NCBI GenBank assembly: GCA_016218685.1
Contig: JACRDD010000004.1
Location: 310,001-374,000, forward strand
DNA length: 64,000 nucleotides
Source of the DNA: Desulfobacterales bacterium
GTDB taxonomy: Bacteria > Desulfobacterota > Desulfobacteria > Desulfobacterales > Desulfosarcinaceae
Direction of reading: 5' to 3'
Within the stretch, counting starts at the first letter, position 1. Each line of letters begins with the position of its first letter. Under the pieces are notes generated by a model. It saw nothing but the letters and a program-made list of their open reading frames with translations, had not been told where the DNA came from and ran no database searches. Positions 1 through 64,000 of the stretch are shown piece by piece. Made by a program: the position numbers and the translations under genes.

Positions 1-22
1 GTAATCTAAGCGCCGGCATCTC

Positions 23-60
23 CCTGGCTGCCTTGGGGCTACTTCAGAAAGGCAGCCAGG
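23..60. terminator. 12-bp perfect hairpin, possible terminator of an off-window gene
   Basis: Positions 23-34 and 49-60 are perfect reverse complements (CCTGGCTGCCTT / AAGGCAGCCAGG) with a 14-nt loop. No run of T follows on either side, so rho-independent termination is not assured. It may belong to a gene left of the window or to a structured leader. Confidence 0.35.
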
Positions 61-216
61 AAAGCCGTTTCGGCGATACAGGAATAGCCTAAAAATTGAA
101 TAGGAAAACTACTAATTTCTACCATGTAGTAAAAAAGGTAAAATTATCGAGAGATTGAAAGTCCCACAGAAGATTGTTTGAAGTAATGTTATACTTTCAT
201 TATTTGTAAATTATTA

Positions 217-260
217 TTGCAAGCGGCCAAGGGTTGTGATATAAAACTGACATGCCAGTT
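217..260 (+). promoter_or_regulatory. Predicted promoter with overlapping TetR-type operator (site 1)
   Basis: A -35 like TTGCAA (217-222) and a -10 like TATAAA (240-245) are separated by exactly 17 bp. The imperfect palindrome ACTGACATGCCAGTT follows at once (246-260). The same palindrome, in the same place relative to the -10, occurs at the two divergent promoters at 41.9 and 42.1 kb beside a TetR gene. The arrangement predicts repression of rightward transcription toward the lipoprotein/FadL genes. Binding by that TetR is inference. Confidence 0.6.
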
Positions 261-1005
261 CAAATAAATTAGAGCCATCACGTGACCCTTGTAATCATAT
301 TTTGTGTGTGCAATGCCATCGCGCAAATGGGGCTGTCCTGGAGGGTGAAATGCGCGCTGTATTTAAATCGCAGCGATGGTTTGAAGGCTCACAATCGGAT
401 ATTCCGACGCGAGCTCCGTTCATCGGTGGCACTCCTCGCGATGGCCTATGGCAGGCTGCTTTTCACAATACGAAACCAACATCCAGGGGTACGCTTCACC
501 AAACCCCTCAGTATTTCTACATATCATCCAATTCTTATCACTCTTACGAAACACGGCAACGCACCGCGGCGGCCCTTACGGCATAGCCCGGTGAGAAAGG
601 GAGTAAGGCTTCAATGGGGTCCAACTGACTGTCAGGGATAGAATATTCCTGGGAAGTACCGGTCCGGATTGATGGCAATGGGTGACCGTGCCTATCGATG
701 GAGGTGATGCGGTTCTTTCGGTCAGCGATTTCGTTCATCCTTTCGAAGCGTAGCAGCATGCCGTGCTTTCAGGGCCGGTAGTACACCGGCCTTACACTGA
801 CTCGCATTATTGCCGAGGAATCGACTTTCGATGCAGCCATTTGGCTGTATCCGAGGCCCGTGATCGTATCCCAGGGGTGGCCAAGCGGTGCCGCCCGAAG
901 CAGTGGATGTCTCGCGATCACTCGCCGACCGAAGTATCCATCGGCTGTTTCGGTGACAGCGTGCACCAAAAGGCGACGACCCAACCGCTTTTCAGAGGTA
1001 ATGAC
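261..1005. other. 745-bp stretch without a convincing gene (long leader or decayed DNA)
   Basis: The open frames here have no recognisable domain, no good ribosome binding site and atypical composition. A frame does run from 763 into the next gene, but that gene's signal peptide begins at 1006, so the earlier part is not thought to be coding. A 7-bp hairpin (773-791, GGCCGGT/ACCGGCC) lies inside. If promoter site 1 is used, the transcript would have a leader of about 750 nt. Confidence 0.5.
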
Positions 1006-4000
1006 ATGATGAAACGCATCTTGATCCCATTCTTGCTAACAATGATTCTGGCCTGCGGCGGCGGTGGCGGTTCCAACGATTTCCAGCAAAACGAAGCCCC
1101 CGGTTTCCAATTGGCGGAAATCACGGAAGGCTACGGCGCCATGGACGATGCCTGGAACAGCATCGACACCAACGAATTTAATGAACGCCTCAAAAGGGCA
1201 GTGGACGAGAAGCGAACCGAAGACGATGACCCGCATGAGAATTTCGAGATTTCGTCTTACGGCTTCGCGGATGTTCTGGAGCATGACGATGAACCCCTGG
1301 CCGAACTGGTCCGTGAGGACCTGCAAAGCATCATCACCCGTCTGGTAGACACCCAAAACCGACATCTCCCCAAAAGGGATGTAGACGCCGTCTACACAGG
1401 CTCCGCTGAAATCTACAATGATGCGTTCTATGCCTTCCTCGATCGGGTCAGCGGCGAAGGATTCGAGGCCCCGCCGGATTACATCACGGGTGCCATAAAA
1501 AAAGTATTGGACTATGTCCTCGATGACAACCTGCCCGATGACGAAAACGGCAATCCCGACAAGGCCTGGCTGAATGAAAAAGTCCAGGAGTTGGTAGATG
1601 ATCTGGTCGAAGACGATCCCGTGGAACGCGATTTCAAGGACGATTTCATCGATCTTTCAAAGTTGATCACCAAGGCCACGATACAAACCGACTATCCGGT
1701 GTGGATCGACGACGCCGGAAATCCGCTCAACTACGAAGAGATCAATCCCAGCCAGCATACCAACCTCGACATGGGCAACGCGGTCAAGGGCAGCCATGAT
1801 GTTGTCATGTGGCTCAATAAACTGATCATGAACCCCGATACCCGCGTGCTTCTGCGCCAAGCCATGCTGGACTTCGATAGTATCCTCAATCCCGATCCGG
1901 AAGCCGGGTTGGTGGAGAAATTGAAAACTTTGGTGGAAAACCTGGAAGCTAACTTCACCACTGGCGGCGAAGTCTACGAAGCCAATCCTATTTACAGCCA
2001 GGATGACAACGCGACCTTCTCCGACAGCGAAATGGGCCAGCTCATTCGGGATAGCTCGCCCATGATCCAGCAGTTATTCACCCGTTCCGACCGGCCTCAA
2101 TCCATGATTGTAACCAAAGAAGGCGAAGGGCCGGTCTACCCCCTGGACTTTATGAATGCCAATCTGCGCAACATCGGCTTCAATCCCGACACCATCGACG
2201 TGGAGCGCTCGATCTACGATTTGATGCGCTATGATCTCTGGGGACGGGACCGCATGACCAATGAAAATGCTTTTCCGGCCTCCCATTTGGAGAGCCTTTT
2301 GTTCCTTACCCAGGTTACGGCTAATTTTGGCTGGCAGGATGGAGGCACGACCGGCGAATACATTACCAATATAGGCAGGCATTCCAGTTCGGTGGAACAC
2401 GGCCATGGCGCCTATGTTGAAGAGCTGACCTTGAATGATGCGCTCTATAGCATGCATATGCTAAAATTGTATGGCACACTTGGCGTTTACCAAATTGGTC
2501 TATATCCAATGAATGGGGATCACCTCTACCGGACCAGATCGGCCTTTGCGCTGTCGGATGTTGATCAATTGCACACTCTGGATAGCGCAGTGTTTAATGA
2601 TGCCACAGAGCAAATCGACTATACCTATCAACTGCCCTCCGCTCAAATTACCGGCGATGACAAGGACTACCGCTTCTTCTATGATCAAAATTATGGTGTG
2701 CTGCAGTTTCTAGCCGGTCCTGGACCGGGAGATCTTGGAACTCCAAATGGCGGCAACCCGAATGGGAATAACCTAACAACCAATCAGTATCGGGCTTATG
2801 CCCCCAATGGGTTGGGCGAAAAGCAGATGGCTGCCTGGACCATGGGGTGGGGGGTGCGGGCTTGCTTTAACGGCGAGGGCCCGTATTACTACGCTGACCC
2901 CAATGCGGCAACCGTTTCCGTCAATGGTCAAGCCTATCGTCAGTACCTGCGGCCAAACGGCAAAACTTACGCACTCGTTTCTCTGGACGGAGCTCAGTAC
3001 CTTTACCCGGCTGAAGACGGCGATGTGGAGGATACGGAAACAGCGCAGATCTCCTTCAATGGCAAGCGCCAGCGGGACAACCGCTACAAAGCTCAATGGC
3101 ACAGTGACTACTACATGGCGCATGTCGCCAGTTATCCGGACAACCAGAATCGCTATTTCACCATCGACAACAGCAGCGGCATCAGTCAATTGGTTCCAGC
3201 CGATGCAACCGCCGAAGTTCCAAACCCACAGGCCGGACGGCTGCTCTACAATGAGTTGGTCGCCGAAACCGATTCTATTCGAGCCTGTGCCTCACCCGAA
3301 GAAGCCTTTTTCAGGAATTTTCAGTGGGTCATGAACGAGAAGAAAATGGTTCTGATAATCCCCTTCTATATGTGGATTGACGAATCCATGAAAGCCATCG
3401 TCTTTCAAGTTCTCGAGTGTCACGGCTGGTCGGGACTGGCCAATGCGCGCAAGTTAAGCGATGCTCATAATCATGTGTGGGCCAAAGCCGGTGGAATGGG
3501 AACTTCCAACATCCCGGGAGATTACCGCTTTGAAATTACCACCGCCGCGGCCGACGCCGATTCTGCGTCCGAGATCAATGATGTTTCGGTGTTTACGGAA
3601 ACCATCGATTGCGGCAACGCTACTCCGGCAATAGTAGGGCACAATTTGCCGGCCCTTTTCCGCTTGGCCTTCCCCCGCAGCATCGAACCCCCGAGCTCTT
3701 TCAATGATGGGGTTCTCGGATCGCGCGAGTTCCAGGTGGGAGATGATAACTGGAACAACCGCAATGCCGTCGTGCCCCTTCTTTTCTCCTTGTTAGCCGG
3801 CTTGCGGGATCATTCACCGGATTACGACCCGAACAACCGGCCGGGCATTAACTCCGGAATGCGCGCTTTCCTGAATCAGGGCTCCGCCTTGATCAAACCG
3901 CTGTTCTATTACAACAGGGCGGGCGCAACGATGCCGGTCCAATCCTACACTCCGCGGGTATATGGTACCAATGCGATCACCGACAGGCACCAGGGCTTCC

Positions 4001-5178
4001 CGTTCCTCAAATCCAGCGCCGATTTCTACACCGGCACCCCGACCACCTGGTACGGCAGCGCGGCTGAACAGCGTTTCTACCAGCCGGCCGTCATGAAAAG
4101 CTTCTTGAATGTTATGATCGACAGCGATGTGACGGATCCCCAGAAGCGCATGGACGGTCTGCTGCCCTTGGTCACCGATACTAGAGCCTTGAGCAACCTT
4201 CTCAAAGTGTTGCTCGATCCATCCGTGGAAGCGCCGCCCCTGGAGCAGATCTTGACGGCCACCAAGTTTACCATGGGAGGAATGACCCGCATCAACGGTT
4301 CTCCAGAATCCGGCAAGGGCATGGTTTTCCCGCAATGGATGTTTGCTACCGGCGTAGAGGAGACCCGAGATCCCTTTGGCGCCTACACAGAGTATGCCGG
4401 CGTCCGGGACGACGACATCTTTCTAGACGACCTGCTGGATCGGATCGTGGGCCGCGATGCCCTGGACGCCGATACCGATGGATACGGCCTGGCCAATTAT
4501 CCCGACAAGCAGGAGCGTTTGGCCCTCGACCCCAATGCGAGCGAAGCTCCCTGGGAAGAGTTCTCGGATAACGTGGATACCCTGGCCGATCTGCTGCACG
4601 AAAGCAGCCCGTACTGCATCTCCACCAATCTACTGGATGCCATAGAACGGGTATTTGCCAGGGAAGAGGCCTACACTTCCGAAGAAATCTACGGCATGCT
4701 CTATGCGACGGGAAAAGTTTTCGGCCGCTATGACAGCCCCACGGAGCGCTGGATCTATCAGGGCGAAGAACAAAATTTCCAAGACATTTATAACATGCTG
4801 GCCACGCGGGTTCCGGTCATGAACAGCGCGGTCATCGAAACCGAGTCGGCGAATCCGGCGGCCCTCGGCGGTCCTCCCGGGCATTACGGTCTCGGCGACC
4901 ACTACTACTCACAATTGGTCCTGATGTCTAAAATGAGCGATCCGGATGGATTGATGGAGTATATCTTCAACACCATAACCTCGCCTCAGAACTGGGATGT
5001 CATTATGCACGACTTGAACCGCTTCATGCACGGGTACGACATCTCCAACGACAACAGTGAATTGTGGTCCACCTTGGCTGAACTGTTGCAGGATATGGGC
5101 AGCGCCGTGGGTCGGAGCAACGAGAGCGATGTGATCGACGCCATCATAGAAGACTACGGGTTCCAGGTGAATCGTTAG
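1006..5178 (+). CDS. Large secreted lipoprotein of unknown function (1390 aa)
   Basis: The protein opens with a lipoprotein signal peptide: two Lys/Arg, a hydrophobic stretch and a lipobox ending LAC at about residue 17, then a Gly run and an acidic mature part. Start 1006 is chosen because AGAGG lies about 10 nt upstream and the signal peptide starts there; the frame stays open further upstream, but that part does not look coding. I recognise no domain. The mature protein is rich in Asp, Asn and Tyr, without obvious repeats or membrane spans. Its position 67 bp before a FadL-type channel suggests an outer-membrane or surface role in handling hydrophobic substrate, which is inference from context only. 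Confidence 0.8.
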   Translation: MMKRILIPFLLTMILACGGGGGSNDFQQNEAPGFQLAEITEGYGAMDDAWNSIDTNEFNERLKRAVDEKRTEDDDPHENFEISSYGFADVLEHDDEPLAELVREDLQSIITRLVDTQNRHLPKRDVDAVYTGSAEIYNDAFYAFLDRVSGEGFEAPPDYITGAIKKVLDYVLDDNLPDDENGNPDKAWLNEKVQELVDDLVEDDPVERDFKDDFIDLSKLITKATIQTDYPVWIDDAGNPLNYEEINPSQHTNLDMGNAVKGSHDVVMWLNKLIMNPDTRVLLRQAMLDFDSILNPDPEAGLVEKLKTLVENLEANFTTGGEVYEANPIYSQDDNATFSDSEMGQLIRDSSPMIQQLFTRSDRPQSMIVTKEGEGPVYPLDFMNANLRNIGFNPDTIDVERSIYDLMRYDLWGRDRMTNENAFPASHLESLLFLTQVTANFGWQDGGTTGEYITNIGRHSSSVEHGHGAYVEELTLNDALYSMHMLKLYGTLGVYQIGLYPMNGDHLYRTRSAFALSDVDQLHTLDSAVFNDATEQIDYTYQLPSAQITGDDKDYRFFYDQNYGVLQFLAGPGPGDLGTPNGGNPNGNNLTTNQYRAYAPNGLGEKQMAAWTMGWGVRACFNGEGPYYYADPNAATVSVNGQAYRQYLRPNGKTYALVSLDGAQYLYPAEDGDVEDTETAQISFNGKRQRDNRYKAQWHSDYYMAHVASYPDNQNRYFTIDNSSGISQLVPADATAEVPNPQAGRLLYNELVAETDSIRACASPEEAFFRNFQWVMNEKKMVLIIPFYMWIDESMKAIVFQVLECHGWSGLANARKLSDAHNHVWAKAGGMGTSNIPGDYRFEITTAAADADSASEINDVSVFTETIDCGNATPAIVGHNLPALFRLAFPRSIEPPSSFNDGVLGSREFQVGDDNWNNRNAVVPLLFSLLAGLRDHSPDYDPNNRPGINSGMRAFLNQGSALIKPLFYYNRAGATMPVQSYTPRVYGTNAITDRHQGFPFLKSSADFYTGTPTTWYGSAAEQRFYQPAVMKSFLNVMIDSDVTDPQKRMDGLLPLVTDTRALSNLLKVLLDPSVEAPPLEQILTATKFTMGGMTRINGSPESGKGMVFPQWMFATGVEETRDPFGAYTEYAGVRDDDIFLDDLLDRIVGRDALDADTDGYGLANYPDKQERLALDPNASEAPWEEFSDNVDTLADLLHESSPYCISTNLLDAIERVFAREEAYTSEEIYGMLYATGKVFGRYDSPTERWIYQGEEQNFQDIYNMLATRVPVMNSAVIETESANPAALGGPPGHYGLGDHYYSQLVLMSKMSDPDGLMEYIFNTITSPQNWDVIMHDLNRFMHGYDISNDNSELWSTLAELLQDMGSAVGRSNESDVIDAIIEDYGFQVNR

Positions 5179-5245
5179 ACAATGTGGCATTTGGGGCGCG
5201 TCCCTTTTCGACATAATAACTCATAGGAAAGAAAGAGAACTGATC

Positions 5246-6625
5246 ATGAAAAAGCCGATTCGTGTAGTGACCGTGTTGCTCTCATGCCTGCTGTTCGCAA
5301 GTGGCGCCCAGGCTTCTTCATTCGCCGACACATACGGCCTATCGCCTAAGGGGATGAGCATGGGCAATGCCATGACCGCCCACGTGGATGACTGGTCCGC
5401 AATTTACTACAACGTGGCCGGTCTGGGCCGGACGGCGGATAAAAAAGTCAAACCCGATGTCGAGCTTTTCCTGGGCTACCTGAACACCCAGCCCGATACC
5501 CAACTGGACATTCCGCAGCGCTACTACCTCGATGACGATGGCGTGCGGCACGATGTCCCCACCAATGCCGACGAGGACCTGGACTACGGCCAGTTCGTCC
5601 TCGGCCTGGGCCTGGATCTGAACATGTTCTACAAGATGCCCGAAGCCATCTCCTCGGCCCGCTTTGGGTTGACCTTAGGCGTGGGTGACGACCTGTCGGT
5701 TACTAAGGTCAACGATGTGGAGCCCCAGACCCACAACTACTTGAGGTTCGGCCGTGAAGCCCAGCAGACCATGATTATGACAGGCTTGGGATTAGGATTC
5801 ATGGATGATGCCTTCGGCCTGGGTGTGGGCGTTCGTACCTCCTTCGGCGGTGAAGGCGCCGTGCTCCTGGAGGATGTTCAGGTCGGTCAGGACCCCCAAA
5901 CCCCGAGGCAGCAGGCCACGATGGATCTGGAGCTGGAATCGGCATTGCTCGCTGGCCTCTACATCGACATGGGCAAGCTGGTCCAGCCATTGGATGGCTT
6001 AAGCATAGGGGCATCCTATAAACAGGAGTCCTTTTTCGAAGTCGATCCCTTTAATACCGCATCCGAAGTCGAAGTCGGTGGTATCCTGCTCAATTTGAAT
6101 CTTTCGATTTTCGATTACTACCAGCCTGAAACATATACCGGAGGCGTTTCTTACCGCATCGGTGATCGATTCCTGGTGGCCGCTGACGTAGAGTACCAAA
6201 AGTGGTCCGACTATAAAGTCTCCGGGGCTTACCAACAGCTTTATGCCGATATACTGCCGGAGCTAGACGATATCTGGATTCCTAAAATCGGTTTGCAATA
6301 CGACGCCACCGATCGCACCAGTCTTTATCTGGGATATTACTACCAGCCTTCTTTCATTCCGGACGAAGCCGCCAATAGTTGGAATGTCAACTGGCTGGAC
6401 AACGATAAACATGTAGGGTCTATCGGCATTTCCTATAACACAGGCAAATGGGGCGGCCTGCAGAAAGAGATGGTGCTGCACGCTGGCTACCAGTTCCAGT
6501 ATCTGGAAAACCGCACGGTGGACAAGACTGCGCCCGAGGGGGCAACGACCAATGAGATCACCTTGAATCCGGATTACGAGTACGGCGGCACCGTCCATAC
6601 GGTGATGCTGGGCGTGTCCTTCTAA
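5246..6625 (+). CDS. OmpP1/FadL/TodX family outer membrane transport protein
   Basis: This 459-residue protein has a cleavable signal peptide (residues 1-23, ending AQA). The mature N-terminus has the family hallmark: a Ser/Lys-Gly-Met-MGNA segment followed by SAIYYN-AGLG. The rest is amphipathic beta-strand sequence ending in Phe, as in beta-barrel proteins. FadL/TodX channels let long-chain fatty acids, aromatics or other hydrophobic compounds cross the outer membrane. It lies 67 bp after the large lipoprotein gene, probably in one transcript. Its substrate may relate to the acyl-CoA operons downstream. AAGAAAGAGAA precedes the ATG as ribosome binding site. Confidence 0.88.
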   Translation: MKKPIRVVTVLLSCLLFASGAQASSFADTYGLSPKGMSMGNAMTAHVDDWSAIYYNVAGLGRTADKKVKPDVELFLGYLNTQPDTQLDIPQRYYLDDDGVRHDVPTNADEDLDYGQFVLGLGLDLNMFYKMPEAISSARFGLTLGVGDDLSVTKVNDVEPQTHNYLRFGREAQQTMIMTGLGLGFMDDAFGLGVGVRTSFGGEGAVLLEDVQVGQDPQTPRQQATMDLELESALLAGLYIDMGKLVQPLDGLSIGASYKQESFFEVDPFNTASEVEVGGILLNLNLSIFDYYQPETYTGGVSYRIGDRFLVAADVEYQKWSDYKVSGAYQQLYADILPELDDIWIPKIGLQYDATDRTSLYLGYYYQPSFIPDEAANSWNVNWLDNDKHVGSIGISYNTGKWGGLQKEMVLHAGYQFQYLENRTVDKTAPEGATTNEITLNPDYEYGGTVHTVMLGVSF

Positions 6626-6760
6626 TATCAGCGGGGATTGCCACGGGTCAGCTCTTCGTTGTTCAAACGGTGAAGTCCTGTGGTTCAAAAAACACCTGAA
6701 GATGATCGTCCATGTTGGGCGGGAAACCGAAGGTAAAGTTAAAAAGCGTAGGAGGGGGAA

Positions 6761-9700
6761 ATGAAGAAAATTCTCGGGATGTTTTTATGGTTGGCGGTGA
6801 CCATGGCGCTGACCGGCTGTATCAAGGAATTCACACCTAAGGAGAGTGTTATTCAGCTTAAGGCTGGAGAGAGTCAAACCTTCAAAGCGGTATCCGACGA
6901 TCGTACGGCCAAATTGGTTTGGTATCTGGATGGCCGGAAAGTGGCCTACGACAAGAACACCTACACTTACAAAGCCGAAGCGAACAATGGCCAAAAACCA
7001 ATTGTGCATAAGCTTATCGTAAAGGAAGAGGGCGGAAGGTATGTGCAGTACTACAAGATCGCTGGCCTGCCCAATGACTTCATGTCCTCCGTGACCTGGA
7101 CTATCAAGGTTCTGCCGTCCGGTTGCGTGGATGGTGAAACCCGCGAGACAACCTGCGGCATCGGCGCCTGTGCGGCCACCGGGATCGAAACCTGCTCAAG
7201 CGGCGTTTTCGGCGGCAACACCTGCCAGCCCGGTACGCCTTCCGCGGAAATCGCCGGTGACGGCATCGACAATGACTGCGACGGCGAGACCGATGAGACC
7301 ACCTGCGTGCCCACCGCCGAAGTGTGCGATGGCGTGGATAACGATTGCGATAATCTCGTGGATGAAGAGATTCCTGCCGAACCCACCACTTGCGGTATCG
7401 GCGCCTGCGCCCGCGAGGGGCAATACGCTTGCGTCAACGGTGGCATGACCGATAACTGCCAACCGGGCGCGCCCATCGCCGAGGTTGCTGGCGACGGGAT
7501 CGACAATGACTGCGACGGCGAAGTCGATGAGGCGCCGCCCTGCGTTCCGACCGCCGAAGTGTGCGACGGATTGGACAATGACTGCGACGGCGCCGTAGAC
7601 GACGGTATTGCCGCCACGCCCACCACCTGCGGTGTGGGTGCTTGTGCCGGTACCGGTACGTCGAGCTGCGTTAACGGCCAGATCGTCGATTCTTGCCAGG
7701 CCGGGACCCCTGTGGCCGAAGCCTGCGACGGCATCGACAACAACTGCGATGGCAGCGTGGACAACGGCATTGCCGCCACGCCGACCACCTGCGGCATCGG
7801 CGCCTGCGCCAGAGCCGGTCAATTGGCCTGCGTGGGCGGCGCCATGATCAATACCTGTCAGGCCGGCGCTCCCTCGACGGAAACTTGTGATGGCATCGAC
7901 AATAACTGCGACGGCACAGTAGACAATGGGATCGCTTCCCAGGGCACTACATGCGGCCAAGGCGCCTGCGCCAGCACTGGTGAATTGGCTTGCCTTAATG
8001 GCGGCATGAGCGACTCCTGTCAGCCTGGTACCCCGTCGGCGGAAGTAGTTGGCGACGGCGTGGACAATGACTGCGATGGTCAAGTCGATGAAACTGTCTG
8101 TGTGCCGACTGCTGAAGCTTGTGACGGTATCGATAATGATTGCGATGGCCTGGTAGACGACGGCATTGCCTCTGTTCCGACGACCTGCGGCGTGGGCGCT
8201 TGTGCTTCTACGGGTGCTTCAAGCTGTGTCAATGGCCGGATGGTTGACTCCTGCCAGGTCGGCCCGCCTGGAATCGAAGTGTGTGACGGCATCGACAATA
8301 ACTGCGACGGTGCAGTGGATGACGGTATTGCTCCCGCGCCGACCACTTGCGGCTTGGGTGCTTGTGCCAGCACGGGTACCTCGAGCTGCGTTGCCGGCCA
8401 GACGGTCGATTCTTGCGTAGCCGGAACGCCGGTTGCTGAAACTTGCGACGGCATCGATAATAACTGCAACGGTGCAGTGGATGACGGTATTGCTCCCGCG
8501 CCGACCTCTTGCGGCTTGGGTGCTTGTGCCAGCACGGGTACCTCGAGCTGCGTTGCCGGCCAGATGGTCGATTCTTGCGCAGCCGGAACGCCGGTTGCTG
8601 AAGCTTGCAACGGCATCGACGACAACTGCAACGGCAGCGTGGATGATGGCATTGCCCCATCGCCGACCACCTGCGGTTCGGGTGCTTGCACCGGAACTGG
8701 AACATTGAGCTGCGTTGCCGGCGAGATGGTAGACTCCTGCGTAGCCGGTGCCGGATCGGCAGAAATATGCGATGGCATCGATAACAACTGCAATGGCACC
8801 GTGGATGAAAATATTGCCTCTATGCCGACCACCTGCGGTGTGGGTGCCTGCGTCCGCACGGGTGCCTCGAGCTGCGTTGCCGGTCAGATGGTTGATTCTT
8901 GTGTAGCCGGCACACCAGTTGCTGAAGTGTGTGACGGTATCGACAATAACTGCAACGGCACTGCCGACGACGGCATTGCCTCTACCCCGACCACCTGCGG
9001 CGTTGGCGCTTGTACCAGAACTGGTGCATCGAGCTGCGTGGGTGGCCAACTGGTGGACTCTTGCCAGGCCGGTACGCCGGTGGCCGAATCGTGCGACGGC
9101 ATCGACAACAACTGCAACGGCAGCGTGGATGACGGCATTGCCTCCACCCCCACCGTCTGCGGCGTGGGCGCTTGTGCCCGCAATGGCCAACTGGCCTGCA
9201 CCGGCGGAGCAATGGTTGATTCCTGCCAGCCGGGAACACCCGGAGCTGTCGAAATCTGCGATAACACCATCGACGATAACTGCGACGGCTTTACCGATAG
9301 CCAGGATACGGTTGCTTGCGCTGCCGGACCTCCGGCTGTACCCACCAACGTGCAGGCCACGGACTGCGACCCGGTCAACTACGATCCGGCGCACGGCAAC
9401 ATCACCGTGACCTGGAGTGCGTCCCAAGGTGCCGCTTACTACCGAGTCTATCGCGCCATCTTTGCTGAAACCAACGCATACTCCATGGTCGCCGATAATG
9501 TTACCGATACTTCGTTCGAGTACATCCAAACCTGGCAAGCCGATGTCTTCAGCATCATCGGACCGACGCCCGGCCTTTCTCCCACGGCTGACTTCGACCG
9601 CGTTGAAACCGGGGCTCCCTACCCAGAACGGGAGGCTTTCATCAATGCCTTGTCCGACTATCGCGACATGGCCATGCCTTCCCTGTTCAACTTCAAGGCT

Positions 9701-10450
9701 CCGGCGTTCTTCAGGGTGCAGGCTTGCAACGCTGCCGGCCAATGCAGCGACATGAGCACCGCCGATGTAGGCTCGGCCGAGTACATCCATACCGAGCAAT
9801 TCTCCGATCTGGCCCAGCAGGCGATTCCTTCCTGGGGTTATGCTCAGCTCATCTCCTTGGCGGACGCTCCTCCGGGCGCCAACGGCTTGGCCTGGTGCGG
9901 CATCGATCTGTGCGGATCGGGCGGCGGCATTGCCATGGGCCGGGTTGCGGCTACTACCAGAGTGAATATCGATGTGGCCTACAATGAATACACGGAGGCC
10001 TTGGCTATCGCTCCGGGCTCATACTTCCAGGCTTCCGGACGGCTCGGCGGAAGAATGGCGGCCGCGGATGCCAACAACGGCAAGTTCCTGCTCTCCGGCA
10101 CCTTCACCATTAGGATGCCCGGTCGTCCGGACATCACTCTCGCGATGTATGCCCGTATCGGCTTCACCGCCACGGATGGAACACGCTTCAGCGACGGCGT
10201 GGCCGCAATTACCTACAAAGGGTTGACCTACCAGTTCACGCTGCCCATCCAGCCCGTGGATGGCATCAGCGGTCATGCGGCCCAGCCGCCGCAACCGGTG
10301 GTACCGGCCGTTACCATCCCGCCCACCGGGTGGACCGCGTCCACTGCAGCGGCCCCGACGCCATTGGTTCCCGAGGATATGGATCCGGAGTGTCTGCGGG
10401 TATGGCCCGACTATGTACTAGAAGAATGCCCGGTAAGCGTAGGACCTTAA
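6761..10450 (+). CDS. Lipoprotein with 15 MopE-type metal-binding motifs and a C-terminal Fn3-like module
   Basis: This 1229-residue protein has a lipoprotein signal peptide (lipobox LTGC near residue 20; Ile at +2 fits outer-membrane sorting). Residues about 20-120 form a domain shared with the three following paralogues ([12 protein letters not shown], then a W-Y-LDGR segment). Residues about 125-855 hold 15 copies of the Asp/Asn-rich motif of the CDGIDNNCDG type, spaced by Cys-rich units with a TTCG-GAC core. This is the pattern of the MopE/'putative metal-binding motif' family. Residues from about 862 on form a fibronectin-III-like domain plus a Gly-rich domain with a [10 protein letters not shown] stretch. 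Metal binding is expected from the family; the metal is not known. GTAGGAGGGGG precedes the ATG. Confidence 0.85.
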   Translation: MKKILGMFLWLAVTMALTGCIKEFTPKESVIQLKAGESQTFKAVSDDRTAKLVWYLDGRKVAYDKNTYTYKAEANNGQKPIVHKLIVKEEGGRYVQYYKIAGLPNDFMSSVTWTIKVLPSGCVDGETRETTCGIGACAATGIETCSSGVFGGNTCQPGTPSAEIAGDGIDNDCDGETDETTCVPTAEVCDGVDNDCDNLVDEEIPAEPTTCGIGACAREGQYACVNGGMTDNCQPGAPIAEVAGDGIDNDCDGEVDEAPPCVPTAEVCDGLDNDCDGAVDDGIAATPTTCGVGACAGTGTSSCVNGQIVDSCQAGTPVAEACDGIDNNCDGSVDNGIAATPTTCGIGACARAGQLACVGGAMINTCQAGAPSTETCDGIDNNCDGTVDNGIASQGTTCGQGACASTGELACLNGGMSDSCQPGTPSAEVVGDGVDNDCDGQVDETVCVPTAEACDGIDNDCDGLVDDGIASVPTTCGVGACASTGASSCVNGRMVDSCQVGPPGIEVCDGIDNNCDGAVDDGIAPAPTTCGLGACASTGTSSCVAGQTVDSCVAGTPVAETCDGIDNNCNGAVDDGIAPAPTSCGLGACASTGTSSCVAGQMVDSCAAGTPVAEACNGIDDNCNGSVDDGIAPSPTTCGSGACTGTGTLSCVAGEMVDSCVAGAGSAEICDGIDNNCNGTVDENIASMPTTCGVGACVRTGASSCVAGQMVDSCVAGTPVAEVCDGIDNNCNGTADDGIASTPTTCGVGACTRTGASSCVGGQLVDSCQAGTPVAESCDGIDNNCNGSVDDGIASTPTVCGVGACARNGQLACTGGAMVDSCQPGTPGAVEICDNTIDDNCDGFTDSQDTVACAAGPPAVPTNVQATDCDPVNYDPAHGNITVTWSASQGAAYYRVYRAIFAETNAYSMVADNVTDTSFEYIQTWQADVFSIIGPTPGLSPTADFDRVETGAPYPEREAFINALSDYRDMAMPSLFNFKAPAFFRVQACNAAGQCSDMSTADVGSAEYIHTEQFSDLAQQAIPSWGYAQLISLADAPPGANGLAWCGIDLCGSGGGIAMGRVAATTRVNIDVAYNEYTEALAIAPGSYFQASGRLGGRMAAADANNGKFLLSGTFTIRMPGRPDITLAMYARIGFTATDGTRFSDGVAAITYKGLTYQFTLPIQPVDGISGHAAQPPQPVVPAVTIPPTGWTASTAAAPTPLVPEDMDPECLRVWPDYVLEECPVSVGP
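9347..10450 (+). repeat. 1104-bp direct repeat, copy A (3' end of lipoprotein gene)
   Basis: This stretch matches 13108-14211 over the same length of 1104 bp, with no gap and few base differences. It encodes the C-terminal 367 residues (Fn3-like plus terminal domain). The near identity, compared with the clearly diverged ends of the other two paralogues, points to recent duplication or gene conversion. Confidence 0.9.
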
Positions 10451-10468
10451 CCGGGTCTTAGGGTTAAC

Positions 10469-10542
10469 GATCCGCCGCCGATGCAGGTGGCGGATCGAAG
10501 ATCAGCAACATGATCCAAGCCCCCTGCATCAGGGGGGCTTGG
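10469..10542 (+). terminator. Two successive hairpins after the first MopE-type lipoprotein
   Basis: The first hairpin is GATCCGCC (10469-10476) with GGCGGATC (10489-10496). The second is CCAAGCCCCC with GGGGGCTTGG (10515-10542). No T tract follows. The same hairpin types recur at about the same distance after the stop codons of the paralogues, so they may be terminators or mRNA 3'-end stabilisers. Confidence 0.55.
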
Positions 10543-10565
10543 GTAAACTCAAAAGGGAGGAAGAA

Positions 10566-12161
10566 ATGAAAGTCTTATTTAAGCCATTGCTCGTGATTGG
10601 ACTGGCACTAACTTTGTTCGGCTGTATTACCAAGTACTCGCCGCTACTAACCAATCTTACCATGAAAAATGGCGAGTCCAAGACCTTTACGGCCACCAGC
10701 GATAACCCCAAGGCCAAACTGGAGTGGACCCTGGATGGGAAAAGGGTGGCCTGTGGGGTGGGAGAGTTCAAGTTTGTTGCCCAGAACACCACCTCCAAGC
10801 CCATCGTCAGAAAACTGACCGTAAAGGAAGTGGGCATGGGAATGCTCAGACCAGGGGATAGCGTGACCTGGACGATCACCATAGAGCCAGGAACAGCGCC
10901 CACGCCGACTCCGACGCCTCCGCCGACGGCGACTCCGACGCCTCCGCCGACGGCGACCCCGACACCTCCTCCGACGGCGACTCCGACGCCTCCGCCGACG
11001 GCAACCCCGACGCCTCCGCCGACGGCGACTCCGACGCCTCCGCCGACGGCAACCCCGACTCCCCCTCCGACGGCTACACCGACCCCGCCGCCGACCATCC
11101 CGCCAGTTCCCACCGGTGTATCTGCTACGGATAAAACATCGGGTCTGACCCATGTACAAATCACCTGGAGCGCCAGCCAAGGTGCTACTTCCTATAATCT
11201 TCAGAGGGCTGTTTACAACACTTCGTCCACCTTCGAAACCGTGGGCCAGAACATCACAGCTACTTCCTTCAATTATGTCCAGACCTGGGCTGACGATGTG
11301 CTCGCAATTATCGGGCCGACCCCGGGAATCGCAGGAAATGCGAATGATGCGGCCAAGGTCGATTTCATCGAGGCCCTAAACGCTTACCGCGACGCCGCGC
11401 TGCCGGTTCTGTTTAATTTCAAGGCGCCGGCCTATTTCAGGGTCCAGGCCTGTAATGCTGCGGGTTGCAGCGCTTACAGCACCGCGGATTTCGGCCAGGC
11501 CGAGTACATTCACACCGCCCAATTCTCCGAAGTGGCTCAGCAAGTGATTCCCACCTGGGGATACGCTCAGCTTATCGCTCTGGCGGATGCCCCCTCCGGC
11601 GCCCAGGGTCTTAGCTGGTGCGGCATCGATCTGTGCGGTTCGGGTGGCGGCATCGCCATGGGCCGGGTTCAGTTAGCCGGCACGCGGGTGAGTGTCCGAG
11701 TGGTCTATGAGAACTACACCGAAGTGATGGCCGGCGTCGCCGGCGCCTATGCCGATGTGGACGGAGAACTTGGCGGCAATCATGCGCTTTTGGCCGCCCA
11801 ACGCGGCGAATTCTGGTTGACCGGCGCCTTTACTATCGATCTGTCTGGGGAGACTGCCGTAGACTTGAGCATGTACGCGCATATTTCTGGCAGCGCGACC
11901 CCCAACGATGGTTATGCCAACATCACCTACAATGGTGCCACCTACCAGTTCACGCTGCCTATCGCGCCCATCGACGGCATCAGTGGACATCCGGCTGCAC
12001 CCCCCACGGCCATCGTTCCGGCCAGAACCGACACCGGCAGTTGGACTGCTTCCACCGGTGCCTATCCGGTGCCTTTGAGTCAGGAGGCACCCGATCCCGA
12101 GTGTAACCGCAACTGGACGGAGTACGTCATCAGCGAGTGTCCGGCCAGTGTTGCGCCTTAA
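10566..12161 (+). CDS. Lipoprotein with Thr-Pro linker and Fn3-like C-terminal module
   Basis: The protein has 531 residues. A frame starts 27 nt earlier, but AGGGAGG lies just before the ATG at 10566, where the signal peptide also begins (lipobox LFGC). The N-terminal domain (about 20-115) matches those of the neighbouring paralogues: GESKTFTATSD, then W-LDGKRVA. Residues about 115-180 are a low-complexity TPTPPPTA linker. The C-terminal about 350 residues are an Fn3-like domain and the terminal [10 protein letters not shown]-containing domain. The linker stands where the paralogues carry MopE repeats. Function is unknown; a surface-exposed, spacer-held binding domain is inferred. Confidence 0.83.
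   Translation: MKVLFKPLLVIGLALTLFGCITKYSPLLTNLTMKNGESKTFTATSDNPKAKLEWTLDGKRVACGVGEFKFVAQNTTSKPIVRKLTVKEVGMGMLRPGDSVTWTITIEPGTAPTPTPTPPPTATPTPPPTATPTPPPTATPTPPPTATPTPPPTATPTPPPTATPTPPPTATPTPPPTIPPVPTGVSATDKTSGLTHVQITWSASQGATSYNLQRAVYNTSSTFETVGQNITATSFNYVQTWADDVLAIIGPTPGIAGNANDAAKVDFIEALNAYRDAALPVLFNFKAPAYFRVQACNAAGCSAYSTADFGQAEYIHTAQFSEVAQQVIPTWGYAQLIALADAPSGAQGLSWCGIDLCGSGGGIAMGRVQLAGTRVSVRVVYENYTEVMAGVAGAYADVDGELGGNHALLAAQRGEFWLTGAFTIDLSGETAVDLSMYAHISGSATPNDGYANITYNGATYQFTLPIAPIDGISGHPAAPPTAIVPARTDTGSWTASTGAYPVPLSQEAPDPECNRNWTEYVISECPASVAP
10904..11096 (+). repeat. 24-bp tandem repeats encoding a Thr-Pro linker
   Basis: About eight units of a 24-bp sequence encode TPTPPPTA. The units are nearly identical, so copy number could change by slippage and alter the spacer length between the two folded domains. 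Confidence 0.85.
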
Positions 12162-12174
12162 TGGCAGGGCATTT

Positions 12175-12247
12175 GATCCGCTGAGGCGGCGGATCGACGC
12201 ATAAACGCATAACCAGGCCAAGCTCCCTGATTTCAGGGGGCTTGGCC
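12175..12247 (+). terminator. Two hairpins after the second lipoprotein paralogue
   Basis: GATCCGC (12175-12181) pairs with GCGGATC (12189-12195). GGCCAAGC followed by TCCCTGA pairs with TCAGGGGGCTTGGCC (12216-12247, one mismatch). The order and motifs match the 10469-10542 pair. No T tract follows. Confidence 0.5.
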
Positions 12248-12414
12248 ATCTCTCCGAAAAAAGCATCCGAGAGTCGGGATGCTCGAGATCCAAAGAAATA
12301 TCTCCCTAATCGCAGATTCCCCAAAGAGCATGCAAACATCTGCATGGGGCAACTTGTTTTCATGCTCTTTGTGGAATACGCGGCAAGAACCTGGAGTAAA
12401 GAAAGGGGGCAGCA

Positions 12415-14211
12415 ATGAGGTCAATATTTAGGAGCGTTGTCTTGCTGGCACTGGCGCTGATATTATTCGGCTGTATTTCGGATTTTTCGCCCAGTCAAAA
12501 AACCGTTAAACTCAAACAAGGGGAAAGTCAAACCTTCAAAGCCGTCAGTGACAATCCGAAAGCCCGATTGGACTGGTATCTGGACGGCAAGAAGGTGGCA
12601 GAAGGAAAAGGTAGCTTTACTTTTACCGCGGAACAATTGTCTGGGCATAAACCCGCGCTCCATTTGCTGGCTGCTGTAGAGATCAGCAAAGCGACAGCAA
12701 AGATTTTGAAGAATGAAGCGTTGCAGCAAAAAGTCTCCGATGCGGTAAAGTGGAAGATCATCGTTAAGGCACACGGCCCGAAACCCACTCCGACGCCGAA
12801 GCCGACCCCGACGCCAGCACCGACTGCGACCCCTACGCCAGCCCCGACTGCGACCCCTACGCCAGTACCGACCGCGACCCCTACGCCAGCACCGACCGCG
12901 ACCCCGACCCCAGCCCCGACTGCGACCCCGACGCCGGCACCGACCGCGACGCCGACCCCAGCCCCGACTGCGACCCCGACGCCTGTACCGACCGCGACGC
13001 CAACACCGACAGCAACGCCGACCCCGACCCCGACAGCAACACCGACTGCTACACCGACGCCGACAGCGACCCCGACACCAGTGCCTACAATTCCACCCGT
13101 GCCCGCTAACGTGCAGGCCACGGACTGCGACCCGGTCAACTACGATCCGGCGCATGGCAACATCACCGTGACCTGGAGTGCGTCCCAAGGTGCCGCATAC
13201 TACCGAGTCTATCGCGCCATCTTTGCTGAAACCAACGCGTACTCCATGGTCGCCGATAATGTTACCGATACTTCGTTCGAGTACATCCAAACTTGGCAAG
13301 CCGATGTCTTCAGCATCATCGGACCGACGCCCGGCCTTTCGCCCACGGCTGACTTCGACCGCGTTGAAACCGGGGCTCCCTACCCAGAGCGGGAGGCTTT
13401 CATCAATGCCTTGTCCGACTATCGCGACATGGCCATGCCTGCCCTGTTCAACTTCAAGGCCCCGGCGTTCTTCAGGGTGCAGGCTTGCAACGCTGCCGGC
13501 CAATGCAGCGACATGAGCACCGCCGATGCCGGCTCGGCCGAGTACATCCATACCGAGCAATTCTCCGATCTGGCCCAGCAGGCGATTCCTTCCTGGGGTT
13601 ATGCCCAGCTCATCTCCTTGGCGGATGCTCCTCCGGGCGCCAACGGCTTGGCCTGGTGCGGCATCGACCTGTGCGGATCGGGCGGCGGCATTGCCATGGG
13701 CCGGGTTGCGGCTACTACCAGAGTGAATATCGATGTGGCCTACGATCAATACACGGAAGCTTTGGATACCGTTCCGGGCTCGTACTTTGAGGCTTCTGGA
13801 CGGCTTGGTGGAAGAATGGCGGCTGCTGATGCCAATAATGGCAAGTTCCTGTTGTCCGGCACCTTCACTATTAACATGCCCGGTCGACCGACCATCGATC
13901 TCGCGATGTATGCCCGTATCGGCTTCACCGCTACAGATGGAACACGCTTTAGCGACGGCGTGGCCGCAATTACTTACAAAGGGTTGACCTACCAGTTCAC
14001 TTTGCCGATCCAGCCCATGGATGGCATCAGCGGTCATCCGGCCCAGCCGCCGCAACCGGTGGTACCGGCCGTTACCATCCCGCCCACCGGCTGGACCGCG
14101 TCCACTGCAGCTGTCCCGACGCCATTGGTTCCCGAGGATATGGATCCGGAGTGCCTGCGGGTATGGCCCGACTATGTTTTAGAAGAATGCCCGGGTTCTA
14201 TAGCGCCTTAG
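12415..14211 (+). CDS. Lipoprotein with long Thr-Pro linker and Fn3-like C-terminal module
   Basis: This 598-residue paralogue has a signal peptide with lipobox LFGC and the shared N-terminal domain ([12 protein letters not shown], then [10 protein letters not shown]), here with an extra helical stretch around residues 85-120. Residues about 122-227 are a TPTPAPTA-type linker, longer than in the preceding paralogue. The C-terminal 367 residues are nearly identical to those of the 1229-residue MopE-type protein, which shows module swapping within the family. GAAAGGGGG lies before the ATG. Function is unknown. The 250-bp upstream gap holds the hairpins of the previous gene and presumably this gene's promoter. 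Confidence 0.83.
12781..13095 (+). repeat. Low-complexity tandem repeats encoding TPTPAPTA linker
   Basis: The sequence is built from 24-bp units reading TPTPAPTA or TPTPVPTA, degrading to 6-12-bp TPTPTA units toward the 3' end. It is a likely hot spot for length change by slipped-strand pairing. Confidence 0.85.
13108..14211 (+). repeat. 1104-bp direct repeat, copy B
   Basis: This stretch matches 9347-10450 without gaps. Differences at protein level are a handful of substitutions, for example in the segment after the [10 protein letters not shown] motif and at the last four residues. Confidence 0.9.
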
Positions 14212-14267
14212 CCTTTTTGGGTCGAGGCGTTGACGGGATAGTGGCTCAACAACCAAGCATACGGCAT

Positions 14268-14301
14268 GGCCAAGCCCCCGAGTTTCATCGGGGGCTTGGC
14301 C
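14268..14301 (+). terminator. GC-rich hairpin after the third lipoprotein paralogue
   Basis: GGCCAAGCCCCCGA pairs with TCGGGGGCTTGGCC (14-bp perfect stem, short loop), about 57 nt after the stop codon. It is the same CCAAGCCCCC hairpin as at 10515 and 12216. No T tract follows. Confidence 0.55.
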
Positions 14302-14363
14302 CGAACAGCTCCGCGAAGATTTAGCGTATTTTGGCATAGGAGAGGGAAGAAAGGGAGGCAGAC

Positions 14364-17300
14364 ATGGCTCGCAAATTGTTGTTACTTCTCGTTATCGCTT
14401 TCACGTTGGTCTTCTCGGGTTGTATCACCAGTTACACTCCCAAAGAGAGTGTGGTGGAACTGGCATCGCGTGGGACGCAAGTCTTCACGGCTGTCAGCGA
14501 CGATGCAACCGCGCGACTGGTATGGTATCTGGACGGTAGAAGAGTCGCCTACGGACAGACCCGATATACTTTCAATGCCGAACAGAACATCGGGACAACG
14601 ATCATCACCCATCAATTGATCGTGCGCGAAGAGGGCGGCCGGAATGCTCTTTACTACAAGTATTCAGGGATGCCCGCGCCTTCGGTAACTTGGACCATCC
14701 GGGTCATGCCGCCATCCCTGCCGGCGCCGTGCTATCTGGACGAGGATGGTGATGGATATGGCGATGTCGCCAAAATGGTGCAATCGAACACTCCGCCCGC
14801 AAACTGCCTCAAAGACAAAACCGACTGTAACGACGACGATGAGGCCGTGCATCCCGGCGCCGCCGAAGTGTGCGGGGACGCCATCGACCAGGATTGCAGC
14901 GGGGCGGACCTGACCTGCCCGGTCGATCCCAACGATGTGGACAACGATGGCGACGGCGTGACCGAAAATCAAGGGGATTGCAACGACGCCAGCCCCACCG
15001 TGCATCCCGGTGCCGCCGAAGTGTGCGGGGACGCCATCGACCAGGATTGCAACGGTGCGGACTTGATCTGCCCGCCCAACCCGAATGATGTGGACAACGA
15101 CGGCGACGGCGTGACCGAAAACCAGGGCGACTGCAACGATGGCAATGCAGCCATCCTGCCGGGCGCCAACGATATCTGTGGAGACGGCATCGACCAGGAT
15201 TGCAGCGGCGCGGATACGATCTGCCCACCCGGCCCCCTGGATACCGACAACGACGGCGACGGGCTTACCGAAAACCAAGGCGACTGCAACGATGCCAACC
15301 CCGCCATTTTTGCCGGCGCCACCGATATATGCGGTGATCAGATCGACCAGGATTGCAGTGGCGCGGACGCCGTCTGCCCGCCCGGTCCCAGCGATACCGA
15401 CGACGACGGCGATAGTTATACGGAGAACGAAGGCGACTGCAACGACGGTAACGCCAGCATCTTCCCCGGTGCCAACGATGTGTGCGGTGATGGTGTGGAC
15501 CAGGACTGCAGCGGCGGCGATGAAATCTGCCCGCCAGACCCCAACAACAGCGACGATGACAACGATGGATTCACGGAGAATCAGGGCGATTGCAATGACA
15601 GCAATCCCGCGGTGCGCCCCGGCGCCGCCGAAAGCTGCAACAACCTCGATGACAACTGCAATGGGCAGACGGACGAAGGCGTTCGGGTATCCTTCTACCG
15701 GGATTCGGATGGCGACACCTACGGCAGCGCCGCCGCCGCCGTTCAGGCGTGCGTGGCGCCGGCCGGGTATGTCGCCGACCATAGCGATTGCGACGATGCC
15801 GTGGCCACGGTGCATCCCAATGCCACGGAAATCTGCAACAACATCGACGAGGATTGCGACGGCCAAACCGATGAGGGCGTGTTGCTGACCTTCTACCAGG
15901 ATGGCGATCGCGACACCTTCGGTAATGCTGCGATGAGCACCCAGGCCTGCGCGGCCCCCAACGGCTATGTCACCAGCAGCAACGACTGCGATGATACGCG
16001 GGCTGCGGTTCATCCCGAAGCCACGGAAACCTGCAATGGGCTGGACGACAACTGTAACGCCCAGACCGACGAGGGCGTGCTGCTGACCTTCTACCGGGAT
16101 GCGGACAACGATGCCTACGGCAACGCCGCCGCAACCACCCAGGCCTGCACGCCACCGGCCGGCTACGTTACCAGCAGCAACGACTGCAACGATACGGTGG
16201 CATCGATCCATCCGGGCGCGAGCGAAATCTGCAACACGTTTGACGACAACTGTAACGGCTCGGTGGATGAAGGGGTGTTGCTGACCTTCTACCGGGATGC
16301 GGACAACGATACTTACGGCAACGCCGCGGCCACCGTCCAGGCCTGCGCGGCACCGGCCGGTTACGCCACCAGCAGCAGCGACTGCAACGATACCCTGGCT
16401 GCCGTTCACCCAGGCGCCAGCGAAACGTGCAACGAGGTGGATGACAACTGCAACGGCATGTCGGATGAACCTTACCTGACCTTCTACCAGGATGCCGATA
16501 GCGACAGCCACGGCCTTATCTCGGCGACGACCAGGGCCTGCGCGGCGCCGGGTGGTTACGTCAGCAGCAACGACGATTGCAACGACACGTTGGCCAGCGT
16601 CTATCCCGGTGCGAACGAAACATGCAACGGAATTGACGAAAACTGCAACGGCGCGGTGGATGAGGGCGTGTTGATCACCTTCTACCGGGATGCCGACAAC
16701 GATACCTACGGCAACGCCACCGCCACCACCCAGGCCTGCACGGTGCCGGCCGGTTATGTCGCTACCAGCAGCGACTGCAACGATACGGTGGCCTCGATCC
16801 ATCCGGGTGCGAGCGAGACCTGCAACACAGCGGACGACAACTGCAACGGCTCGGTGGACGAGGGCGTGTTGGTGACCTTCTACCAGGATGCCGACAGCGA
16901 CAGCTACGGGAACGCCACCGCCACTACCCAGGCCTGCACGGTACCGGCCGGTTACGTTGCCACCAGCAACGACTGCAACGACACGGTGGCTTCGATCCAT
17001 CCGGGCGCGAGCGAGACCTGCAACGCGGCGGACGACAACTGCAACGGTTCGGTGGATGAAGGGGTGTTGCTCACCTTCTACCGGGATGCCGACCGCGACA
17101 CATACGGTAACGCGGGCATTACCACCCAAGCTTGCGCAGTGCCCAGTGGCTACACCACCAACAGCACCGATTGCAACGACGGCTTGGCATCCGTCCATCC
17201 CGGCGCCGCGGAAATCTGCAATACGCTGGACGAAGATTGCGATGGCACAGTGGACGAGGGTGTCCTGCTGACCTTCTATGCCGATCAGGACAGCGATGGT

Positions 17301-18491
17301 CACGGTAATTCGGCCAGTGTCAGACAGGCATGCAGCGCCCCCGCGAACTACGTGGCCAGCGCCGACGACTGCAATGATGGCAACGCGGCGATCAACCCCG
17401 GCGCCGCGGAGACCTGTAACCAGGCCGACGACAACTGCAATGGTTCCACCGATGAAGGCGACGTCTGTGTGGTAGCCATTCCCGAGGCACCGCTTAACGT
17501 GGTGGCGACCGATATTACCTCCGGCCGCACGGATATCCAGGTAACCTGGACCGCAAGCCAGGGCGCCGCCTTCTACAGGGTCTACCGTGCCGTCTATGCG
17601 CAGAACGGGAATTACATACCGGTCGGCGACAACATCACCGAAACCAGCTTCGTCTATACCCAGGACTTTGCGGCCGATGTCCTCGACCAGGTTGGTCCTT
17701 TCCCCCAGGGAGATGATTACCTGCTCAATCTGGAGGCCTACCGTCAACAGATAGTGCCCTACCTGTTTAATTTCAAGGCGCCGGCCTTTTTCAGAGTGGA
17801 GGCTTGCAATGCAGATGGGGACTGTAGCGATCTAAGCGCCGCCGATGCCGGCCAGGCGGAGTTCATTCATACGGCCGCTTATTCCGAAGTGGCCCAGATG
17901 ATTACTCCGCTGTGGTTCCATCCCATCCTGGTAACCTTCGGCAGTCTCCCCTCGGGCGCGAATGCATTGAGCTGGTGCGGAATCGACTTCTGCGGCCCGG
18001 CCGGCGGAATGTACATGGGGCGTTTGAATGGTACCATGTATAGTCCGCAGTTGGATGTGTACTATGAAAACTACACCGATGGATGGATGAATCATTCGGC
18101 GGCTCGCTTCTGGGTCGACGGATACCTCGGCGGTCTGCAAAGGGGTATAGCCACTAGTCAAACCATAAGGATCTCAGGAAACTTCGATGCCACCTTCGGT
18201 GCCATCCAGGCGAGATTGTTCTCCTATTTTTCGATTCCATTGTCATCTGGTACGAACGATGGCTATGTCACGGTCACTTACAAAGGCGCTGCATACCAAT
18301 TCGCATTGCCCATTAATGCGGAAACGGCTGAGATTCGGCTGATGGAGCAGCTCGCACCAGCCAGGAACGACGCGGACTATACGGTGAGTAGAAACACTAC
18401 CGCCTATCCGGTGCCTTTTGCCGAGGAGCCGCTCACCGATTGCCCGCTCTGGTCGGAGGACCTGGCAGTGCAATGCAACCGGATCCCTTAG
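14364..18491 (+). CDS. Lipoprotein with 15 MopE/thrombospondin-3-like metal-binding repeats and Fn3-like end
   Basis: This 1375-residue paralogue has a signal peptide with lipobox FSGC and the shared N-terminal domain (residues about 20-110). Residues about 122-1036 hold two repeat classes. Five units combine a DNDGDG-type calcium-like loop, GDCND and CGDxIDQDCSGAD. Ten longer units of about 70 residues combine LTFYRDAD-DTYGNA, a Cys-Ala-Pro-Gly-Tyr segment, DCND and CN--DDNCNG-VDEGV. The C-terminal about 340 residues are the Fn3-like domain and a diverged terminal domain (GIDFCGPAGG). The Asp density indicates a divalent-metal-binding, rigid surface protein; this is inference from the repeat family. 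GGGAGG precedes the ATG. Confidence 0.85.
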   Translation: MARKLLLLLVIAFTLVFSGCITSYTPKESVVELASRGTQVFTAVSDDATARLVWYLDGRRVAYGQTRYTFNAEQNIGTTIITHQLIVREEGGRNALYYKYSGMPAPSVTWTIRVMPPSLPAPCYLDEDGDGYGDVAKMVQSNTPPANCLKDKTDCNDDDEAVHPGAAEVCGDAIDQDCSGADLTCPVDPNDVDNDGDGVTENQGDCNDASPTVHPGAAEVCGDAIDQDCNGADLICPPNPNDVDNDGDGVTENQGDCNDGNAAILPGANDICGDGIDQDCSGADTICPPGPLDTDNDGDGLTENQGDCNDANPAIFAGATDICGDQIDQDCSGADAVCPPGPSDTDDDGDSYTENEGDCNDGNASIFPGANDVCGDGVDQDCSGGDEICPPDPNNSDDDNDGFTENQGDCNDSNPAVRPGAAESCNNLDDNCNGQTDEGVRVSFYRDSDGDTYGSAAAAVQACVAPAGYVADHSDCDDAVATVHPNATEICNNIDEDCDGQTDEGVLLTFYQDGDRDTFGNAAMSTQACAAPNGYVTSSNDCDDTRAAVHPEATETCNGLDDNCNAQTDEGVLLTFYRDADNDAYGNAAATTQACTPPAGYVTSSNDCNDTVASIHPGASEICNTFDDNCNGSVDEGVLLTFYRDADNDTYGNAAATVQACAAPAGYATSSSDCNDTLAAVHPGASETCNEVDDNCNGMSDEPYLTFYQDADSDSHGLISATTRACAAPGGYVSSNDDCNDTLASVYPGANETCNGIDENCNGAVDEGVLITFYRDADNDTYGNATATTQACTVPAGYVATSSDCNDTVASIHPGASETCNTADDNCNGSVDEGVLVTFYQDADSDSYGNATATTQACTVPAGYVATSNDCNDTVASIHPGASETCNAADDNCNGSVDEGVLLTFYRDADRDTYGNAGITTQACAVPSGYTTNSTDCNDGLASVHPGAAEICNTLDEDCDGTVDEGVLLTFYADQDSDGHGNSASVRQACSAPANYVASADDCNDGNAAINPGAAETCNQADDNCNGSTDEGDVCVVAIPEAPLNVVATDITSGRTDIQVTWTASQGAAFYRVYRAVYAQNGNYIPVGDNITETSFVYTQDFAADVLDQVGPFPQGDDYLLNLEAYRQQIVPYLFNFKAPAFFRVEACNADGDCSDLSAADAGQAEFIHTAAYSEVAQMITPLWFHPILVTFGSLPSGANALSWCGIDFCGPAGGMYMGRLNGTMYSPQLDVYYENYTDGWMNHSAARFWVDGYLGGLQRGIATSQTIRISGNFDATFGAIQARLFSYFSIPLSSGTNDGYVTVTYKGAAYQFALPINAETAEIRLMEQLAPARNDADYTVSRNTTAYPVPFAEEPLTDCPLWSEDLAVQCNRIP

Positions 18492-18537
18492 GATGAGGTA
18501 CATGATCCACATTTGCAAATAATGTCGGTCTTATAGT

Positions 18538-18622
18538 CCAGCCCCCGGCCCACCCGCCGGGGGCTTGGCGCCCACAGTTGATTTCGGGCCATTCCCGTTG
18601 TACGGTATGGCCCGAAAGCTTT
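18538..18622 (+). terminator. Hairpin pair ending the lipoprotein cluster
   Basis: The first hairpin (18538-18568) is the CC-AGCCCCCGGC / GCCGGGGGCTTGG type seen after the other paralogues. The second is an 11-bp perfect stem, TTTCGGGCCAT (18582-18592) with ATGGCCCGAAA (18607-18617), followed by GCTTTT. It is a good candidate intrinsic terminator separating this cluster from the next gene. Confidence 0.65.
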
Positions 18623-18650
18623 TATAACCAACCCTTACGGATAAGGACAA

Positions 18651-19796
18651 ATGACTACTCCCATCAGCATTGAAGACAAGTACAAAATGGCTGGCGGCGC
18701 CATCAGTATGGCCGGCGGCACGCCCATTCCGGTCAACGATACCCTGGTCAAAATACTGCGCTATTATATTCAGGAGGACGAACTGGATTTCGTCATCGCC
18801 TTCAAAGGCCGCAAATCCCAGACCATGGAGCAGCTCAAGCAGAGTACCGGTCTTTCGGAAGAAGCGATTTCGGCCAAGGTCAAGAGCCTGGCCTCCCGGG
18901 GCGTGATCTTCAATCAGCCCAACAGCGCGGGCGTCATGATCTACCGTCTGCTGCCGCTGCTCAACGTCGGCACCTTCGAGTACACTTTCATGGGCAAGTT
19001 GGAGGACAGCCCACGCAACCGCGAGATCAGCGCGCTGTTTCATCAACTGTTCGGCGAGCTGACCAAGATGGTCCAGCAGAATTATGATCAACTGGTGCCT
19101 TTCCTGCTCAAGGGGCCGGCCGTGGATCGCACCGTCCCCGTGACGGTCAACAAGCCCACGGGCCAGGGGGTGACCATCGTGGTGAACAAGTCCCTGGGAA
19201 CGCCCGTGGAGCGCATCGTGCCCACCCAGGAAGTTGCCGCGTTGATCGAAAAATTCGACGAAATCGCCCTGGGCCACTGCTTTTGCCGACACCACAAGGA
19301 TATGATCGGGCACTCCTGCCGCCAGACCGACCAGCGCGAGACCTGTTTTACTTTCGGCAAATCGGCTCGCTATACTACCCAACAGGGGTTCGCGCGCATG
19401 ATCTCCAGGCAAGAAGCCCTGGAAGTATTGAAGAAGGCGGAAGAGGCCGGCCTGGTGCACAAAGCCTATCACCCCAATTTCGATATCCGCAAAGAGGAGA
19501 CCAGCATCTGCAATTGCTGCCGCTGTTGTTGCGCAAATTCAGTGGACAACATGATCGCGCCCGTGATCAATGCCACCAATTTTGTGGCTGTCATCGATGC
19601 CGAAAAATGCACGGGCTGCGGGACTTGCGTGGACAAATGCCACACCGGCGCCGCCTTTTTAAACGAGGAGGGCAAAGCCCAGAGAACGGAAGAACACTGC
19701 ATCGGATGCGGTGTGTGCGCAGCCTTCTGCCCCGAAAACGCCATTTCACTGGTGGAGGGCGAAAGGATCGTAAGAATTCCTCCCAAGCATCCATAG
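18651..19796 (+). CDS. Cys-rich 4Fe-4S protein with N-terminal winged-helix-like region
   Basis: This 381-residue protein has three parts. Residues about 55-100 resemble a winged helix (TMEQLKQSTGLSEEAISAKV). Residues about 205-300 carry unusual Cys clusters: CFCRHHKD, HSC, ETCF and CNCCRCCC. The C-terminus holds two classical ferredoxin motifs, CTGCGTCVDKC and CIGCGVCAAFC (about 323-370). No signal peptide or membrane span is seen, so it is cytoplasmic. It may be an electron carrier or redox-sensing protein for the neighbouring acyl-CoA operons. It is convergent with the next gene (19 bp apart) and separated from the lipoproteins by a terminator. AAGGA precedes the ATG. Confidence 0.75.
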   Translation: MTTPISIEDKYKMAGGAISMAGGTPIPVNDTLVKILRYYIQEDELDFVIAFKGRKSQTMEQLKQSTGLSEEAISAKVKSLASRGVIFNQPNSAGVMIYRLLPLLNVGTFEYTFMGKLEDSPRNREISALFHQLFGELTKMVQQNYDQLVPFLLKGPAVDRTVPVTVNKPTGQGVTIVVNKSLGTPVERIVPTQEVAALIEKFDEIALGHCFCRHHKDMIGHSCRQTDQRETCFTFGKSARYTTQQGFARMISRQEALEVLKKAEEAGLVHKAYHPNFDIRKEETSICNCCRCCCANSVDNMIAPVINATNFVAVIDAEKCTGCGTCVDKCHTGAAFLNEEGKAQRTEEHCIGCGVCAAFCPENAISLVEGERIVRIPPKHP

Positions 19797-19815
19797 TTTG
19801 CCCCGGAGCGAAATC

Positions 19816-20940
19816 CTACGATATCTCCAGACCGCCTTGCACGCAGCCTTCCCGGAGGGCATCCAGGCCGAAGGCTTCAATGGGGCCCATGGCGCCGGCT
19901 TTGCGCACCAGACCCTGGTGGGCGAAGTCGGCGGCCCAGGCAATAAACCTGGCCGTGAAGGTGTAGCCGTCCACGCCCACCATATCGGCGCGGGCCAGCA
20001 TTTGGCCGCTAGCGTCGAAGGCTTCGGCCACGATATGCGACGTATTGGTTTTGCGGCCCTCGGCATCCGGTCCTTGGCCCTTGCTGGCCGGCGGAAGGGA
20101 GAGGATGAATTGGGCCAACGCGCGATAGCCGGGCAGTTTGACCAGGAGGGATTGCATGATGGCCGCGTACTTCATCAGGTAAGTTCTGCCGGCGAACCAT
20201 CCCAGGTAGGTATTGATATCCTTCAAGTGGGGATAGATCCGCGGTAGCGAAAAGTGCTCGGTGCAAGAGATCGAGAGGGCGGGATCAGCCTTGTCCTCGG
20301 CGCGCAGGCCCTCAAGGCGGAACGAGCGGACGCGGGTTCCGCCGGTCACGGTTTGAAAGCGGCCGCCCTGCCACACCTTAATGGGCGCCACCATGGCCAG
20401 GCGCAGGGACTCCCCGGTTCCCTGGCTCGTTTCCAGGGAGGCGATGCGGCCGTTGACTTTCGCAAAGTAACCCACATCGAGTCTTTCCGCCCGACTGCCG
20501 GCTTGGCTCAAGGCGACGCCGCCCGCGCAGTTGCCGGGGATATAATCGTAGCCGCAGGCCGGGATCAGCGTCGCACCCGTGGCCTGGGCTTGGGGCCCGT
20601 AGGTATCGAAAACCTCTTGGATGAAGGCCGGTTCGCCGGTGGAGTCGATGTAAATGGCCCCTTTTTGAACCGCGGCGGAAACCGCTGTTCGGCCGTACTT
20701 CACGAAAGGACCCACCGTCGAGATCAGGATATCGCCTTTGGAGAGCAATGCGGCCAACCCGGCCTCATCGCTCACATCGGCAATAGCGGTTTTAAGGCCG
20801 CCCAGTTTTTGGGCCTGGCGTTCCAGCTTTTCCGCGCTGCGCCCGCACAGTATCGGACGCAGACCTCTATCCACCAGCGCCTCGGCCACCAAGTGGCCGG
20901 TATAGCCCGTGGCGCCGAACAATACGATTTTAGGACTCAT
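19816..20940 (-). CDS. Saccharopine dehydrogenase/trans-acting enoyl reductase-like NAD(P)-binding protein
   Basis: This 374-residue protein begins with a Rossmann motif FGATGYTG (residues 8-15) and the CGRSAEKL segment typical of the saccharopine-dehydrogenase-like family. That family also includes trans-acting enoyl reductases of lipid synthesis. STVGPF and CGYDYIPGN match conserved family segments. It is the last gene of the leftward acyl-CoA operon (71 bp after the SDR gene), so a role in reducing an acyl or enoyl intermediate is more likely than lysine metabolism. That assignment is inference from context. Confidence 0.75.
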   Translation of the reverse strand: MSPKIVLFGATGYTGHLVAEALVDRGLRPILCGRSAEKLERQAQKLGGLKTAIADVSDEAGLAALLSKGDILISTVGPFVKYGRTAVSAAVQKGAIYIDSTGEPAFIQEVFDTYGPQAQATGATLIPACGYDYIPGNCAGGVALSQAGSRAERLDVGYFAKVNGRIASLETSQGTGESLRLAMVAPIKVWQGGRFQTVTGGTRVRSFRLEGLRAEDKADPALSISCTEHFSLPRIYPHLKDINTYLGWFAGRTYLMKYAAIMQSLLVKLPGYRALAQFILSLPPASKGQGPDAEGRKTNTSHIVAEAFDASGQMLARADMVGVDGYTFTARFIAWAADFAHQGLVRKAGAMGPIEAFGLDALREGCVQGGLEIS

Positions 20941-21011
20941 CGAAGTTCACCTTTAATTCTTCCGATCGATGCCATTAAATTAGCCGTTCAGGGTGAGGAT
21001 AAACCCCGCCC

Positions 21012-21872
21012 CTATGCTTCCAGCCCCCCGGGCAACGGAGGCGATGCATATTTTTTTACCAGCCGTCTGGTCTGAACCGCACTCAACCAGACCATGGTTT
21101 TCGGAAACCATCGCGTCAGCAGATCGATCACCTTGGCGTCCCGTCCAACCATGATCCGCCGCCGGTTGCCCTTGATACCCTCTACGATGATCTGGGCCGC
21201 CATTTGCGCCGTGGTGATAAATAGCTCTTTCTCGAAGAGCAGTACGGCCTTCTCTTTGGGGACGTCGTATAAAGTCTTGTTCACGCGGGCGTTCCTGGCT
21301 ATCTGCGTTTTGATCCCGCCCGGATGCACGCAGCTTACTCGGATGTTGGTGTCCAGCAACTCCTGATAGAGGGTTTCAGTGTATCCCTTGACCGCGAATT
21401 TGGCGGCGCAGTAGGGGCCGTTGTTGGGGTTGGACAGGATGCCGTTGATGCTCGAAATGTTGATGACATGGCCTTCGGGCCGCTTTCTGAGATAAGGCAA
21501 AAAGGCCATGGTGCCATAGACCACCCCCCAGAAGTTGATGCCCATGAGCCACTGGAAGTCTTCGATGGGCACCGTTTCTAAAAAATCGCCCAGGCTCACA
21601 CCGGCGTTGTTGATGATGATATCTACACCGCCATGCTGTTCCGCGGCCTCTTTGGCGAACTGGATGACCTGTTCCTGGCGGGCCACATCCACATGGTGGG
21701 TGGAGACGCGGACGCTGTCGCCCACCAACCGCTTGGTTTCCTTCAGGCCGGCCTCGTCGATATCCGACAATGCCAGATGGCATCCTTCCATCGCCAGCTG
21801 AACAGCCAGATTGCGGCCGATGCCCGATGCGGCGCCCGTGATAGCCGCGACTTTATCCTTTAAGTTTTTCAT
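21012..21872 (-). CDS. Short-chain dehydrogenase/reductase (SDR)
   Basis: This 286-residue classical SDR has TGAASGIG (cofactor loop, about residues 12-19), NNAG (about 90) and a YCAAK active site (about 156-160). The start at 21872 overlaps the stop of the upstream enoyl-CoA hydratase gene by one base (TGATG), which implies translational coupling. A GTG one codon earlier is also possible. Extra C-terminal residues (about 230-286) with basic and hydrophobic patches may allow membrane contact. A 3-hydroxyacyl-CoA or related alcohol dehydrogenase function is inferred from the operon. Confidence 0.8.
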   Translation of the reverse strand: MKNLKDKVAAITGAASGIGRNLAVQLAMEGCHLALSDIDEAGLKETKRLVGDSVRVSTHHVDVARQEQVIQFAKEAAEQHGGVDIIINNAGVSLGDFLETVPIEDFQWLMGINFWGVVYGTMAFLPYLRKRPEGHVINISSINGILSNPNNGPYCAAKFAVKGYTETLYQELLDTNIRVSCVHPGGIKTQIARNARVNKTLYDVPKEKAVLLFEKELFITTAQMAAQIIVEGIKGNRRRIMVGRDAKVIDLLTRWFPKTMVWLSAVQTRRLVKKYASPPLPGGLEA

Positions 21873-22912
21873 CACTTGCCCTCGAAGCGTTGAAAGAGTT
21901 TAGCCTGTTCCATGATATCCATTGTTTTATGCAATACCCCCACAATTTCAGCGGTTGTGGCGCTATCGATATCGATGGTCATGATATTCTCTTCAATATA
22001 GCGTAGATAGTTTTCAAGCGCCATCGCTGTATCGTGGGTGTCGAAACAGCGCACGCTGTGTTCCAACTCGATGCTCAAGCCATGGCGCAAGCTGGTACTC
22101 ATGCCCTCGAGCACGGCCTGTTTGATGGCATGCACCGCCACCGGCGGGCGTTTGCTCATAAGGTCGGCGAATGCCTGCACGCGCTGCAAAAAATCCTTTT
22201 TTGCGAAGATGTCGGTCACCAGGCCATACTGCTTGGCCTCCTGGGGCGCCCATTGGCAACCGCTGATCATCAATTCCAGGGCCTTGGCCCGGCCGATGAG
22301 CCGGGGCAGCCGCTGGGAGCCACCGCCGCCGGGGATGATGTTCACCAGCACCTCGGGCTGTCCGATGGTGAAGCCCTGGTCGGCCACCATGAAGCGGAAA
22401 TCGAAGCAGGCCGACAACTCTGTCCCGCCGCCGTTGCAAGCGCCGTTGATGGCGGCGATGGTGATTTTGTTCATGCGCTCGATGGCGAAGTAGACCCGCT
22501 GCATCTGCAGCCACAGGAACATGCCCATGGAATAGGGCCGGATGAGTTTGGCCTGTTTGAGCATCAGCCCTTCATACCATGGAAAGAGATCCATGAGCCA
22601 GTTGTTGAAGGTCATGTAGTACTTTAACAGGGCGCTGGTGGGCCTGAAGCGCACGATCCAGTGCAGGAGCAGTCTTTTCAGATGGCTGGTCAACTGCTTC
22701 AGCTCGGCGATGGAAAAGTGCATGATGTAGGAGTCTTCCCGGCCGCCGGTCAGAATAAAGACCTTGATGGTATGGTCCTTACGAACTTCCCGCACCAGGG
22801 CGTGCAGCTCTTCCAGCAGATCCATGGTCATGAAATTCACGGGTGGATTGTGAATCTCGGCCCATAGGGTGTGGTTCTCACGCCTGGTTTTTAGATATTT
22901 GTAGGTCATCAT
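21872..22912 (-). CDS. Enoyl-CoA hydratase/isomerase (crotonase) family protein
   Basis: The protein has 346 residues, longer than the usual 260. It has the crotonase fold hallmarks: INGACNGGGTELSACFD for the first oxyanion-hole region and PGGGGSQRLPRLIG for the second. An insertion around residues 75-125 lengthens the N-terminal half. The start at 22912 is preferred over 22933 because AAGAGGG precedes it at good spacing. The gene follows an acyl-CoA dehydrogenase by 24 bp and precedes an SDR, giving a dehydrogenase-hydratase-dehydrogenase order typical of a beta-oxidation-like route. The Glu pair usual for hydratases is not clear, so an isomerase role remains possible. Confidence 0.8.
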   Translation of the reverse strand: MMTYKYLKTRRENHTLWAEIHNPPVNFMTMDLLEELHALVREVRKDHTIKVFILTGGREDSYIMHFSIAELKQLTSHLKRLLLHWIVRFRPTSALLKYYMTFNNWLMDLFPWYEGLMLKQAKLIRPYSMGMFLWLQMQRVYFAIERMNKITIAAINGACNGGGTELSACFDFRFMVADQGFTIGQPEVLVNIIPGGGGSQRLPRLIGRAKALELMISGCQWAPQEAKQYGLVTDIFAKKDFLQRVQAFADLMSKRPPVAVHAIKQAVLEGMSTSLRHGLSIELEHSVRCFDTHDTAMALENYLRYIEENIMTIDIDSATTAEIVGVLHKTMDIMEQAKLFQRFEGK

Positions 22913-22936
22913 GCCCTCTTTGCGGCCGGCCACTAT

Positions 22937-24445
22937 TTATTCGTGCGTATAGACCGCCACCTGCGGGTGATGGCGGCTGATGAAGGATTCGAACACACTC
23001 AAGCGGTTGAGTTGGTTGGTGCCTTCGTAAATCTGCAACAGCTTGGCATCCCGCAGAATCTTTTCGGCCCGGCCGTCGTGGCGCAGGCCGCTCTGGCCCA
23101 TGAGTTCCAGGGCCATGTGGCTGTTTTTGATCCCAGCATCGGTGGCCATGAATTTGGCCAGGCCGCCCCAGCCGGTGGTGCGGTAAATTTTGTCTTCCGA
23201 CTGCCAATCCAGTTGGATCTTGCGAAACAGCCAGGTGGTGGCGGGGTGGCTCATGGCCCAGGTGACGATTTTCTCCATCCAGCCGAAGGGCATATATTTG
23301 AAGTAGTAATAGAGCGGCTTAATGTTCAGGGGCATGGTCATGCCATCCAATCCGTTGGTGGCGGTGGCTTCCACATAGGCCAGGCGCGAGGAGAGTACGT
23401 TTTTATACATCTCGGATAGCAGGTTCTGGGCCCATTGATGGTTGGCCAGCAGCTTGCCGTCAACCTGCGTCTCCAAGGCGAACTTGAGCGCTTTCTGAAA
23501 CGCCCCCCGGGCCGCGCCCACACCGAAAGCGGCCACGCCGATGCGCGACGTGGAAAAGAAGTGGCTCAACACCTCACGGGTTTTTCCCTTTTGCCCGCCT
23601 TTGAGTTTGTCCACCTGGGCTTTGTCCATGGCCACCAGATGATCGGGCACGAAGCAATCTTTGAAGATCAACTCGCTGGCCGGGCAGCCCAGTTGACCCA
23701 TTTTGTTCTCCTGGCGGCCGAAGGAAAAGCCCTTGGAGCCGGTCTTCACCAGGCAGACCATGGCGGTTTCATTACAACGGGCCAGATCTTCGTATGTCAC
23801 TACAGAGTGCCATTGGGAGAGGTGCCCATTGGAGATAAAGATCTTGGTGCCGTTGAGCAGATAACCGCCTTCCACTTTCTTGGCATGCGTAACCATTTTG
23901 CCCTTGTCCAGCAGCTTGGGCTCTTCGCAATCGGTGCCGGCCCCCGGTTCGGTGGTGGCCGCCGTGATCAGGCAGGGTTTGCCCTCCTTCTCCCCCCGGG
24001 CCACATCGCGGAAGATCATGTTGCAGACGCGGATGTTCCAGACGCAGAACAAGGCGCAGGCGCCCAGGTAATGCACACCGATCAGGTTGGCCATGGCCAG
24101 GCATTCGCTGGCGATCTCTTCCAGGAAGTAAAACAAGGAGTGGTAGCTGTAGCCTTTGCCGCCGAAAAAGCGGGGAATCCACATGGTGTAAAAGCCCCAT
24201 TGATTGGCTTTCTGCACGAATTCCCAGGGCAGGAATTCATGGTCCGCCTGCTTTTTCCGGTCCAACTCCAGGGTGTAGGGAATGACCACTTCCCGATTGA
24301 ATTTGCGCGCGATGGCCACCGCCTGGCGGACTTCCCTGAGAATGCCTTTGTTAGCGAATTTGGCGGCGCCTCGCAGGGTATTGGAGATATCGTCGAACGC
24401 GGGCTGTTGGGCCAGCAGGGACTGCATCTCGGATCTGGAAAACAT
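22937..24445 (-). CDS. Acyl-CoA dehydrogenase (502 aa, long form)
   Basis: This flavoprotein of the acyl-CoA dehydrogenase superfamily shows TTEPGAGTD (FAD/substrate loop, about residue 165), ISNGH (about 207) and the catalytic-glutamate motif YEGTNQLNRLS near the C-terminus. It is longer than the usual 380 residues through an N-terminal extension and an insert around 350-420 with hydrophobic stretches. That may be a membrane-associated or very-long-chain form. It is a close paralogue of the 501-residue protein at 30.8-32.3 kb in the divergent operon. An AGGAGGAG ribosome binding site precedes the start. Confidence 0.87.
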   Translation of the reverse strand: MFSRSEMQSLLAQQPAFDDISNTLRGAAKFANKGILREVRQAVAIARKFNREVVIPYTLELDRKKQADHEFLPWEFVQKANQWGFYTMWIPRFFGGKGYSYHSLFYFLEEIASECLAMANLIGVHYLGACALFCVWNIRVCNMIFRDVARGEKEGKPCLITAATTEPGAGTDCEEPKLLDKGKMVTHAKKVEGGYLLNGTKIFISNGHLSQWHSVVTYEDLARCNETAMVCLVKTGSKGFSFGRQENKMGQLGCPASELIFKDCFVPDHLVAMDKAQVDKLKGGQKGKTREVLSHFFSTSRIGVAAFGVGAARGAFQKALKFALETQVDGKLLANHQWAQNLLSEMYKNVLSSRLAYVEATATNGLDGMTMPLNIKPLYYYFKYMPFGWMEKIVTWAMSHPATTWLFRKIQLDWQSEDKIYRTTGWGGLAKFMATDAGIKNSHMALELMGQSGLRHDGRAEKILRDAKLLQIYEGTNQLNRLSVFESFISRHHPQVAVYTHE

Positions 24446-24499
24446 GCGCTCCTCCTTTCACGGGAAAGGCCATATTCTGTGTGCGGGATTGGTGTGGAA

Positions 24500-25339
24500 T
24501 CACGCCGTCTTGGGCATGCCGAGATACCTTTCTCCCAGCCCGTGCCGGTAAATCCAGCTTAGCACCTTGAAGTAGATCTCCGGCGTCATGCGTTTGCAAA
24601 ACCAGGAGAATTTGCCGTCGGTCTGGGTAATGACATAGAGCTTGTTGCTTTTCACGGCCCTGATGACATGCCGGGCCACATCTTCCGAGGTCACTTTGGA
24701 TTTGTCGAAGAATGCATTGGCCATTTCCCTCTGCCGGGGATCGGGCGAAGTGAACTGGTCCATCAGGTTGGTCTTGAAGAAAGTCGGCGCCACCACGGAG
24801 ACCCCGATATTCTTGGGGTTCAACTCCACCTTGAGGGTTTCGCTCAGGGAGATCACGGCGGCCTTGGTCACATTGTAGCAGCTCATTTCCGGCAAGGAGG
24901 CGATGCCGGCATTGGAGGCCACATTGACGATGTGTCCCTCGCCCTGCTTTTCGAGCAGGGGAATAAAGGCCCGGCATCCGTAGATCACGCTTTTCAGATT
25001 CAAAGTGATGATCCAATCCCAGGTCTTCAAGGGGATTTTTTCCATGTACCCGGCCGCGGCTACGCCGGCATTGTTGATCACGATATCCACGCCGCCCCAC
25101 TGCTTCTTCAGCGAGTCCGCCAGGGACTCCAATTGCTCCGGCTGGGTGACATCGCAGCGGATGACCAGGGGCGTGCCGCCCTGCTGCGAGACCAGCGTCT
25201 CGGTGGTTTTGGCCCGCTCCATATCGATATCCGATACGCACACATGCCAGCCCAGCTTCGCGAATTCGATGGACATGGCGCGGCCCAGCCCCGAGCCGGC
25301 GCCTGTGATAACCACTCTCTTTTTTGGAAACCGTTTCAT
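24500..25339 (-). CDS. Short-chain dehydrogenase/reductase (SDR)
   Basis: This 279-residue classical SDR has TGAGSGLG (residues about 12-19), NNAG (about 90) and a CYNVTK active site (about 157-161). The start codon overlaps the stop of the upstream GntR gene by 4 bp (ATGA), so the two are probably translationally coupled. The C-terminal tail after residue 230 is longer than in minimal SDRs. It probably oxidises or reduces a hydroxyl/keto group on the operon's acyl substrate; the exact step is unknown. Confidence 0.82.
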   Translation of the reverse strand: MKRFPKKRVVITGAGSGLGRAMSIEFAKLGWHVCVSDIDMERAKTTETLVSQQGGTPLVIRCDVTQPEQLESLADSLKKQWGGVDIVINNAGVAAAGYMEKIPLKTWDWIITLNLKSVIYGCRAFIPLLEKQGEGHIVNVASNAGIASLPEMSCYNVTKAAVISLSETLKVELNPKNIGVSVVAPTFFKTNLMDQFTSPDPRQREMANAFFDKSKVTSEDVARHVIRAVKSNKLYVITQTDGKFSWFCKRMTPEIYFKVLSWIYRHGLGERYLGMPKTA

Positions 25340-26139
25340 CCCTTCTCTCCTCTCTTACGACGCACTTTTTTTTCGTCCCCTGGCGTCGAAAGCACCTGGT
25401 GGACGATCGCCCCTTCTTCTTTGGAAAATTGCCAAGTCCCCCTGATCGCTTCCCAGTGTTTTTTGAGTAAGCTGCGCTGACCTTCGGCCAGCAGGTTCGG
25501 GTCCTGGATGGTACCGGTCATATAACCGCGGATCAACGCCCGCTTATACTCCACGTGGGTCTTGATCTCGTCGCGCTGCATGGAACCGATAAACCGTCGG
25601 ACAATTTGCAGGCGCATCTGGCGCGTGGAATTGGAAAGCAGCAGAACCAGCAGGTTGCCGGTGTTCTGGGCGATCATCTCCTGACTCAAGACCTCCAGCT
25701 CGACGATTTTTTCGCGATCATCCAAGTTCTCCAGTTCCGCATCGAATACATCGACAAATTGCTTCAGGGCCATGGGCGTGGCGTGCGCCATGGCCATGCG
25801 GATCATCAGGGGCATGAACTCCATCCAGAAGTTCCAGATCTCTTCGATGAGATATTCGCCCACAAAACTATCGATGTCTTCCTCTTCAAGGGAGAGCATC
25901 ATGCGCAAAAAATCGATGCCCGCGAATTTTTTGTAATCCCGCACATAAATGCCGTCGCCCTGCCGGATGTCGAGCAGTTGCATGGATTCCAATTGCTTGA
26001 GGGCCACCCGGAGGGAGGTGCGGTCCACCCCCATGAGCACGGAGAGCCGGCGTTCGGTGGGCAATTTTTGGCCGGGCTGGAGCTTGTTGTTGAATATTTC
26101 CGTGACCAGTCTTTTAACGACGATTTCATGTTTCTGCAT
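25336..26139 (-). CDS. GntR/FadR-like transcriptional regulator
   Basis: This 267-residue regulator has an N-terminal GntR winged helix (residues about 5-70: LQPGQKLPTERRLSVLMGVD, then SLRVALKQLE and a wing with GDGIYV). An all-helical C-terminal domain fits the FadR/FCD type that binds an acyl or acid effector. It is first in the leftward operon and divergent from the thiolase operon. The intergenic region carries one perfect palindrome matching the FadR-family pattern TNGTNNNACNA, the likely target. Effector identity is not shown, but an acyl-CoA is the natural guess from the operon content. Confidence 0.85.
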   Translation of the reverse strand: MQKHEIVVKRLVTEIFNNKLQPGQKLPTERRLSVLMGVDRTSLRVALKQLESMQLLDIRQGDGIYVRDYKKFAGIDFLRMMLSLEEEDIDSFVGEYLIEEIWNFWMEFMPLMIRMAMAHATPMALKQFVDVFDAELENLDDREKIVELEVLSQEMIAQNTGNLLVLLLSNSTRQMRLQIVRRFIGSMQRDEIKTHVEYKRALIRGYMTGTIQDPNLLAEGQRSLLKKHWEAIRGTWQFSKEEGAIVHQVLSTPGDEKKVRRKRGEKG

Positions 26140-26303
26140 GGTGTACCTTTATAGTTAATTGATCCGCCGCCTTCGATCGGGTACCCACCGTAGCGATGGC
26201 GCGTCGTTTCTCTTGCGCACGAAAGCTTTTCAAGGAAACCCGGATGTCGGAAAATGTATGGCATTCATTTTTTCTACTTGCTTGTTCAAATCAACTATGC
26301 CAA

Positions 26304-26318
26304 ATTGGTTTAACCAAT
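26304..26318. promoter_or_regulatory. Predicted FadR/GntR-family operator between divergent operons
   Basis: ATTGGTTTAACCAAT is a perfect 15-bp palindrome around a central base. Its core TGGTTTAACCA fits the FadR-subfamily consensus TNGTNNNACNA. It lies in the 273-bp gap between the GntR gene and the thiolase gene, 95 bp before the thiolase start. A -35-like TTGGTT sits inside it, so binding would block rightward transcription. Confidence 0.7.
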
Positions 26319-26412
26319 GCAAGATAAAAATATTTTGGCGGCATTGCGTGCAAAATGGTGGCGGGGATCGCGCCACCCGTCATTTAGGCTTCGTGAACAG
26401 GAGAAAATTTGT

Positions 26413-27822
26413 ATGGACGACGTGTACATCATCGGTGTGCATACCACCCCGTTTGGTAAGCACCTCAACCTGGGCATCAAGGATTTGACCGCCATGACGG
26501 TAACGGGAGGTCTGGCGGACGCCGGCATCGGCAAGGAGGCCATCCAGGCGGCCTGGTTTTCGAATTCCGGCTGGGGGGATCAAAGAGGTCAAGCCTGCAT
26601 TCGCGGTCAAGTGGCCCTGCGGCCGATGGGTATCGATACCATCCCCATCACCAACGTGGAAAATGCCTGCGCCAGTGGTTCCACGGCGCTGCATCACGCC
26701 TGGATGGGGGTGGCCAGCGGCCTGTATGACGTCGCCCTGGCCGTGGGTGCCGAAAAGCTCTATAGTAGCAATAAAGCCGCTATATTCGCGGGATTTCTGG
26801 CCGGCATCGATATCGAAAATGTCATCGAAATCAGCCGCGGCCTCTCGGTCTTCTCCCTGGACGAAGAAGATCGACGGATCATGGAAGCATTTCTGAGAAA
26901 GTATCCGCCCAACGGCAACGGCAAGAAAGCCAAGGGCGGCAGGAGCATCAAAGCCAGTGTCAAAGAAATTCGGGATCAGCTCGTAGTGGCCATTTCCCTG
27001 GGAGAAAAACTGGGTTATGGTACGGTCAAAGAACTGCGCAAGCTGACCATGGCCGCGGACCACTCTCCCTTCATGGATATTTACAGCTATGCGGCCCGCA
27101 AGCACATGCGCAAATACGGCACCACCGTGGAACAACTGGCGCTGATCGCCAGCAAGAACCATCATAACAGCACGTTGAACGCCAATGCCCAATATCGCTT
27201 CGAAGTACCGATGGAAAAAGTGCTTCGCGACCGCATCGTCAGCTTCCCCTTGACCCGGGCCATGTGCGCGCCCATCGGCGACGGCGCGGCCTGCGCCGTG
27301 GTTTGCTCCCGGAAAATCGTCCGGCAGTTGGGCGTATCCTCTCGGGCAGTGCGCATCCGGGCCTCGATTCTGGGTTCGGGTAAAGCCTATGGGGAAGATT
27401 CGGGCGAGCCGGATATCGGCGAACGGCTGGCCCGCAGGGCTTACGAGGTGGCGGGGGTGGGGCCTGCGGAGATGCACATGGCCGAAGTTCACGATGCCAC
27501 GGCTTTCGGCGAACTGCATCAGGCGGAGAATTTAGGCTTCTGTCCGCGGGGAGAAGGGGGGCGTTTCGCCGAATCGGGGGCCACGCGCCTGGATGGCAGC
27601 ATGCCGATCAACCCCAGCGGCGGCCTTACCTCCCGCGGCCATCCCATCGGGGCCTCCGGCCTGGCCCAGATCCACGAGTTGACCACCCAACTGCGGCGTG
27701 AGGCCGGCAAGCGTCAGATCGCCAAGGCCGTGCTGGCCATCGCCGAAAACGGTGGCGGTGCCTTGGGCAATGAAGAGGCGGCCATGTGCATGCATATTCT
27801 GGAGGCCCCTTCGAAGTCGTGA
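26413..27822 (+). CDS. Thiolase-family protein (SCP-x/acetyl-CoA acetyltransferase-like)
   Basis: The protein has 469 residues. It carries the nucleophile Cys motif NACASGSTALHHA (about residue 84), HDATAFGELHQAENLGFC (about 360) and HPIGASGLAQI near the C-terminus. The usual second active-site Cys motif is replaced by ENGGGALGNEEA, as in SCP-x-type thiolases and lipid-transfer proteins. Start 26413 is preferred because AGGAG precedes it and the conserved beta strand DVYIIGVH begins there; the frame is open 96 nt further upstream. It would cleave a 3-ketoacyl-CoA, probably branched or bulky. It is the first gene of the rightward operon. Confidence 0.85.
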   Translation: MDDVYIIGVHTTPFGKHLNLGIKDLTAMTVTGGLADAGIGKEAIQAAWFSNSGWGDQRGQACIRGQVALRPMGIDTIPITNVENACASGSTALHHAWMGVASGLYDVALAVGAEKLYSSNKAAIFAGFLAGIDIENVIEISRGLSVFSLDEEDRRIMEAFLRKYPPNGNGKKAKGGRSIKASVKEIRDQLVVAISLGEKLGYGTVKELRKLTMAADHSPFMDIYSYAARKHMRKYGTTVEQLALIASKNHHNSTLNANAQYRFEVPMEKVLRDRIVSFPLTRAMCAPIGDGAACAVVCSRKIVRQLGVSSRAVRIRASILGSGKAYGEDSGEPDIGERLARRAYEVAGVGPAEMHMAEVHDATAFGELHQAENLGFCPRGEGGRFAESGATRLDGSMPINPSGGLTSRGHPIGASGLAQIHELTTQLRREAGKRQIAKAVLAIAENGGGALGNEEAAMCMHILEAPSKS

Positions 27823-27847
27823 CTCTTTTGCGCAGGGAGATAGGAAC

Positions 27848-28696
27848 ATGCAAGAAAAGAAAATCCAGGTAACGGATGAGTCTCGAATAAAAGGATGGGA
27901 TGCCGATATGGCCGCCATCATCGATCGCAGTGCCGAGGCGCTGAAGCAAAATCAAAAGAGCGAAGGCACCACCAAGGCCCGAGTCCGGGATCTGACCGCC
28001 TGGACGCCGGTGGAAGAGGTGATCCTCAACCGGCGCAGCATCCGCGCCTTCAAAAGCAAACCGCTGCCCGACTTCATGATCCGCAGGATTCTGGAGGCCG
28101 GCCGCTACGCACCCTCGGCCGGCAACGCCCAGCCCTGGAAGTTCGCGGTCATCAAAAGCCCTGAGATTCTGGCGGCCATGGAACGGGATGCGGTCAAGAT
28201 GGCCAAGATCCTGATGTTTTTTCTGGATTACGGGCGATCGAAATTCCGGCGGATTTTTCTCAAACCCTGGACCAAGCTGATCATCCGTTTCCAGGTCAAT
28301 CAACTCCATCCCGTGCCGTTCGGCCTGCTGCGCGAAATCGCCAAGGGAAACACGCTGGTGTTCCACGGGGCCCCTGCTTTGATTTTGCTCTACGAAGACC
28401 GGCGCGGTGTTTCCAACCCGGCCACCGATATCGGTGTGTGCGGCCAGAACATGGTGCTGGCGGCCCACAGCATGGGGGCCGGCGCCTGCTGGATCGGCCT
28501 GGTCAAGCTGTTGATGTACTATCCTCACTGGAGGAAGTTTTTCAAAATATCCTTCCCGTACAAACTGGAGAACCTCATCGCCGTGGGTTGGCCCAAGGTA
28601 AAGGCCGACGGCCCGGTACCCCGGGAGGTCCAACTGGTCGAATGGTATGAAGGCGGCCTGGGCACCCCGCCCAGGATCGAACGGCAGGGGGCTTAA
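27848..28696 (+). CDS. Nitroreductase-family flavoprotein
   Basis: This 282-residue protein has the nitroreductase N-terminal signature NRRSIRAFKSKPL (about 60-72), the AGRYAPSAGNAQPW FMN-contact segment (about 82-95) and a C-terminal Gly-rich GAGACWIGL stretch. A 55-residue N-terminal extension and a mid-protein insert make it longer than simple nitroreductases. Start 27848 is the first Met in frame after the thiolase stop. Between a thiolase and a ferredoxin-acyl-CoA synthetase fusion it more likely acts as an acyl-linked FMN reductase than on nitro compounds. That is inference. Confidence 0.8.
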   Translation: MQEKKIQVTDESRIKGWDADMAAIIDRSAEALKQNQKSEGTTKARVRDLTAWTPVEEVILNRRSIRAFKSKPLPDFMIRRILEAGRYAPSAGNAQPWKFAVIKSPEILAAMERDAVKMAKILMFFLDYGRSKFRRIFLKPWTKLIIRFQVNQLHPVPFGLLREIAKGNTLVFHGAPALILLYEDRRGVSNPATDIGVCGQNMVLAAHSMGAGACWIGLVKLLMYYPHWRKFFKISFPYKLENLIAVGWPKVKADGPVPREVQLVEWYEGGLGTPPRIERQGA

Positions 28697-28697
28697 G

Positions 28698-30839
28698 ATG
28701 CAAAAGAACGCTGTTAAATTCTGGACAAAACTACCCGATTACTACTCCGCCAAGGAGAACATCACCGCGCTTCTGGAATTCGATCATAAGAAATGCAAGC
28801 AGTGCGATATCTGCACCTTTATCTGCCCGGCGCGCTCCATCACCCGGGACCGCAGCGATGGGCCTTGGAATAACGGCTATCCCTACTTGAAAATGGCCGC
28901 GCCCGATCTCACCGACTGCGTGGCCTGCGGATGTTGCCTGGCCGCCTGCCCGACCGGGGCCATCTCCATCAAAAGGGGATTCAATGCCGGCTATTATTAC
29001 CAGCGCCTGACCCAGACCAGCGAGTTGGTTTATCCCAATCGCTATCTGCTGTCCGACTCGGATGGTGACGGCGGCGCTGGCCCCAAAACGGCCCCTCCCG
29101 CTGCCGACGCGGGGGACTCGGTGCCGGAGAGTGGCGGCCGACGCTTGCGGCGGATGCTCAACCGTTTGACGCTGGGCAAGAACTGCGTTGTCGGCGGTGC
29201 TAAATTCGCCGCCAACGAAATCCGTCGGGGTCGGGCCTGGCCGACTTTGAAGAAGTTTGCCGCCGGCGCGGCCCATGACATCTCCTGGGCCCAACTGCTG
29301 GAGGAGAGCGCCGAGCAAGTGCCCGATAAAAAATGCTTGCTGTATAACGATGAAGTCTATACCTACCGCCAGATGGACGATAACGCCAACCGGCTGGCCA
29401 ATTTCTTCCTCCACCGGAAAAGCGGCAAAGGCAAGGGGATCGGCATCCTGATGCGCAACTCGCCCCGATTCCTGGATATCTTCTTCGGCGCCCAGAAGAT
29501 CGGCATGTATCTGGTGCCCATCAACCCCGAGCTCAAAGGGGATGGGCTCGCGTATATCGTCAATCACAGCGATATCGGCACGCTCGTGGTGGATGCTGAA
29601 CTGCTGACCTCGGTTCAGGAGAGCCTCGGCTTGTTCGAGCGCATCGCCGCAGCCGATGTCATTGTCGATGACATGGAGGCAGAGGCCCAGGGCATCCCCA
29701 TTGCCGAGCAGATGCCGCGCTTGAGCAAGGCCTATGCATACGCCCCCGACAATCCCGGCGTCGGCCACGACCCCCGGGACCTTTGCCTGATCATCTACAC
29801 CTCCGGCACCACCGGACGGCCCAAGGGCGTCGTCTACCGCTACCAAACCAGCGGTGTGCAATTGCTCTCCCTGGCCGGCAACGTTTTTTTCAAACCCGAC
29901 GACACGTACTTCACCTATCTCTCCTTGTGCCACGGCAATGCCTTATTCATTACCGTCACCATGTCCCTGGCCGTGAAATGCACCGTGGCCTTGTCGCGCA
30001 AGTTTTCGGCCAGCAAGTTTTGGGATACGGTGCGCCAATACGACGCCACGGTGTTCAACACCATCGGCACCATCATCCCCATTTTGATGAAGCAGCCCGA
30101 AAAGGCTAACGATCGCGACCATCGCGTGCGGGTGGTCTTTTCGGCCGCCTGCCCGCTGGACATGTGGGTGCCGTTCGAGGAGCGCTTCGGTGTGCAGCTC
30201 TATGAAGGCTATGGTGCGGTGGACGGCGGCGGCAAGGGCATCATGAACCTGGGCACCGCGCCGCCGGGTTCTCTGGGCAAACCGGCCAAGCGGGGCGCCA
30301 TCCGCATCGTGGACGAGGCGGGCTGCGATGTGCCCGACGGCGCCTCCGGCGAACTGCTGTTCAAGATCCGCGGCCAGGGCAGCCGGGTGGAGTATTACAA
30401 AAACCCCGAAGCCAGCGAGAAGAAAACCGGAGACGGATGGCTGCACACCGGCGATATCGTCAAGCGCGACCGCAAGGGCTATCTCTATTTCGTGGGACGC
30501 AACACCGAATCCATGCGCAAAGGCGGCGAAAATGTATCGGCCTACGAGGTGGAACATGTGATCATGGGCCACGCCGCGGTGGAAGATGTGGCCGTCTATG
30601 CCGTGCCCTCGGACCTGGGTGAAGACGATATCATGGCGGCCGTGAAACCGGTCAACGGCGCGCATGTCGATGCCCATGAACTGCGATCTTTCCTGACGGG
30701 TAAACTGGCCAAGTTCGCCATACCCAGATATATTCGCGTCGTCCCTGAATTTCCCAAAACCAGTACTCACCGTGTCATCAAAAGCGCTTTATCCCAGGAA
30801 GGCGTTACGCCGGACACCTTTGATGCACTGAAGGGGTAA
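28698..30839 (+). CDS. Fusion of 2x[4Fe-4S] ferredoxin domain and acyl-CoA synthetase
   Basis: The protein has 713 residues. Residues about 30-95 hold two ferredoxin motifs, CKQCDICTFIC and CVACGCCLAACPTG. After a linker, residues about 195-705 are an AMP-forming acyl-CoA synthetase. Its P-loop is YTSGTTGRPKG (about 372-382), followed by YEGYGAVDG, GWLHTGDIVKRD and a C-terminal Lys-containing domain. The sequence resembles FATP/very-long-chain synthetases. The start lies 1 nt after the nitroreductase stop, so translation is probably coupled. The synthetase part should activate a fatty or hydrophobic acid with ATP and CoA. The role of the fused ferredoxin is not known; coupling to the neighbouring flavoproteins is a guess. 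Confidence 0.85.
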   Translation: MQKNAVKFWTKLPDYYSAKENITALLEFDHKKCKQCDICTFICPARSITRDRSDGPWNNGYPYLKMAAPDLTDCVACGCCLAACPTGAISIKRGFNAGYYYQRLTQTSELVYPNRYLLSDSDGDGGAGPKTAPPAADAGDSVPESGGRRLRRMLNRLTLGKNCVVGGAKFAANEIRRGRAWPTLKKFAAGAAHDISWAQLLEESAEQVPDKKCLLYNDEVYTYRQMDDNANRLANFFLHRKSGKGKGIGILMRNSPRFLDIFFGAQKIGMYLVPINPELKGDGLAYIVNHSDIGTLVVDAELLTSVQESLGLFERIAAADVIVDDMEAEAQGIPIAEQMPRLSKAYAYAPDNPGVGHDPRDLCLIIYTSGTTGRPKGVVYRYQTSGVQLLSLAGNVFFKPDDTYFTYLSLCHGNALFITVTMSLAVKCTVALSRKFSASKFWDTVRQYDATVFNTIGTIIPILMKQPEKANDRDHRVRVVFSAACPLDMWVPFEERFGVQLYEGYGAVDGGGKGIMNLGTAPPGSLGKPAKRGAIRIVDEAGCDVPDGASGELLFKIRGQGSRVEYYKNPEASEKKTGDGWLHTGDIVKRDRKGYLYFVGRNTESMRKGGENVSAYEVEHVIMGHAAVEDVAVYAVPSDLGEDDIMAAVKPVNGAHVDAHELRSFLTGKLAKFAIPRYIRVVPEFPKTSTHRVIKSALSQEGVTPDTFDALKG

Positions 30840-30841
30840 CC

Positions 30842-32347
30842 ATGATTACTTCATCCGAGATCAAGACCTTGTGCGCCCAGGCGCCAGACTTCGACGACAT
30901 CGCCTGCGGCTTGAATGCAACCAAAAAAGCCCCCAAGGGCATGGTCGCCGAAACCCGTAAGGTGGTTGCCATCGCCCGCAAGTTCAAGCAGGAGGTGATG
31001 CAGCCCTACACCCTCGAATTGGACCGCCGCATGCAGCAGGACCCCGAACACCTGCCCTGGGAGTTTGTCCAGAAGGCCAACCAGTGGGGGTTTTACTCCA
31101 TGTGGATTCCAAAGTCCTTCGGCGGCCAGGGGTATAACATCCCCTCCCTGTCATATTTCCTGGAAGAGACCGCCTCGGAATGCCTGGCCCTGGCCAATTT
31201 GATCGGCGTGCACTACCTGGCCATCACCTCCATCTTCTCCACCTGGAACATCGGGGTGATCTCAAGGCTTTGCGGCTTCGTGCGCGAAGGGGAGAAGAAC
31301 AACAAGCCTTGTCTTTTATCCACGGCCATCACCGAACCCAATGCCGGCACCGACGTGGAAGAGTGCGAGCTGGTCGATAAAGGCAATATCACCTGCATCG
31401 CCACCAAAGTCTCCGGCGGGTATGTCATCAACGGCACGAAGGTTTTTATCTCCAACGGCCATGTTTCCCAGTGGCATATCGTCATCGCTTATGCCGATGC
31501 GCGCAAACCGTCGGAAAATGTGGTCATCCTGGCGGTTCAAAACGGCACCAGGGGCTTCAGCTTCGGCCGCAAAGAGCACAAAATGGGCGTCAAGGGCTGC
31601 CCGGCCAGTGAGCTGATTTTCAAAGAGTGCTTCGTGCCCGACGATCTCGTGCTGGCCGACCCCGAACAGCACCGGAAAGCCAAGCGGGCCGCCAAGGAGA
31701 CGGGCGCTCGCTTTCTGGATTACACGTTGGCCGCCTCCCGGGCAGGTGTATCGGCGTTCGGAACGGGCGCGGCCCGCGGGGCTTACGAAAGCGCCCTGGC
31801 GTTTGCCTTGAAAACCGAAGTGGACGGCAAGCTGCTGGTGAACCACGAATGGGCCCAGAGCATGCTGGCCGAGATGTACAAGAACGCAGCCCTGGCCCGT
31901 CTCAGCTATGCGGAAGCCAACCACGCCAACGGCATGTACGGTTTGTTCAGCCTCTTGCAGATCAAACCGCTGTACTACTATTTCAAATATCTGCCCATGG
32001 CGATCGTCGACAAATGGATCGTGCCGTTCATGCGGCTTCCGGTGGCCACCTGGCTGTTTCAAAAACTGTATCTGGACGGAAAGAAACCGGAAGCGTTCAG
32101 GCGCATCGCCGGATGGGGGTCACTGGCCAAGTTCACCGGCACCGACGCCGGGGTCAAAAACTGCCACATGGCCGTGGAGCTCATGGGGCAGGCCGGGTTG
32201 CGCCAGGACCACAAAGTCGAAAAAATGCTCCGGGACGCGAAACTGCTCCAGATCTACGAAGGCACCAATCAGCTCAATCGCTTGAATTTGTTCAAATGCA
32301 TCGCGGCGGGCCAACATCCTCAGGTCAAAGTCTTCGAATATGAATAG
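30842..32347 (+). CDS. Acyl-CoA dehydrogenase (501 aa, long form)
   Basis: This is a close paralogue of the 502-residue acyl-CoA dehydrogenase in the divergent operon. ITEPNAGTD (about residue 162), ISNGHVSQW (about 203) and the catalytic YEGTNQLNRLN motif are all present. The long C-terminal insert (about 345-420, with PLYYYFKYLP) is also shared. The start follows the synthetase stop by 2 bp. It probably oxidises the acyl-CoA formed by the preceding fusion enzyme and passes electrons to ETF or another carrier; no ETF genes are in the window. Confidence 0.87.
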   Translation: MITSSEIKTLCAQAPDFDDIACGLNATKKAPKGMVAETRKVVAIARKFKQEVMQPYTLELDRRMQQDPEHLPWEFVQKANQWGFYSMWIPKSFGGQGYNIPSLSYFLEETASECLALANLIGVHYLAITSIFSTWNIGVISRLCGFVREGEKNNKPCLLSTAITEPNAGTDVEECELVDKGNITCIATKVSGGYVINGTKVFISNGHVSQWHIVIAYADARKPSENVVILAVQNGTRGFSFGRKEHKMGVKGCPASELIFKECFVPDDLVLADPEQHRKAKRAAKETGARFLDYTLAASRAGVSAFGTGAARGAYESALAFALKTEVDGKLLVNHEWAQSMLAEMYKNAALARLSYAEANHANGMYGLFSLLQIKPLYYYFKYLPMAIVDKWIVPFMRLPVATWLFQKLYLDGKKPEAFRRIAGWGSLAKFTGTDAGVKNCHMAVELMGQAGLRQDHKVEKMLRDAKLLQIYEGTNQLNRLNLFKCIAAGQHPQVKVFEYE

Positions 32348-32421
32348 AGCGGATGGAATCACTTCCGCCAGGTCGCCGCAACCCATGTGGACGCTAATAT
32401 GTTAGAAGGGGGACCCATTCC

Positions 32422-33672
32422 ATGATCGCTCAAAATGAACCGGCCGTCGTTACCGTAACACAGACATCCTACAGCTCCACGGACAGTGTCGTCCCACCGG
32501 CAACAAAAACCAAAGAGGGTTCGGCCCCCCAAAAAGCGGCGGCCAAGACCGGCGCGGATAACCAGGGGGGGGACAAAGAACTGAAGATGATGGCCAAGGC
32601 GGCCAACGAATTCGCCTTGAAGCAGCTTGCCCCCAATCGGGAAGAAAATGACAAATACCCCTTCGGTCCCTACTTCGCCGATGTCGTTCAAAAAGCCTTC
32701 GAACTCGATTTCTTCCACATCATGCTGCCCGAAGCGTTGAACGGCATGAATCTGGGCATCAGCGCCTTGAGCACCGTTCTGGAAAGCATCTGTCGCGAAG
32801 ACAGCAGCCTGGGCGGCATTATTTTCACCACGGTTGCCGCCCAGGAGATCCTGCGCCAGGCCGGCGCCGACCCTGCGCTGCAAAGGATCTGCGACAGCCA
32901 AAAGGCGCGCGAGTTCCTCATCGGCTTGCCGGTTTTCAACAATCCCGGCGAGGTGCGCCACCTGGCCCAGGCCCGTTGGGCCGCCGGCCAATGCACCCTT
33001 TCCGGTCGCATCGAATACATGGTGCTGGGCGGCACCGCCAAGCAGGCCCTGGTTCCCGTGCAAACGCCAGGCGCTGCGGGCTTTTCCTATGCCTTGGTGA
33101 ACATGGAGGAAAAGGGGGTGCGCAAAAGCGAACCCATCTTGAGTCTCGGCCTGCATGCCTGTCCGGCGGTGGATGTGGACTTCGATGGCGCCAAAGCGCT
33201 GCCCATCGGGCAAGAGGGCCAGGGCGGCTTCTACTTCGACAAAATGGCCGACCGCATGCACGCGGCCGCGGCGGCCATGTCCGTGGGCCAGATGAAGGGC
33301 TCGTTCCGCGAAGCGCTGGATTACGCCAAGAAAAGAGAGCAGGGCGGCCATGCCATTATCAATTGGTCGGAAGTCAAAATGATCCTGGCCAACATGGCCA
33401 TTAAAATCACCAATGCCGAGATGATCCTGGAAAAGGCCTGCCAGGCGGCCGATGCCCAAACCCCTCGCTGGGAGGCGCAATCCCGGGCGGCGGCCCTGAT
33501 GATCCAGGAGATGGCCTGCGACGTGACCACCGACGGCATCCAGGTGCTGGGCGGGGTGGGGTATATGAAAGACTTCGGCCAGGAAAAACGCTTCCGGGAT
33601 GCCAAGCACACCCAGGCCTTGCTGGGGATCGCACCGGCCAAGAAGATCAAGTTCATGAACGAAATGCTCTAA
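32422..33672 (+). CDS. Divergent acyl-CoA dehydrogenase-like protein lacking the usual catalytic Glu
   Basis: The 416-residue protein aligns with acyl-CoA dehydrogenases, most clearly at the C-terminus: GIQVLGGVGYMKDFGQEK, then a RFRDAKHTQ segment. Where the family has IYEGT, this protein has ALLGI, so the usual catalytic Glu is replaced. The loop that normally reads A-TEPNAGSD is degenerate (LPVFNNPGE). The first 50 residues are Thr/Ala/Lys-rich and probably disordered. It may be a non-catalytic partner of the preceding dehydrogenase, or may use a base elsewhere, as isovaleryl-CoA dehydrogenases do. AAGGGGG lies upstream of the ATG. Confidence 0.78.
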   Translation: MIAQNEPAVVTVTQTSYSSTDSVVPPATKTKEGSAPQKAAAKTGADNQGGDKELKMMAKAANEFALKQLAPNREENDKYPFGPYFADVVQKAFELDFFHIMLPEALNGMNLGISALSTVLESICREDSSLGGIIFTTVAAQEILRQAGADPALQRICDSQKAREFLIGLPVFNNPGEVRHLAQARWAAGQCTLSGRIEYMVLGGTAKQALVPVQTPGAAGFSYALVNMEEKGVRKSEPILSLGLHACPAVDVDFDGAKALPIGQEGQGGFYFDKMADRMHAAAAAMSVGQMKGSFREALDYAKKREQGGHAIINWSEVKMILANMAIKITNAEMILEKACQAADAQTPRWEAQSRAAALMIQEMACDVTTDGIQVLGGVGYMKDFGQEKRFRDAKHTQALLGIAPAKKIKFMNEML

Positions 33673-33718
33673 CAGCCGCCATCGTCGGCTGGCTCAACGC
33701 AACCATGGGAAGGGCTTG

Positions 33719-34714
33719 ATGACGATTGCCCAAATTCATCCGGGGATCGTGCGCATTACCCTGCCGTTGCCCGGCAAAAAGCCGGGGCCGGTCCATATCT
33801 ACCTGTTCCGGGGCAAGCATAACACGACCCTGCTGGACACCGGCACCTATCTGTTCTCGCACGCCTTAAAATTGGCGTTAGGCCGCCTGGGCCTGGGGTA
33901 CCAGGATCTGGACAGCATTGTTTTAACCCACGGTCATGTGGACCACTGCGGTGCGGTGCGCACCATCGTCCGCCAGAATGCCAGGGGCGTGAGGGTCTGC
34001 GCCCATCGCGATGAGATCCCCACCATCCAGGCCGGCTTCGACGCACCGCCTCACGTCTATGCACGGTTTTTGGCGCATACCGGGACACCGCTGCCCTACC
34101 GCCTGGCCATCGGCGTCATGCTCGGGAGTTTTCAGATGTTGGCCCAAGGTTGTGCCGTGGATGCCGCGCTGCATGAGGGTGACCAACTGGCGCTGGGCGA
34201 TCACCCCGCCAGGGTTGTCGCCACGCCGGGCCATACCCGGGGCTCGATCAGTCTATTCCTGGAAAAAGAAGGGCTGCTTTTTTCCGGGGACCACATTCTC
34301 AATCATATCACGCCCAATGCCTTGCCCATGCTGGAAAGAGAGTTGGCGCTGCCCTTACGGCAGAGCCAAATAGAGTATTTTAATTCCCTGGAGGTCGTGG
34401 CTGGACTCGCACCAAGGATCATTTATCCGGCCCACGGTGACCGGATCACTGATTTTGATGCCATTCACCGCATGTACCAACGTTGTTTCACTGATAGGCA
34501 GAACACCCTGCTGGCCATCCTCTGCCAGCATCCCCCGGAGAGCATCTATGCAACTGCCCGCAAGCTCTTTCCCCGAATAGGCGGCCGATCTTTTCTGCTG
34601 GACCTTTATCTGGCAATCTCAGAAACGTACTCGCATTTGCAGGTGCTGGCCGCGGATGACCGCGTTCGGATGGAGATGACAGGCCGAGTACTCCAAGTGA
34701 CGGCTTCTCGTTAA
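33719..34714 (+). CDS. MBL-fold metallo-hydrolase
   Basis: This 331-residue protein has the metallo-beta-lactamase metal motif THGHVDH (about residues 71-77), a downstream TPGHTRGS (about 168) and FSGDH (about 187), then a PAHGD C-terminal His. Start 33719 (ATG) is preferred over the TTG one codon earlier because GAAGGG lies at proper distance. It is the last gene of the rightward operon and convergent with the radical SAM gene (10 bp). A thioesterase or lactone hydrolase role in acyl-CoA breakdown would fit, but the family is broad. Confidence 0.83.
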   Translation: MTIAQIHPGIVRITLPLPGKKPGPVHIYLFRGKHNTTLLDTGTYLFSHALKLALGRLGLGYQDLDSIVLTHGHVDHCGAVRTIVRQNARGVRVCAHRDEIPTIQAGFDAPPHVYARFLAHTGTPLPYRLAIGVMLGSFQMLAQGCAVDAALHEGDQLALGDHPARVVATPGHTRGSISLFLEKEGLLFSGDHILNHITPNALPMLERELALPLRQSQIEYFNSLEVVAGLAPRIIYPAHGDRITDFDAIHRMYQRCFTDRQNTLLAILCQHPPESIYATARKLFPRIGGRSFLLDLYLAISETYSHLQVLAADDRVRMEMTGRVLQVTASR

Positions 34715-34724
34715 GCGGCTTGGG

Positions 34725-36506
34725 TCATTCGCAGAAAGGCGCTATCGCCTTGGCGAGCATGCGTCGAACCTCCGGGTTCTTTTCCATGCGATACAAGCGT
34801 TGGAAGGTACCTTCGACGCCGTTGCGGGTGTAGGTGATCAAATCGGCATGGTCTTTATACTGGCTCACGGACAATTGCATGGCGAATGCCCAGGCGCCGT
34901 CTTCCAAACGATTCAGAATGGAGGGAACGCCTGTGCCGCATGGATGCATGAAGGCTTTGGCCATCGAGTAGAATCCGTTTTTAATCGCCGTCTTGGCGGC
35001 GCCGACCCTTTGAATCGCCAGGTAAGCCATGAAAGGAGCCAGCAAGGGGCTGTTCTTGAGGGAGGCGAAGGTCTTGCGGTTGGTTTCCGAAAGGTCGGCC
35101 ACGCATAAACCCACCAGGTAATCCGGCGTTCCATGCGCGCCATAGAGATAATTCCCATCCTTCTGGCTCTCATTGTAATTGATCGACCCCGGCAGATCGG
35201 TAAACGAGCAGGGCTGTAAGCCGATATGGTTCTCCATGCAGAAGTTGGCGATGTCGATTCCCGTATTATCGTCCAGGGAGTTGAAGTAATCGTAGGGCAG
35301 TCCAAATATGAACGATCCATGCACCGTAATGCCGAAATCATCTATCTTTTTTAGTTGTCTGCGATAGTAATCGATAGCCGTCTGGTTCTTGCCATCGATG
35401 TCGCGTACGATATGTTTCCCGATATACGCCAGATTGCGAACATCCAACGATTCAAAACCGATGAAGAAATGGGTGGCGCCCGCTTGGCGCAATTTTCGCA
35501 GCAGGGCAATGTTGTTGGCGACGTCGATGGATATTTGGGCCGCGAATCTTATGTTCAACTGCTGGTCTATGATGCGATCCAGCATGGCTTCCAGTTTTTT
35601 GCCACCCAGGAGCAGATTGTCGGGTAAGAGAAAAAAGAATCTGGTTTGAGAGCTGATTCCCTCTTTTTGAAAATCCTTCAACTCGGAAATGAAATCGGAA
35701 GTTTCACGGATGGTAAAACTCCTTTGCTTTCTTGGTAAAGTGGAAATGGAGCAAAAACGGCAACTGTTCGGACACCCCAGATAGGGCGCCGCCACGTTCA
35801 CGCGGACTTTACGGGCGATCATGTTGCCGATGAAGGGGATTCTTTTCAATTTATTGAATTTGAGCGGTGCCATGGGGATGACATTGTCGGCACCCCAAAT
35901 GCCGTCTTCCAAACTGGTCTTGCCGTAATAGGTCTCTTTCAGGTCGCCCGCCTCCAGGTCGCGCAATATTTGGGAAATGTTCTGGCCATCGGCCGGCCCT
36001 ATCACCTGCGCGATCAGATCGGGATGAGGTGCATACTTGCGCAAATAAATGGAGACATCCTCGGGGCTGGTGGACACGTGGATGCCGCCGATGACGGCCG
36101 GAATACGGCCGTGGTTGAGCACGGCCGCGGCAACTACCGCGGCCGGGAAGTTGGCGCTCATGGCGCTGATGAATACGGCCGCCGGCTTTTGACCCTGCGC
36201 GCGAATGATTTGCGCCAGGGTTCTCCTTTTCCCGTCCGCCAAAAAAATTTTGCTTTGGCTGTCTCGTTTGGCGATCATATTGCCCAGATACGTCAGCGTA
36301 TAACACTCCATGGCAAGGGTTTCGGCCATGGTCACTTTCTGTTTCCAGGGATCGACCTCCAGATAGTCGAGGTAATTGTCGGCGTTGAGGAGGTGCGCCT
36401 CCTTGTTGCACATGTAGGAGAGCACCTGGTTAGGGTGGGAGATCTTGCCGAAGAGCGCCATCAGATTGAAAATGGGCGGCCCGTAGACGATATAATATTT
36501 GGCCAT
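34725..36506 (-). CDS. B12-binding-domain-type radical SAM protein
   Basis: The protein has 593 residues. The N-terminal part (about 1-215) has the layout of a cobalamin-binding domain (AVIGGIHVSTSPEDV). The radical SAM motif CPNSCRFC (C-x3-C-x2-C, about residue 245) starts the TIM barrel, which includes FFLLPDNLLLGG and FFIGFESLD. Start 36506 is chosen because the conserved N-terminal strand begins there; the frame is open 33 nt upstream without a good ribosome binding site. It lies at the distal end of the TetR-linked beta-oxidation operon, after a START-domain gene and a hairpin. It may methylate or rearrange a hydrophobic substrate; this is not demonstrable here. Confidence 0.8.
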   Translation of the reverse strand: MAKYYIVYGPPIFNLMALFGKISHPNQVLSYMCNKEAHLLNADNYLDYLEVDPWKQKVTMAETLAMECYTLTYLGNMIAKRDSQSKIFLADGKRRTLAQIIRAQGQKPAAVFISAMSANFPAAVVAAAVLNHGRIPAVIGGIHVSTSPEDVSIYLRKYAPHPDLIAQVIGPADGQNISQILRDLEAGDLKETYYGKTSLEDGIWGADNVIPMAPLKFNKLKRIPFIGNMIARKVRVNVAAPYLGCPNSCRFCSISTLPRKQRSFTIRETSDFISELKDFQKEGISSQTRFFFLLPDNLLLGGKKLEAMLDRIIDQQLNIRFAAQISIDVANNIALLRKLRQAGATHFFIGFESLDVRNLAYIGKHIVRDIDGKNQTAIDYYRRQLKKIDDFGITVHGSFIFGLPYDYFNSLDDNTGIDIANFCMENHIGLQPCSFTDLPGSINYNESQKDGNYLYGAHGTPDYLVGLCVADLSETNRKTFASLKNSPLLAPFMAYLAIQRVGAAKTAIKNGFYSMAKAFMHPCGTGVPSILNRLEDGAWAFAMQLSVSQYKDHADLITYTRNGVEGTFQRLYRMEKNPEVRRMLAKAIAPFCE

Positions 36507-36522
36507 GCGATCAGACTCGAAA

Positions 36523-36555
36523 CCGCGCCCGGGAGACAAAGGCCCCGGGGCGCGG
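36523..36555 (-). terminator. GC-rich hairpin between START-domain and radical SAM genes
   Basis: CCGCGCCCGGG pairs with CCCCGGGGCGCGG around a short loop. No T run follows on the minus strand, so it may attenuate rather than end transcription before the radical SAM gene. Confidence 0.4.
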
Positions 36556-36620
36556 CTTATTGGTCGTTGCGGCGCGCAATGGCGCCATGAAACGCTATCG
36601 GCTCCGGCGGAGCGTCCCTG

Positions 36621-37391
36621 CTACTGGGCGGTCTGCGCAGCCGTGGGGGCTCCGGATGCGGCAAACTTGAGACTGCCCTCGGAAATGGCTTTCTCAATCT
36701 CCGGTTTGACGATGCCCCCTTCCGCCTTCTTGATGTATGCGGGATCTTTGGCCATGCGCGCCCAATCTTGAACGGTATTGAATGTCACTTTGCGAATGAC
36801 CCCTTTGACGACCATGGCCGGCGCGAATCCGCCAGGATCGGTAAAAGCGGTATATCGCACCCAGGTACGGTTGCGATCTACCATTTTAAGCTCGAACTTG
36901 CCACTGAATTTGTCCATGCGCTGGCGGTTCGAATCCTCTTTTTCAGGTTTGTAGGGATGATTGTCGATGGATTCGAGGGTCGTTACGCTGCTACCATTAT
37001 TAAAATCGACTTCGGTTTTGGCTTCGATGACCGCATCACGATCCGGGCTGCCCAGGGGGACGCCCTGCAAGAAGTAGAGAACGCGGTAATAATCGCCTTT
37101 TTTCTCCAAGGGAACCGACTCTTTACATTTATGCATCCACTGAGGAAAGGACGGGATATCCATCAAGACTTCCAAAAGAACATCCATGGGTGCATCGATG
37201 GTGGTTTCCGCCTTGGTTTGAAGATATTTGGAACCCTCGACCTTGCGCTCGTAGCCTACGACCCCATTTTGTTCCTCGCGCTTTTTCCAACCTTCGGCAT
37301 CCTCATCGCCGGCAAATACCGGCAAGGCTGCCCAGAAAAGCGCCAAAACAGCCAATGTGATGCATTTTAACCAGCGAAGCCTCTTGCTCAT
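36621..37391 (-). CDS. Exported START/SRPBCC-domain protein
   Basis: This 256-residue protein has a signal peptide (KRLRWLKC, hydrophobic core, cleavage after VFAG near residue 28). A START-like domain follows (about 40-220) with IDAPMDVLLEVLMDIPSFPQW, VLYFLQGVPLGSPDRD and DPGGFAP. Such folds form a deep cavity for lipids or other hydrophobic ligands. It is 31 bp after the enoyl-CoA hydratase gene in the same operon. Periplasmic capture of the hydrophobic substrate is a plausible role, linking to the FadL-type channel; this is inference. GGAAGAAA precedes the start. Confidence 0.8.
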   Translation of the reverse strand: MSKRLRWLKCITLAVLALFWAALPVFAGDEDAEGWKKREEQNGVVGYERKVEGSKYLQTKAETTIDAPMDVLLEVLMDIPSFPQWMHKCKESVPLEKKGDYYRVLYFLQGVPLGSPDRDAVIEAKTEVDFNNGSSVTTLESIDNHPYKPEKEDSNRQRMDKFSGKFELKMVDRNRTWVRYTAFTDPGGFAPAMVVKGVIRKVTFNTVQDWARMAKDPAYIKKAEGGIVKPEIEKAISEGSLKFAASGAPTAAQTAQ

Positions 37392-37421
37392 GGGTTTCTT
37401 CCTTTCTTGCTCTGAATTATA

Positions 37422-38192
37422 CTACTCCCCCTTGAAAACCGGCGGCCGCTTTTGGGCGAAGGCCGTCATGCCCTCGATCATATCCTTGGTGCTGAAAAGT
37501 TCCACCAAAGCTTCCCTTTCCAACTTCAGATGCTGTTCGGGCGACATGCTCGGGCTCATGGTGGTGATCTTCAAGATGCGGCGCACCGACAGGGGCGGAC
37601 GCTCCGCCAGCTTTCTGGCAAGCTCCAGGGCCTGGCTCAGCACCGCATCGTCTTCGCAGACCTGATGGACCAGACCGATACGCAAGGCTTCCTCGGCCTC
37701 GATTTGCTGGCCCAGCAGCATCATCTCCAGGGCCTTGGCCCTTCCCACCAAGCGCGGCAGGCGCAGGGTGCCGCCATAGCCGGGAATGATTCCCAGGTTG
37801 GTTTCGGTCAGGCCCACCCGCGCGCTCTTTTTCAAGAAGCGGAAGTGGCAGGCCATGGCCATTTCCAGACCGCCGCCGAAGGCATGACCGTTCATGGCGG
37901 CGATCACCGGGATCGGCATGGCTTCGATCTTGTCGTTGAGGTCCTGGCCGCGTTTCAAAAAATCCAAGGGGCCCAGGTCACCGAAGCCGGAGGTAAGATC
38001 CGCGCCCGCGGAGAAGATTTTGTCGCCGCTGTTGGTCAGCACCAGCACCCGCACGTTTTTATCGGCGCTACAGGCATTGAGGATTTTGCGCAACCCTTCG
38101 AAAACGCCATGGCTCAATTGGTTGGCCTTGGGTTTGTTGATGGTCGCCAGGCCGATGCCTTCGGCCTGCTCGTATAATACTTCTTCGGCCAT
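37422..38192 (-). CDS. Enoyl-CoA hydratase/isomerase family protein
   Basis: This 256-residue protein has standard crotonase length. AAMNGHAFGGGLEMAMACH (about residues 94-112) and ETNLGIIPGYGGTLRLPRL (about 125-143) are the two oxyanion-hole and catalytic segments, with Glu at both expected places. It should hydrate trans-2-enoyl-CoA to 3-hydroxyacyl-CoA. Start 38192 is preferred over the open frame 51 nt upstream because AGAAAGGAAA precedes it. It lies 19 bp after the 3-hydroxyacyl-CoA dehydrogenase gene. Confidence 0.88.
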   Translation of the reverse strand: MAEEVLYEQAEGIGLATINKPKANQLSHGVFEGLRKILNACSADKNVRVLVLTNSGDKIFSAGADLTSGFGDLGPLDFLKRGQDLNDKIEAMPIPVIAAMNGHAFGGGLEMAMACHFRFLKKSARVGLTETNLGIIPGYGGTLRLPRLVGRAKALEMMLLGQQIEAEEALRIGLVHQVCEDDAVLSQALELARKLAERPPLSVRRILKITTMSPSMSPEQHLKLEREALVELFSTKDMIEGMTAFAQKRPPVFKGE

Positions 38193-38211
38193 GATGGGGT
38201 TTTCCTTTCTG

Positions 38212-39381
38212 CTAGTTCGTGGAGAATTTTTTGAAGGAGCCATCCACCAACTCCGGTTCGGGCGTGAAGATATCCAGCTTGAAGCGCTTTTGCAGTTGGG
38301 TCAATGGTTCGGTCATCTGGGCGGGGGTCATGCCCGCGCACAGAGCAAACGGTCCGGCAAAGGCGCGCATGCCGTGTACCACCGCCTGGTCGATCTCCTG
38401 GGTGGATCGGGCGATGCCTTCCTTGAAGACTTTGATGGCTTCGTTGAGCTGGATGGCCAAAAACTCCTTGGGCGAAATGTCCGTGGACGGTTTGGAGCTA
38501 TCGATCATGGCTTTCTCGCCATTCCATTTGTAGATGCCCTGTCCGCTCTTCATCCCCAGGCGGCCGCTGGCCATCAGCTCATGCAGGACCTTGCCGGGCT
38601 TATAGTCGGGCGACAATTTTTCGGCGTAGTACTCCAGGGTGTGACAGAAGACATCGATGCCCACAAAGTCAGCCAGCTCGAAGGGACCCATGGGAATGCC
38701 CATGCGTTTCATGGTGGTGTCGATTTCGTCGGGCCGGATCTTGCCTTCGTCCAGAATGGCATTCATCAGGGCCTGGTTGGGGGCGTTGATGCGGTTGACG
38801 ATGAAGCCCGGCGCATCCTTCAAAACCGAAACCGGCACCTTTTTGATTTTTTGCACCACGGCTGTCATCACATCCATGCACTGGTTTTCGGTATGTTCGC
38901 CCCGGATGATCTCCACCAGTTTCATTTTGGTGACCGGGTTGAAGAAATGCAGCCCGACGAAACGTCCGGGCAGCGCCACGGCGCCGGCAATGTCGGTGAT
39001 GCTCATAGTGGAGGTGTTGGTGGCCAGGATTGCATCCTCGGGAGCCATGGCCGATACTTCCCTGAAGATCTTGCGTTTCAGGTCGAGCAGCTCCGGCACG
39101 GCCTCGATGACCAGTTGGGCATCGCCCACGGCCGCGCGGGTATCGAGCGTGGTTCGGATGCGTTTGGTGAGAATGGCCTCTTTTTCTTCGGGCGTGATAC
39201 TCTTCTTTGAGACCAGAAAATCGAGGCTGGCACCGATTTTCAAAATGGCATTGTCCAGGAACTCCTGTTTTACGTCCCGGATAATGGTGTCATAGCCGGC
39301 CTGGGCGAAGACTTGGGCAATGCCATGTCCCATGGCCCCGGCGCCGAGAATTGCTACATTACGAATTTTATCGATCTGCAT
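38212..39381 (-). CDS. 3-hydroxyacyl-CoA dehydrogenase
   Basis: This 389-residue protein has an N-terminal NAD-binding motif GAGAMGHGIAQVFAQAGY (residues 12-29). The catalytic His segment GLHFFNPVTKMKLVEII (about 143-159) and the dimerisation-domain segment APGFIVNRI (about 193) follow. A second C-terminal domain copy after about residue 290 makes it longer than the usual 280-residue form. It oxidises 3-hydroxyacyl-CoA to 3-ketoacyl-CoA. The gene follows the acyl-CoA dehydrogenases in the operon behind a TetR-type operator. AGGAGG lies before the ATG. Confidence 0.9.
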   Translation of the reverse strand: MQIDKIRNVAILGAGAMGHGIAQVFAQAGYDTIIRDVKQEFLDNAILKIGASLDFLVSKKSITPEEKEAILTKRIRTTLDTRAAVGDAQLVIEAVPELLDLKRKIFREVSAMAPEDAILATNTSTMSITDIAGAVALPGRFVGLHFFNPVTKMKLVEIIRGEHTENQCMDVMTAVVQKIKKVPVSVLKDAPGFIVNRINAPNQALMNAILDEGKIRPDEIDTTMKRMGIPMGPFELADFVGIDVFCHTLEYYAEKLSPDYKPGKVLHELMASGRLGMKSGQGIYKWNGEKAMIDSSKPSTDISPKEFLAIQLNEAIKVFKEGIARSTQEIDQAVVHGMRAFAGPFALCAGMTPAQMTEPLTQLQKRFKLDIFTPEPELVDGSFKKFSTN

Positions 39382-39483
39382 TGTACCTCCTTTATCAATC
39401 CCTTGACTGCGTATTCTATACCTTGCCGATGGAAAGAACTTATCGCTTTCGGCCCGACTGTCGCGAGCCGGGCTTTGCTGTCT

Positions 39484-40692
39484 TTACCTCAACTCGCTGC
39501 TGTTCAGCTTCAGCACATTACGGGCCACGATCAAATGCTGGATCTGACCGGTACCTTCGAAAATATCCATGATCTTGCTGTCCCGCATCCACTTTTCGGC
39601 CAGGTACTTGCGCGAATAGCCCACCGGGCCGCAGATGTCGCAGACTTCCTGGGTAATCAGTGTCGCCATGCGTCCTGCTTTGGCCTTGGACATGGAAGCC
39701 TCCAGGTTATTTGACAACTGATTATCGGCCATCCATGCCGCGCGCCAGGTCAAAAGGCGCATGGCTTCCAATTCAGCCTCCATGCGGTAGTAAGCTTTTT
39801 CCACGCTGTCCAGATTGTGGACGTTTTTCTTGTAATCCAGTTTGGCCCCAGTTTTTTCCAACTGCTCCTTCAAGAAGTCGATGGCCGCGGAGGCGATGCC
39901 GTTGGCCATGGCGGCCACCAGTGGTCTGGTATTGTCGAAGGTCTTCATGACGCCCTTGAAGCCTTCGGTGCCCTGTTTGACTTCCGCGCTGCCGAGGATG
40001 TTGTTCTTGGGGATGCGGCAATTGTTGAGCAGGAAGGTGCCGGTGTCCGAGGCCCTGATGCCCAGCTTATGCTCCAGTTTTTCGAGCTTGAAACCCGGCG
40101 TGCCTTTTTCCACCAGAAAGGACTTCACGCCGGCCTTGCCGGCGGCCTTGTCCACCGTGGCCCACACCACGACGGCATCGGAACGCTCGGCGCAGGTAAC
40201 GAAGATCTTTTCGCCGTTGAGTACCCACTCGTCGCCTTCCAGCACGGCCGTGGTGGAGATCGAACCGGAATCGGAACCGGATTGGGGCTCGGTTATGGCC
40301 ATGGCGATCCATTTTTTGCCGAAGCGCTCGATTTGCTCATCGGTACCGACAGCCAGCAGGGCCGCATTGCCCAGACCTGCGTTGGGCAGGGAAAGCAGCA
40401 GGGCGGCGTCGCCCCAGCACAATGCTTCGGTGGAGAAGATGAGTCCCAGGTTGGCTCCCAGTTTGGCGCCGCCGTCCTCGCCGGCCGGTTTTTTGGGAGC
40501 CGCGGTTTTGGCGGGGTCCTTCTTTTTCGGCTTGTTCATGATCGGCAGGTTGCGGAAAAAATCGAGCTCCTTGGGATACTCGTGTTCGGCTTCGTCATAT
40601 TTTCTGGATATCGGTCGAAACATCGAGCGGGCCAGGTTTTTCATGTTGTTTTGCATCGTTTCAACTTTTTCGGGCATATTTAAATCGATCAT
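39484..40692 (-). CDS. Acyl-CoA dehydrogenase
   Basis: This 402-residue protein shows AITEPQSGSDSGS (FAD loop, about residue 133), LNGEKIFVT (about 157), GPVGYSRKYLAEKWMRD and the catalytic IFEGTGQIQHLIVAR motif at the C-terminus. An insert rich in Lys, Pro and Ala (about residues 52-75) interrupts the N-terminal helical domain, which is unusual. It is the second gene of the leftward operon, 65 bp after another acyl-CoA dehydrogenase. The pair may form a hetero-oligomer. Its chain-length preference cannot be told. Confidence 0.88.
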   Translation of the reverse strand: MIDLNMPEKVETMQNNMKNLARSMFRPISRKYDEAEHEYPKELDFFRNLPIMNKPKKKDPAKTAAPKKPAGEDGGAKLGANLGLIFSTEALCWGDAALLLSLPNAGLGNAALLAVGTDEQIERFGKKWIAMAITEPQSGSDSGSISTTAVLEGDEWVLNGEKIFVTCAERSDAVVVWATVDKAAGKAGVKSFLVEKGTPGFKLEKLEHKLGIRASDTGTFLLNNCRIPKNNILGSAEVKQGTEGFKGVMKTFDNTRPLVAAMANGIASAAIDFLKEQLEKTGAKLDYKKNVHNLDSVEKAYYRMEAELEAMRLLTWRAAWMADNQLSNNLEASMSKAKAGRMATLITQEVCDICGPVGYSRKYLAEKWMRDSKIMDIFEGTGQIQHLIVARNVLKLNSSELR

Positions 40693-40757
40693 ATCGATCT
40701 CCTTATCTGCATGCGGTTGCTCGGGTACACGCGTTTGTCATCTATTAGAGAAGGCAA

Positions 40758-41852
40758 TTAGACGATGGCCATGGCTTCCAGTATCGAGATGCCGCGGCTG
40801 TTGCGATAGTAGCGTTCCACCGGGTAATCCCGGACATAGCCGTGGCCGCCCAGCACCTGGACGCCGTAATCGCAAATCTTCATCGCCTTTTCTCCGGCGT
40901 AGAGCTTGGCCAGATAGGATTCGCGGCCGGCGTCCAAGCCCGCCGCCAATCGTGAGGCCGCCTTCCAGGTCAAGAGACGAATGGCGTCGACTTCATAGGC
41001 CATCTCGGCGATCATAAACGCCACGCTCTGGCGATGGGCGATGGGCTCGCCGAACTGAACGCGTTCTTTGGCGTATTTGCGGACGAATTCGAAGGAGGCG
41101 CGGCATACGCCGGTGGCCATCGCGCAAAGGCCGATGCGGGTGCGCTGCAAGATCCGGTCATAATCGCAGCCGTTTTCTTCGCCCAGACGATCGTCGTCCG
41201 CCACCTGGCAGTCGGTCAGCTTCACTTCGGAGGATTCCAGGCTGTAAAGCCCCAGATTCTTTTCACGTTCGCCGATGTGCATGCCGGGGTTGCCGCTTTC
41301 GACGATAAAGAGCTGGCTTTTGCCTTCCAGGGATGCGGCGACCATGATGTGCTCGGCCTTGCGCGCCAGGGGCACGAAACACTTCTCGCCATTGAGCACA
41401 TAGCCGCCATTATTGCGCGTCGCGGTGGTTTTAAGGTCCACGGCATCGAAGCGGAAATGGGGCTCGTTAACGGCCAAGGTGCAGGGCTTGTACTTCTCGC
41501 CGCAGTACATGGGCAGGTACTTCTTTTGTTGTTCCGGCGTACCGAACTGCAGCAGCGGCTGAATGAAAAGGGAGGGCAGGGTGGCGGCGACAGCCACCGC
41601 CATGTCCCCGCAAGCCAGCTCCTCGAGAATGAGCGCTGTGTCCACCGGAGATCCACCGGGCCCCATGCCACCGAATTCCTCGGGCACACCAGCGGTGGAG
41701 ACGCCCATTTCCCAAATGGATTGAAGCGTTTCCGGTTGGATTTCACCGGTCTCATCCATTTCATGGGCATTGTCAACCACCAGATCCTTCACCAGTTTGG
41801 CGATTTCGTTTTTGATCATCTTTTGTTCTTTGGAAATGGAGAAGTCGAGCAT
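40758..41852 (-). CDS. Acyl-CoA dehydrogenase ending just after the catalytic Glu position
   Basis: The 364-residue protein has the FAD/substrate segments ALAVNEPHFRFD (altered from the usual TEP-AGSD loop), LNGEKCFVPLA and VLGGHGYVRDYPVERYYRN. The chain stops at SILEAMAIV, where other family members continue with YEGT-QIQ and a further helix, so the C-terminus is shortened. The start at 41852 has a strong AGGAGG site; the frame is open 45 nt upstream. It is the first gene of the operon behind operator site 2. It may need the next dehydrogenase as partner, as in two-subunit systems of steroid-degrading bacteria; this is inference. Confidence 0.83.
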   Translation of the reverse strand: MLDFSISKEQKMIKNEIAKLVKDLVVDNAHEMDETGEIQPETLQSIWEMGVSTAGVPEEFGGMGPGGSPVDTALILEELACGDMAVAVAATLPSLFIQPLLQFGTPEQQKKYLPMYCGEKYKPCTLAVNEPHFRFDAVDLKTTATRNNGGYVLNGEKCFVPLARKAEHIMVAASLEGKSQLFIVESGNPGMHIGEREKNLGLYSLESSEVKLTDCQVADDDRLGEENGCDYDRILQRTRIGLCAMATGVCRASFEFVRKYAKERVQFGEPIAHRQSVAFMIAEMAYEVDAIRLLTWKAASRLAAGLDAGRESYLAKLYAGEKAMKICDYGVQVLGGHGYVRDYPVERYYRNSRGISILEAMAIV

Positions 41853-41911
41853 AGATCCTCCTGTCTGAACCTGAATTGAAAACAGTGTGAGTTGCAAGAA
41901 TATGGAATTAG

Positions 41912-41952
41912 ACTGACGTGTCAGTTCTAAGATGGATTGCAGAGTTTGTCAA
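41912..41952 (-). promoter_or_regulatory. Leftward promoter with TetR-type operator (site 2)
   Basis: On the minus strand TTGACA (41952-41947) and TAGAAC (41929-41924) are 17 bp apart. The palindrome ACTGACGTGTCAGTT (41912-41926) overlaps the -10. It drives the beta-oxidation operon starting at 41852. Spacing and placement match sites 1 and 3. Confidence 0.72.
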
Positions 41953-42073
41953 CCCAAATTTTAGGGATAGAAAAAACCCTTGCCGCAAATTAGTAAAAAA
42001 CCTATTTCTTATGGTCTGTTAGCATCGCTGGCATCTAAAATTATCCGGAACTCGGGGAGACCATTTATTTCCC

Positions 42074-42116
42074 TTGACAGGAAGAAGAGGCTGAATTAAA
42101 TACTGACATGTCAGTT
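42074..42116 (+). promoter_or_regulatory. Rightward promoter with TetR-type operator (site 3)
   Basis: TTGACA (42074-42079) and TAAATA (42097-42102) are 17 bp apart. The perfect palindrome ACTGACATGTCAGTT (42102-42116) starts at the last base of the -10. It drives the SCP2 gene at 42153. The TetR gene lies just beyond that gene. Confidence 0.75.
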
Positions 42117-42152
42117 CAAAATCATATCTTTTCTTGTTGAGAGGAGGAAATC

Positions 42153-42716
42153 ATGAGCGCAATTAAAGCAGATACCAGTATCAGTGAACTTTTGACCGTA
42201 GTGTTGCCGCGGCAGACCAAGGAATCCATCAAGAGCCGTGGCGCAGAGGGGGAACTTCAAGGCACCGAGATCACCATGACCCTGGAAGTCTCAGGCAAAA
42301 ACTTCAGTTACAAACTGACCAACGGCACCCAGATTGAAGTCATCGACGACAAAATCGACAACGCCATGGTCACGATCAGCGTTTCGGAAGAAGATCTGGC
42401 AAAGATGATCCAGAAAAATGAGTTGGACATTATTCTAATGGTGATGACCGAGTTGAACAAGACCAAGTATGAAACCGTTCGTCGGCTCAGTGGCGCCTTC
42501 AAGGCCGAGTTGAGCAACGACGATGGATCGAAATACAATATCGAGGTAACGTTCAACGGCGCCAAGGCGCCCACGGCCATTTTCCGGATGAAGACATCCG
42601 ACTCCGCGCTGATGATGCGCAAAGTGGAGAACCCGGTCAATTTGTTCATGGCCGGTGCCATGCAAATCGAAGGCGACATGCAATTTTCGATGGCGACCCA
42701 GCCGCTCTTTGTTTAA
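42153..42716 (+). CDS. SCP2 sterol-binding-domain-like protein
   Basis: The 187-residue protein lacks signal peptide and membrane spans. Its C-terminal part ends with FMAGAMQIEGDMQFSMATQP, which matches the ligand-tunnel end of the SCP2 family (G-LKI-GN---A). Such domains carry acyl-CoA, sterols or other lipids in the cytoplasm. The gene stands alone behind operator site 3 with AGAGGAGG before the ATG. It is the first of three or four SCP2-like genes in 10 kb. The family assignment is from pattern only. Confidence 0.68.
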   Translation: MSAIKADTSISELLTVVLPRQTKESIKSRGAEGELQGTEITMTLEVSGKNFSYKLTNGTQIEVIDDKIDNAMVTISVSEEDLAKMIQKNELDIILMVMTELNKTKYETVRRLSGAFKAELSNDDGSKYNIEVTFNGAKAPTAIFRMKTSDSALMMRKVENPVNLFMAGAMQIEGDMQFSMATQPLFV

Positions 42717-42754
42717 CGGGCGTTCTTGCAATTAGCCTCAAGTCTTGCGGTTAG

Positions 42755-42895
42755 CGCGCGGCTTTCGAAAAATGCCGCATTGGATGCGTGCCCATATGTG
42801 GGTATTCGAGAAAGCCGCGCGGTTCCGCAGGGCAGGTTCATCAAAAGCCGAACCAAGGTCGCGGGAGTGGGGAGCCCAAAGTGCCAAGGGCTCCC
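42755..42895. terminator. Structured spacer between convergent SCP2 and TetR genes
   Basis: A 12-bp perfect stem (CGCGCGGCTTTC at 42755-42766, GAAAGCCGCGCG at 42810-42821) encloses a smaller CCCA/TGGG hairpin. A second 8-bp hairpin, GGGAGCCC/GGGCTCCC, spans 42870-42895. As the genes converge, this is probably a two-way terminator. There is no long T run. Confidence 0.5.
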
Positions 42896-42935
42896 TTGCG
42901 ATCGGGGCCCGCCCGGCTGATGGCCGTGAGGAGTT

Positions 42936-43559
42936 CTAGTTTTTGTCTCTCGGTAGAAAGATCCCGTGGGTAAAGACGGTGACGAAGTCATCGGCTATCT
43001 TTTCTATTTCTTTGGCATTGTAGCCTTTGGCTTTTCTCTTGTTCACAAAGTAGTGATGCGCGGTGCGCAGCAAGGCACCGGTCAGAATGGCGGCGGTGGT
43101 ATCGACGTTGATGGTGTCGGGCACGTTATGCTCTTGCTGGCCGAAGCGAAGATCATCGGCGATCATGTCCATGATTTTTTGTTCGAAGTGATTGATGGTC
43201 TGGGAGACTTTCTCCGGAAGACCGAGCCCGAGACGCAAGGCGATATTGCACAGATCCGAGTCTTTGCTGAGAAAAATCAGCGTTTGCAGAATGCGGTGTC
43301 GAAGATAACCTTTGGGGCTGATGGTGGCCAGATCGATTTTGGCCAGCTCGAAGGAGATCATATCCCGCCACTTGTCGAAAAAAGTATCGACGATCGTGAT
43401 GAAGATATCGTCTTTGTTGGTGAAGTACTGGTAAACCGTACCGCGGGCGATCTGGGCCTCTTTAATAATATCCGAAATATGGGTTTGGTAGTAGCCCTGC
43501 GTGGAGAAAAGCCGCGTGGCGCATTTCAGAATTGCTTCTTTTCTTTCATCAGCTTTCAT
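42936..43559 (-). CDS. TetR/AcrR-family transcriptional regulator
   Basis: This 207-residue regulator has an N-terminal helix-turn-helix (residues about 7-50: ILKCATRLFSTQGYYQTHIS, then ARGTVYQYFTNKDDIF), the classic TetR form. The C-terminal helical ligand domain is not assignable. It lies between SCP2 genes, 220 bp from the first and convergent with it. It is the obvious candidate for binding the three ACTGAC palindromes at 246, 41912 and 42102. No copy of the palindrome is seen before its own start, so strict autoregulation is not indicated. The likely inducer is an acyl-CoA or the degraded substrate; inferred. Confidence 0.88.
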   Translation of the reverse strand: MKADERKEAILKCATRLFSTQGYYQTHISDIIKEAQIARGTVYQYFTNKDDIFITIVDTFFDKWRDMISFELAKIDLATISPKGYLRHRILQTLIFLSKDSDLCNIALRLGLGLPEKVSQTINHFEQKIMDMIADDLRFGQQEHNVPDTINVDTTAAILTGALLRTAHHYFVNKRKAKGYNAKEIEKIADDFVTVFTHGIFLPRDKN

Positions 43560-43893
43560 AGCCGCTTCAAATCCTGTTCAAGTTTTGGGTTTAAGGCCCC
43601 GTTCTCTGGCGTGCGGGAACTTGCAGCGCCCGACCAGGGGGGGGCATGGTCGCCATAGGTTCGGAACTATTGCCTAAGGAACGTTGCGTTTTTCTTTTAT
43701 GAACCGAGCGCATGCCTTTGTCAAGTGATTGAGCCCGTATAGAGGCCCGTTGGCCGCGACGGAGGCGTTCAGCAAAAGATTCAGGCGCTTTCGCAGTCCA
43801 ACATCGGCCTCTGGTGGGAGTTACCCGCTGGTCAATATCGAAAGGTTCGAGATTCGACATCTGAGAACCAGAAAAGCGAGAGGAGCGTTGAAA
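43560..43893. other. 334-bp gap between divergent TetR and SCP2-like genes
   Basis: This must hold both promoters. I see no clear palindrome of the ACTGAC type and no convincing small gene. An open frame from 43729 runs into the next gene but lacks conserved sequence before residue 56. Confidence 0.5.
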
Positions 43894-44463
43894 ATGGCTT
43901 ACACACATGGAACACCGGAATGGGAAGCAGCTTACGTTCAAAAAACGAAAGAGAGGATGGAAAGCCAGCCCAAACCCTATATCTACTTTATGCCCGAGTG
44001 GGTGGGCGCCTGGGAAAATTTTCTCAAGGCCGATCCCATTTACAAATCCGTTGCCCTGCCGGATTGGCAAGGCGCCGTTGTCCTGCATGTGCAGAAGAAC
44101 CCGGACTTTGGCGTGGATCAGGATATTTACGTCTATCTGGATCTGCATAAAAACGAGTGCCGCTCTATCCGTATCGTCCCTTCGGAATATGGGAAAAAGG
44201 GCGCCTATGTCATTACCGGCAGCATCGAGCGCTGGATGGCGGTGGGCAAAAAGCAGCTCGATGTGGTCAAGGGAATGATGCAGGGCAAGCTCAAACTGAA
44301 GGGAAACCTGCCGGCCATCGTGCGGGCGATCAAACCGGCCGTGCGCCTGGTGGAGGCAGCCGCGGAAGTGGGCGGTAGCATGCCCGATGAATGGAGCCCG
44401 GCACAGATCGAAACGGTCAGAAAGACAATTAAAGAATTGGCTGCCGAATTCAACATCGATTGA
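43894..44463 (+). CDS. SCP2-domain-like protein
   Basis: This 189-residue cytoplasmic protein has a C-terminal MQGKLKLKGNLPAIVRAIKP segment, which resembles the SCP2 ligand-domain end. Asp/Lys-rich beta strands precede it. Start 43894 has GAGAGGAG at the right distance and is where recognisable sequence starts. It is followed 90 bp later by an alcohol dehydrogenase, which suggests the carrier presents a hydrophobic alcohol or acyl substrate to that enzyme. The alcohol dehydrogenase/SCP2 alternation in this cluster supports this. Confidence 0.68.
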   Translation: MAYTHGTPEWEAAYVQKTKERMESQPKPYIYFMPEWVGAWENFLKADPIYKSVALPDWQGAVVLHVQKNPDFGVDQDIYVYLDLHKNECRSIRIVPSEYGKKGAYVITGSIERWMAVGKKQLDVVKGMMQGKLKLKGNLPAIVRAIKPAVRLVEAAAEVGGSMPDEWSPAQIETVRKTIKELAAEFNID

Positions 44464-44553
44464 TCCCCGGGTCGCACAGGTCCAAAGCGATTCGGTTCCG
44501 CGGAACCCCAACAGCGCCGATACCATCACAACGGCGCGCCAAAGAGGTGTTCA

Positions 44554-45717
44554 ATGGCATACGACAGGGAACTTGCCTTCATCTATCGCAATCCAACACG
44601 GTTGATCTATGGGGAAAACACGGTCAATGAGGTGGAACAGGAAGTAACGGGGCTGGGTTGCAGCCGAGCCTTCGTCGTGACCGACGAGGGGGTGGCGGCG
44701 GCCGGATTGGCCCAGCGCGTGGAAAAGGCGCTGGGCAAGCGGCACGTCGGCACCTTTGACCGCTGCATCCAGGATTCGAGCCTTCAGATTATCCGGGAGG
44801 CCTCGGACATCGCCCGAAGCAAAGGCGCCGATGTTTTGGTGAGCGTGGGCGGCGGCAGCGTTATCGACACGACCAAGGGCATGGCCATTGTTCTCAAAGA
44901 AGGCGGGAAGATAGAGGATTTTGCAGGCATGCAAAGCCTGACCAGGCCCCAGACGCCGCACATCGTCATTCCCACCACCGCCGGCACGGGCAGCGAAGTC
45001 ACCTACTTTGCCGTGATCAAAGACCAGGACCACAGCCGCAAATTGGAATTTTCCGAAGATCATATCATTCCCAACGTGGGCATTCTGGACCCGACGTTGA
45101 CGGTGGGGCTGCCGCCTATGCTGACGGCGACCACCGGCATGGACGCCTTCTGCCATGCCCTGGAATCCATTCATACCACGCAGAGTTCTCCCATGACGGA
45201 TGCCATGGCCATGCGGGCCATCGAAATGGTCATGGCGTACCTGCCCCAATGCGTGGAAAACGGTAAGGATCTTTTCGCCCGGGGCCAGCAATTACTGGCT
45301 TCCACCATGGCCGGCATCGCCTTTTGCAATGCCCAAGTGGCGCTGGTGCATGCCATGGCCCACACCCTGGGAGGCCTTTTCGGAGTGCCCCATGGGCTGG
45401 CCAACAGCATTTTGCTTCCCCACGTGGTTCGCTTCAATATGGACGTCTGTGGCGATCGGTACGTCCTGGTGGCCCGTGCCATGGGCTTGGACATGAAGGA
45501 GATCGACGCCGAGAACGCGGGGGTGGCCGTGGCCCATGCCATCAGCGCGTTTACGGCCAAACTGGGAATACCCCAGAAATTGAGCGAAGCGGGGGTGCCC
45601 GAAGATGGGCTGGTCAACGCGTCGGAAGTCACGTTGACCCAGGGGCCTATGGTGTTCAACCCCAAGTATGTGGGAGACCCCCAAGAGATTTTGGGCATTT
45701 ACAAAAACGCGTGGTGA
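44554..45717 (+). CDS. Iron-containing alcohol dehydrogenase
   Basis: This 387-residue group III alcohol dehydrogenase has GGGSVIDTTKG (NAD(P) phosphate loop, about residue 98), TTAGTGSEVTYFAVI (about 140) and the metal ligands Asp and His in MDAFCHALES (about 196-200). The remaining His ligands lie in HAMAHTLGG (about 265) and GVPHG (about 279). It interconverts an alcohol and an aldehyde. The two aldehyde:ferredoxin oxidoreductases downstream would take the aldehyde to the acid. It lies between two SCP2-like genes. Confidence 0.9.
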   Translation: MAYDRELAFIYRNPTRLIYGENTVNEVEQEVTGLGCSRAFVVTDEGVAAAGLAQRVEKALGKRHVGTFDRCIQDSSLQIIREASDIARSKGADVLVSVGGGSVIDTTKGMAIVLKEGGKIEDFAGMQSLTRPQTPHIVIPTTAGTGSEVTYFAVIKDQDHSRKLEFSEDHIIPNVGILDPTLTVGLPPMLTATTGMDAFCHALESIHTTQSSPMTDAMAMRAIEMVMAYLPQCVENGKDLFARGQQLLASTMAGIAFCNAQVALVHAMAHTLGGLFGVPHGLANSILLPHVVRFNMDVCGDRYVLVARAMGLDMKEIDAENAGVAVAHAISAFTAKLGIPQKLSEAGVPEDGLVNASEVTLTQGPMVFNPKYVGDPQEILGIYKNAW

Positions 45718-45800
45718 TCTCAATTCTATTGCGGCGCCGCTCTGCGCTCGAGCGTGCGAGGCGGCGCCAACGCATCAGTCGGGAGATATAAGGAGGCGCA

Positions 45801-46220
45801 ATGGCCCATATCGAATTGGCTCCGGGCATCGAGGATGGCGGCATGGCCACCATGATAGCGGACATCATCAAGGGTAACCTGGAAGAAAAACCCAAGCGGG
45901 AAAAGGACTTCAATGCGCTGAAGGGAAGCATTTACATGCAGGCCGAAGACGCCGAGGTCGATATGACGCTGATATTCAACAAAGGCAGCCTGGAGGTGCA
46001 CAACGGCATGGTGGGCAAGCCCAAAATCAGTATCGTCACCGACTCCGGCACTTTGCTGGACTTGGCCAATATCAGCGTCAAATTCGGGCTGCCCTATTAC
46101 TTCGACGCCACGGGCAGGGATGTGATCGCGAAACTGGTGACCGGAAAGTTGAAAATCAAAGGACTGATGAGCCACCCCATTAAGCTGACGCGCTTCACCA
46201 AACTTATGTCCGTTAAATAG
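45801..46220 (+). CDS. SCP2 sterol-binding-domain protein
   Basis: The protein has 139 residues, close to a single SCP2 domain. VTGKLKIKGLMSHPIKLTRF near the C-terminus is the clearest SCP2 signature in the window. The hydrophobic DMTLIFNKGSLEVHNG stretch and the DLANISVKFG segment fit the lipid-binding core. No signal peptide is seen. AAGGAGG precedes the ATG. It lies between an alcohol dehydrogenase gene and an aldehyde oxidoreductase gene and probably ferries the hydrophobic intermediate between them. Confidence 0.78.
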   Translation: MAHIELAPGIEDGGMATMIADIIKGNLEEKPKREKDFNALKGSIYMQAEDAEVDMTLIFNKGSLEVHNGMVGKPKISIVTDSGTLLDLANISVKFGLPYYFDATGRDVIAKLVTGKLKIKGLMSHPIKLTRFTKLMSVK

Positions 46221-46285
46221 GGCAAGCGGCGCAAGCTTTAACTGCGAGGAAGTGGGGGGAGAATCCGGGAAAGATGGGGTGAAAA

Positions 46286-48160
46286 ATGAACTGTGATGGG
46301 GGGTATGCCAGAAGGTTGCTCGAGATCGATCTTTCAGAACCCAAAATAGCAAAATCGCCACTGGACGAAGGATTGTTGAGGCAGTTTATGGGCGGCGGCG
46401 GTTTGGCCGCCAAATTGTTCCTGGACCGATTTTCGAACGATACGGAGCCATTGTCCCCGGAAAATCCGCTGATCGTCATGACCGGCCCGCTGACCGGCAC
46501 CACGCTGCCGGGTACTTCGCGCTTCGCGGTTTGTGCCCGTTCGCCCCTCACCGGGTTCTGGGGCGTCGGCACCTGCGGCGGCAATTTCGGACCGGAGCTC
46601 AAGTATGCCGGCTATGACGGTATCCTGATCCGTGGAAAAGCCGAGAAGCCGGTGTATTTGTCGATCGCGGACGAATCGGTCGAGCTTGTGGATGCCGCCG
46701 ATATCTGGGGTCAGGACCTGTACGCGGTCACGGCCACGCTCAAGGAGCGCCACGGTCAAAAGAAGAAACCCAAGGTTCTGGCCATCGGCCCGGGGGGCGA
46801 AAACCAGGTCCTTTTTGCCGCCATCGGCAACGACGGCGCCCATTTCATCGGACGAACCGGCATGGGCGCCGTCATGGGCGCGAAAAACTTGAAGGCCATT
46901 GTGGTGACGGGCACCGGCAAAGTACTACCGGCCTTGGCCGAGGAGTACAAAGAAGTGCGCTCGCGCGTCATCGACAAGTGCAAAGAGTCCATGGTGGCCC
47001 AATCCCTGCACAGCATGGGCACGGCTTCGTCCCTGGATCTGGGCATGATGACCGGCGATGTGCCCATCCGCAACTGGCGCCAGGGAGAGTTCGAAGGCTC
47101 CGGCAAGACCGGCGGCCCGGCCATGACCGCCGACTACCTGACCAAGGAGCATGCTTGCTTTTCCTGCCCCATCGCCTGCAAGCGCGTGGTCAAGGTCGAC
47201 GCCGGACCCTACCGAACCCAAGAGGGGCCGGGTCCGGAATACGAGACCTGCTGCGCTTTCGGTTCCTTCATCGAAAACGACAACCTCGAAGCGATCATCA
47301 AGGCCAACGAGTTGTGCAACCGCTATGGCCTCGATACCATTTCATGCGGCGCGACCATCGCCTTTGCCATGCAGTGCTTCGAAAAAGGGCTCTTGACCAC
47401 CGCGGACACCGATGGGCTGGAACTGACCTGGGGCAATGTCGATGTGGCCCTGGTGCTCATCGAGAAGATCGCCCGGCGCGAGGGCATCGGCGAACTGCTG
47501 GCCCAAGGCTCGGTCAAGGCCGCCCGCAAGATCGGCCAAGGTGCCGAGCAGTACGCCGTGGCGGTCAAGGGGCTGGAGTTGCCGGCCCACGATCCCCGGG
47601 GGTTTCACGGCATGGGCCTGGAATACGCCGTCGGCTACCGTGGGGCCTGCCACCTCCAGCACATGACGCTCTATATCGAACAGGGCATGACCACTTTCGA
47701 AAGCGCCGGCTTCGAAAGCGACTACAGCGGCCAAAGCAGCGACGGCAAGGCCAGGATGGTCTTCTTATCTCAAAATATGGGCGCTCCGGCCGGCTCGGCC
47801 TGCCTCTGCGTGTTTGTCTTGGCATGCATGGATGCCCAGGATGCCGCCGACATGATCCGCACGGTGACCGGCTGGAATTTCGGCATCGCCGACCTGCTCA
47901 ATATGGGCGCCCGGATATGGCTGCTGATGCGCGGTCTGACCAATTTGATGGGCGCGCGTGCCAAAGACGACATCCTGCCGCCCAATGTCATGCTCCCGCT
48001 GGACAACGGCATGGCGGCGGGGTCTGTGCCTGATTTAGAGAAAATGCGCAAAGAGTACTACGAATTGCGCGGCATCGATGCCGACGGCATCCCCAGGAGG
48101 GAGGTCCTGGAAAAGGCCGGTTTGGCCGAACTGGCCGTTCGTCTGGATGCCGCGGGGTGA
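46286..48160 (+). CDS. Aldehyde:ferredoxin oxidoreductase (tungsten pterin type), copy 1
   Basis: The 624-residue protein covers the full family length. The N-terminal domain has GGGGLAAKLF, GPLTGTTLPGTSRF and CGGNFGPELKYAGYDGI, typical of the tungstopterin binding fold. The 4Fe-4S ligands are CFSCPIAC (about residue 288) with a later Cys in GSACLCVF. The domain 2/3 marker ELPAHDPRGFHGMGLEYAVG is present. It oxidises aldehydes to acids with ferredoxin, or works in reverse. It is 66 bp after the SCP2 gene. Confidence 0.92.
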   Translation: MNCDGGYARRLLEIDLSEPKIAKSPLDEGLLRQFMGGGGLAAKLFLDRFSNDTEPLSPENPLIVMTGPLTGTTLPGTSRFAVCARSPLTGFWGVGTCGGNFGPELKYAGYDGILIRGKAEKPVYLSIADESVELVDAADIWGQDLYAVTATLKERHGQKKKPKVLAIGPGGENQVLFAAIGNDGAHFIGRTGMGAVMGAKNLKAIVVTGTGKVLPALAEEYKEVRSRVIDKCKESMVAQSLHSMGTASSLDLGMMTGDVPIRNWRQGEFEGSGKTGGPAMTADYLTKEHACFSCPIACKRVVKVDAGPYRTQEGPGPEYETCCAFGSFIENDNLEAIIKANELCNRYGLDTISCGATIAFAMQCFEKGLLTTADTDGLELTWGNVDVALVLIEKIARREGIGELLAQGSVKAARKIGQGAEQYAVAVKGLELPAHDPRGFHGMGLEYAVGYRGACHLQHMTLYIEQGMTTFESAGFESDYSGQSSDGKARMVFLSQNMGAPAGSACLCVFVLACMDAQDAADMIRTVTGWNFGIADLLNMGARIWLLMRGLTNLMGARAKDDILPPNVMLPLDNGMAAGSVPDLEKMRKEYYELRGIDADGIPRREVLEKAGLAELAVRLDAAG

Positions 48161-48288
48161 TCCATTTTTATTTTATGTAAACTTAGAGAACATCGTTGCC
48201 TTGTGCAAGTTTTGTGGAGTATTATCAAGCGCTGAACTTGGTACTGTAATGCAATCGATCCGAATCGTGACCACAGGACACAATCCCC

Positions 48289-50163
48289 ATGAAAACCATT
48301 GCCGGCAGCAACAACCGTATCCTCGAAATCAATCTGAGCACCCAGCAATTCCATGAATCCGCCATCGACCCCCGAGACCGGGAGTTGTATCTGGGCGGCA
48401 AGGGATTGGGGCTCAAGCTCCTTTATGACCGCATGACCCCGGGCGTCGATCCCCTGGGCGAGCACAACATGCTGGCCCTGTGCACCGGGGTGCTCATGGC
48501 CACCGGGGCCCCGTGCTCCGGGCGCTTCGAGGCCGTGACCAAGTCGCCGCTTACCGGCATCATGGCCACGGCCTCGTGCGGCGGGCCGTTCGGCATGGCC
48601 CTGAAGACCTCGGGCTGGGACGGCCTGATTCTCACCGGTAAGGCCGCGGCCCCCACCTATCTGGTGATCGACAGCCAGGGAGTGCAGTTCAAGGCGGCCG
48701 ACGGCATCTGGGGTCAGGACACCGAAGCGGCCCAGGAAAAACTGCTTGAAGAGGGCAAGGGCGCCATCGTCATCGGCCAGGCCGGCGAGAATCTGGTGCG
48801 CTTCGCCAACATCCGCTCCGGCCATCGCTTCCTGGGCCGCGGCGGCATGGGCGCGGTCCTGGGGGCCAAGAGCCTCAAGGGCATCGTGGCCAAGGGCGGT
48901 GAGGTGCGCATCGCGCCGATCCATAAAGAGCGCTTCTCCAAAATCAACAAACGCCTGGGCCGCAGCATCAACCGCAATCCGGTCACCTCCGGTTCGTTCC
49001 GCTACTACGGCACCAACGCCAACGTGCATCTGTCCAACGCCGCCGGCATTCTGCCGGTGCGCAACTTCACCGGCGGCTCCCATGGCGAGGCCCATAAGGT
49101 GTCGGGCGAAACCATGGCCGAGCAGTTCAAAACCACCTGGGATACCTGCAAGCCGTGCCTCATCAAATGCGGGCACCGGGGCACCATCAACGGCCAGAGC
49201 CGCCCGATTCCCGAATATGAAACCGTCGGGCTGCTGGGGACCAACCTGGAGATCTTCGACCCCGTGGTGATTTCGGAGTGGAACGAGCTGTGCGGCCAAT
49301 ACGGCATGGACACCATCACCCTGGGCGGCACCCTGGCCTGGGCCATGGAGGCCACCGAAAAAGGGCTCATCCAGACCGACCTGAAGTTCGGATCGCCCCA
49401 GGGAGTCTCCGAAATGATCGCGCGCATCGCCCTGGGCCAGGGCATCGGCCAGGACTTGGCCATGGGTTCGCGCTGGGCCTCGAAGAAGTACGGCGGCGAA
49501 GATTTCGCCATGCACGTCAAAGGCCTGGAACTGCCGGCCTACGACCCGCGCGGCGCTGTGGGCCAAGGCCTGGCCTACGCCACCGCCAACCGCGGCGGCT
49601 GCCATCTCTCGGCTTATGTGCTGGCCCTGGAGGCCTTCTTCGGCATGGCCGATCCGTATGCCCTGCGCTGGAAGCCGTATATGGTCAAGTTCTTCGAGGA
49701 TGTCTACGCGGCCGTCAATTCGCTTCACATCTGCCACTTCACGGCCTTTGCCGTGGAACTGGAGCCGCTGCTGATCAAGCTGTCGCCCACTTTTGTCGTC
49801 AAGATTTTGAACCAGAACCTGTCGCCCCTGGCCTTGAACCTGATGGATCTGAGCTTCTGGCCCGAGCTGTGGCACGCCATTTTGGGCAAGCGCTATATCC
49901 CTTACCTGAGCATGCTCAAATTCCGCAAAGCCGGTGAACGGGTGCATGTGCTGGAGCGCTACATGAACACCCGGGAAGGCATCTCGAAAAAAGACGATAC
50001 GCTGCCGCGGCGCCTGCTCACCGAGGGCCGGCGCTGCGACAGCGAACAGCACACCGTGCCCCTGGAACCCATGCTGGAGAAGTACTACAAGATTCGGGGA
50101 TATGACGCCGACGGCATTCCCACCCCACGTACATTGCAAAAATTGGGCATTGCGGTGAAATAA
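48289..50163 (+). CDS. Aldehyde:ferredoxin oxidoreductase (tungsten pterin type), copy 2
   Basis: By coincidence this protein is also 624 residues. Sequence identity with copy 1 is moderate, so this is an old paralogue rather than a recent duplicate. Family markers are GGKGLGLKLLYDR, GAPCSGRFEAVTKSPLTG, CGGPFGMALKTSGWDG, the Fe-S motif CKPCLIKC (about 286) and ELPAYDPRGAVGQGLAYA. The last Fe-S ligand is probably the Cys in SLHICHF. The two copies may differ in chain length or aldehyde shape. It ends 1 bp before a degenerate alcohol-dehydrogenase-like gene, suggesting translational coupling. Confidence 0.92.
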   Translation: MKTIAGSNNRILEINLSTQQFHESAIDPRDRELYLGGKGLGLKLLYDRMTPGVDPLGEHNMLALCTGVLMATGAPCSGRFEAVTKSPLTGIMATASCGGPFGMALKTSGWDGLILTGKAAAPTYLVIDSQGVQFKAADGIWGQDTEAAQEKLLEEGKGAIVIGQAGENLVRFANIRSGHRFLGRGGMGAVLGAKSLKGIVAKGGEVRIAPIHKERFSKINKRLGRSINRNPVTSGSFRYYGTNANVHLSNAAGILPVRNFTGGSHGEAHKVSGETMAEQFKTTWDTCKPCLIKCGHRGTINGQSRPIPEYETVGLLGTNLEIFDPVVISEWNELCGQYGMDTITLGGTLAWAMEATEKGLIQTDLKFGSPQGVSEMIARIALGQGIGQDLAMGSRWASKKYGGEDFAMHVKGLELPAYDPRGAVGQGLAYATANRGGCHLSAYVLALEAFFGMADPYALRWKPYMVKFFEDVYAAVNSLHICHFTAFAVELEPLLIKLSPTFVVKILNQNLSPLALNLMDLSFWPELWHAILGKRYIPYLSMLKFRKAGERVHVLERYMNTREGISKKDDTLPRRLLTEGRRCDSEQHTVPLEPMLEKYYKIRGYDADGIPTPRTLQKLGIAVK

Positions 50164-50164
50164 G

Positions 50165-51337
50165 ATGAATCCTACAAGCACGCAGACCACCGAAAACTTC
50201 GAATTCCTCTTCTATCCCAAGGTCGTCTCCGGCCAATGCGCCCTGGAGAACCTGCCCACCGAACTGGCCGGCAACGACGCCCAGAAACCGCTGGTCATCA
50301 CCAGCCAGGCCGTTGCGCGCAATGGGTTGACCAAGATCCTGGTCAAGGCCTTCTACGATTCGGCCGTGGTCATCGGTGCCATCTACGACCCGGTGCTGGA
50401 TTATGCTGGCATCTCCCAGGCCCAGCAGGCGGCCCGGCTCTTCAGCGAGCGCGGCTGCGACGCCATCATCGCCCTGGGGGGCGGCCCGGTGGTGGCCCTG
50501 GCCAAGGCGGTCAACGTGCTGGTCTCGGAACGGCAAGCGACCTTGCAACCTTATTATAATGGGACCCCCATCGCAGGACCGCTCAAGCCGCTGATCGTGG
50601 TTCCCTCGGGCGCCAGCGACGGCCAGGAGGCGATGCCTGCCATGACCGTGGACAATCGCGCCATCGCCTCGGAGAGTCTCTACCCCGGGGTGTTCGTGCT
50701 CGATGGCCGCGTGACCATCGGGGATAGCCCATCATGCGTGGCCGAGTCGGGGGCCATCGCCCTGGCCCAGGCCTTCACGGCCCTGACCATGGAAGCCCCC
50801 AACCCCATGATCGATGCCCTGGCCCATCCGTCCCTGGACTTGCTGGCGCGATACCTGCTCCCCGCCGTGCGCCGGCCCAAAGACAAGGCCGCGGGGTTGG
50901 CCGTTGCCAACGCCGCCGTGCTGGCCAGCGCGGCCTGCGCCAACAGCGGAACGGGGTCGGTCTTCGTGCTGGGCGAGGCGCTGGCCGCGGCCACCGGAGT
51001 ATCCCTGGGAAAATGCCTGGGTATCCTGCTGCCGTTCGCCATCGGCGCCCTCCGGCAATCGAGCCGGCCGGTGCGCGACGCGCTATGCCTGGCCGTGGCC
51101 GGGCTGGAGGGGTTCGCCGCCATTCCCGCCCAGGAACGGCCGAACAAAGGCCTGGAGATGGCCGCGGCCCTGGCCCGGGAGCTCAAGGTGGCCTTGCCGG
51201 CTTCCCTGCAAGCCTTGCGGGTTCAACATCACCTGCTCGACCCGGTGGCCCAGGCCGCCGCGCAGAAAAGCGCCGGCCGCTTCACGGCGGCCGAATGCCG
51301 CGCGATTCTGGGCCGGGCCTGGGAAGCCAACGCTTAG
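50165..51337 (+). CDS. Degenerate iron-type alcohol dehydrogenase-like protein without metal ligands
   Basis: The 390-residue protein follows the fold of group III alcohol dehydrogenases throughout. GGGPVVALAKAVNVL replaces GGGSVIDTAKG, and SGASDGQEA replaces TAGTGSE. At the metal sites Asp and His of DAFTH are replaced in ESGAIALAQAF, and the two later His sites read ANSGTGSVFVLG and SLGKCLGILLPFA. All four usual ligands appear lost. It is unlikely to be an active iron or zinc alcohol dehydrogenase, but the frame is intact and embedded in the operon 1 nt after copy 2 of the aldehyde oxidoreductase. A structural, regulatory or substrate-binding role is possible. Confidence 0.8.
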   Translation: MNPTSTQTTENFEFLFYPKVVSGQCALENLPTELAGNDAQKPLVITSQAVARNGLTKILVKAFYDSAVVIGAIYDPVLDYAGISQAQQAARLFSERGCDAIIALGGGPVVALAKAVNVLVSERQATLQPYYNGTPIAGPLKPLIVVPSGASDGQEAMPAMTVDNRAIASESLYPGVFVLDGRVTIGDSPSCVAESGAIALAQAFTALTMEAPNPMIDALAHPSLDLLARYLLPAVRRPKDKAAGLAVANAAVLASAACANSGTGSVFVLGEALAAATGVSLGKCLGILLPFAIGALRQSSRPVRDALCLAVAGLEGFAAIPAQERPNKGLEMAAALARELKVALPASLQALRVQHHLLDPVAQAAAQKSAGRFTAAECRAILGRAWEANA

Positions 51338-51358
51338 AGCGCCATAAGGAACAAAGCC

Positions 51359-51973
51359 ATGAATACCAGTCGATATCCTGAAATCAAGCCGGGCCAAAAA
51401 TGGATCAAGCGCTTCTATCTGGCCATTATGCTCTGGACCGTGGGCAAAGCCATCCCCGTGGCGGCCAAGGTGGACAAGGAAGTCAAAAAAGAGATCGACA
51501 AGCTGCCCAACAATTTTACCTTGCGCCTGATGGTCCTGCCCGAAAGGGCTTTCCCGCCCTTCTTCTACGCCAAAATGCTGCCGGCCTTTGTCGCCGACAA
51601 AGGGCTGCTGCCCTACGGCTTGCAGATGATCCTCCATAAGGACAAGGAAGGCAAACTGCACTACCAGGGCGCCGACCCGCGCGGCAAGAAGTTCGATCTG
51701 AGCATGGCCTTCAAGAGCCTGGAGGCGGCCATGATGGTCTTTACGTTCCGCGAATCTTCGCCCACGGGCTATGCCCACGACCGCTTCGTGGTCGAAGGCT
51801 ACCTGCCCAATGCCACCATTTTCATGCGCGTGCTGGACATCGTGCAGGTCTACCTGCTGCCCAAACTCATCGCGCGCCTGGCGGTCAAACGCTACCCCAG
51901 TTGGTCGGAGATGTCGCCGTTGAAGAAGCACATCAACCGGATCATTATTTACGTGCGGGCCTTCACTTTTTAA
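51359..51973 (+). CDS. Possible SCP2-like lipid-binding protein
   Basis: This 204-residue protein has no certain family match. The middle (KKFDLSMAFKSLEAAMMVFT) and the stretch DRFVVEGYLPNATIFMRVLD resemble the strand-helix order of SCP2 domains, and the C-terminal helix is hydrophobic and basic. The N-terminal region holds a hydrophobic helix (about residues 19-36) that could touch the membrane. AAGGAAC precedes the ATG. Its place between two alcohol-dehydrogenase-type genes matches the alternation seen upstream. An SCP2 relationship is a suggestion, not an identification. Confidence 0.6.
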   Translation: MNTSRYPEIKPGQKWIKRFYLAIMLWTVGKAIPVAAKVDKEVKKEIDKLPNNFTLRLMVLPERAFPPFFYAKMLPAFVADKGLLPYGLQMILHKDKEGKLHYQGADPRGKKFDLSMAFKSLEAAMMVFTFRESSPTGYAHDRFVVEGYLPNATIFMRVLDIVQVYLLPKLIARLAVKRYPSWSEMSPLKKHINRIIIYVRAFTF

Positions 51974-51993
51974 GCGGCCCGGAAGGAAATCTT

Positions 51994-53223
51994 ATGCTGC
52001 TGCCCAGCTTCTACGATTTTTGCTGCCGGGTGCGGACCCTCTCGGGGATCAACGCCCTCGAACAGATCCCAATGCAACTCGGCCGCATGCACGCCAGCCA
52101 CCCCATGATCGTCAGCGACAAGGGCGTGGGCGCCGCGGGCCTGATCGACAAAGTGATCCAGGCCCTGGGCGACGGGCTGAAGATCGGCGCCGTCTACGAC
52201 CAGGTGCCGGTGGATTCCGACTACAAGGTGGTGGACGATGCCGCTAAAGTCTACCGCCGCAACGGGTGCGATGCCATCATCGCCATCGGCGGCGGCTCGG
52301 TGATCGATACGGCCAAGGGGGTCAACATCGTGGCCTCCCTGGGCGGCGATACCTTGTTGGCCTACGAAGGCTTCGGCGCCGTCAAGCACCCCCTGCGCCC
52401 CCTGGTGGTCGTGCCCACCACGGCCGGCACCGGCTCTGAGATGACCCTGGTGGCCGTCATCGCCGATCCTGACCGCAAGATTAAAATGCTGTTCCCATCG
52501 TACTTCCTGCTGCCCGACTTGGCGGTCATCGATCCGCGCATGACGTTGACCCTGCCGGACTTTCTCACGGCCTCCACGGCCATGGACGCCATGACCCACG
52601 CCTGCGAAGCGTACTTCTGCCTGGAGAAGAACCCGCTCAGTGATTCATTTGCCCTGCGGGCCATCCAGCTCATCAGTCAGAACCTGCTCAACGTGGTGAA
52701 GACCCCCGGCGACCTCCACGGCCGCCTGGCCCTGGCCAACGCCTCGGCCATGGCCGGCATCGCCTTTTCCAACTCCATGGTGGGCATGGTGCACAACCTG
52801 GGGCATACCGTGGGCGCCCTGTGCCACGTGCCCCACGGCGTGGCCATGAGCATCTTTTTGCCCTACGGCCTGGAGTACAACCTGGGCAAGTCGGCCGACG
52901 TCATCGGCGAACTGCTCTTCCCCCTGGCCGGACCGGAAGCATTCCACGCCACCCCCAAAAAGGAGCGGCCGGCCAAAGTCATCGCCCACCTGCGCCAGAT
53001 GAACGAAGCGCTGCATGCCGCCACCCAAGGCAAGCACCCCCGCTGCCTCAAGGAGATCACCGGCCGCGACGGCGCCCAACTCGTGCCGCGCACCCTGCTG
53101 CCCGTCATCGCCGAAGCCATTATGCTCGACGGCGCCCGGCTCACCAACCCCGAAGAGTTCCTGCCGGCCGACGCGTTGCCGGTGCTGGAACGCGCCTGGG
53201 AGGGGATGCCGCTGGGTCACTAG
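51994..53223 (+). CDS. Iron-containing alcohol dehydrogenase
   Basis: This 409-residue enzyme has intact motifs: GGGSVIDTAKGVNIV, TTAGTGSEMTLVAVI, metal ligands in MDAMTHACEAY (about 196-200), and HNLGHTVGA and HVPHG for the later His sites. Start 51994 is preferred over the frame's earlier start because GGAAGGAAA lies before it. Its last 456 bp (52768-53223) recur without gaps at 59577-60032. Its stop codon overlaps, on the opposite strand, the stop of a VapC-like gene. It ends the SCP2/alcohol/aldehyde cluster. Confidence 0.9.
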   Translation: MLLPSFYDFCCRVRTLSGINALEQIPMQLGRMHASHPMIVSDKGVGAAGLIDKVIQALGDGLKIGAVYDQVPVDSDYKVVDDAAKVYRRNGCDAIIAIGGGSVIDTAKGVNIVASLGGDTLLAYEGFGAVKHPLRPLVVVPTTAGTGSEMTLVAVIADPDRKIKMLFPSYFLLPDLAVIDPRMTLTLPDFLTASTAMDAMTHACEAYFCLEKNPLSDSFALRAIQLISQNLLNVVKTPGDLHGRLALANASAMAGIAFSNSMVGMVHNLGHTVGALCHVPHGVAMSIFLPYGLEYNLGKSADVIGELLFPLAGPEAFHATPKKERPAKVIAHLRQMNEALHAATQGKHPRCLKEITGRDGAQLVPRTLLPVIAEAIMLDGARLTNPEEFLPADALPVLERAWEGMPLGH

Positions 53224-53600
53224 GAAAGCACCCGCACCCCATATTCGGCAAAACACCTATCCGTGGTTACCACCGGCATATCGAGCAGCAATGCCGTTGC
53301 TATGATGAAACGATCACAAGGATCCTTATGGATCTTGGGGAGTTCAGCGGCTTTCAAACATATTTCGAGATTAAGGTCTATCTGCTCGATATGGTGAAAA
53401 TCCAAGATTATGTGGAACCACTCTTGGACCGATACGGGCAGTTGCAATTTTCCGCTGCTGATTTTTGCTCCAATTTCAAACCCTGAGATAGCGGATACAT
53501 AAACGAAATTGGCGCTCTCGATGAGATCCAGCGCGGTCGTGGAGAGCCTGTTCGCCGATCGATCCGCCAGCCACAGCAAGGCGCAGGTATCAAGGATCAT
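53220..53600 (-). CDS. VapC-like PIN-domain toxin
   Basis: This 126-residue PIN-domain protein has the acidic residues expected for the nuclease site: MILDTCALLW (Asp near residue 4), SAISGFEIG (Glu about 43) and DPCDRFIIATAL (Asp about 93), then TTD (about 112). The start at 53600 overlaps the antitoxin stop by 4 bp (ATGA); a start 15 nt upstream is less likely. VapC toxins cut specific RNAs until bound by the antitoxin. The stop codon overlaps that of the convergent alcohol dehydrogenase gene. Confidence 0.85.
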   Translation of the reverse strand: MILDTCALLWLADRSANRLSTTALDLIESANFVYVSAISGFEIGAKISSGKLQLPVSVQEWFHIILDFHHIEQIDLNLEICLKAAELPKIHKDPCDRFIIATALLLDMPVVTTDRCFAEYGVRVLS

Positions 53601-53836
53601 TCGATGGGCCCCCATTCATCTTCGGTCATCGGCTCGGTGGGGTCATATTTGATTTTGATCTTGCTCATCACAGGATGCTTTCCCAGGCGGCTGCCACTGC
53701 GCTTTTTCAACGGCCCGAGCTCGGCAACCGGCTTGCCGCTGCGGCAGATCAAAACGCTTTCCCCGGTTTCCTCAATGTGGGCCAGAACGGCCGAAAGCTT
53801 TGTCTTGGCCTCATGGATATTGATCATTTGTTTCAT
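53597..53836 (-). CDS. Phd/YefM-family antitoxin
   Basis: This 79-residue protein has the Phd/YefM N-terminal DNA-binding pattern (INIHEAKTKLSAVLAHIEE, then GESVLICRSGKPVAEL) and a charged, probably disordered C-terminal tail for toxin binding. The ATG at 53836 is chosen because GAGG lies 5 nt before it; a GTG two codons upstream is in frame. It is translationally coupled to the toxin by a 4-bp overlap. Confidence 0.85.
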   Translation of the reverse strand: MKQMINIHEAKTKLSAVLAHIEETGESVLICRSGKPVAELGPLKKRSGSRLGKHPVMSKIKIKYDPTEPMTEDEWGPIE

Positions 53837-53850
53837 GGGCACCTCATCGT

Positions 53851-53893
53851 TAACTGGTTAGCTAAACTTAGTCCAGTCATTGGATAAGGTCAA
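53851..53893 (-). promoter_or_regulatory. Predicted promoter and autoregulatory site of the toxin-antitoxin pair
   Basis: On the minus strand TTGACC (53893-53888) and TAAGTT (53870-53865) are 17 bp apart. TAACTGGTTA (53851-53860) is an inverted repeat and TTAGCTAA (53858-53865) a palindrome next to the -10, suitable for antitoxin binding. Prediction only. Confidence 0.45.
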
Positions 53894-53924
53894 CTTTTTA
53901 AAACCATAGCCATTCTGCGCTATG

Positions 53925-53985
53925 CTGCCCGGCCGGACGCTTTGCCGGTGCTGGCGCCTGCGTGGATGGTAGTCGCTGGCATAGC
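53925..53985 (+). pseudogene. Short remnant resembling the 3' end of the alcohol dehydrogenase gene
   Basis: The stretch aligns with 53161-53223 (end of the alcohol dehydrogenase gene) with a shared TTGCCGGTGCTGG core and small indels, finishing at a TAG-like position. It is short and diverged, so chance similarity cannot be excluded. If real, the toxin-antitoxin pair also lies between two copies of that gene end. Confidence 0.4.
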
Positions 53986-56109
53986 TTATCTCGATACGGC
54001 AATCTCCACGCTGGCCGTGGCCTTGCCGGCCCAGTTGTAGGCCGAAATCGTGTAGGTGGTATTGACCTCCGGGTTTACATCGATGTCGCCATCCAATTCC
54101 GTCTGTTCGCCGATGCCGTTATCCAGAACGATGCGATCGGCGCCGGTGGAGGTCCAAGTCAGGCGAACGGTTTGCCCCGCATCGATGTTCGTCTGATCGC
54201 CGATCAAGGTTACGGCGGGAGCATACTCGTCCAAGTAAGGAGACCACGCAAGTTCGTTTATGAGATGGTGCGGGTCTGTATTGTTCGTGAGAGCCCGTCG
54301 GTTACCGCCGGCCAAATCGATCGCGTAAATATTGGTCCCTGCTATGAAGGCGATACTGGTCCCATCCGGCGAAAAACAGGGCATTTTGCAGTATGTTTCG
54401 GCTTCGAAGATCTTGTGCGCATTCTGCCCGTTTTTGTCCATAATCCAGATGTCCGAAAACTGGCCGCCATCGCGATTGGAAATGAAGACGATCCACTGAC
54501 TGTCCGGTGACCAGCTCGGATCGGCGTCAAAAACACCCGGACTCTGGGTCAGATTGGTTTTCCCAACCCCGGCAATTACTTGGTTGCCATCCGATGAGAA
54601 AACGGGATTTATGGTGAAGATATCCAGCGGGGACTCGTCGATGTAGCTCGACTGATCGTCTACAAAATAAGCTATCTTTAGGCCGTCTGGGGACCACACG
54701 GGTTTATTACCCCCGGTGTCTTCATGGCCGTTAATAAAGCCCCCCTGACCAGTGACAGGATTAAAAATTGCTAGCCAGAAGCCGGTGCCATATGTCTCGG
54801 GTCTGCTCATCATGCATGCCACCGATGTACCCTGTGGCGAAAAGGTAGGCTGAAGAAGGGCTGCAGCCGGGGAGCACCTGCATTCAGGGGTGTAACCTTC
54901 AAAATTAGTGATAGGGTATCTCAAAAGCCTGTCAGGGGCGTTTGCATCAAAGGGGCCGGCCGTAAAGTCATTTATTTGGATATTGCGTTCCATGGTTTCT
55001 AAATCACACTGCCAGTTGGTGCCCCGAATTGGATCCGGCTCGTTTTGAAGCGTGCCGCAGAACTCTTTTTCGTACGCGAGCCATTTGCCGTCCGGGCTCC
55101 AGGCAGGAGCGAAGTACCAGGTGTCGGTGGTTTCCTCTGGTGTCTCCGGCAACTGGGTCAAATTGCGCAGGTCGGTGCCGTCCGGACAGACCATCGAGAT
55201 GTTGCTTGGGCCTTGGTACCGGTTCTGGTAGGAAAACGCCAGGCGCGAATGGTTGTCGATGGTTTTGCCGCCGAACCGATAGCTGCCCACGGCCACGGCG
55301 GTGTCTTTTTCATGACCCAGAGTGCCGGAAAAGACCAGCGTGAAGGATACGTCGGTTGCATTCAGAGGGATATATTTTTCCGGAGGCAAATCCACGCTCA
55401 GGCGCACATATTGAGCGTTGATGTCGTCATCTGCGGAGCTTACTTCATAGCGTAGACCGTTCGTCTTGTTGAGAATAGATTCGGGCCCAACCACACCATA
55501 CACCGGCATGGTTTCGTTATCGTCTTCGTCCGGGGTGGTCTCGTTATCGGGTGTATCCGAAGTTTCATCTCGGCCTGGCGTATATCGGTAGGCCAGGTCA
55601 AAGCTGCCTTTTTCGAGGGCCTCTTCCACATCCCCGATCATCGAATCGTTTTTCACCTCGAACTCGAACCCGCCGATAAAGATTTCGGTGCCGTCGGTGG
55701 CGATCTTCACGAAGGGGTGGCGGATGTCGAGTCGGCCGCGGAAGAAGTAGTCGAGTAAATCAGCGGAATAGCCGATAGCGCGAGGTATTAATTTCGCAGC
55801 ATAGTCTTCATGGCAATTTTCATCCATATAGTAAAGGCTTTGTTCTCTGTCTAAAATAACTTCCTCAGGAACAATTAAATCGATAAAAACATCGCGAAAA
55901 TAGTCCAAATAGCTTCTGACGGCCAGATGCTCTATCTGCTCGCCGGGGTGGCTGGGCGTCGTGGATACATATTTTCTAGGCGAAAGTGTTCCGGTGTTTG
56001 CAGGGGGTGCCTTCTTTGTAACTATGCAGTCCTTGATATTCGGAAAATAGAATTGAGGCTTGAACGAACTGTTTTCGCTTAAAAAGTTCATATTTGTATA
56101 TTCAGCCAA
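53986..56109 (-). CDS. TolB/WD40-like beta-propeller protein, distal part of a gene split by TGA
   Basis: The frame is 707 codons from the TTG after the TGA stop; the first ATG is at 56091. Residues about 280-620 hold TolB-type propeller units (FAPAWSPDGKWLAYE, PVWSPDGLKIAYF, PSWSPDSQWIVFISNRDGG, PCFSPDGTSIAFI). The last about 75 residues look like an Ig-like domain. The frame continues directly from the upstream 282-codon frame across one in-frame TGA (56112-56110), and LAEYTN-NF right after it looks like internal sequence. So this is probably the 3' two-thirds of a single gene of about 990 codons. Whether it is expressed on its own is doubtful. Confidence 0.6.
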   Translation of the reverse strand: MAEYTNMNFLSENSSFKPQFYFPNIKDCIVTKKAPPANTGTLSPRKYVSTTPSHPGEQIEHLAVRSYLDYFRDVFIDLIVPEEVILDREQSLYYMDENCHEDYAAKLIPRAIGYSADLLDYFFRGRLDIRHPFVKIATDGTEIFIGGFEFEVKNDSMIGDVEEALEKGSFDLAYRYTPGRDETSDTPDNETTPDEDDNETMPVYGVVGPESILNKTNGLRYEVSSADDDINAQYVRLSVDLPPEKYIPLNATDVSFTLVFSGTLGHEKDTAVAVGSYRFGGKTIDNHSRLAFSYQNRYQGPSNISMVCPDGTDLRNLTQLPETPEETTDTWYFAPAWSPDGKWLAYEKEFCGTLQNEPDPIRGTNWQCDLETMERNIQINDFTAGPFDANAPDRLLRYPITNFEGYTPECRCSPAAALLQPTFSPQGTSVACMMSRPETYGTGFWLAIFNPVTGQGGFINGHEDTGGNKPVWSPDGLKIAYFVDDQSSYIDESPLDIFTINPVFSSDGNQVIAGVGKTNLTQSPGVFDADPSWSPDSQWIVFISNRDGGQFSDIWIMDKNGQNAHKIFEAETYCKMPCFSPDGTSIAFIAGTNIYAIDLAGGNRRALTNNTDPHHLINELAWSPYLDEYAPAVTLIGDQTNIDAGQTVRLTWTSTGADRIVLDNGIGEQTELDGDIDVNPEVNTTYTISAYNWAGKATASVEIAVSR

Positions 56110-56958
56110 TCATAGTCCAGACGGCGCATATCCAAAAGTCAATTGATCCGTGTCCCATAAATCCGTAAGCTGCATTTGGTTGAAACCGCTTCCTACTGGG
56201 GCTGTTCCGAAAAACCACCATCTGTCGTTATGCCATTGCACGTACTTTTCAAAATCATTACCGACCCATTTATGGGGCCATTCTCGGCCCGGCACAATCA
56301 TTAGATGGCCTTGAGAAAAATCATCGCGCACATGGGCTGGTACGGCAGTGTCTTGCAGCAGATGCATCGCTTGGCCTAATGCTTGGAGTGCAAGTGCGAA
56401 ATTGGTGTTTCGGCTTGCTTCATCAGGTGCAATAAGGCTGCCTTGAAGATGAGAATCCATGCCGGTAAGATATGTGTAAAAATACTTCCTCGCATCAAAC
56501 CAATCCCACTTATTGTCTTCCAGGGCAATCAGATCCAGCCTTCCTGATCTGTCGGCAAAGCCGGTGGCCCAAGTAAGGTTTGAAGTTATTTTGTCGTTTG
56601 GGAATGGGCCAAATGCGCACCAGCCGGTCATATAAGGCCACCAGGTATCGCTTAGGCCTGAATCCTGCCAGTCCTTCGCCGCAAAAAAATCGGGATTGTG
56701 GAAATGATTGCCGGCACGGCAGAGGGGGGTGTCTTCTTCTCGGGCGCCATCAAGAACCCATTTCAGAAGATCTTTGCCGCCAAATGTAGTCATAACACCT
56801 GTACGTAGGAATAAAATTCTTTTTAGGTATGTATCAAACGAGGAGTATTTTATTGCTTCCTCAGTTATATGTGGATGTGTGGTGTCATCATTCCAAGAAT
56901 AAGCATAATTACAGCCGATGTATAGAATTACAAATAAGACACAAATTGTCTTTTTCAT
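56110..56958 (-). CDS. Zinc-dependent phospholipase C-like exported protein, proximal part of a split gene
   Basis: This 282-codon frame begins with a signal peptide (MKKTICVLFVILYIGC; lipobox-like end). It has the His/Asp pattern of the alpha-helical PLC/S1-P1-nuclease fold: HPHITEEAI, AGNHFHNP, and MHLLQDTAVPAHVRDD near residue 205. It stops at TGA 56112-56110, immediately followed in the same frame by the TolB-like part. The stop is most simply a nonsense mutation. It starts 3 bp after the upstream lipoprotein gene ends. Confidence 0.6.
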   Translation of the reverse strand: MKKTICVLFVILYIGCNYAYSWNDDTTHPHITEEAIKYSSFDTYLKRILFLRTGVMTTFGGKDLLKWVLDGAREEDTPLCRAGNHFHNPDFFAAKDWQDSGLSDTWWPYMTGWCAFGPFPNDKITSNLTWATGFADRSGRLDLIALEDNKWDWFDARKYFYTYLTGMDSHLQGSLIAPDEASRNTNFALALQALGQAMHLLQDTAVPAHVRDDFSQGHLMIVPGREWPHKWVGNDFEKYVQWHNDRWWFFGTAPVGSGFNQMQLTDLWDTDQLTFGYAPSGL

Positions 56959-56960
56959 TC

Positions 56961-57506
56961 CTATTCCTTATTCATTATTGTCCGTCGATATTCAATCTCA
57001 TATTCACTGTGAGTCACAGTAGAGAATTTCAAACTATCGAGCATTCTACGTACATTGTTGGTGAACCGTGCATGTTCAAATTCTGGAAAACTTGGTCTTT
57101 TAATGGGTGCTATCTCTACGACCATGCCGTCCTTGACTCGATGCCACAAACGGCCATAGCTCCCATAGGAAGCGGGATCACCCTCGGTCTTAAAAATATC
57201 TTCACTGCTCCAGCAGATATACCCCTTCTTGTAGGCACCCATGAAGTGGGAAGCGAAGGGATACTTCGGTACAGTGAAATGCCCTTGAGCATCGGTGATA
57301 ACCTCTGTGGTGCCGTATTCATCCCTTGCGGTCCCCATCGGGGTTAAATAATAATGTGTCCAACGGACCGCAACCACCGCACCTTCAACCGGTTGACCGG
57401 TTTCGGCATCGACCACTTGCCCCTGGATGGGATAATTCCAGCCGCACCCGACGAGAGCAAGAGTGATAACCGCCAAGAAAACAACAAAACTGTTTTTAAG
57501 TCTCAT
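56961..57506 (-). CDS. Small lipoprotein with carboxypeptidase-regulatory-like domain (copy 2)
   Basis: The protein has 181 residues. Start 57506 is where the signal peptide begins (MRLKNSF, lipobox LVGC near residue 21); the frame is open 36 nt further upstream. VKG/IQGQVVDAETGQPVEGAVV is the conserved start of a carboxypeptidase-regulatory-like beta-sandwich. Tyr- and Trp-rich segments with GYICW follow. It is a paralogue of the 189-residue protein at 57904-58473; each is preceded on the minus strand by the same truncated gene end, so they form a tandem duplication. Confidence 0.78.
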   Translation of the reverse strand: MRLKNSFVVFLAVITLALVGCGWNYPIQGQVVDAETGQPVEGAVVAVRWTHYYLTPMGTARDEYGTTEVITDAQGHFTVPKYPFASHFMGAYKKGYICWSSEDIFKTEGDPASYGSYGRLWHRVKDGMVVEIAPIKRPSFPEFEHARFTNNVRRMLDSLKFSTVTHSEYEIEYRRTIMNKE

Positions 57507-57552
57507 CTTATCGATCCCTTGGTTCGGGCTGACCACGACCATGATAATAGAT

Positions 57553-57881
57553 TTAGAAGAACTTTATGCGCCAAATTCCATCTGCGCCTTTTTCAAACAC
57601 CAGGTAGAAAGAAAAGCCTTGTCCACCTTGAACGCCTTCCAAGTTATATTCAGCAAGAGTGTCTGTCTCTTTTACCAGCGTGACGGTGCGAAAACCTTCG
57701 ACCACCGACGGCAAGTGATCATGGAGTAGATTGAAGTTGTATTCGAATGTCTGTTTGGTGCTATCGCTGAAATAAATTACTGCTCCCTGCACATCCCCCG
57801 CTGCCAGGCGCGCCTTCATGGCATTCCACTTCGACTGGAGCAGGGCATCCAGTTGGCCGGCGTCGTAAATCAGCAGGGCGA
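57553..57881 (-). pseudogene. 5'-truncated copy of the Ig-like protein's C-terminal end
   Basis: The encoded about 110 residues match the C-terminus of the frame at 58531-59524 (ALLIYDAGQLDALLQSKWNA, then a diverged tail ending IWRIKFF versus IWKISRY). The first 91 bp (57791-57881) are nearly identical to 58781-58871. A TAA lies in frame just upstream and no start signal is seen. It is a broken duplicate. Confidence 0.75.
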
Positions 57882-57903
57882 TTTAAATTGATTCGAATAA
57901 TTT

Positions 57904-58473
57904 TCATTTGTTTTTCTTCAGCCTTTCGATCTCATTGCTTTCAATCAGTCGTTCACGAGCAGTTGCATCAGTAAATTTTCCATGAAATCGAAGCCCAATT
58001 CGATTAACAAACCGCGCATGCTCTAATATCGGAAATCCTTCTTTCTTTCTTGGTTCGAGCTCTATGACCATACCATCATGTACACCGGGATCTTCTCGCT
58101 GAAAAAACATTTCTTCTCGTGTTTTCCCTGTTTGGTTGAACCTTTCCTCGTTGTTCCAACAGATATAGCCTCTTTTATATATGCCAAGGTAATACCCGCC
58201 GGTGGTGATATGGTGATATTTAGGAATCGAAAATTCACCATTTTTATCAGTGACGGCATCTGCGTTTGCCACAGCTTTGTAGCCGCTGGTCAAAGGAATC
58301 AGGTAGTGCAGCCACTGGATACGATACCACTCGATGGCAACCACTGCACCTTGGATCGGCTGCTTGGTCACGGCATCCACCACTTGCCCTTTGACCATGT
58401 AGTTCATGCCGCATCCCGTAATCGGCAGTATGGCCATTATAAAAATAGCCGCCAGAATCGATTTGAAGCGCAT
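57904..58473 (-). CDS. Small lipoprotein with carboxypeptidase-regulatory-like domain (copy 1)
   Basis: This 189-residue paralogue of the previous lipoprotein has a signal peptide with lipobox ITGC (about residue 21). VKGQVVDAVTKQPIQGAVVAI begins the beta-sandwich domain and GIYKRGYICWNNEERF matches the paralogue. Start 58473 is preferred over the ATG 9 nt upstream because AGGAG abuts that earlier ATG but is 9 nt before this one. Function is unknown. It sits 49 bp after the truncated Ig-like gene. Confidence 0.78.
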   Translation of the reverse strand: MRFKSILAAIFIMAILPITGCGMNYMVKGQVVDAVTKQPIQGAVVAIEWYRIQWLHYLIPLTSGYKAVANADAVTDKNGEFSIPKYHHITTGGYYLGIYKRGYICWNNEERFNQTGKTREEMFFQREDPGVHDGMVIELEPRKKEGFPILEHARFVNRIGLRFHGKFTDATARERLIESNEIERLKKNK

Positions 58474-58530
58474 TAACCACATCTCCTATTTTCGATGAAA
58501 TGGTTGTATGTAACGATTAATTCGTACTTC

Positions 58531-59524
58531 TTAATAGCGGGAGATCTTCCAAATGCCGTCTCCACCAGTTTCAAAATAAACCCAGTAGCTAATGTCGTAG
58601 GTCTGCCCCTGGTGCTCTTCGCTGCGTTTAATTCGATATTTGGCCAAGCCATTATTTACGCCAATCAATTCGATCGGGCGCATTCGGTTTGCCATTTGCG
58701 GCAGTTGATCGCCCATCCCCCTGTAGACCGCATCGTAATCGGCCTTCGTGCCATCGGTGTAGTAGCTCACCGCCCCCGCCACATCCCCCGCCGCCAAGCG
58801 CGCCTTCATGGCATTCCACTTTGACTGGAGCAGGGCATCCAGTTGGCCGGCGTCGTAAATCAGCAGGGCGACTTCATCGGTGAAGGTTTCACTGTTCCAT
58901 GAAACAGATGACACGACCATACGATATAGCCCCGGCAGATCGATGTTAAGTTCAAACAGCTCCGGCGGACCATCGATGGTCTCGACATCCCCGGCGCCGT
59001 AAATCGTGACCGTCGAGTGCTGCAAACGCACCGGCGCCGCTATGCGCAGTTCACCTGCATAGGGCGATAAACTAGCCTCTGGCAAGGGGGTGGCGGTGAT
59101 GTACTGGGCAGGGATGTCCGCTGTGACCATCAGGCTTTGGCTGTAGACCAGCCCCGCGGTATCCGTTGCCGTTACCGTAATCGTGTTTTGCTCCTGGGCC
59201 AAAGGCACATGGTTGACCATGAATTCGTTGCCGAATTGCAGTGCCGTGATACCGTTGACGCTGATGCCGGTCTCCCGGCCAGTGATGTTTCGGAATGTCC
59301 CGCGCACCAGCACGTCGGGACGTTGGATCACCTGCTGGTCAATCGGCGCATCGATGACCAGGGTAAAGGGATTGTCCACTGTGATCGTGGCCGAGGCCGT
59401 GGTGGTCGCGCCGCCCTTGGCCGCCGTCAGGGTATAGTTGGTCTTCTCTGCCGGTGAAATCAGTCTGTTCCCCGAAGTCTGGCTGATGGTTCCAATGCCA
59501 CTGATGGAAGCGCTGGTACCATAC
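58531..59524 (-). pseudogene. 5'-truncated Ig-like/bacterial surface protein gene
   Basis: From the in-frame TAG at about 59525 the frame reads about 330 residues. An Ig-like module end (GTISQTSG, then NYTLTAAKGGATTTASATI) is followed by another beta-rich domain and a C-terminal helix-rich part (ALLQSKWNAMKARLAAGDV). The only in-frame early start is a GTG in the middle of a beta strand (59379), so the N-terminus has been lost. The break lies about 50 bp from the alcohol dehydrogenase fragment, consistent with a recombination junction. Confidence 0.7.
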
Positions 59525-59576
59525 TAAATGGCGTAACTCAAGCTTGCCCGCCGGCTGGAATCGTTCGCGGCCTGTG

Positions 59577-60032
59577 TCCAACGCCATAGTGGGCATGGCC
59601 CACAACCTGGGTCACACCGTGGGCGCCCTGTGCCACGTGCCCCACGGCGTGGCCATGAGCATCTTTTTGCCCTATGGCCTGGAGTACAACCTGGACAAAG
59701 CGGCCGAGGTCATCGGCGAACTGCTCTTCCCCCTGGCCGGTCCGGAAGTATTCCATGCCACCGCCAAAAAGGAGAGGCCGGCCAAAGTCATCGCCCACCT
59801 CCGCCAGATGAACGAAGCGTTGCACGCCGCCACCCAAGGCAAGCACCCCCGCTGCCTCAAGGAGATCACCGGCCGCGACGGCGCCCAGCTCGTGCCGCGC
59901 GCCCTGCTGCCCACCATCGCCGAAGCCATCATGCTCGACGGCGCCCGGCTCACCAACCCCGAAGAGTTCCTGCCAGCCGATGCGTTGCCGGTGTTGGAAC
60001 GCGCCTGGGAAGGGACGCCACTGGGGCACTGA
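59577..60032 (+). pseudogene. 3' fragment of iron-type alcohol dehydrogenase gene
   Basis: These 456 bp match 52768-53223 without gaps and encode the C-terminal 151 residues, including HNLGHTVGA and HVPHG metal sites. There is no 5' part, and the sequence upstream is unrelated. Differences are mostly third-position, so the copy is not brand new. It marks the right border of the inserted segment. Confidence 0.9.
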
Positions 60033-60078
60033 TTGAGCTATTTGTTTTTAAAAATGCGACCGCCAGCCAGGTAGATGC

Positions 60079-62073
60079 CTACGGCTTTCCATCCAGTACC
60101 TTGCGCACCCCCAGCGCGAGCTGGTCGTACTGAATCGGCTTGGCCAGCAGGGCTTTGATGTTGGGGTGTTCGACGTTGAAGCGGTCGAGGGTGTAGGCCA
60201 TGCCGGTGCACAGGATGATGGGCAGGGAAGGGGCCATCTTGAAGATTTCGGTGGAGAGTTGTTTGCCGTTCATGTGGGGCATGGTGAGGTCGGCGACGAT
60301 CAGGTCGTAGCGCAGGGGGTTGTTCTTCAGGCGATCCAGGGCGAAAATGCCGCCCTGGGCGGTTTCGACCTGATAGCCTAAAGCCGAGAGCATGTCGTGG
60401 ACGACTTCTATAATAAAGAGTTCGTCATCCACCACCAGAATGCGTTCACGACCTAAAGGCAGTACTTGCTCCTCGGGCTTTTCGGCGGGCTGCTCGTCGA
60501 TGCGCGGCAGGTAGACATCGAAGGTGCTGCCCTGGCCGACGCGGCTCTCTACCTGGATGAAGCCGTCCAGGTTGCGCACGATTTTCTGCACCACCGACAG
60601 TCCCAGCCCGGTACCGCCTCGGGCGGCCTTGGTCGTATAGTAGGGGTCGAAGATGTGGGTCAGGCTCTGGGGGTCGATGCCCATGCCGGTGTCGCGCACC
60701 CGCAAGCGGATGTAGGCACCCGGCCGGGCGGGCACGGAGGCGCCTAACGCGCCCTGGGCCAGTTCGAGGTTCTTCAACCCGACCTCCAGCGTACCGCCGT
60801 TGACCTCCATGGATTGCGCCGCATTGGCGCACAAGTTCAGAATGATCTGATGAATGCGGGTGGGATCGGCCAGGACCACGCTGCGTTCGGCCGACAGCGA
60901 TTTCTGGAACTCGATGGTGGCCGGGGTGGAGGCGCGCAGCAGTTTGAGCGCCTCTTTGACCAGAGTCTGGACATCCACCGGTTGGGCTTCATGGTTTTTG
61001 TGCCGGCTGAACGAGAGGATCTGGCCGGTCAGGTCCTTGGCCCGGTCGCAGGCCTGCAGCACGCGGGACATATAGCGGCGGGTGCGCTCAATGTCGCCCG
61101 CGTTCTGGTTGGCCATCTCGGCGTATCCCAGGATGCCGCCCAATATGTTGTTAAAATCGTGGGCGATGCCGCTGGCCAGGGTTCCAATGGCCTCCATCTT
61201 CTGGGATTCATAGAGCTGCTGCTCCAGCTCGGTTTCACGGGTGATATCCTTTTTGGTGCATACCAAGTGGGTCACGCGCCCCTTGGCGTCGCATACCGCG
61301 GCGATCCGCGTCGCCGTGGCCACATCGCGGCCGTCCTTGCGGTGGTTGCGCGAGCGGTTCTCGCTGGCATCCTTGCACTGGACGCTGAAGCTCATCTCCT
61401 TGAAGATCTGTCGATCCTGTTCGCTGAAGAAGGGATGTTCGCAGGTCACCCCCAGCATCTCTTCCCGGGTATAACCGCTCAGGGCCTCGAAAGCGGCATT
61501 GACGTAAACGATGCAGCCATGCACGTCGGTGAGCAGGATGCTCTCCGATGATTGCTCGACGATTTCGCTCAGGCTGTGGCGCTCGCGCTCGGCAGCCTTG
61601 CGGTGGGTCCAGTCGATCAGCGTGATGATGGTTTGCCGGCTCTGGGCCAGCCAACCGATTTCGGCCAGCACCTCTTTGATGCCGCCGTCTTTATGATAGA
61701 TTTTGCACTCCAGAAATTTGGGTGGGGCCACTTGCCCCGAGAGGACCAGTTCGTGGTGGATTTTAACCAGTTCGCGATATTCGGGGGTGAGGAAGTCGAT
61801 GAAGCAGGGCGCGCTCAGTAATTCGGCCCTGGTGTAGCCGAACATCTCCTCGGCCCGGGCATTGGCCATCAGGATGGCCATGTCCTGTCCGACGATGATC
61901 GTGGCCGTGCCGCTGTGCTCGAAAAGTCGACACGGCGCCGTTGGGTCTTCAATGGATTTCAGGGGTTTGGTTTGGGAGGCCGATGCATGGTAGGAGCATT
62001 GTTTGCATTGGGCACCCATGGGCCCGTGACTCCCCGCGGCTTTATCCCAGGGGTGATCTTGGCTCATTGGCAT
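60079..62073 (-). CDS. Hybrid sensor histidine kinase: two PAS domains, kinase core, receiver domain
   Basis: The protein has 664 residues and no membrane span, so it is cytoplasmic. PAS domains occupy about 50-160 and 170-285 (MANARAEEMFGYTRAELL, VNAAFEALSGYTREEML). The H-box is SGIAHDFNNILGG (His about 305). The ATPase domain has DTGMGIDP and GGTGLGLSVV (about 455-500). A C-terminal receiver domain starts at ILVVDDE (about 543) with a likely phospho-Asp in IVADLTM (about 595). It would autophosphorylate and pass phosphate to its own receiver. A partner regulator is not seen nearby, and the signal is unknown. Confidence 0.88.
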   Translation of the reverse strand: MPMSQDHPWDKAAGSHGPMGAQCKQCSYHASASQTKPLKSIEDPTAPCRLFEHSGTATIIVGQDMAILMANARAEEMFGYTRAELLSAPCFIDFLTPEYRELVKIHHELVLSGQVAPPKFLECKIYHKDGGIKEVLAEIGWLAQSRQTIITLIDWTHRKAAERERHSLSEIVEQSSESILLTDVHGCIVYVNAAFEALSGYTREEMLGVTCEHPFFSEQDRQIFKEMSFSVQCKDASENRSRNHRKDGRDVATATRIAAVCDAKGRVTHLVCTKKDITRETELEQQLYESQKMEAIGTLASGIAHDFNNILGGILGYAEMANQNAGDIERTRRYMSRVLQACDRAKDLTGQILSFSRHKNHEAQPVDVQTLVKEALKLLRASTPATIEFQKSLSAERSVVLADPTRIHQIILNLCANAAQSMEVNGGTLEVGLKNLELAQGALGASVPARPGAYIRLRVRDTGMGIDPQSLTHIFDPYYTTKAARGGTGLGLSVVQKIVRNLDGFIQVESRVGQGSTFDVYLPRIDEQPAEKPEEQVLPLGRERILVVDDELFIIEVVHDMLSALGYQVETAQGGIFALDRLKNNPLRYDLIVADLTMPHMNGKQLSTEIFKMAPSLPIILCTGMAYTLDRFNVEHPNIKALLAKPIQYDQLALGVRKVLDGKP

Positions 62074-62191
62074 ACGTCTCCACCTTCCGGCCCGATGGCC
62101 TATTCCTCATGGGGGTACTATCGGTCGCGGAATCGCCGATCTTGATGAAAAATTTAATGAAAATTTAAATTGGCGTTACGGAAAGGTCGGA

Positions 62192-63112
62192 TCACAACGC
62201 TTCGGGGGTAAAGGCCACTACCTGATCGATGCTCTCGGCGTCGACCAGCAGCATCACCAGGCGGTCGATGCCCAGGGCGTTACCGGCCGCGGCAGGCATC
62301 GCGGGCAGGGCAGCCAAGAACGCTTCGGGCGAGGGATAAACGGCCTTGCCGGCCGCGCGGCGCTGTTCGGTCTCGGCGGCAAAGCGACGGCGCTGTTCGG
62401 CGGCATCGGTCAGTTCGCTGAAGCCGTTGCACAACTCCAGGCCGCCGATATAGAGCTCGAAGCGCTCGGCTACCTCGGGGCGGCCGGGCTTCAGGCGGGC
62501 CAGGGCACCGCAGGCCGCCGGGTAATCGCACAGGAACACCGGCTGCCCCCACCCCAGGCGGGGTTCGATCATCAGGCCCATGACTTCGTCGAAACGGCCG
62601 CACGCCAGGGCCTCGGCGGCGGAGCAATCCCCATGGCGCAGGAAAGCTTCGGCTACGCTCAGGCGCGGCCAGGGCGGGGTAAGGTCGATGGCCTGTCCCT
62701 GGTAATCGATGCACGCAGGCAATCCCAGAGCCTGGGCCGCGTTGGGAATCAGCCCTTCGCACTGGGCCATGAGGTGGGTATAGTCGCAGCCCGCTGCGTA
62801 CCACTCGAGCATGGTCATTTCGGGCAGGTGGCGTCGGCCGCGCTCGCCCTGGCGATAGCATTTGCAGATTTGATAGATCCTGGCGAACCCGGCGGCCAGC
62901 AAGCGCTTCATGCACAGTTCCGGGGAGGTGTGCAGGTACCAGGCGCCGGCCGGCTGGGCGTCGATGTGCGCCTCGGGCGCCGGCGCTGGTATTCGGTTGG
63001 GGCTCTCCACCTCCAGATAACCCTGGGAGGCGAAAAAGGCGCGCACGGCGGCCAGCACGGCGGCCCGCCGGTGTAGATTGGCGTGGAGGCCATGCTGCCG
63101 GCTGAAGGTCAT
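62192..63112 (-). CDS. epmA: EF-P lysine lysyltransferase-like protein (EpmA/GenX/PoxA)
   Basis: This 306-residue class II lysyl-tRNA-synthetase-like protein lacks an anticodon domain, as EpmA does. Motif 2 is IYQICKCYRQGERGRRHLPEMTMLEWY (given in part: CKCYRQGERG, about residue 108). Motif 3 is GNALGIDRLVML at the C-terminus. VESPNR and HTSPELCMKRLLA are family segments. EpmA attaches beta-lysine to elongation factor P. Start 63112 begins the conserved part; the frame is open 216 nt upstream. It is 8 bp after the HDAC-family gene, likely the same operon. EpmB and EF-P genes are not in the window. Confidence 0.85.
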   Translation of the reverse strand: MTFSRQHGLHANLHRRAAVLAAVRAFFASQGYLEVESPNRIPAPAPEAHIDAQPAGAWYLHTSPELCMKRLLAAGFARIYQICKCYRQGERGRRHLPEMTMLEWYAAGCDYTHLMAQCEGLIPNAAQALGLPACIDYQGQAIDLTPPWPRLSVAEAFLRHGDCSAAEALACGRFDEVMGLMIEPRLGWGQPVFLCDYPAACGALARLKPGRPEVAERFELYIGGLELCNGFSELTDAAEQRRRFAAETEQRRAAGKAVYPSPEAFLAALPAMPAAAGNALGIDRLVMLLVDAESIDQVVAFTPEAL

Positions 63113-63120
63113 GGGACGTC

Positions 63121-64000
63121 CTAGTGCGGAACGGTGCTCTTGCGGATCAGGAAATTGTCCTCCGGGCGATCCTGCAGGAAGATATGGTTGAACCGATCCG
63201 CGGGTGCCGACTCGTACCACTGGTATGCCTGGGCCTTGCAGGCCGGGCAGGCCTTGCGCGGCAGATGGACCGCCAGCACGGTGCCGCGTTTTTCCGAAGA
63301 GGATTCGATGCGCAGGGCGCCGGCGCAATCATTGCATATCCGCACGGTTTCGTTTTGGGTTTCGTAGATGCTGTCCGTGTCGTAGAAAATGCGGCGGGAG
63401 CGCTGGCCGCAGTCGGGCTGCACGCGCGCGGCCTCGGCCAGGACTTTGCGCTGACGCCAGTTTTTGAGCACCTTGACCCCGGTCTGCTCGATGTAGCGCG
63501 ACGTTGCCGGGCTTTGCTGGTAGCGTTCCGGATCGTAGTCCGGCTCCGACAAGTGGCTGTAATCCAGACCGGCCATGGCCAGGATGATACCGGTATTGAC
63601 GTAGGGCAGGGCGCCCTCGATGGAGTAGCCGCCCTCCAGCACCGCGATGTCGGCTTGCAGCAGATCGGTCAGTTGGGCATAGCCCCGGGCGGAAAAATTC
63701 ATGTTGGTGATGGGATCGGAGTAGTGGTTGTCCTGGCCGGCCGAATTGATGATCAGTTCGGGTTTGAAATCGGCCAGGATGGGCAGCACCATCTCCTTGA
63801 TGGTGTACAGAAAGCCCTCGTCCGAAGTGTGGGGCGGCAACGGGATGTTGATGGTGGTACCCACGGCGTTGGGACCGCCCATTTCGTTGAGGAAACCCGA
63901 CCCGGGATAGAGCGTGCGGCCGTCCTGGTGGATGGAGATGAACAAGGTGTCCGGGTCGTGCCAATAAATGTCCTGGGTGCCGTCGCCGTGGTGACAGTCG
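63121..64000 (-). CDS. Histone-deacetylase-family protein with C-terminal zinc ribbon (partial, runs off the window)
   Basis: The frame continues past 64000. The visible part starts with DCHHGDGTQDIY, the active-site His pair and metal Asp of the HDAC/AcuC/acetylpolyamine amidohydrolase family, then SIHQDGRTLYPG. NSAGQDNHYSDP provides the second metal Asp, and EGGYSIEGALPYVNTG the C-terminal loop. The last about 85 residues add two Cys pairs (CNDCAG, CPACKAQ), a small zinc ribbon not usual in the family. It probably deacetylates a small acetylated amine or protein lysine. Confidence 0.85.
   Translation of the reverse strand, partial: DCHHGDGTQDIYWHDPDTLFISIHQDGRTLYPGSGFLNEMGGPNAVGTTINIPLPPHTSDEGFLYTIKEMVLPILADFKPELIINSAGQDNHYSDPITNMNFSARGYAQLTDLLQADIAVLEGGYSIEGALPYVNTGIILAMAGLDYSHLSEPDYDPERYQQSPATSRYIEQTGVKVLKNWRQRKVLAEAARVQPDCGQRSRRIFYDTDSIYETQNETVRICNDCAGALRIESSSEKRGTVLAVHLPRKACPACKAQAYQWYESAPADRFNHIFLQDRPEDNFLIRKSTVPH

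Follow-up and report, generated by a model that had tools for sequence, protein, structure and literature searches.

Predicted lipoproteins with a common terminal module and exchangeable linkers in a Desulfobacterales genome

Four tandem genes in the window (the whole stretch of 64,000 nucleotides that was analysed), called A to D here, encode proteins with a common N-terminal base and a common C-terminal module (C-module, or head) joined by exchanged middles, and, as judged from sequence comparison, the head is homogenised within the genome while base and linker stay distinct. Because base and end piece are the same, the linkers are swapped and the head seems to be copied between neighbours, this arrangement suggests that one head is displayed at several distances from the cell. 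We see roughly even chances that A to D are envelope lipoproteins presenting one conserved head on linkers that differ in length and stiffness. The features are as follows.

1006..5178, + strand: large predicted lipoprotein, unmatched in Pfam and NCBIfam; its gene recurs next to that of FadL
5246..6625, + strand: FadL/Toluene_X-type outer-membrane protein, PF03349 match, directly upstream of A
6761..10450, + strand: gene A, 1229 aa (signal peptide, N-domain, PF11617 array, Fn3 and terminal domain)
6818..7111, + strand: N-domain of A, beginning at the lipobox Cys, Ig/PKD-like by pattern only
7112..9337, + strand: slot of A, 742 aa, 15 PF11617 stretches, 54-aa units
9338..10447, + strand: C-module of A, terminal domain from 9770
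10566..12161, + strand: gene B, 531 aa including the ATG at 10566
10884..11105, + strand: slot of B, 74 aa, Thr-Pro array (24-nt unit x 8.3)
11106..12158, + strand: C-module of B, terminal domain from 11493
12415..14211, + strand: gene C, 598 aa
12766..13098, + strand: slot of C, 111 aa, Thr-Pro array (24-nt unit x 11.2)
13099..14208, + strand: C-module of C, terminal domain from 13531
14364..18491, + strand: gene D, 1375 aa
14706..17486, + strand: slot of D, 927 aa, 15 PF11617 stretches, 51- and 66-aa units
17487..18488, + strand: C-module of D, terminal domain from 17850

Common ends and an exchangeable middle

An earlier note on this DNA had described a lipoprotein-type N-domain and an Fn3-like plus terminal domain common to the four genes, with 15 MopE-type motifs in the first and fourth and Thr-Pro middles in the second and third, and this layout was borne out throughout. 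Compared with the N-domain of D, that of A is 59% identical, that of B 38% and that of C 37%; compared with the C-module of A, that of B is 60% identical, that of C 95% and that of D 41%. Pfam PF11617 matches 15 stretches in each of A and D (whole-protein E 4.3e-72, 238 bits, and E 6.9e-150, 487 bits; cut-off 27 bits) and none in B and C (matches listed to E 1), where the 24-nt units are repeated 8.3 times (87% matches) and 11.2 times (76% matches), respectively. The PF11617 units, of 54 aa (162 nt) in A and of 51 and 66 aa (153 and 198 nt) in D, match each other at 73-79%, and tandem DNA repeats are present in the slots of all four genes. The family extends outside the window, with a fifth member at the end of contig C22 of the same genome. 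A contig scan was run with two exact peptide patterns; it may miss distant relatives and may leave out the genome studied here. Promoter and terminator scans gave fewer sites than shuffled sequence did (2 versus 6.3 and 8 versus 11.5, respectively).

That both repeat types occupy one exchangeable slot, as the same note had it, holds, and relatives add further contents: CBM2 with Thr-Pro in P0008 (E 4.1e-28) and P0018 (E 2.7e-29), PASTA repeats in all four proteins with a C-module of the distant genome G723, and no linker in P0012. The CBM2 matches (PF00553; 98.1 bits in P0008 and 101.9 bits in P0018, cut-off 24) are above the gathering score. A PADLOC match to PD-T4-6 on one G723 protein lies over the PASTA region and was set aside. 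In the 14 members with both borders the slot measures 11 (P0012), 74, 111, 119, 264, 275, 317-321 (four members), 742, 886, 927 and 1068 aa. Since the slot also holds CBM2 with Thr-Pro, PASTA repeats or nothing, its contents, as read from sequence, fit the role of mechanical spacers that had been proposed for the middles.

The C-module consists of an Fn3 domain with an insertion and of a terminal domain of about 165 aa. The Fn3 fold is apparent in the model (residues 1-139 versus 7jgu: Z 12.7, rmsd 1.7, 88 aligned) and in a profile match to the Fn3-like 3mpc (E 1.3e-4), and no Pfam fn3 match is found in A to D (P0001-P0004). Pfam and NCBIfam gave no family above cut-off for the N-domain or the terminal domain, and the idea that the end domains belong to a common, already characterised family was dropped; two uncatalogued domains are indicated. 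Weak matches below cut-off, to an internalin model, I-set and BiPBP_C, were not taken into account. For the terminal domain the best PDB profile match has E 2, and its AlphaFold2 models have a mean pLDDT of 57 in two runs; with this low-confidence model, Foldseek on the terminal domain alone returned nothing under E 0.5 and the best VIA-align score, Z 6.5, is at noise level. The missing structural match is no evidence of a new fold. Some of the low-confidence neighbours are small-ligand beta-barrels of the FABP and avidin types (Z about 4). The distant terminal domain is related by profile comparison (hhalign 95.5%, E 1.6e-8, 171 columns), and the C-module is under purifying selection, with dN/dS of 0.17 for A/C and of 0.13-0.45 over 11 pairs, several of them with saturated dS.

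The base of A to D consists of a signal peptide and an Ig-like domain of about 95 aa. Scored by eye against [LVI][ASTVI][GAS]C, which we take to be the lipobox consensus, the lipobox is strict in A and in each of the five proteins P0012-P0016 of G007 and one residue off in each of B, C and D, and a canonical lipobox is absent from the CBM2 branch (P0008, P0018). N-domain matches occur in 13 of 247 genomes of the phylum, the genome studied here (G000) being counted. From the other 12 genomes 13 loci were read by a script that kept the longest frame across the middle, which is not always the frame holding the N-domain match; 12 loci yielded a reading frame and one (L125) yielded none. Where they could be read by eye, these wider loci look like generic Ig/PKD-type stretches, and therefore the N-domain does not mark the family cleanly beyond G000, G007, G723, G044 and G076.

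Separate histories of heads and bases

A block of 1096 nt is 94.7% identical, without gaps, between A (9338-10433) and C (13099-14194); it starts at the module edge, with Fn3, and ends 17 nt before the stop codon. In the trees, the N-domains of both B and C join their counterparts in another species, while the C-modules of A to C group within the genome, and the heads of three G007 members are likewise homogenised within their own genome. With groups picked for comparison after viewing the trees, the C-module data reject cross-species pairing (p-AU 1.4e-43, 7e-37 and 7e-58 for B, C and A), and the N-domain data reject within-genome grouping (p-AU 0.0016, 0.0003 and 0.008 in the same order). 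Support for the N-domain tree is moderate and falls when fewer rows are used: the C pair has 94/89, the B pair 89/89 and the PF11617 group, among whose types the A N-domain sits without a clear one-to-one partner, 66/71. The D head is not homogenised with those of A to C and is most closely related to the stand-alone PF11617-type copy of G007. Gene conversion probably caused the homogenisation, which might also have arisen passively from tandem repetition.

The display reading and its alternatives

If the display reading holds, the proteins would be exported to the outer face of the outer membrane, where the PF11617 arrays may act as disulfide-rich, calcium-stiffened rods and the Thr-Pro arrays as flexible or extended tethers. 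Gene conversion would keep the heads alike among paralogues, the head would bind an extracellular target that is the same for all members, and the set would thus cover several distances from the membrane. Against this stand the low confidence of the terminal domain model, the one-residue deviation in three of the four lipoboxes of the window, the non-canonical CBM2 branch and the position of the D head outside the homogenisation of A to C. Because the full C-module is rare, the argument draws on two related genomes and a distant one. We propose more tentatively, and with doubt prevailing, that this is a bacterial reach-set in which gene conversion would keep one binding head alike and structurally unrelated spacers below it, be they calcium-disulfide or PASTA rods, Thr-Pro tethers or a cellulose-binding module, or the absence of any, would provide graded distances and stiffnesses; the head would then be a novel domain that binds outside the cell.

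An alternative that we hold to be unlikely, though worth keeping in mind, makes the lipoproteins accessory parts of the FadL-type channel, with tethered heads collecting a hydrophobic substrate and passing it on. The gene at 5246-6625 matches PF03349 above the gathering score (40.1 bits, cut-off 29.7) and is weakly similar to the AupA model (67.3 bits, cut-off 840). In two species, G000 and G007, the large lipoprotein is followed in the same order by FadL, a PF11617 type and a Thr-Pro type; these are the 2 of the 11 genus genomes with the large lipoprotein gene and, among the matches listed, the same two with the full C-module; G006, which lacks the large lipoprotein, retains a stop-containing remnant of the head only. 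The low-confidence FABP/avidin-type neighbours would suit such a role, but a Z near 4 is noise level, and joint loss in the genus would follow from physical linkage alone. Moreover, FadL and the large lipoprotein are both found in at least 11 of the 194 genomes searched and are adjacent in at least 8 (first-look candidates were scored up to 5 per genome, or up to 3 and 8 in the FadL/large-lipoprotein searches, and counts are lower bounds), and at four such loci in other genera no C-module follows downstream (about 1.5 kb read). Stretches of 5.6-20 kb around several other members (the CBM2 types of both G000 and G007, the stand-alone PF11617 type of the latter and all four from G723) gave no FadL match by tblastn. 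The FadL adjacency pointed out earlier therefore stands in two species and does not extend to these other loci, and FadL as an obligatory neighbour was rejected. About equally improbable to us is a polysaccharide-binding set, whose heads would bind cell-wall or matrix sugars. The CBM2 in P0008 and P0018, with four Trp at the same positions, shows this theme directly, and no second CBM2 match was found in either G007 or G000 (64.6% complete); the two best solved sequence matches of the Fn3 part are 3mpc, of C. thermocellum, and 5g56, of the cellulosomal CtXyl5A; and a further protein of the same genome combines Fn3, Thr-Pro and CBM96. CBM2 is confined, however, to the one branch with no canonical lipobox, the head matches no Pfam CBM family, two FN3tt domains outrank 5g56 and 3mpc by structure, and Fn3 similarity is silent on the ligand. 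Neutral shuffling of recombination-prone repeats, in combinations without a coordinated role, would suit the tandem repeats of all four slots, the patchy distribution and the G006 remnant; the dN/dS values of the C-module pairs and the recurrence of both slot types, PF11617 and Thr-Pro, at matching positions by FadL in two species make it, in our judgement, a poor explanation.

That the PF11617 arrays serve to take hold of copper or another metal for uptake, a role implied by the Pfam name, seems very improbable to us. Besides that name, this idea is favoured by the report that MopE* lacking its first 24 residues, which contain one such loop, was not retained on a Cu(II) column, and by 9 of the 12 His in the D slot, which stand in the HP[GNE]A place corresponding to MopE His26, which the authors list among the candidate ligands of Cu(II); the same source leaves room for weak binding of Cu(II) in the motif region (PMC3423442). 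The motif aligns, in one copy, to MopE* residues 5-45, and the motif itself is the only stretch of the D array that matches MopE*. This region was not seen in the crystal, where Kyn130, His132 and His203 coordinate Cu(I) (PMC3423442), and the Cu(I) site of MopE and CorA requires two His together with a kynurenine formed from Trp (PMC3423442, PMC3912023). The A slot has 80 Cys, no His and no Trp (over 737 of 742 aa), and the D slot has 12 His and no Trp (Trp over 920 of 927 aa); the arrays thus lack the residues of that site. Furthermore, PF11617 is found in 13 of 31 relatives (own genome counted), 11 of them without a full C-module. Metal capture in the copper sense, one of the roles considered earlier, consequently fell away as the leading reading, and for long PF11617 arrays the family name alone is no ground for reading copper capture. 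The strict motif Dx[DN]xDG occurs 9 times in A and 12 times in D, against shuffle means of 0.21 and 0.61 (maximum 4 in 1000), counts that are not independent events because shuffles break the repeats, and it binds Ca2+ across many folds (PMC3123361).

Comparison with known systems

Open-licence papers yielded none on a family with this layout or on PF11617 arrays. The likeness to MopE/CorA lies in the PF11617 motif, present in one copy in MopE* and here in a 15-fold array without the Cu(I)-site residues. The likeness to FadL/AupA transporters (AupA-AupB, PMC5989066) lies in the upstream Toluene_X-family gene, while the partner gene here is a large lipoprotein of another kind. Fibrillar adhesins (PMC9210967, PMC8286594) are likewise long, rich in repeats and composed of a stalk that carries a domain at its end; no known adhesive domain was found in P0001-P0004, where at E<=1 only PF11617 and sub-cut-off BiPBP_C, I-set, LPD26 and DUF4851 appear, and a binding module is present in the CBM2 paralogues only.

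The Periscope Proteins, in which a head is projected from the cell on a repetitive stalk of variable length (PMC8201768, PMC9704523), resemble the display reading. Their definition includes highly identical tandem repeat domains in the stalk (PMC9704523, PMC9210967); the PF11617 units match at 73-79%, and the Thr-Pro units, at 87% in B and 76% in C, are not a folded domain. A further trait of that group is that repeat number varies within a species; the present comparison covers one genome per species. The anchor here is a predicted lipid instead of a sortase signal or barrel. If the display reading is true, the contribution of a stalk (length, stiffness, calcium response, sugar binding) could be tested with natural paralogues that carry the same head. 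Periscope Proteins keep one stalk type and vary the number of its repeats within a protein, whereas here unrelated stalks, or none, occupy one slot among paralogues, which would amount to a natural swap of unrelated stalk modules under a constant head.

Architecture of the four predicted lipoproteins

The earlier note described four tandem genes with common ends and either PF11617 (MopE-type) or Thr-Pro middles, and this is confirmed in all four proteins encoded at 6761-18491:

6761-10450, + strand: gene A, 1229 aa; slot with 15 PF11617 stretches
10566-12161, + strand: gene B, 531 aa; slot of Thr-Pro tandem repeats
12415-14211, + strand: gene C, 598 aa; slot of Thr-Pro tandem repeats
14364-18491, + strand: gene D, 1375 aa; slot with 15 PF11617 stretches

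In each protein a signal peptide leads into an N-domain (the base) of ~95 aa that starts at a Cys and has the common pattern C-I-x-x-x-[ST]-P ... F ... W-x-L-D-G ... W-x-I, and each ends in one type of C-module (the head) of ~335-370 aa; the slot lies between them, and its contents and length are read directly from the proteins. The C-module opens with an Fn3 domain that contains an insertion: Z reaches 12.7 when its model is aligned to solved Fn3 structures, and the C-module profile matches Fn3-like PDB chains (best E 1.3e-4), while Pfam fn3 gives no scoring match in the four proteins. The terminal domain (~165 aa), in which W-x-G-x-D-x-C is invariant among the nine sequences aligned, matched no named family in Pfam, NCBIfam or a PDB profile search. 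AlphaFold2, run on nine sequences, places an antiparallel beta-meander after a helix at a mean pLDDT of 57, and structure searches with this low-confidence model returned no fold match that could be claimed.

Distribution of the family and of the FadL pair

At E<=0.001 the C-module was matched in 6 of 97 relatives, at least 26 of 389 genomes of the order and at least 9 of 395 genomes of the phylum, these samples overlapping. Among the matches listed outside the own genome, two same-genus genomes (G007 and a remnant in G006) and G723, a genome of another family of the phylum, only the Fn3 part is covered (up to profile position 83). In the class of G723 one of 42 genomes matched, and this was G723, which had itself supplied sequences to the profile.

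The window's own contig ends in a fifth member (L013:4342 to contig end), which combines an N-domain with a CBM2 (E 4.1e-28), Thr-Pro repeats and the first part of Fn3; its C-terminus is probably the fragment with which contig C43 opens, judging by the 82% identity of that fragment to the last part of P0018, a complete CBM2-type relative. G007 has six C-modules and seven N-domains, its Thr-Pro arrays being interrupted by contig breaks:

PF11617 type beside FadL
Thr-Pro types
member with no linker, slot of 11 aa
stand-alone PF11617 type, 1525 aa
complete CBM2 type, 731 aa

The sole trace in G006 is a stop-containing remnant of the head end (L051, about 6866-7117), which precedes a gene that shares 87% identity with the Fe-S protein gene 3' of D; the lipoprotein cluster seems to have been lost there. 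In G723 a similar N-domain stands at the front of four proteins, which continue with PASTA repeats (4/4), Fn3 and a recognisable terminal domain (hhalign 95.5%, E 1.6e-8 over 171 columns, of which ~30 are the Fn3 end, both profiles being low in diversity). RCC1 or propeller-like proteins of G723 and of two further genomes (G044, G076) also carry similar N-domains.

Several neighbouring architectures were observed in addition. Three G723 loci (L116, L117, L118) hold lipoprotein genes in series, all with this kind of N-domain at the front, followed by PKD repeats, by PASTA, Fn3 and head, or by PKD and RCC1 repeats; in L116 these three kinds occur in identical order twice in succession. A further protein of the own genome (L014:2240-3964) has an Fn3, a Thr-Pro spacer and a CBM96-type region, again pairing a spacer with a sugar-binding module. 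Same-genus G003 encodes long CBM2 proteins with Asp-Pro linkers (L149, L152, L153) that look cellulase-like by eye and are a possible source of CBM2 in the genus.

The gene upstream of A (5246-6625) is a PF03349 (FadL) member and is paired with the gene of a large uncharacterised lipoprotein that precedes it (1006-5178). Among 194 genomes of the order, the large lipoprotein was found in at least 12 (E<=1e-10) and the FadL orthologue in at least 11 (E<=1e-20); at least 11 have both, adjacent in 8 of 11, once apart on a single contig and twice on different contigs. The pair recurs in several families, and no C-module was found in the ~1.5 kb read downstream of it at four such loci. Of the 11 genomes of the genus, two have the large lipoprotein, and it is these that carry a full C-module. 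The 5.6-20 kb surrounding the G723, CBM2-type and stand-alone PF11617-type members yielded no FadL match. The layout beside FadL described earlier is thus real in one lineage, where it may be functional, but does not define the family.

Heads, bases and slots

The DNA of A and C is 94.7% identical over 1096 nt without a gap, from the first Fn3 residues to 17 nt short of the stop; their slots are unrelated and their N-domains are alike only over an 80-nt stretch at 75%. Synonymous divergence of the C-module is 0.18 for A/C versus 1.55 for A/B and 1.93 for B/C, with an A/C dN/dS of 0.17. The C-module tree groups A+B+C (99/99), three G007 members (100/100), and D with the stand-alone G007 copy (100/99). 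The N-domain tree pairs B and C with the G007 Thr-Pro types 1 (92/92) and 2 (96/88), and unites the four PF11617 types (88/80), A having no clear one-to-one partner inside; with fewer rows these supports are 89/89, 94/89 and 66/71. In AU tests, C-module data reject the cross-species pairs (p 1.4e-43 for B, 7e-37 for C, 7e-58 for A) and N-domain data reject the within-genome groups (A+B+C 0.0016, three G007 members 0.0003, A+C 0.008), p values that are somewhat favourable because the groups were picked after the trees had been seen. Together, the tests, the trees and the A/C identity show that the heads of A-C are homogenised inside the genome while bases and slots keep their identity and D stays separate; gene conversion would be the simplest cause.

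Two hairpins spotted by eye 3' of A and C (10515-10542 and 14270-14299) have a common stem, CCAAGCCCCC / GGGGGCTTGG, one with an extra G, and no T run.

Spacers, metals and known stalk-and-head proteins

Metal capture had been suggested for the arrays and, in the sense of copper, is not supported. In the copper protein MopE* (2vov) the PF11617 motif matches chain residues 5-45; the crystal does not show the first 46 residues, and Kyn130, His132 and His203 form the Cu(I) site (PMC3423442), so the motif lies outside it. Trp is absent from both arrays; His is absent from A and occurs 12 times in D. CorA has a Cu(I) site as in MopE* together with a structural Ca2+ (PMC3912023). Weak Cu(II) binding may occur, since retention on a Cu(II) column needed the 24 N-terminal residues of MopE*, which carry one Dx[DN]xDG loop, and 9 of the 12 His of array D are at the position of MopE* His26. 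A contains 9 strict Dx[DN]xDG loops and D contains 12, versus shuffle means of 0.21 and 0.61 (maximum 4 in 1000), counts that express enrichment and not independent origins because shuffles break repeats; the two G007 arrays have 7 and 8. Ca2+ is bound by this motif in a wide range of structural settings, most of them extracellular (PMC3123361). Calcium-stiffened, disulfide-rich rods are, we infer, the better reading of the arrays, although the Cu(II)-column result and the position of the His in array D speak against it. PF11617 was matched in 13 of 31 relatives versus 0 of 14 control genomes, and 11 of the 13 lack a full C-module, so other proteins make wide use of the motif. At L145 (G040) PF11617 repeats precede a CAP-like domain (by eye), the motif again lying between domains.

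From the membrane outward the order would be lipid anchor, Ig-like base, exchangeable spacer and common head; the spacers would act mechanically, the location would be the cell surface, and the head might bind a ligand. We see an even chance that the A-D proteins are display lipoproteins.

Fibrillar adhesins are known stalk-and-head proteins. Periscope Proteins likewise combine stalk and head (PMC8201768, PMC9704523). Searches of open-licence papers found no case in which unrelated stalks, with CBM2, PASTA and no stalk included, replace one another beneath a homogenised head. Stalk and head are common to all these proteins, and the family would be a variant of them distinguished by this exchange.
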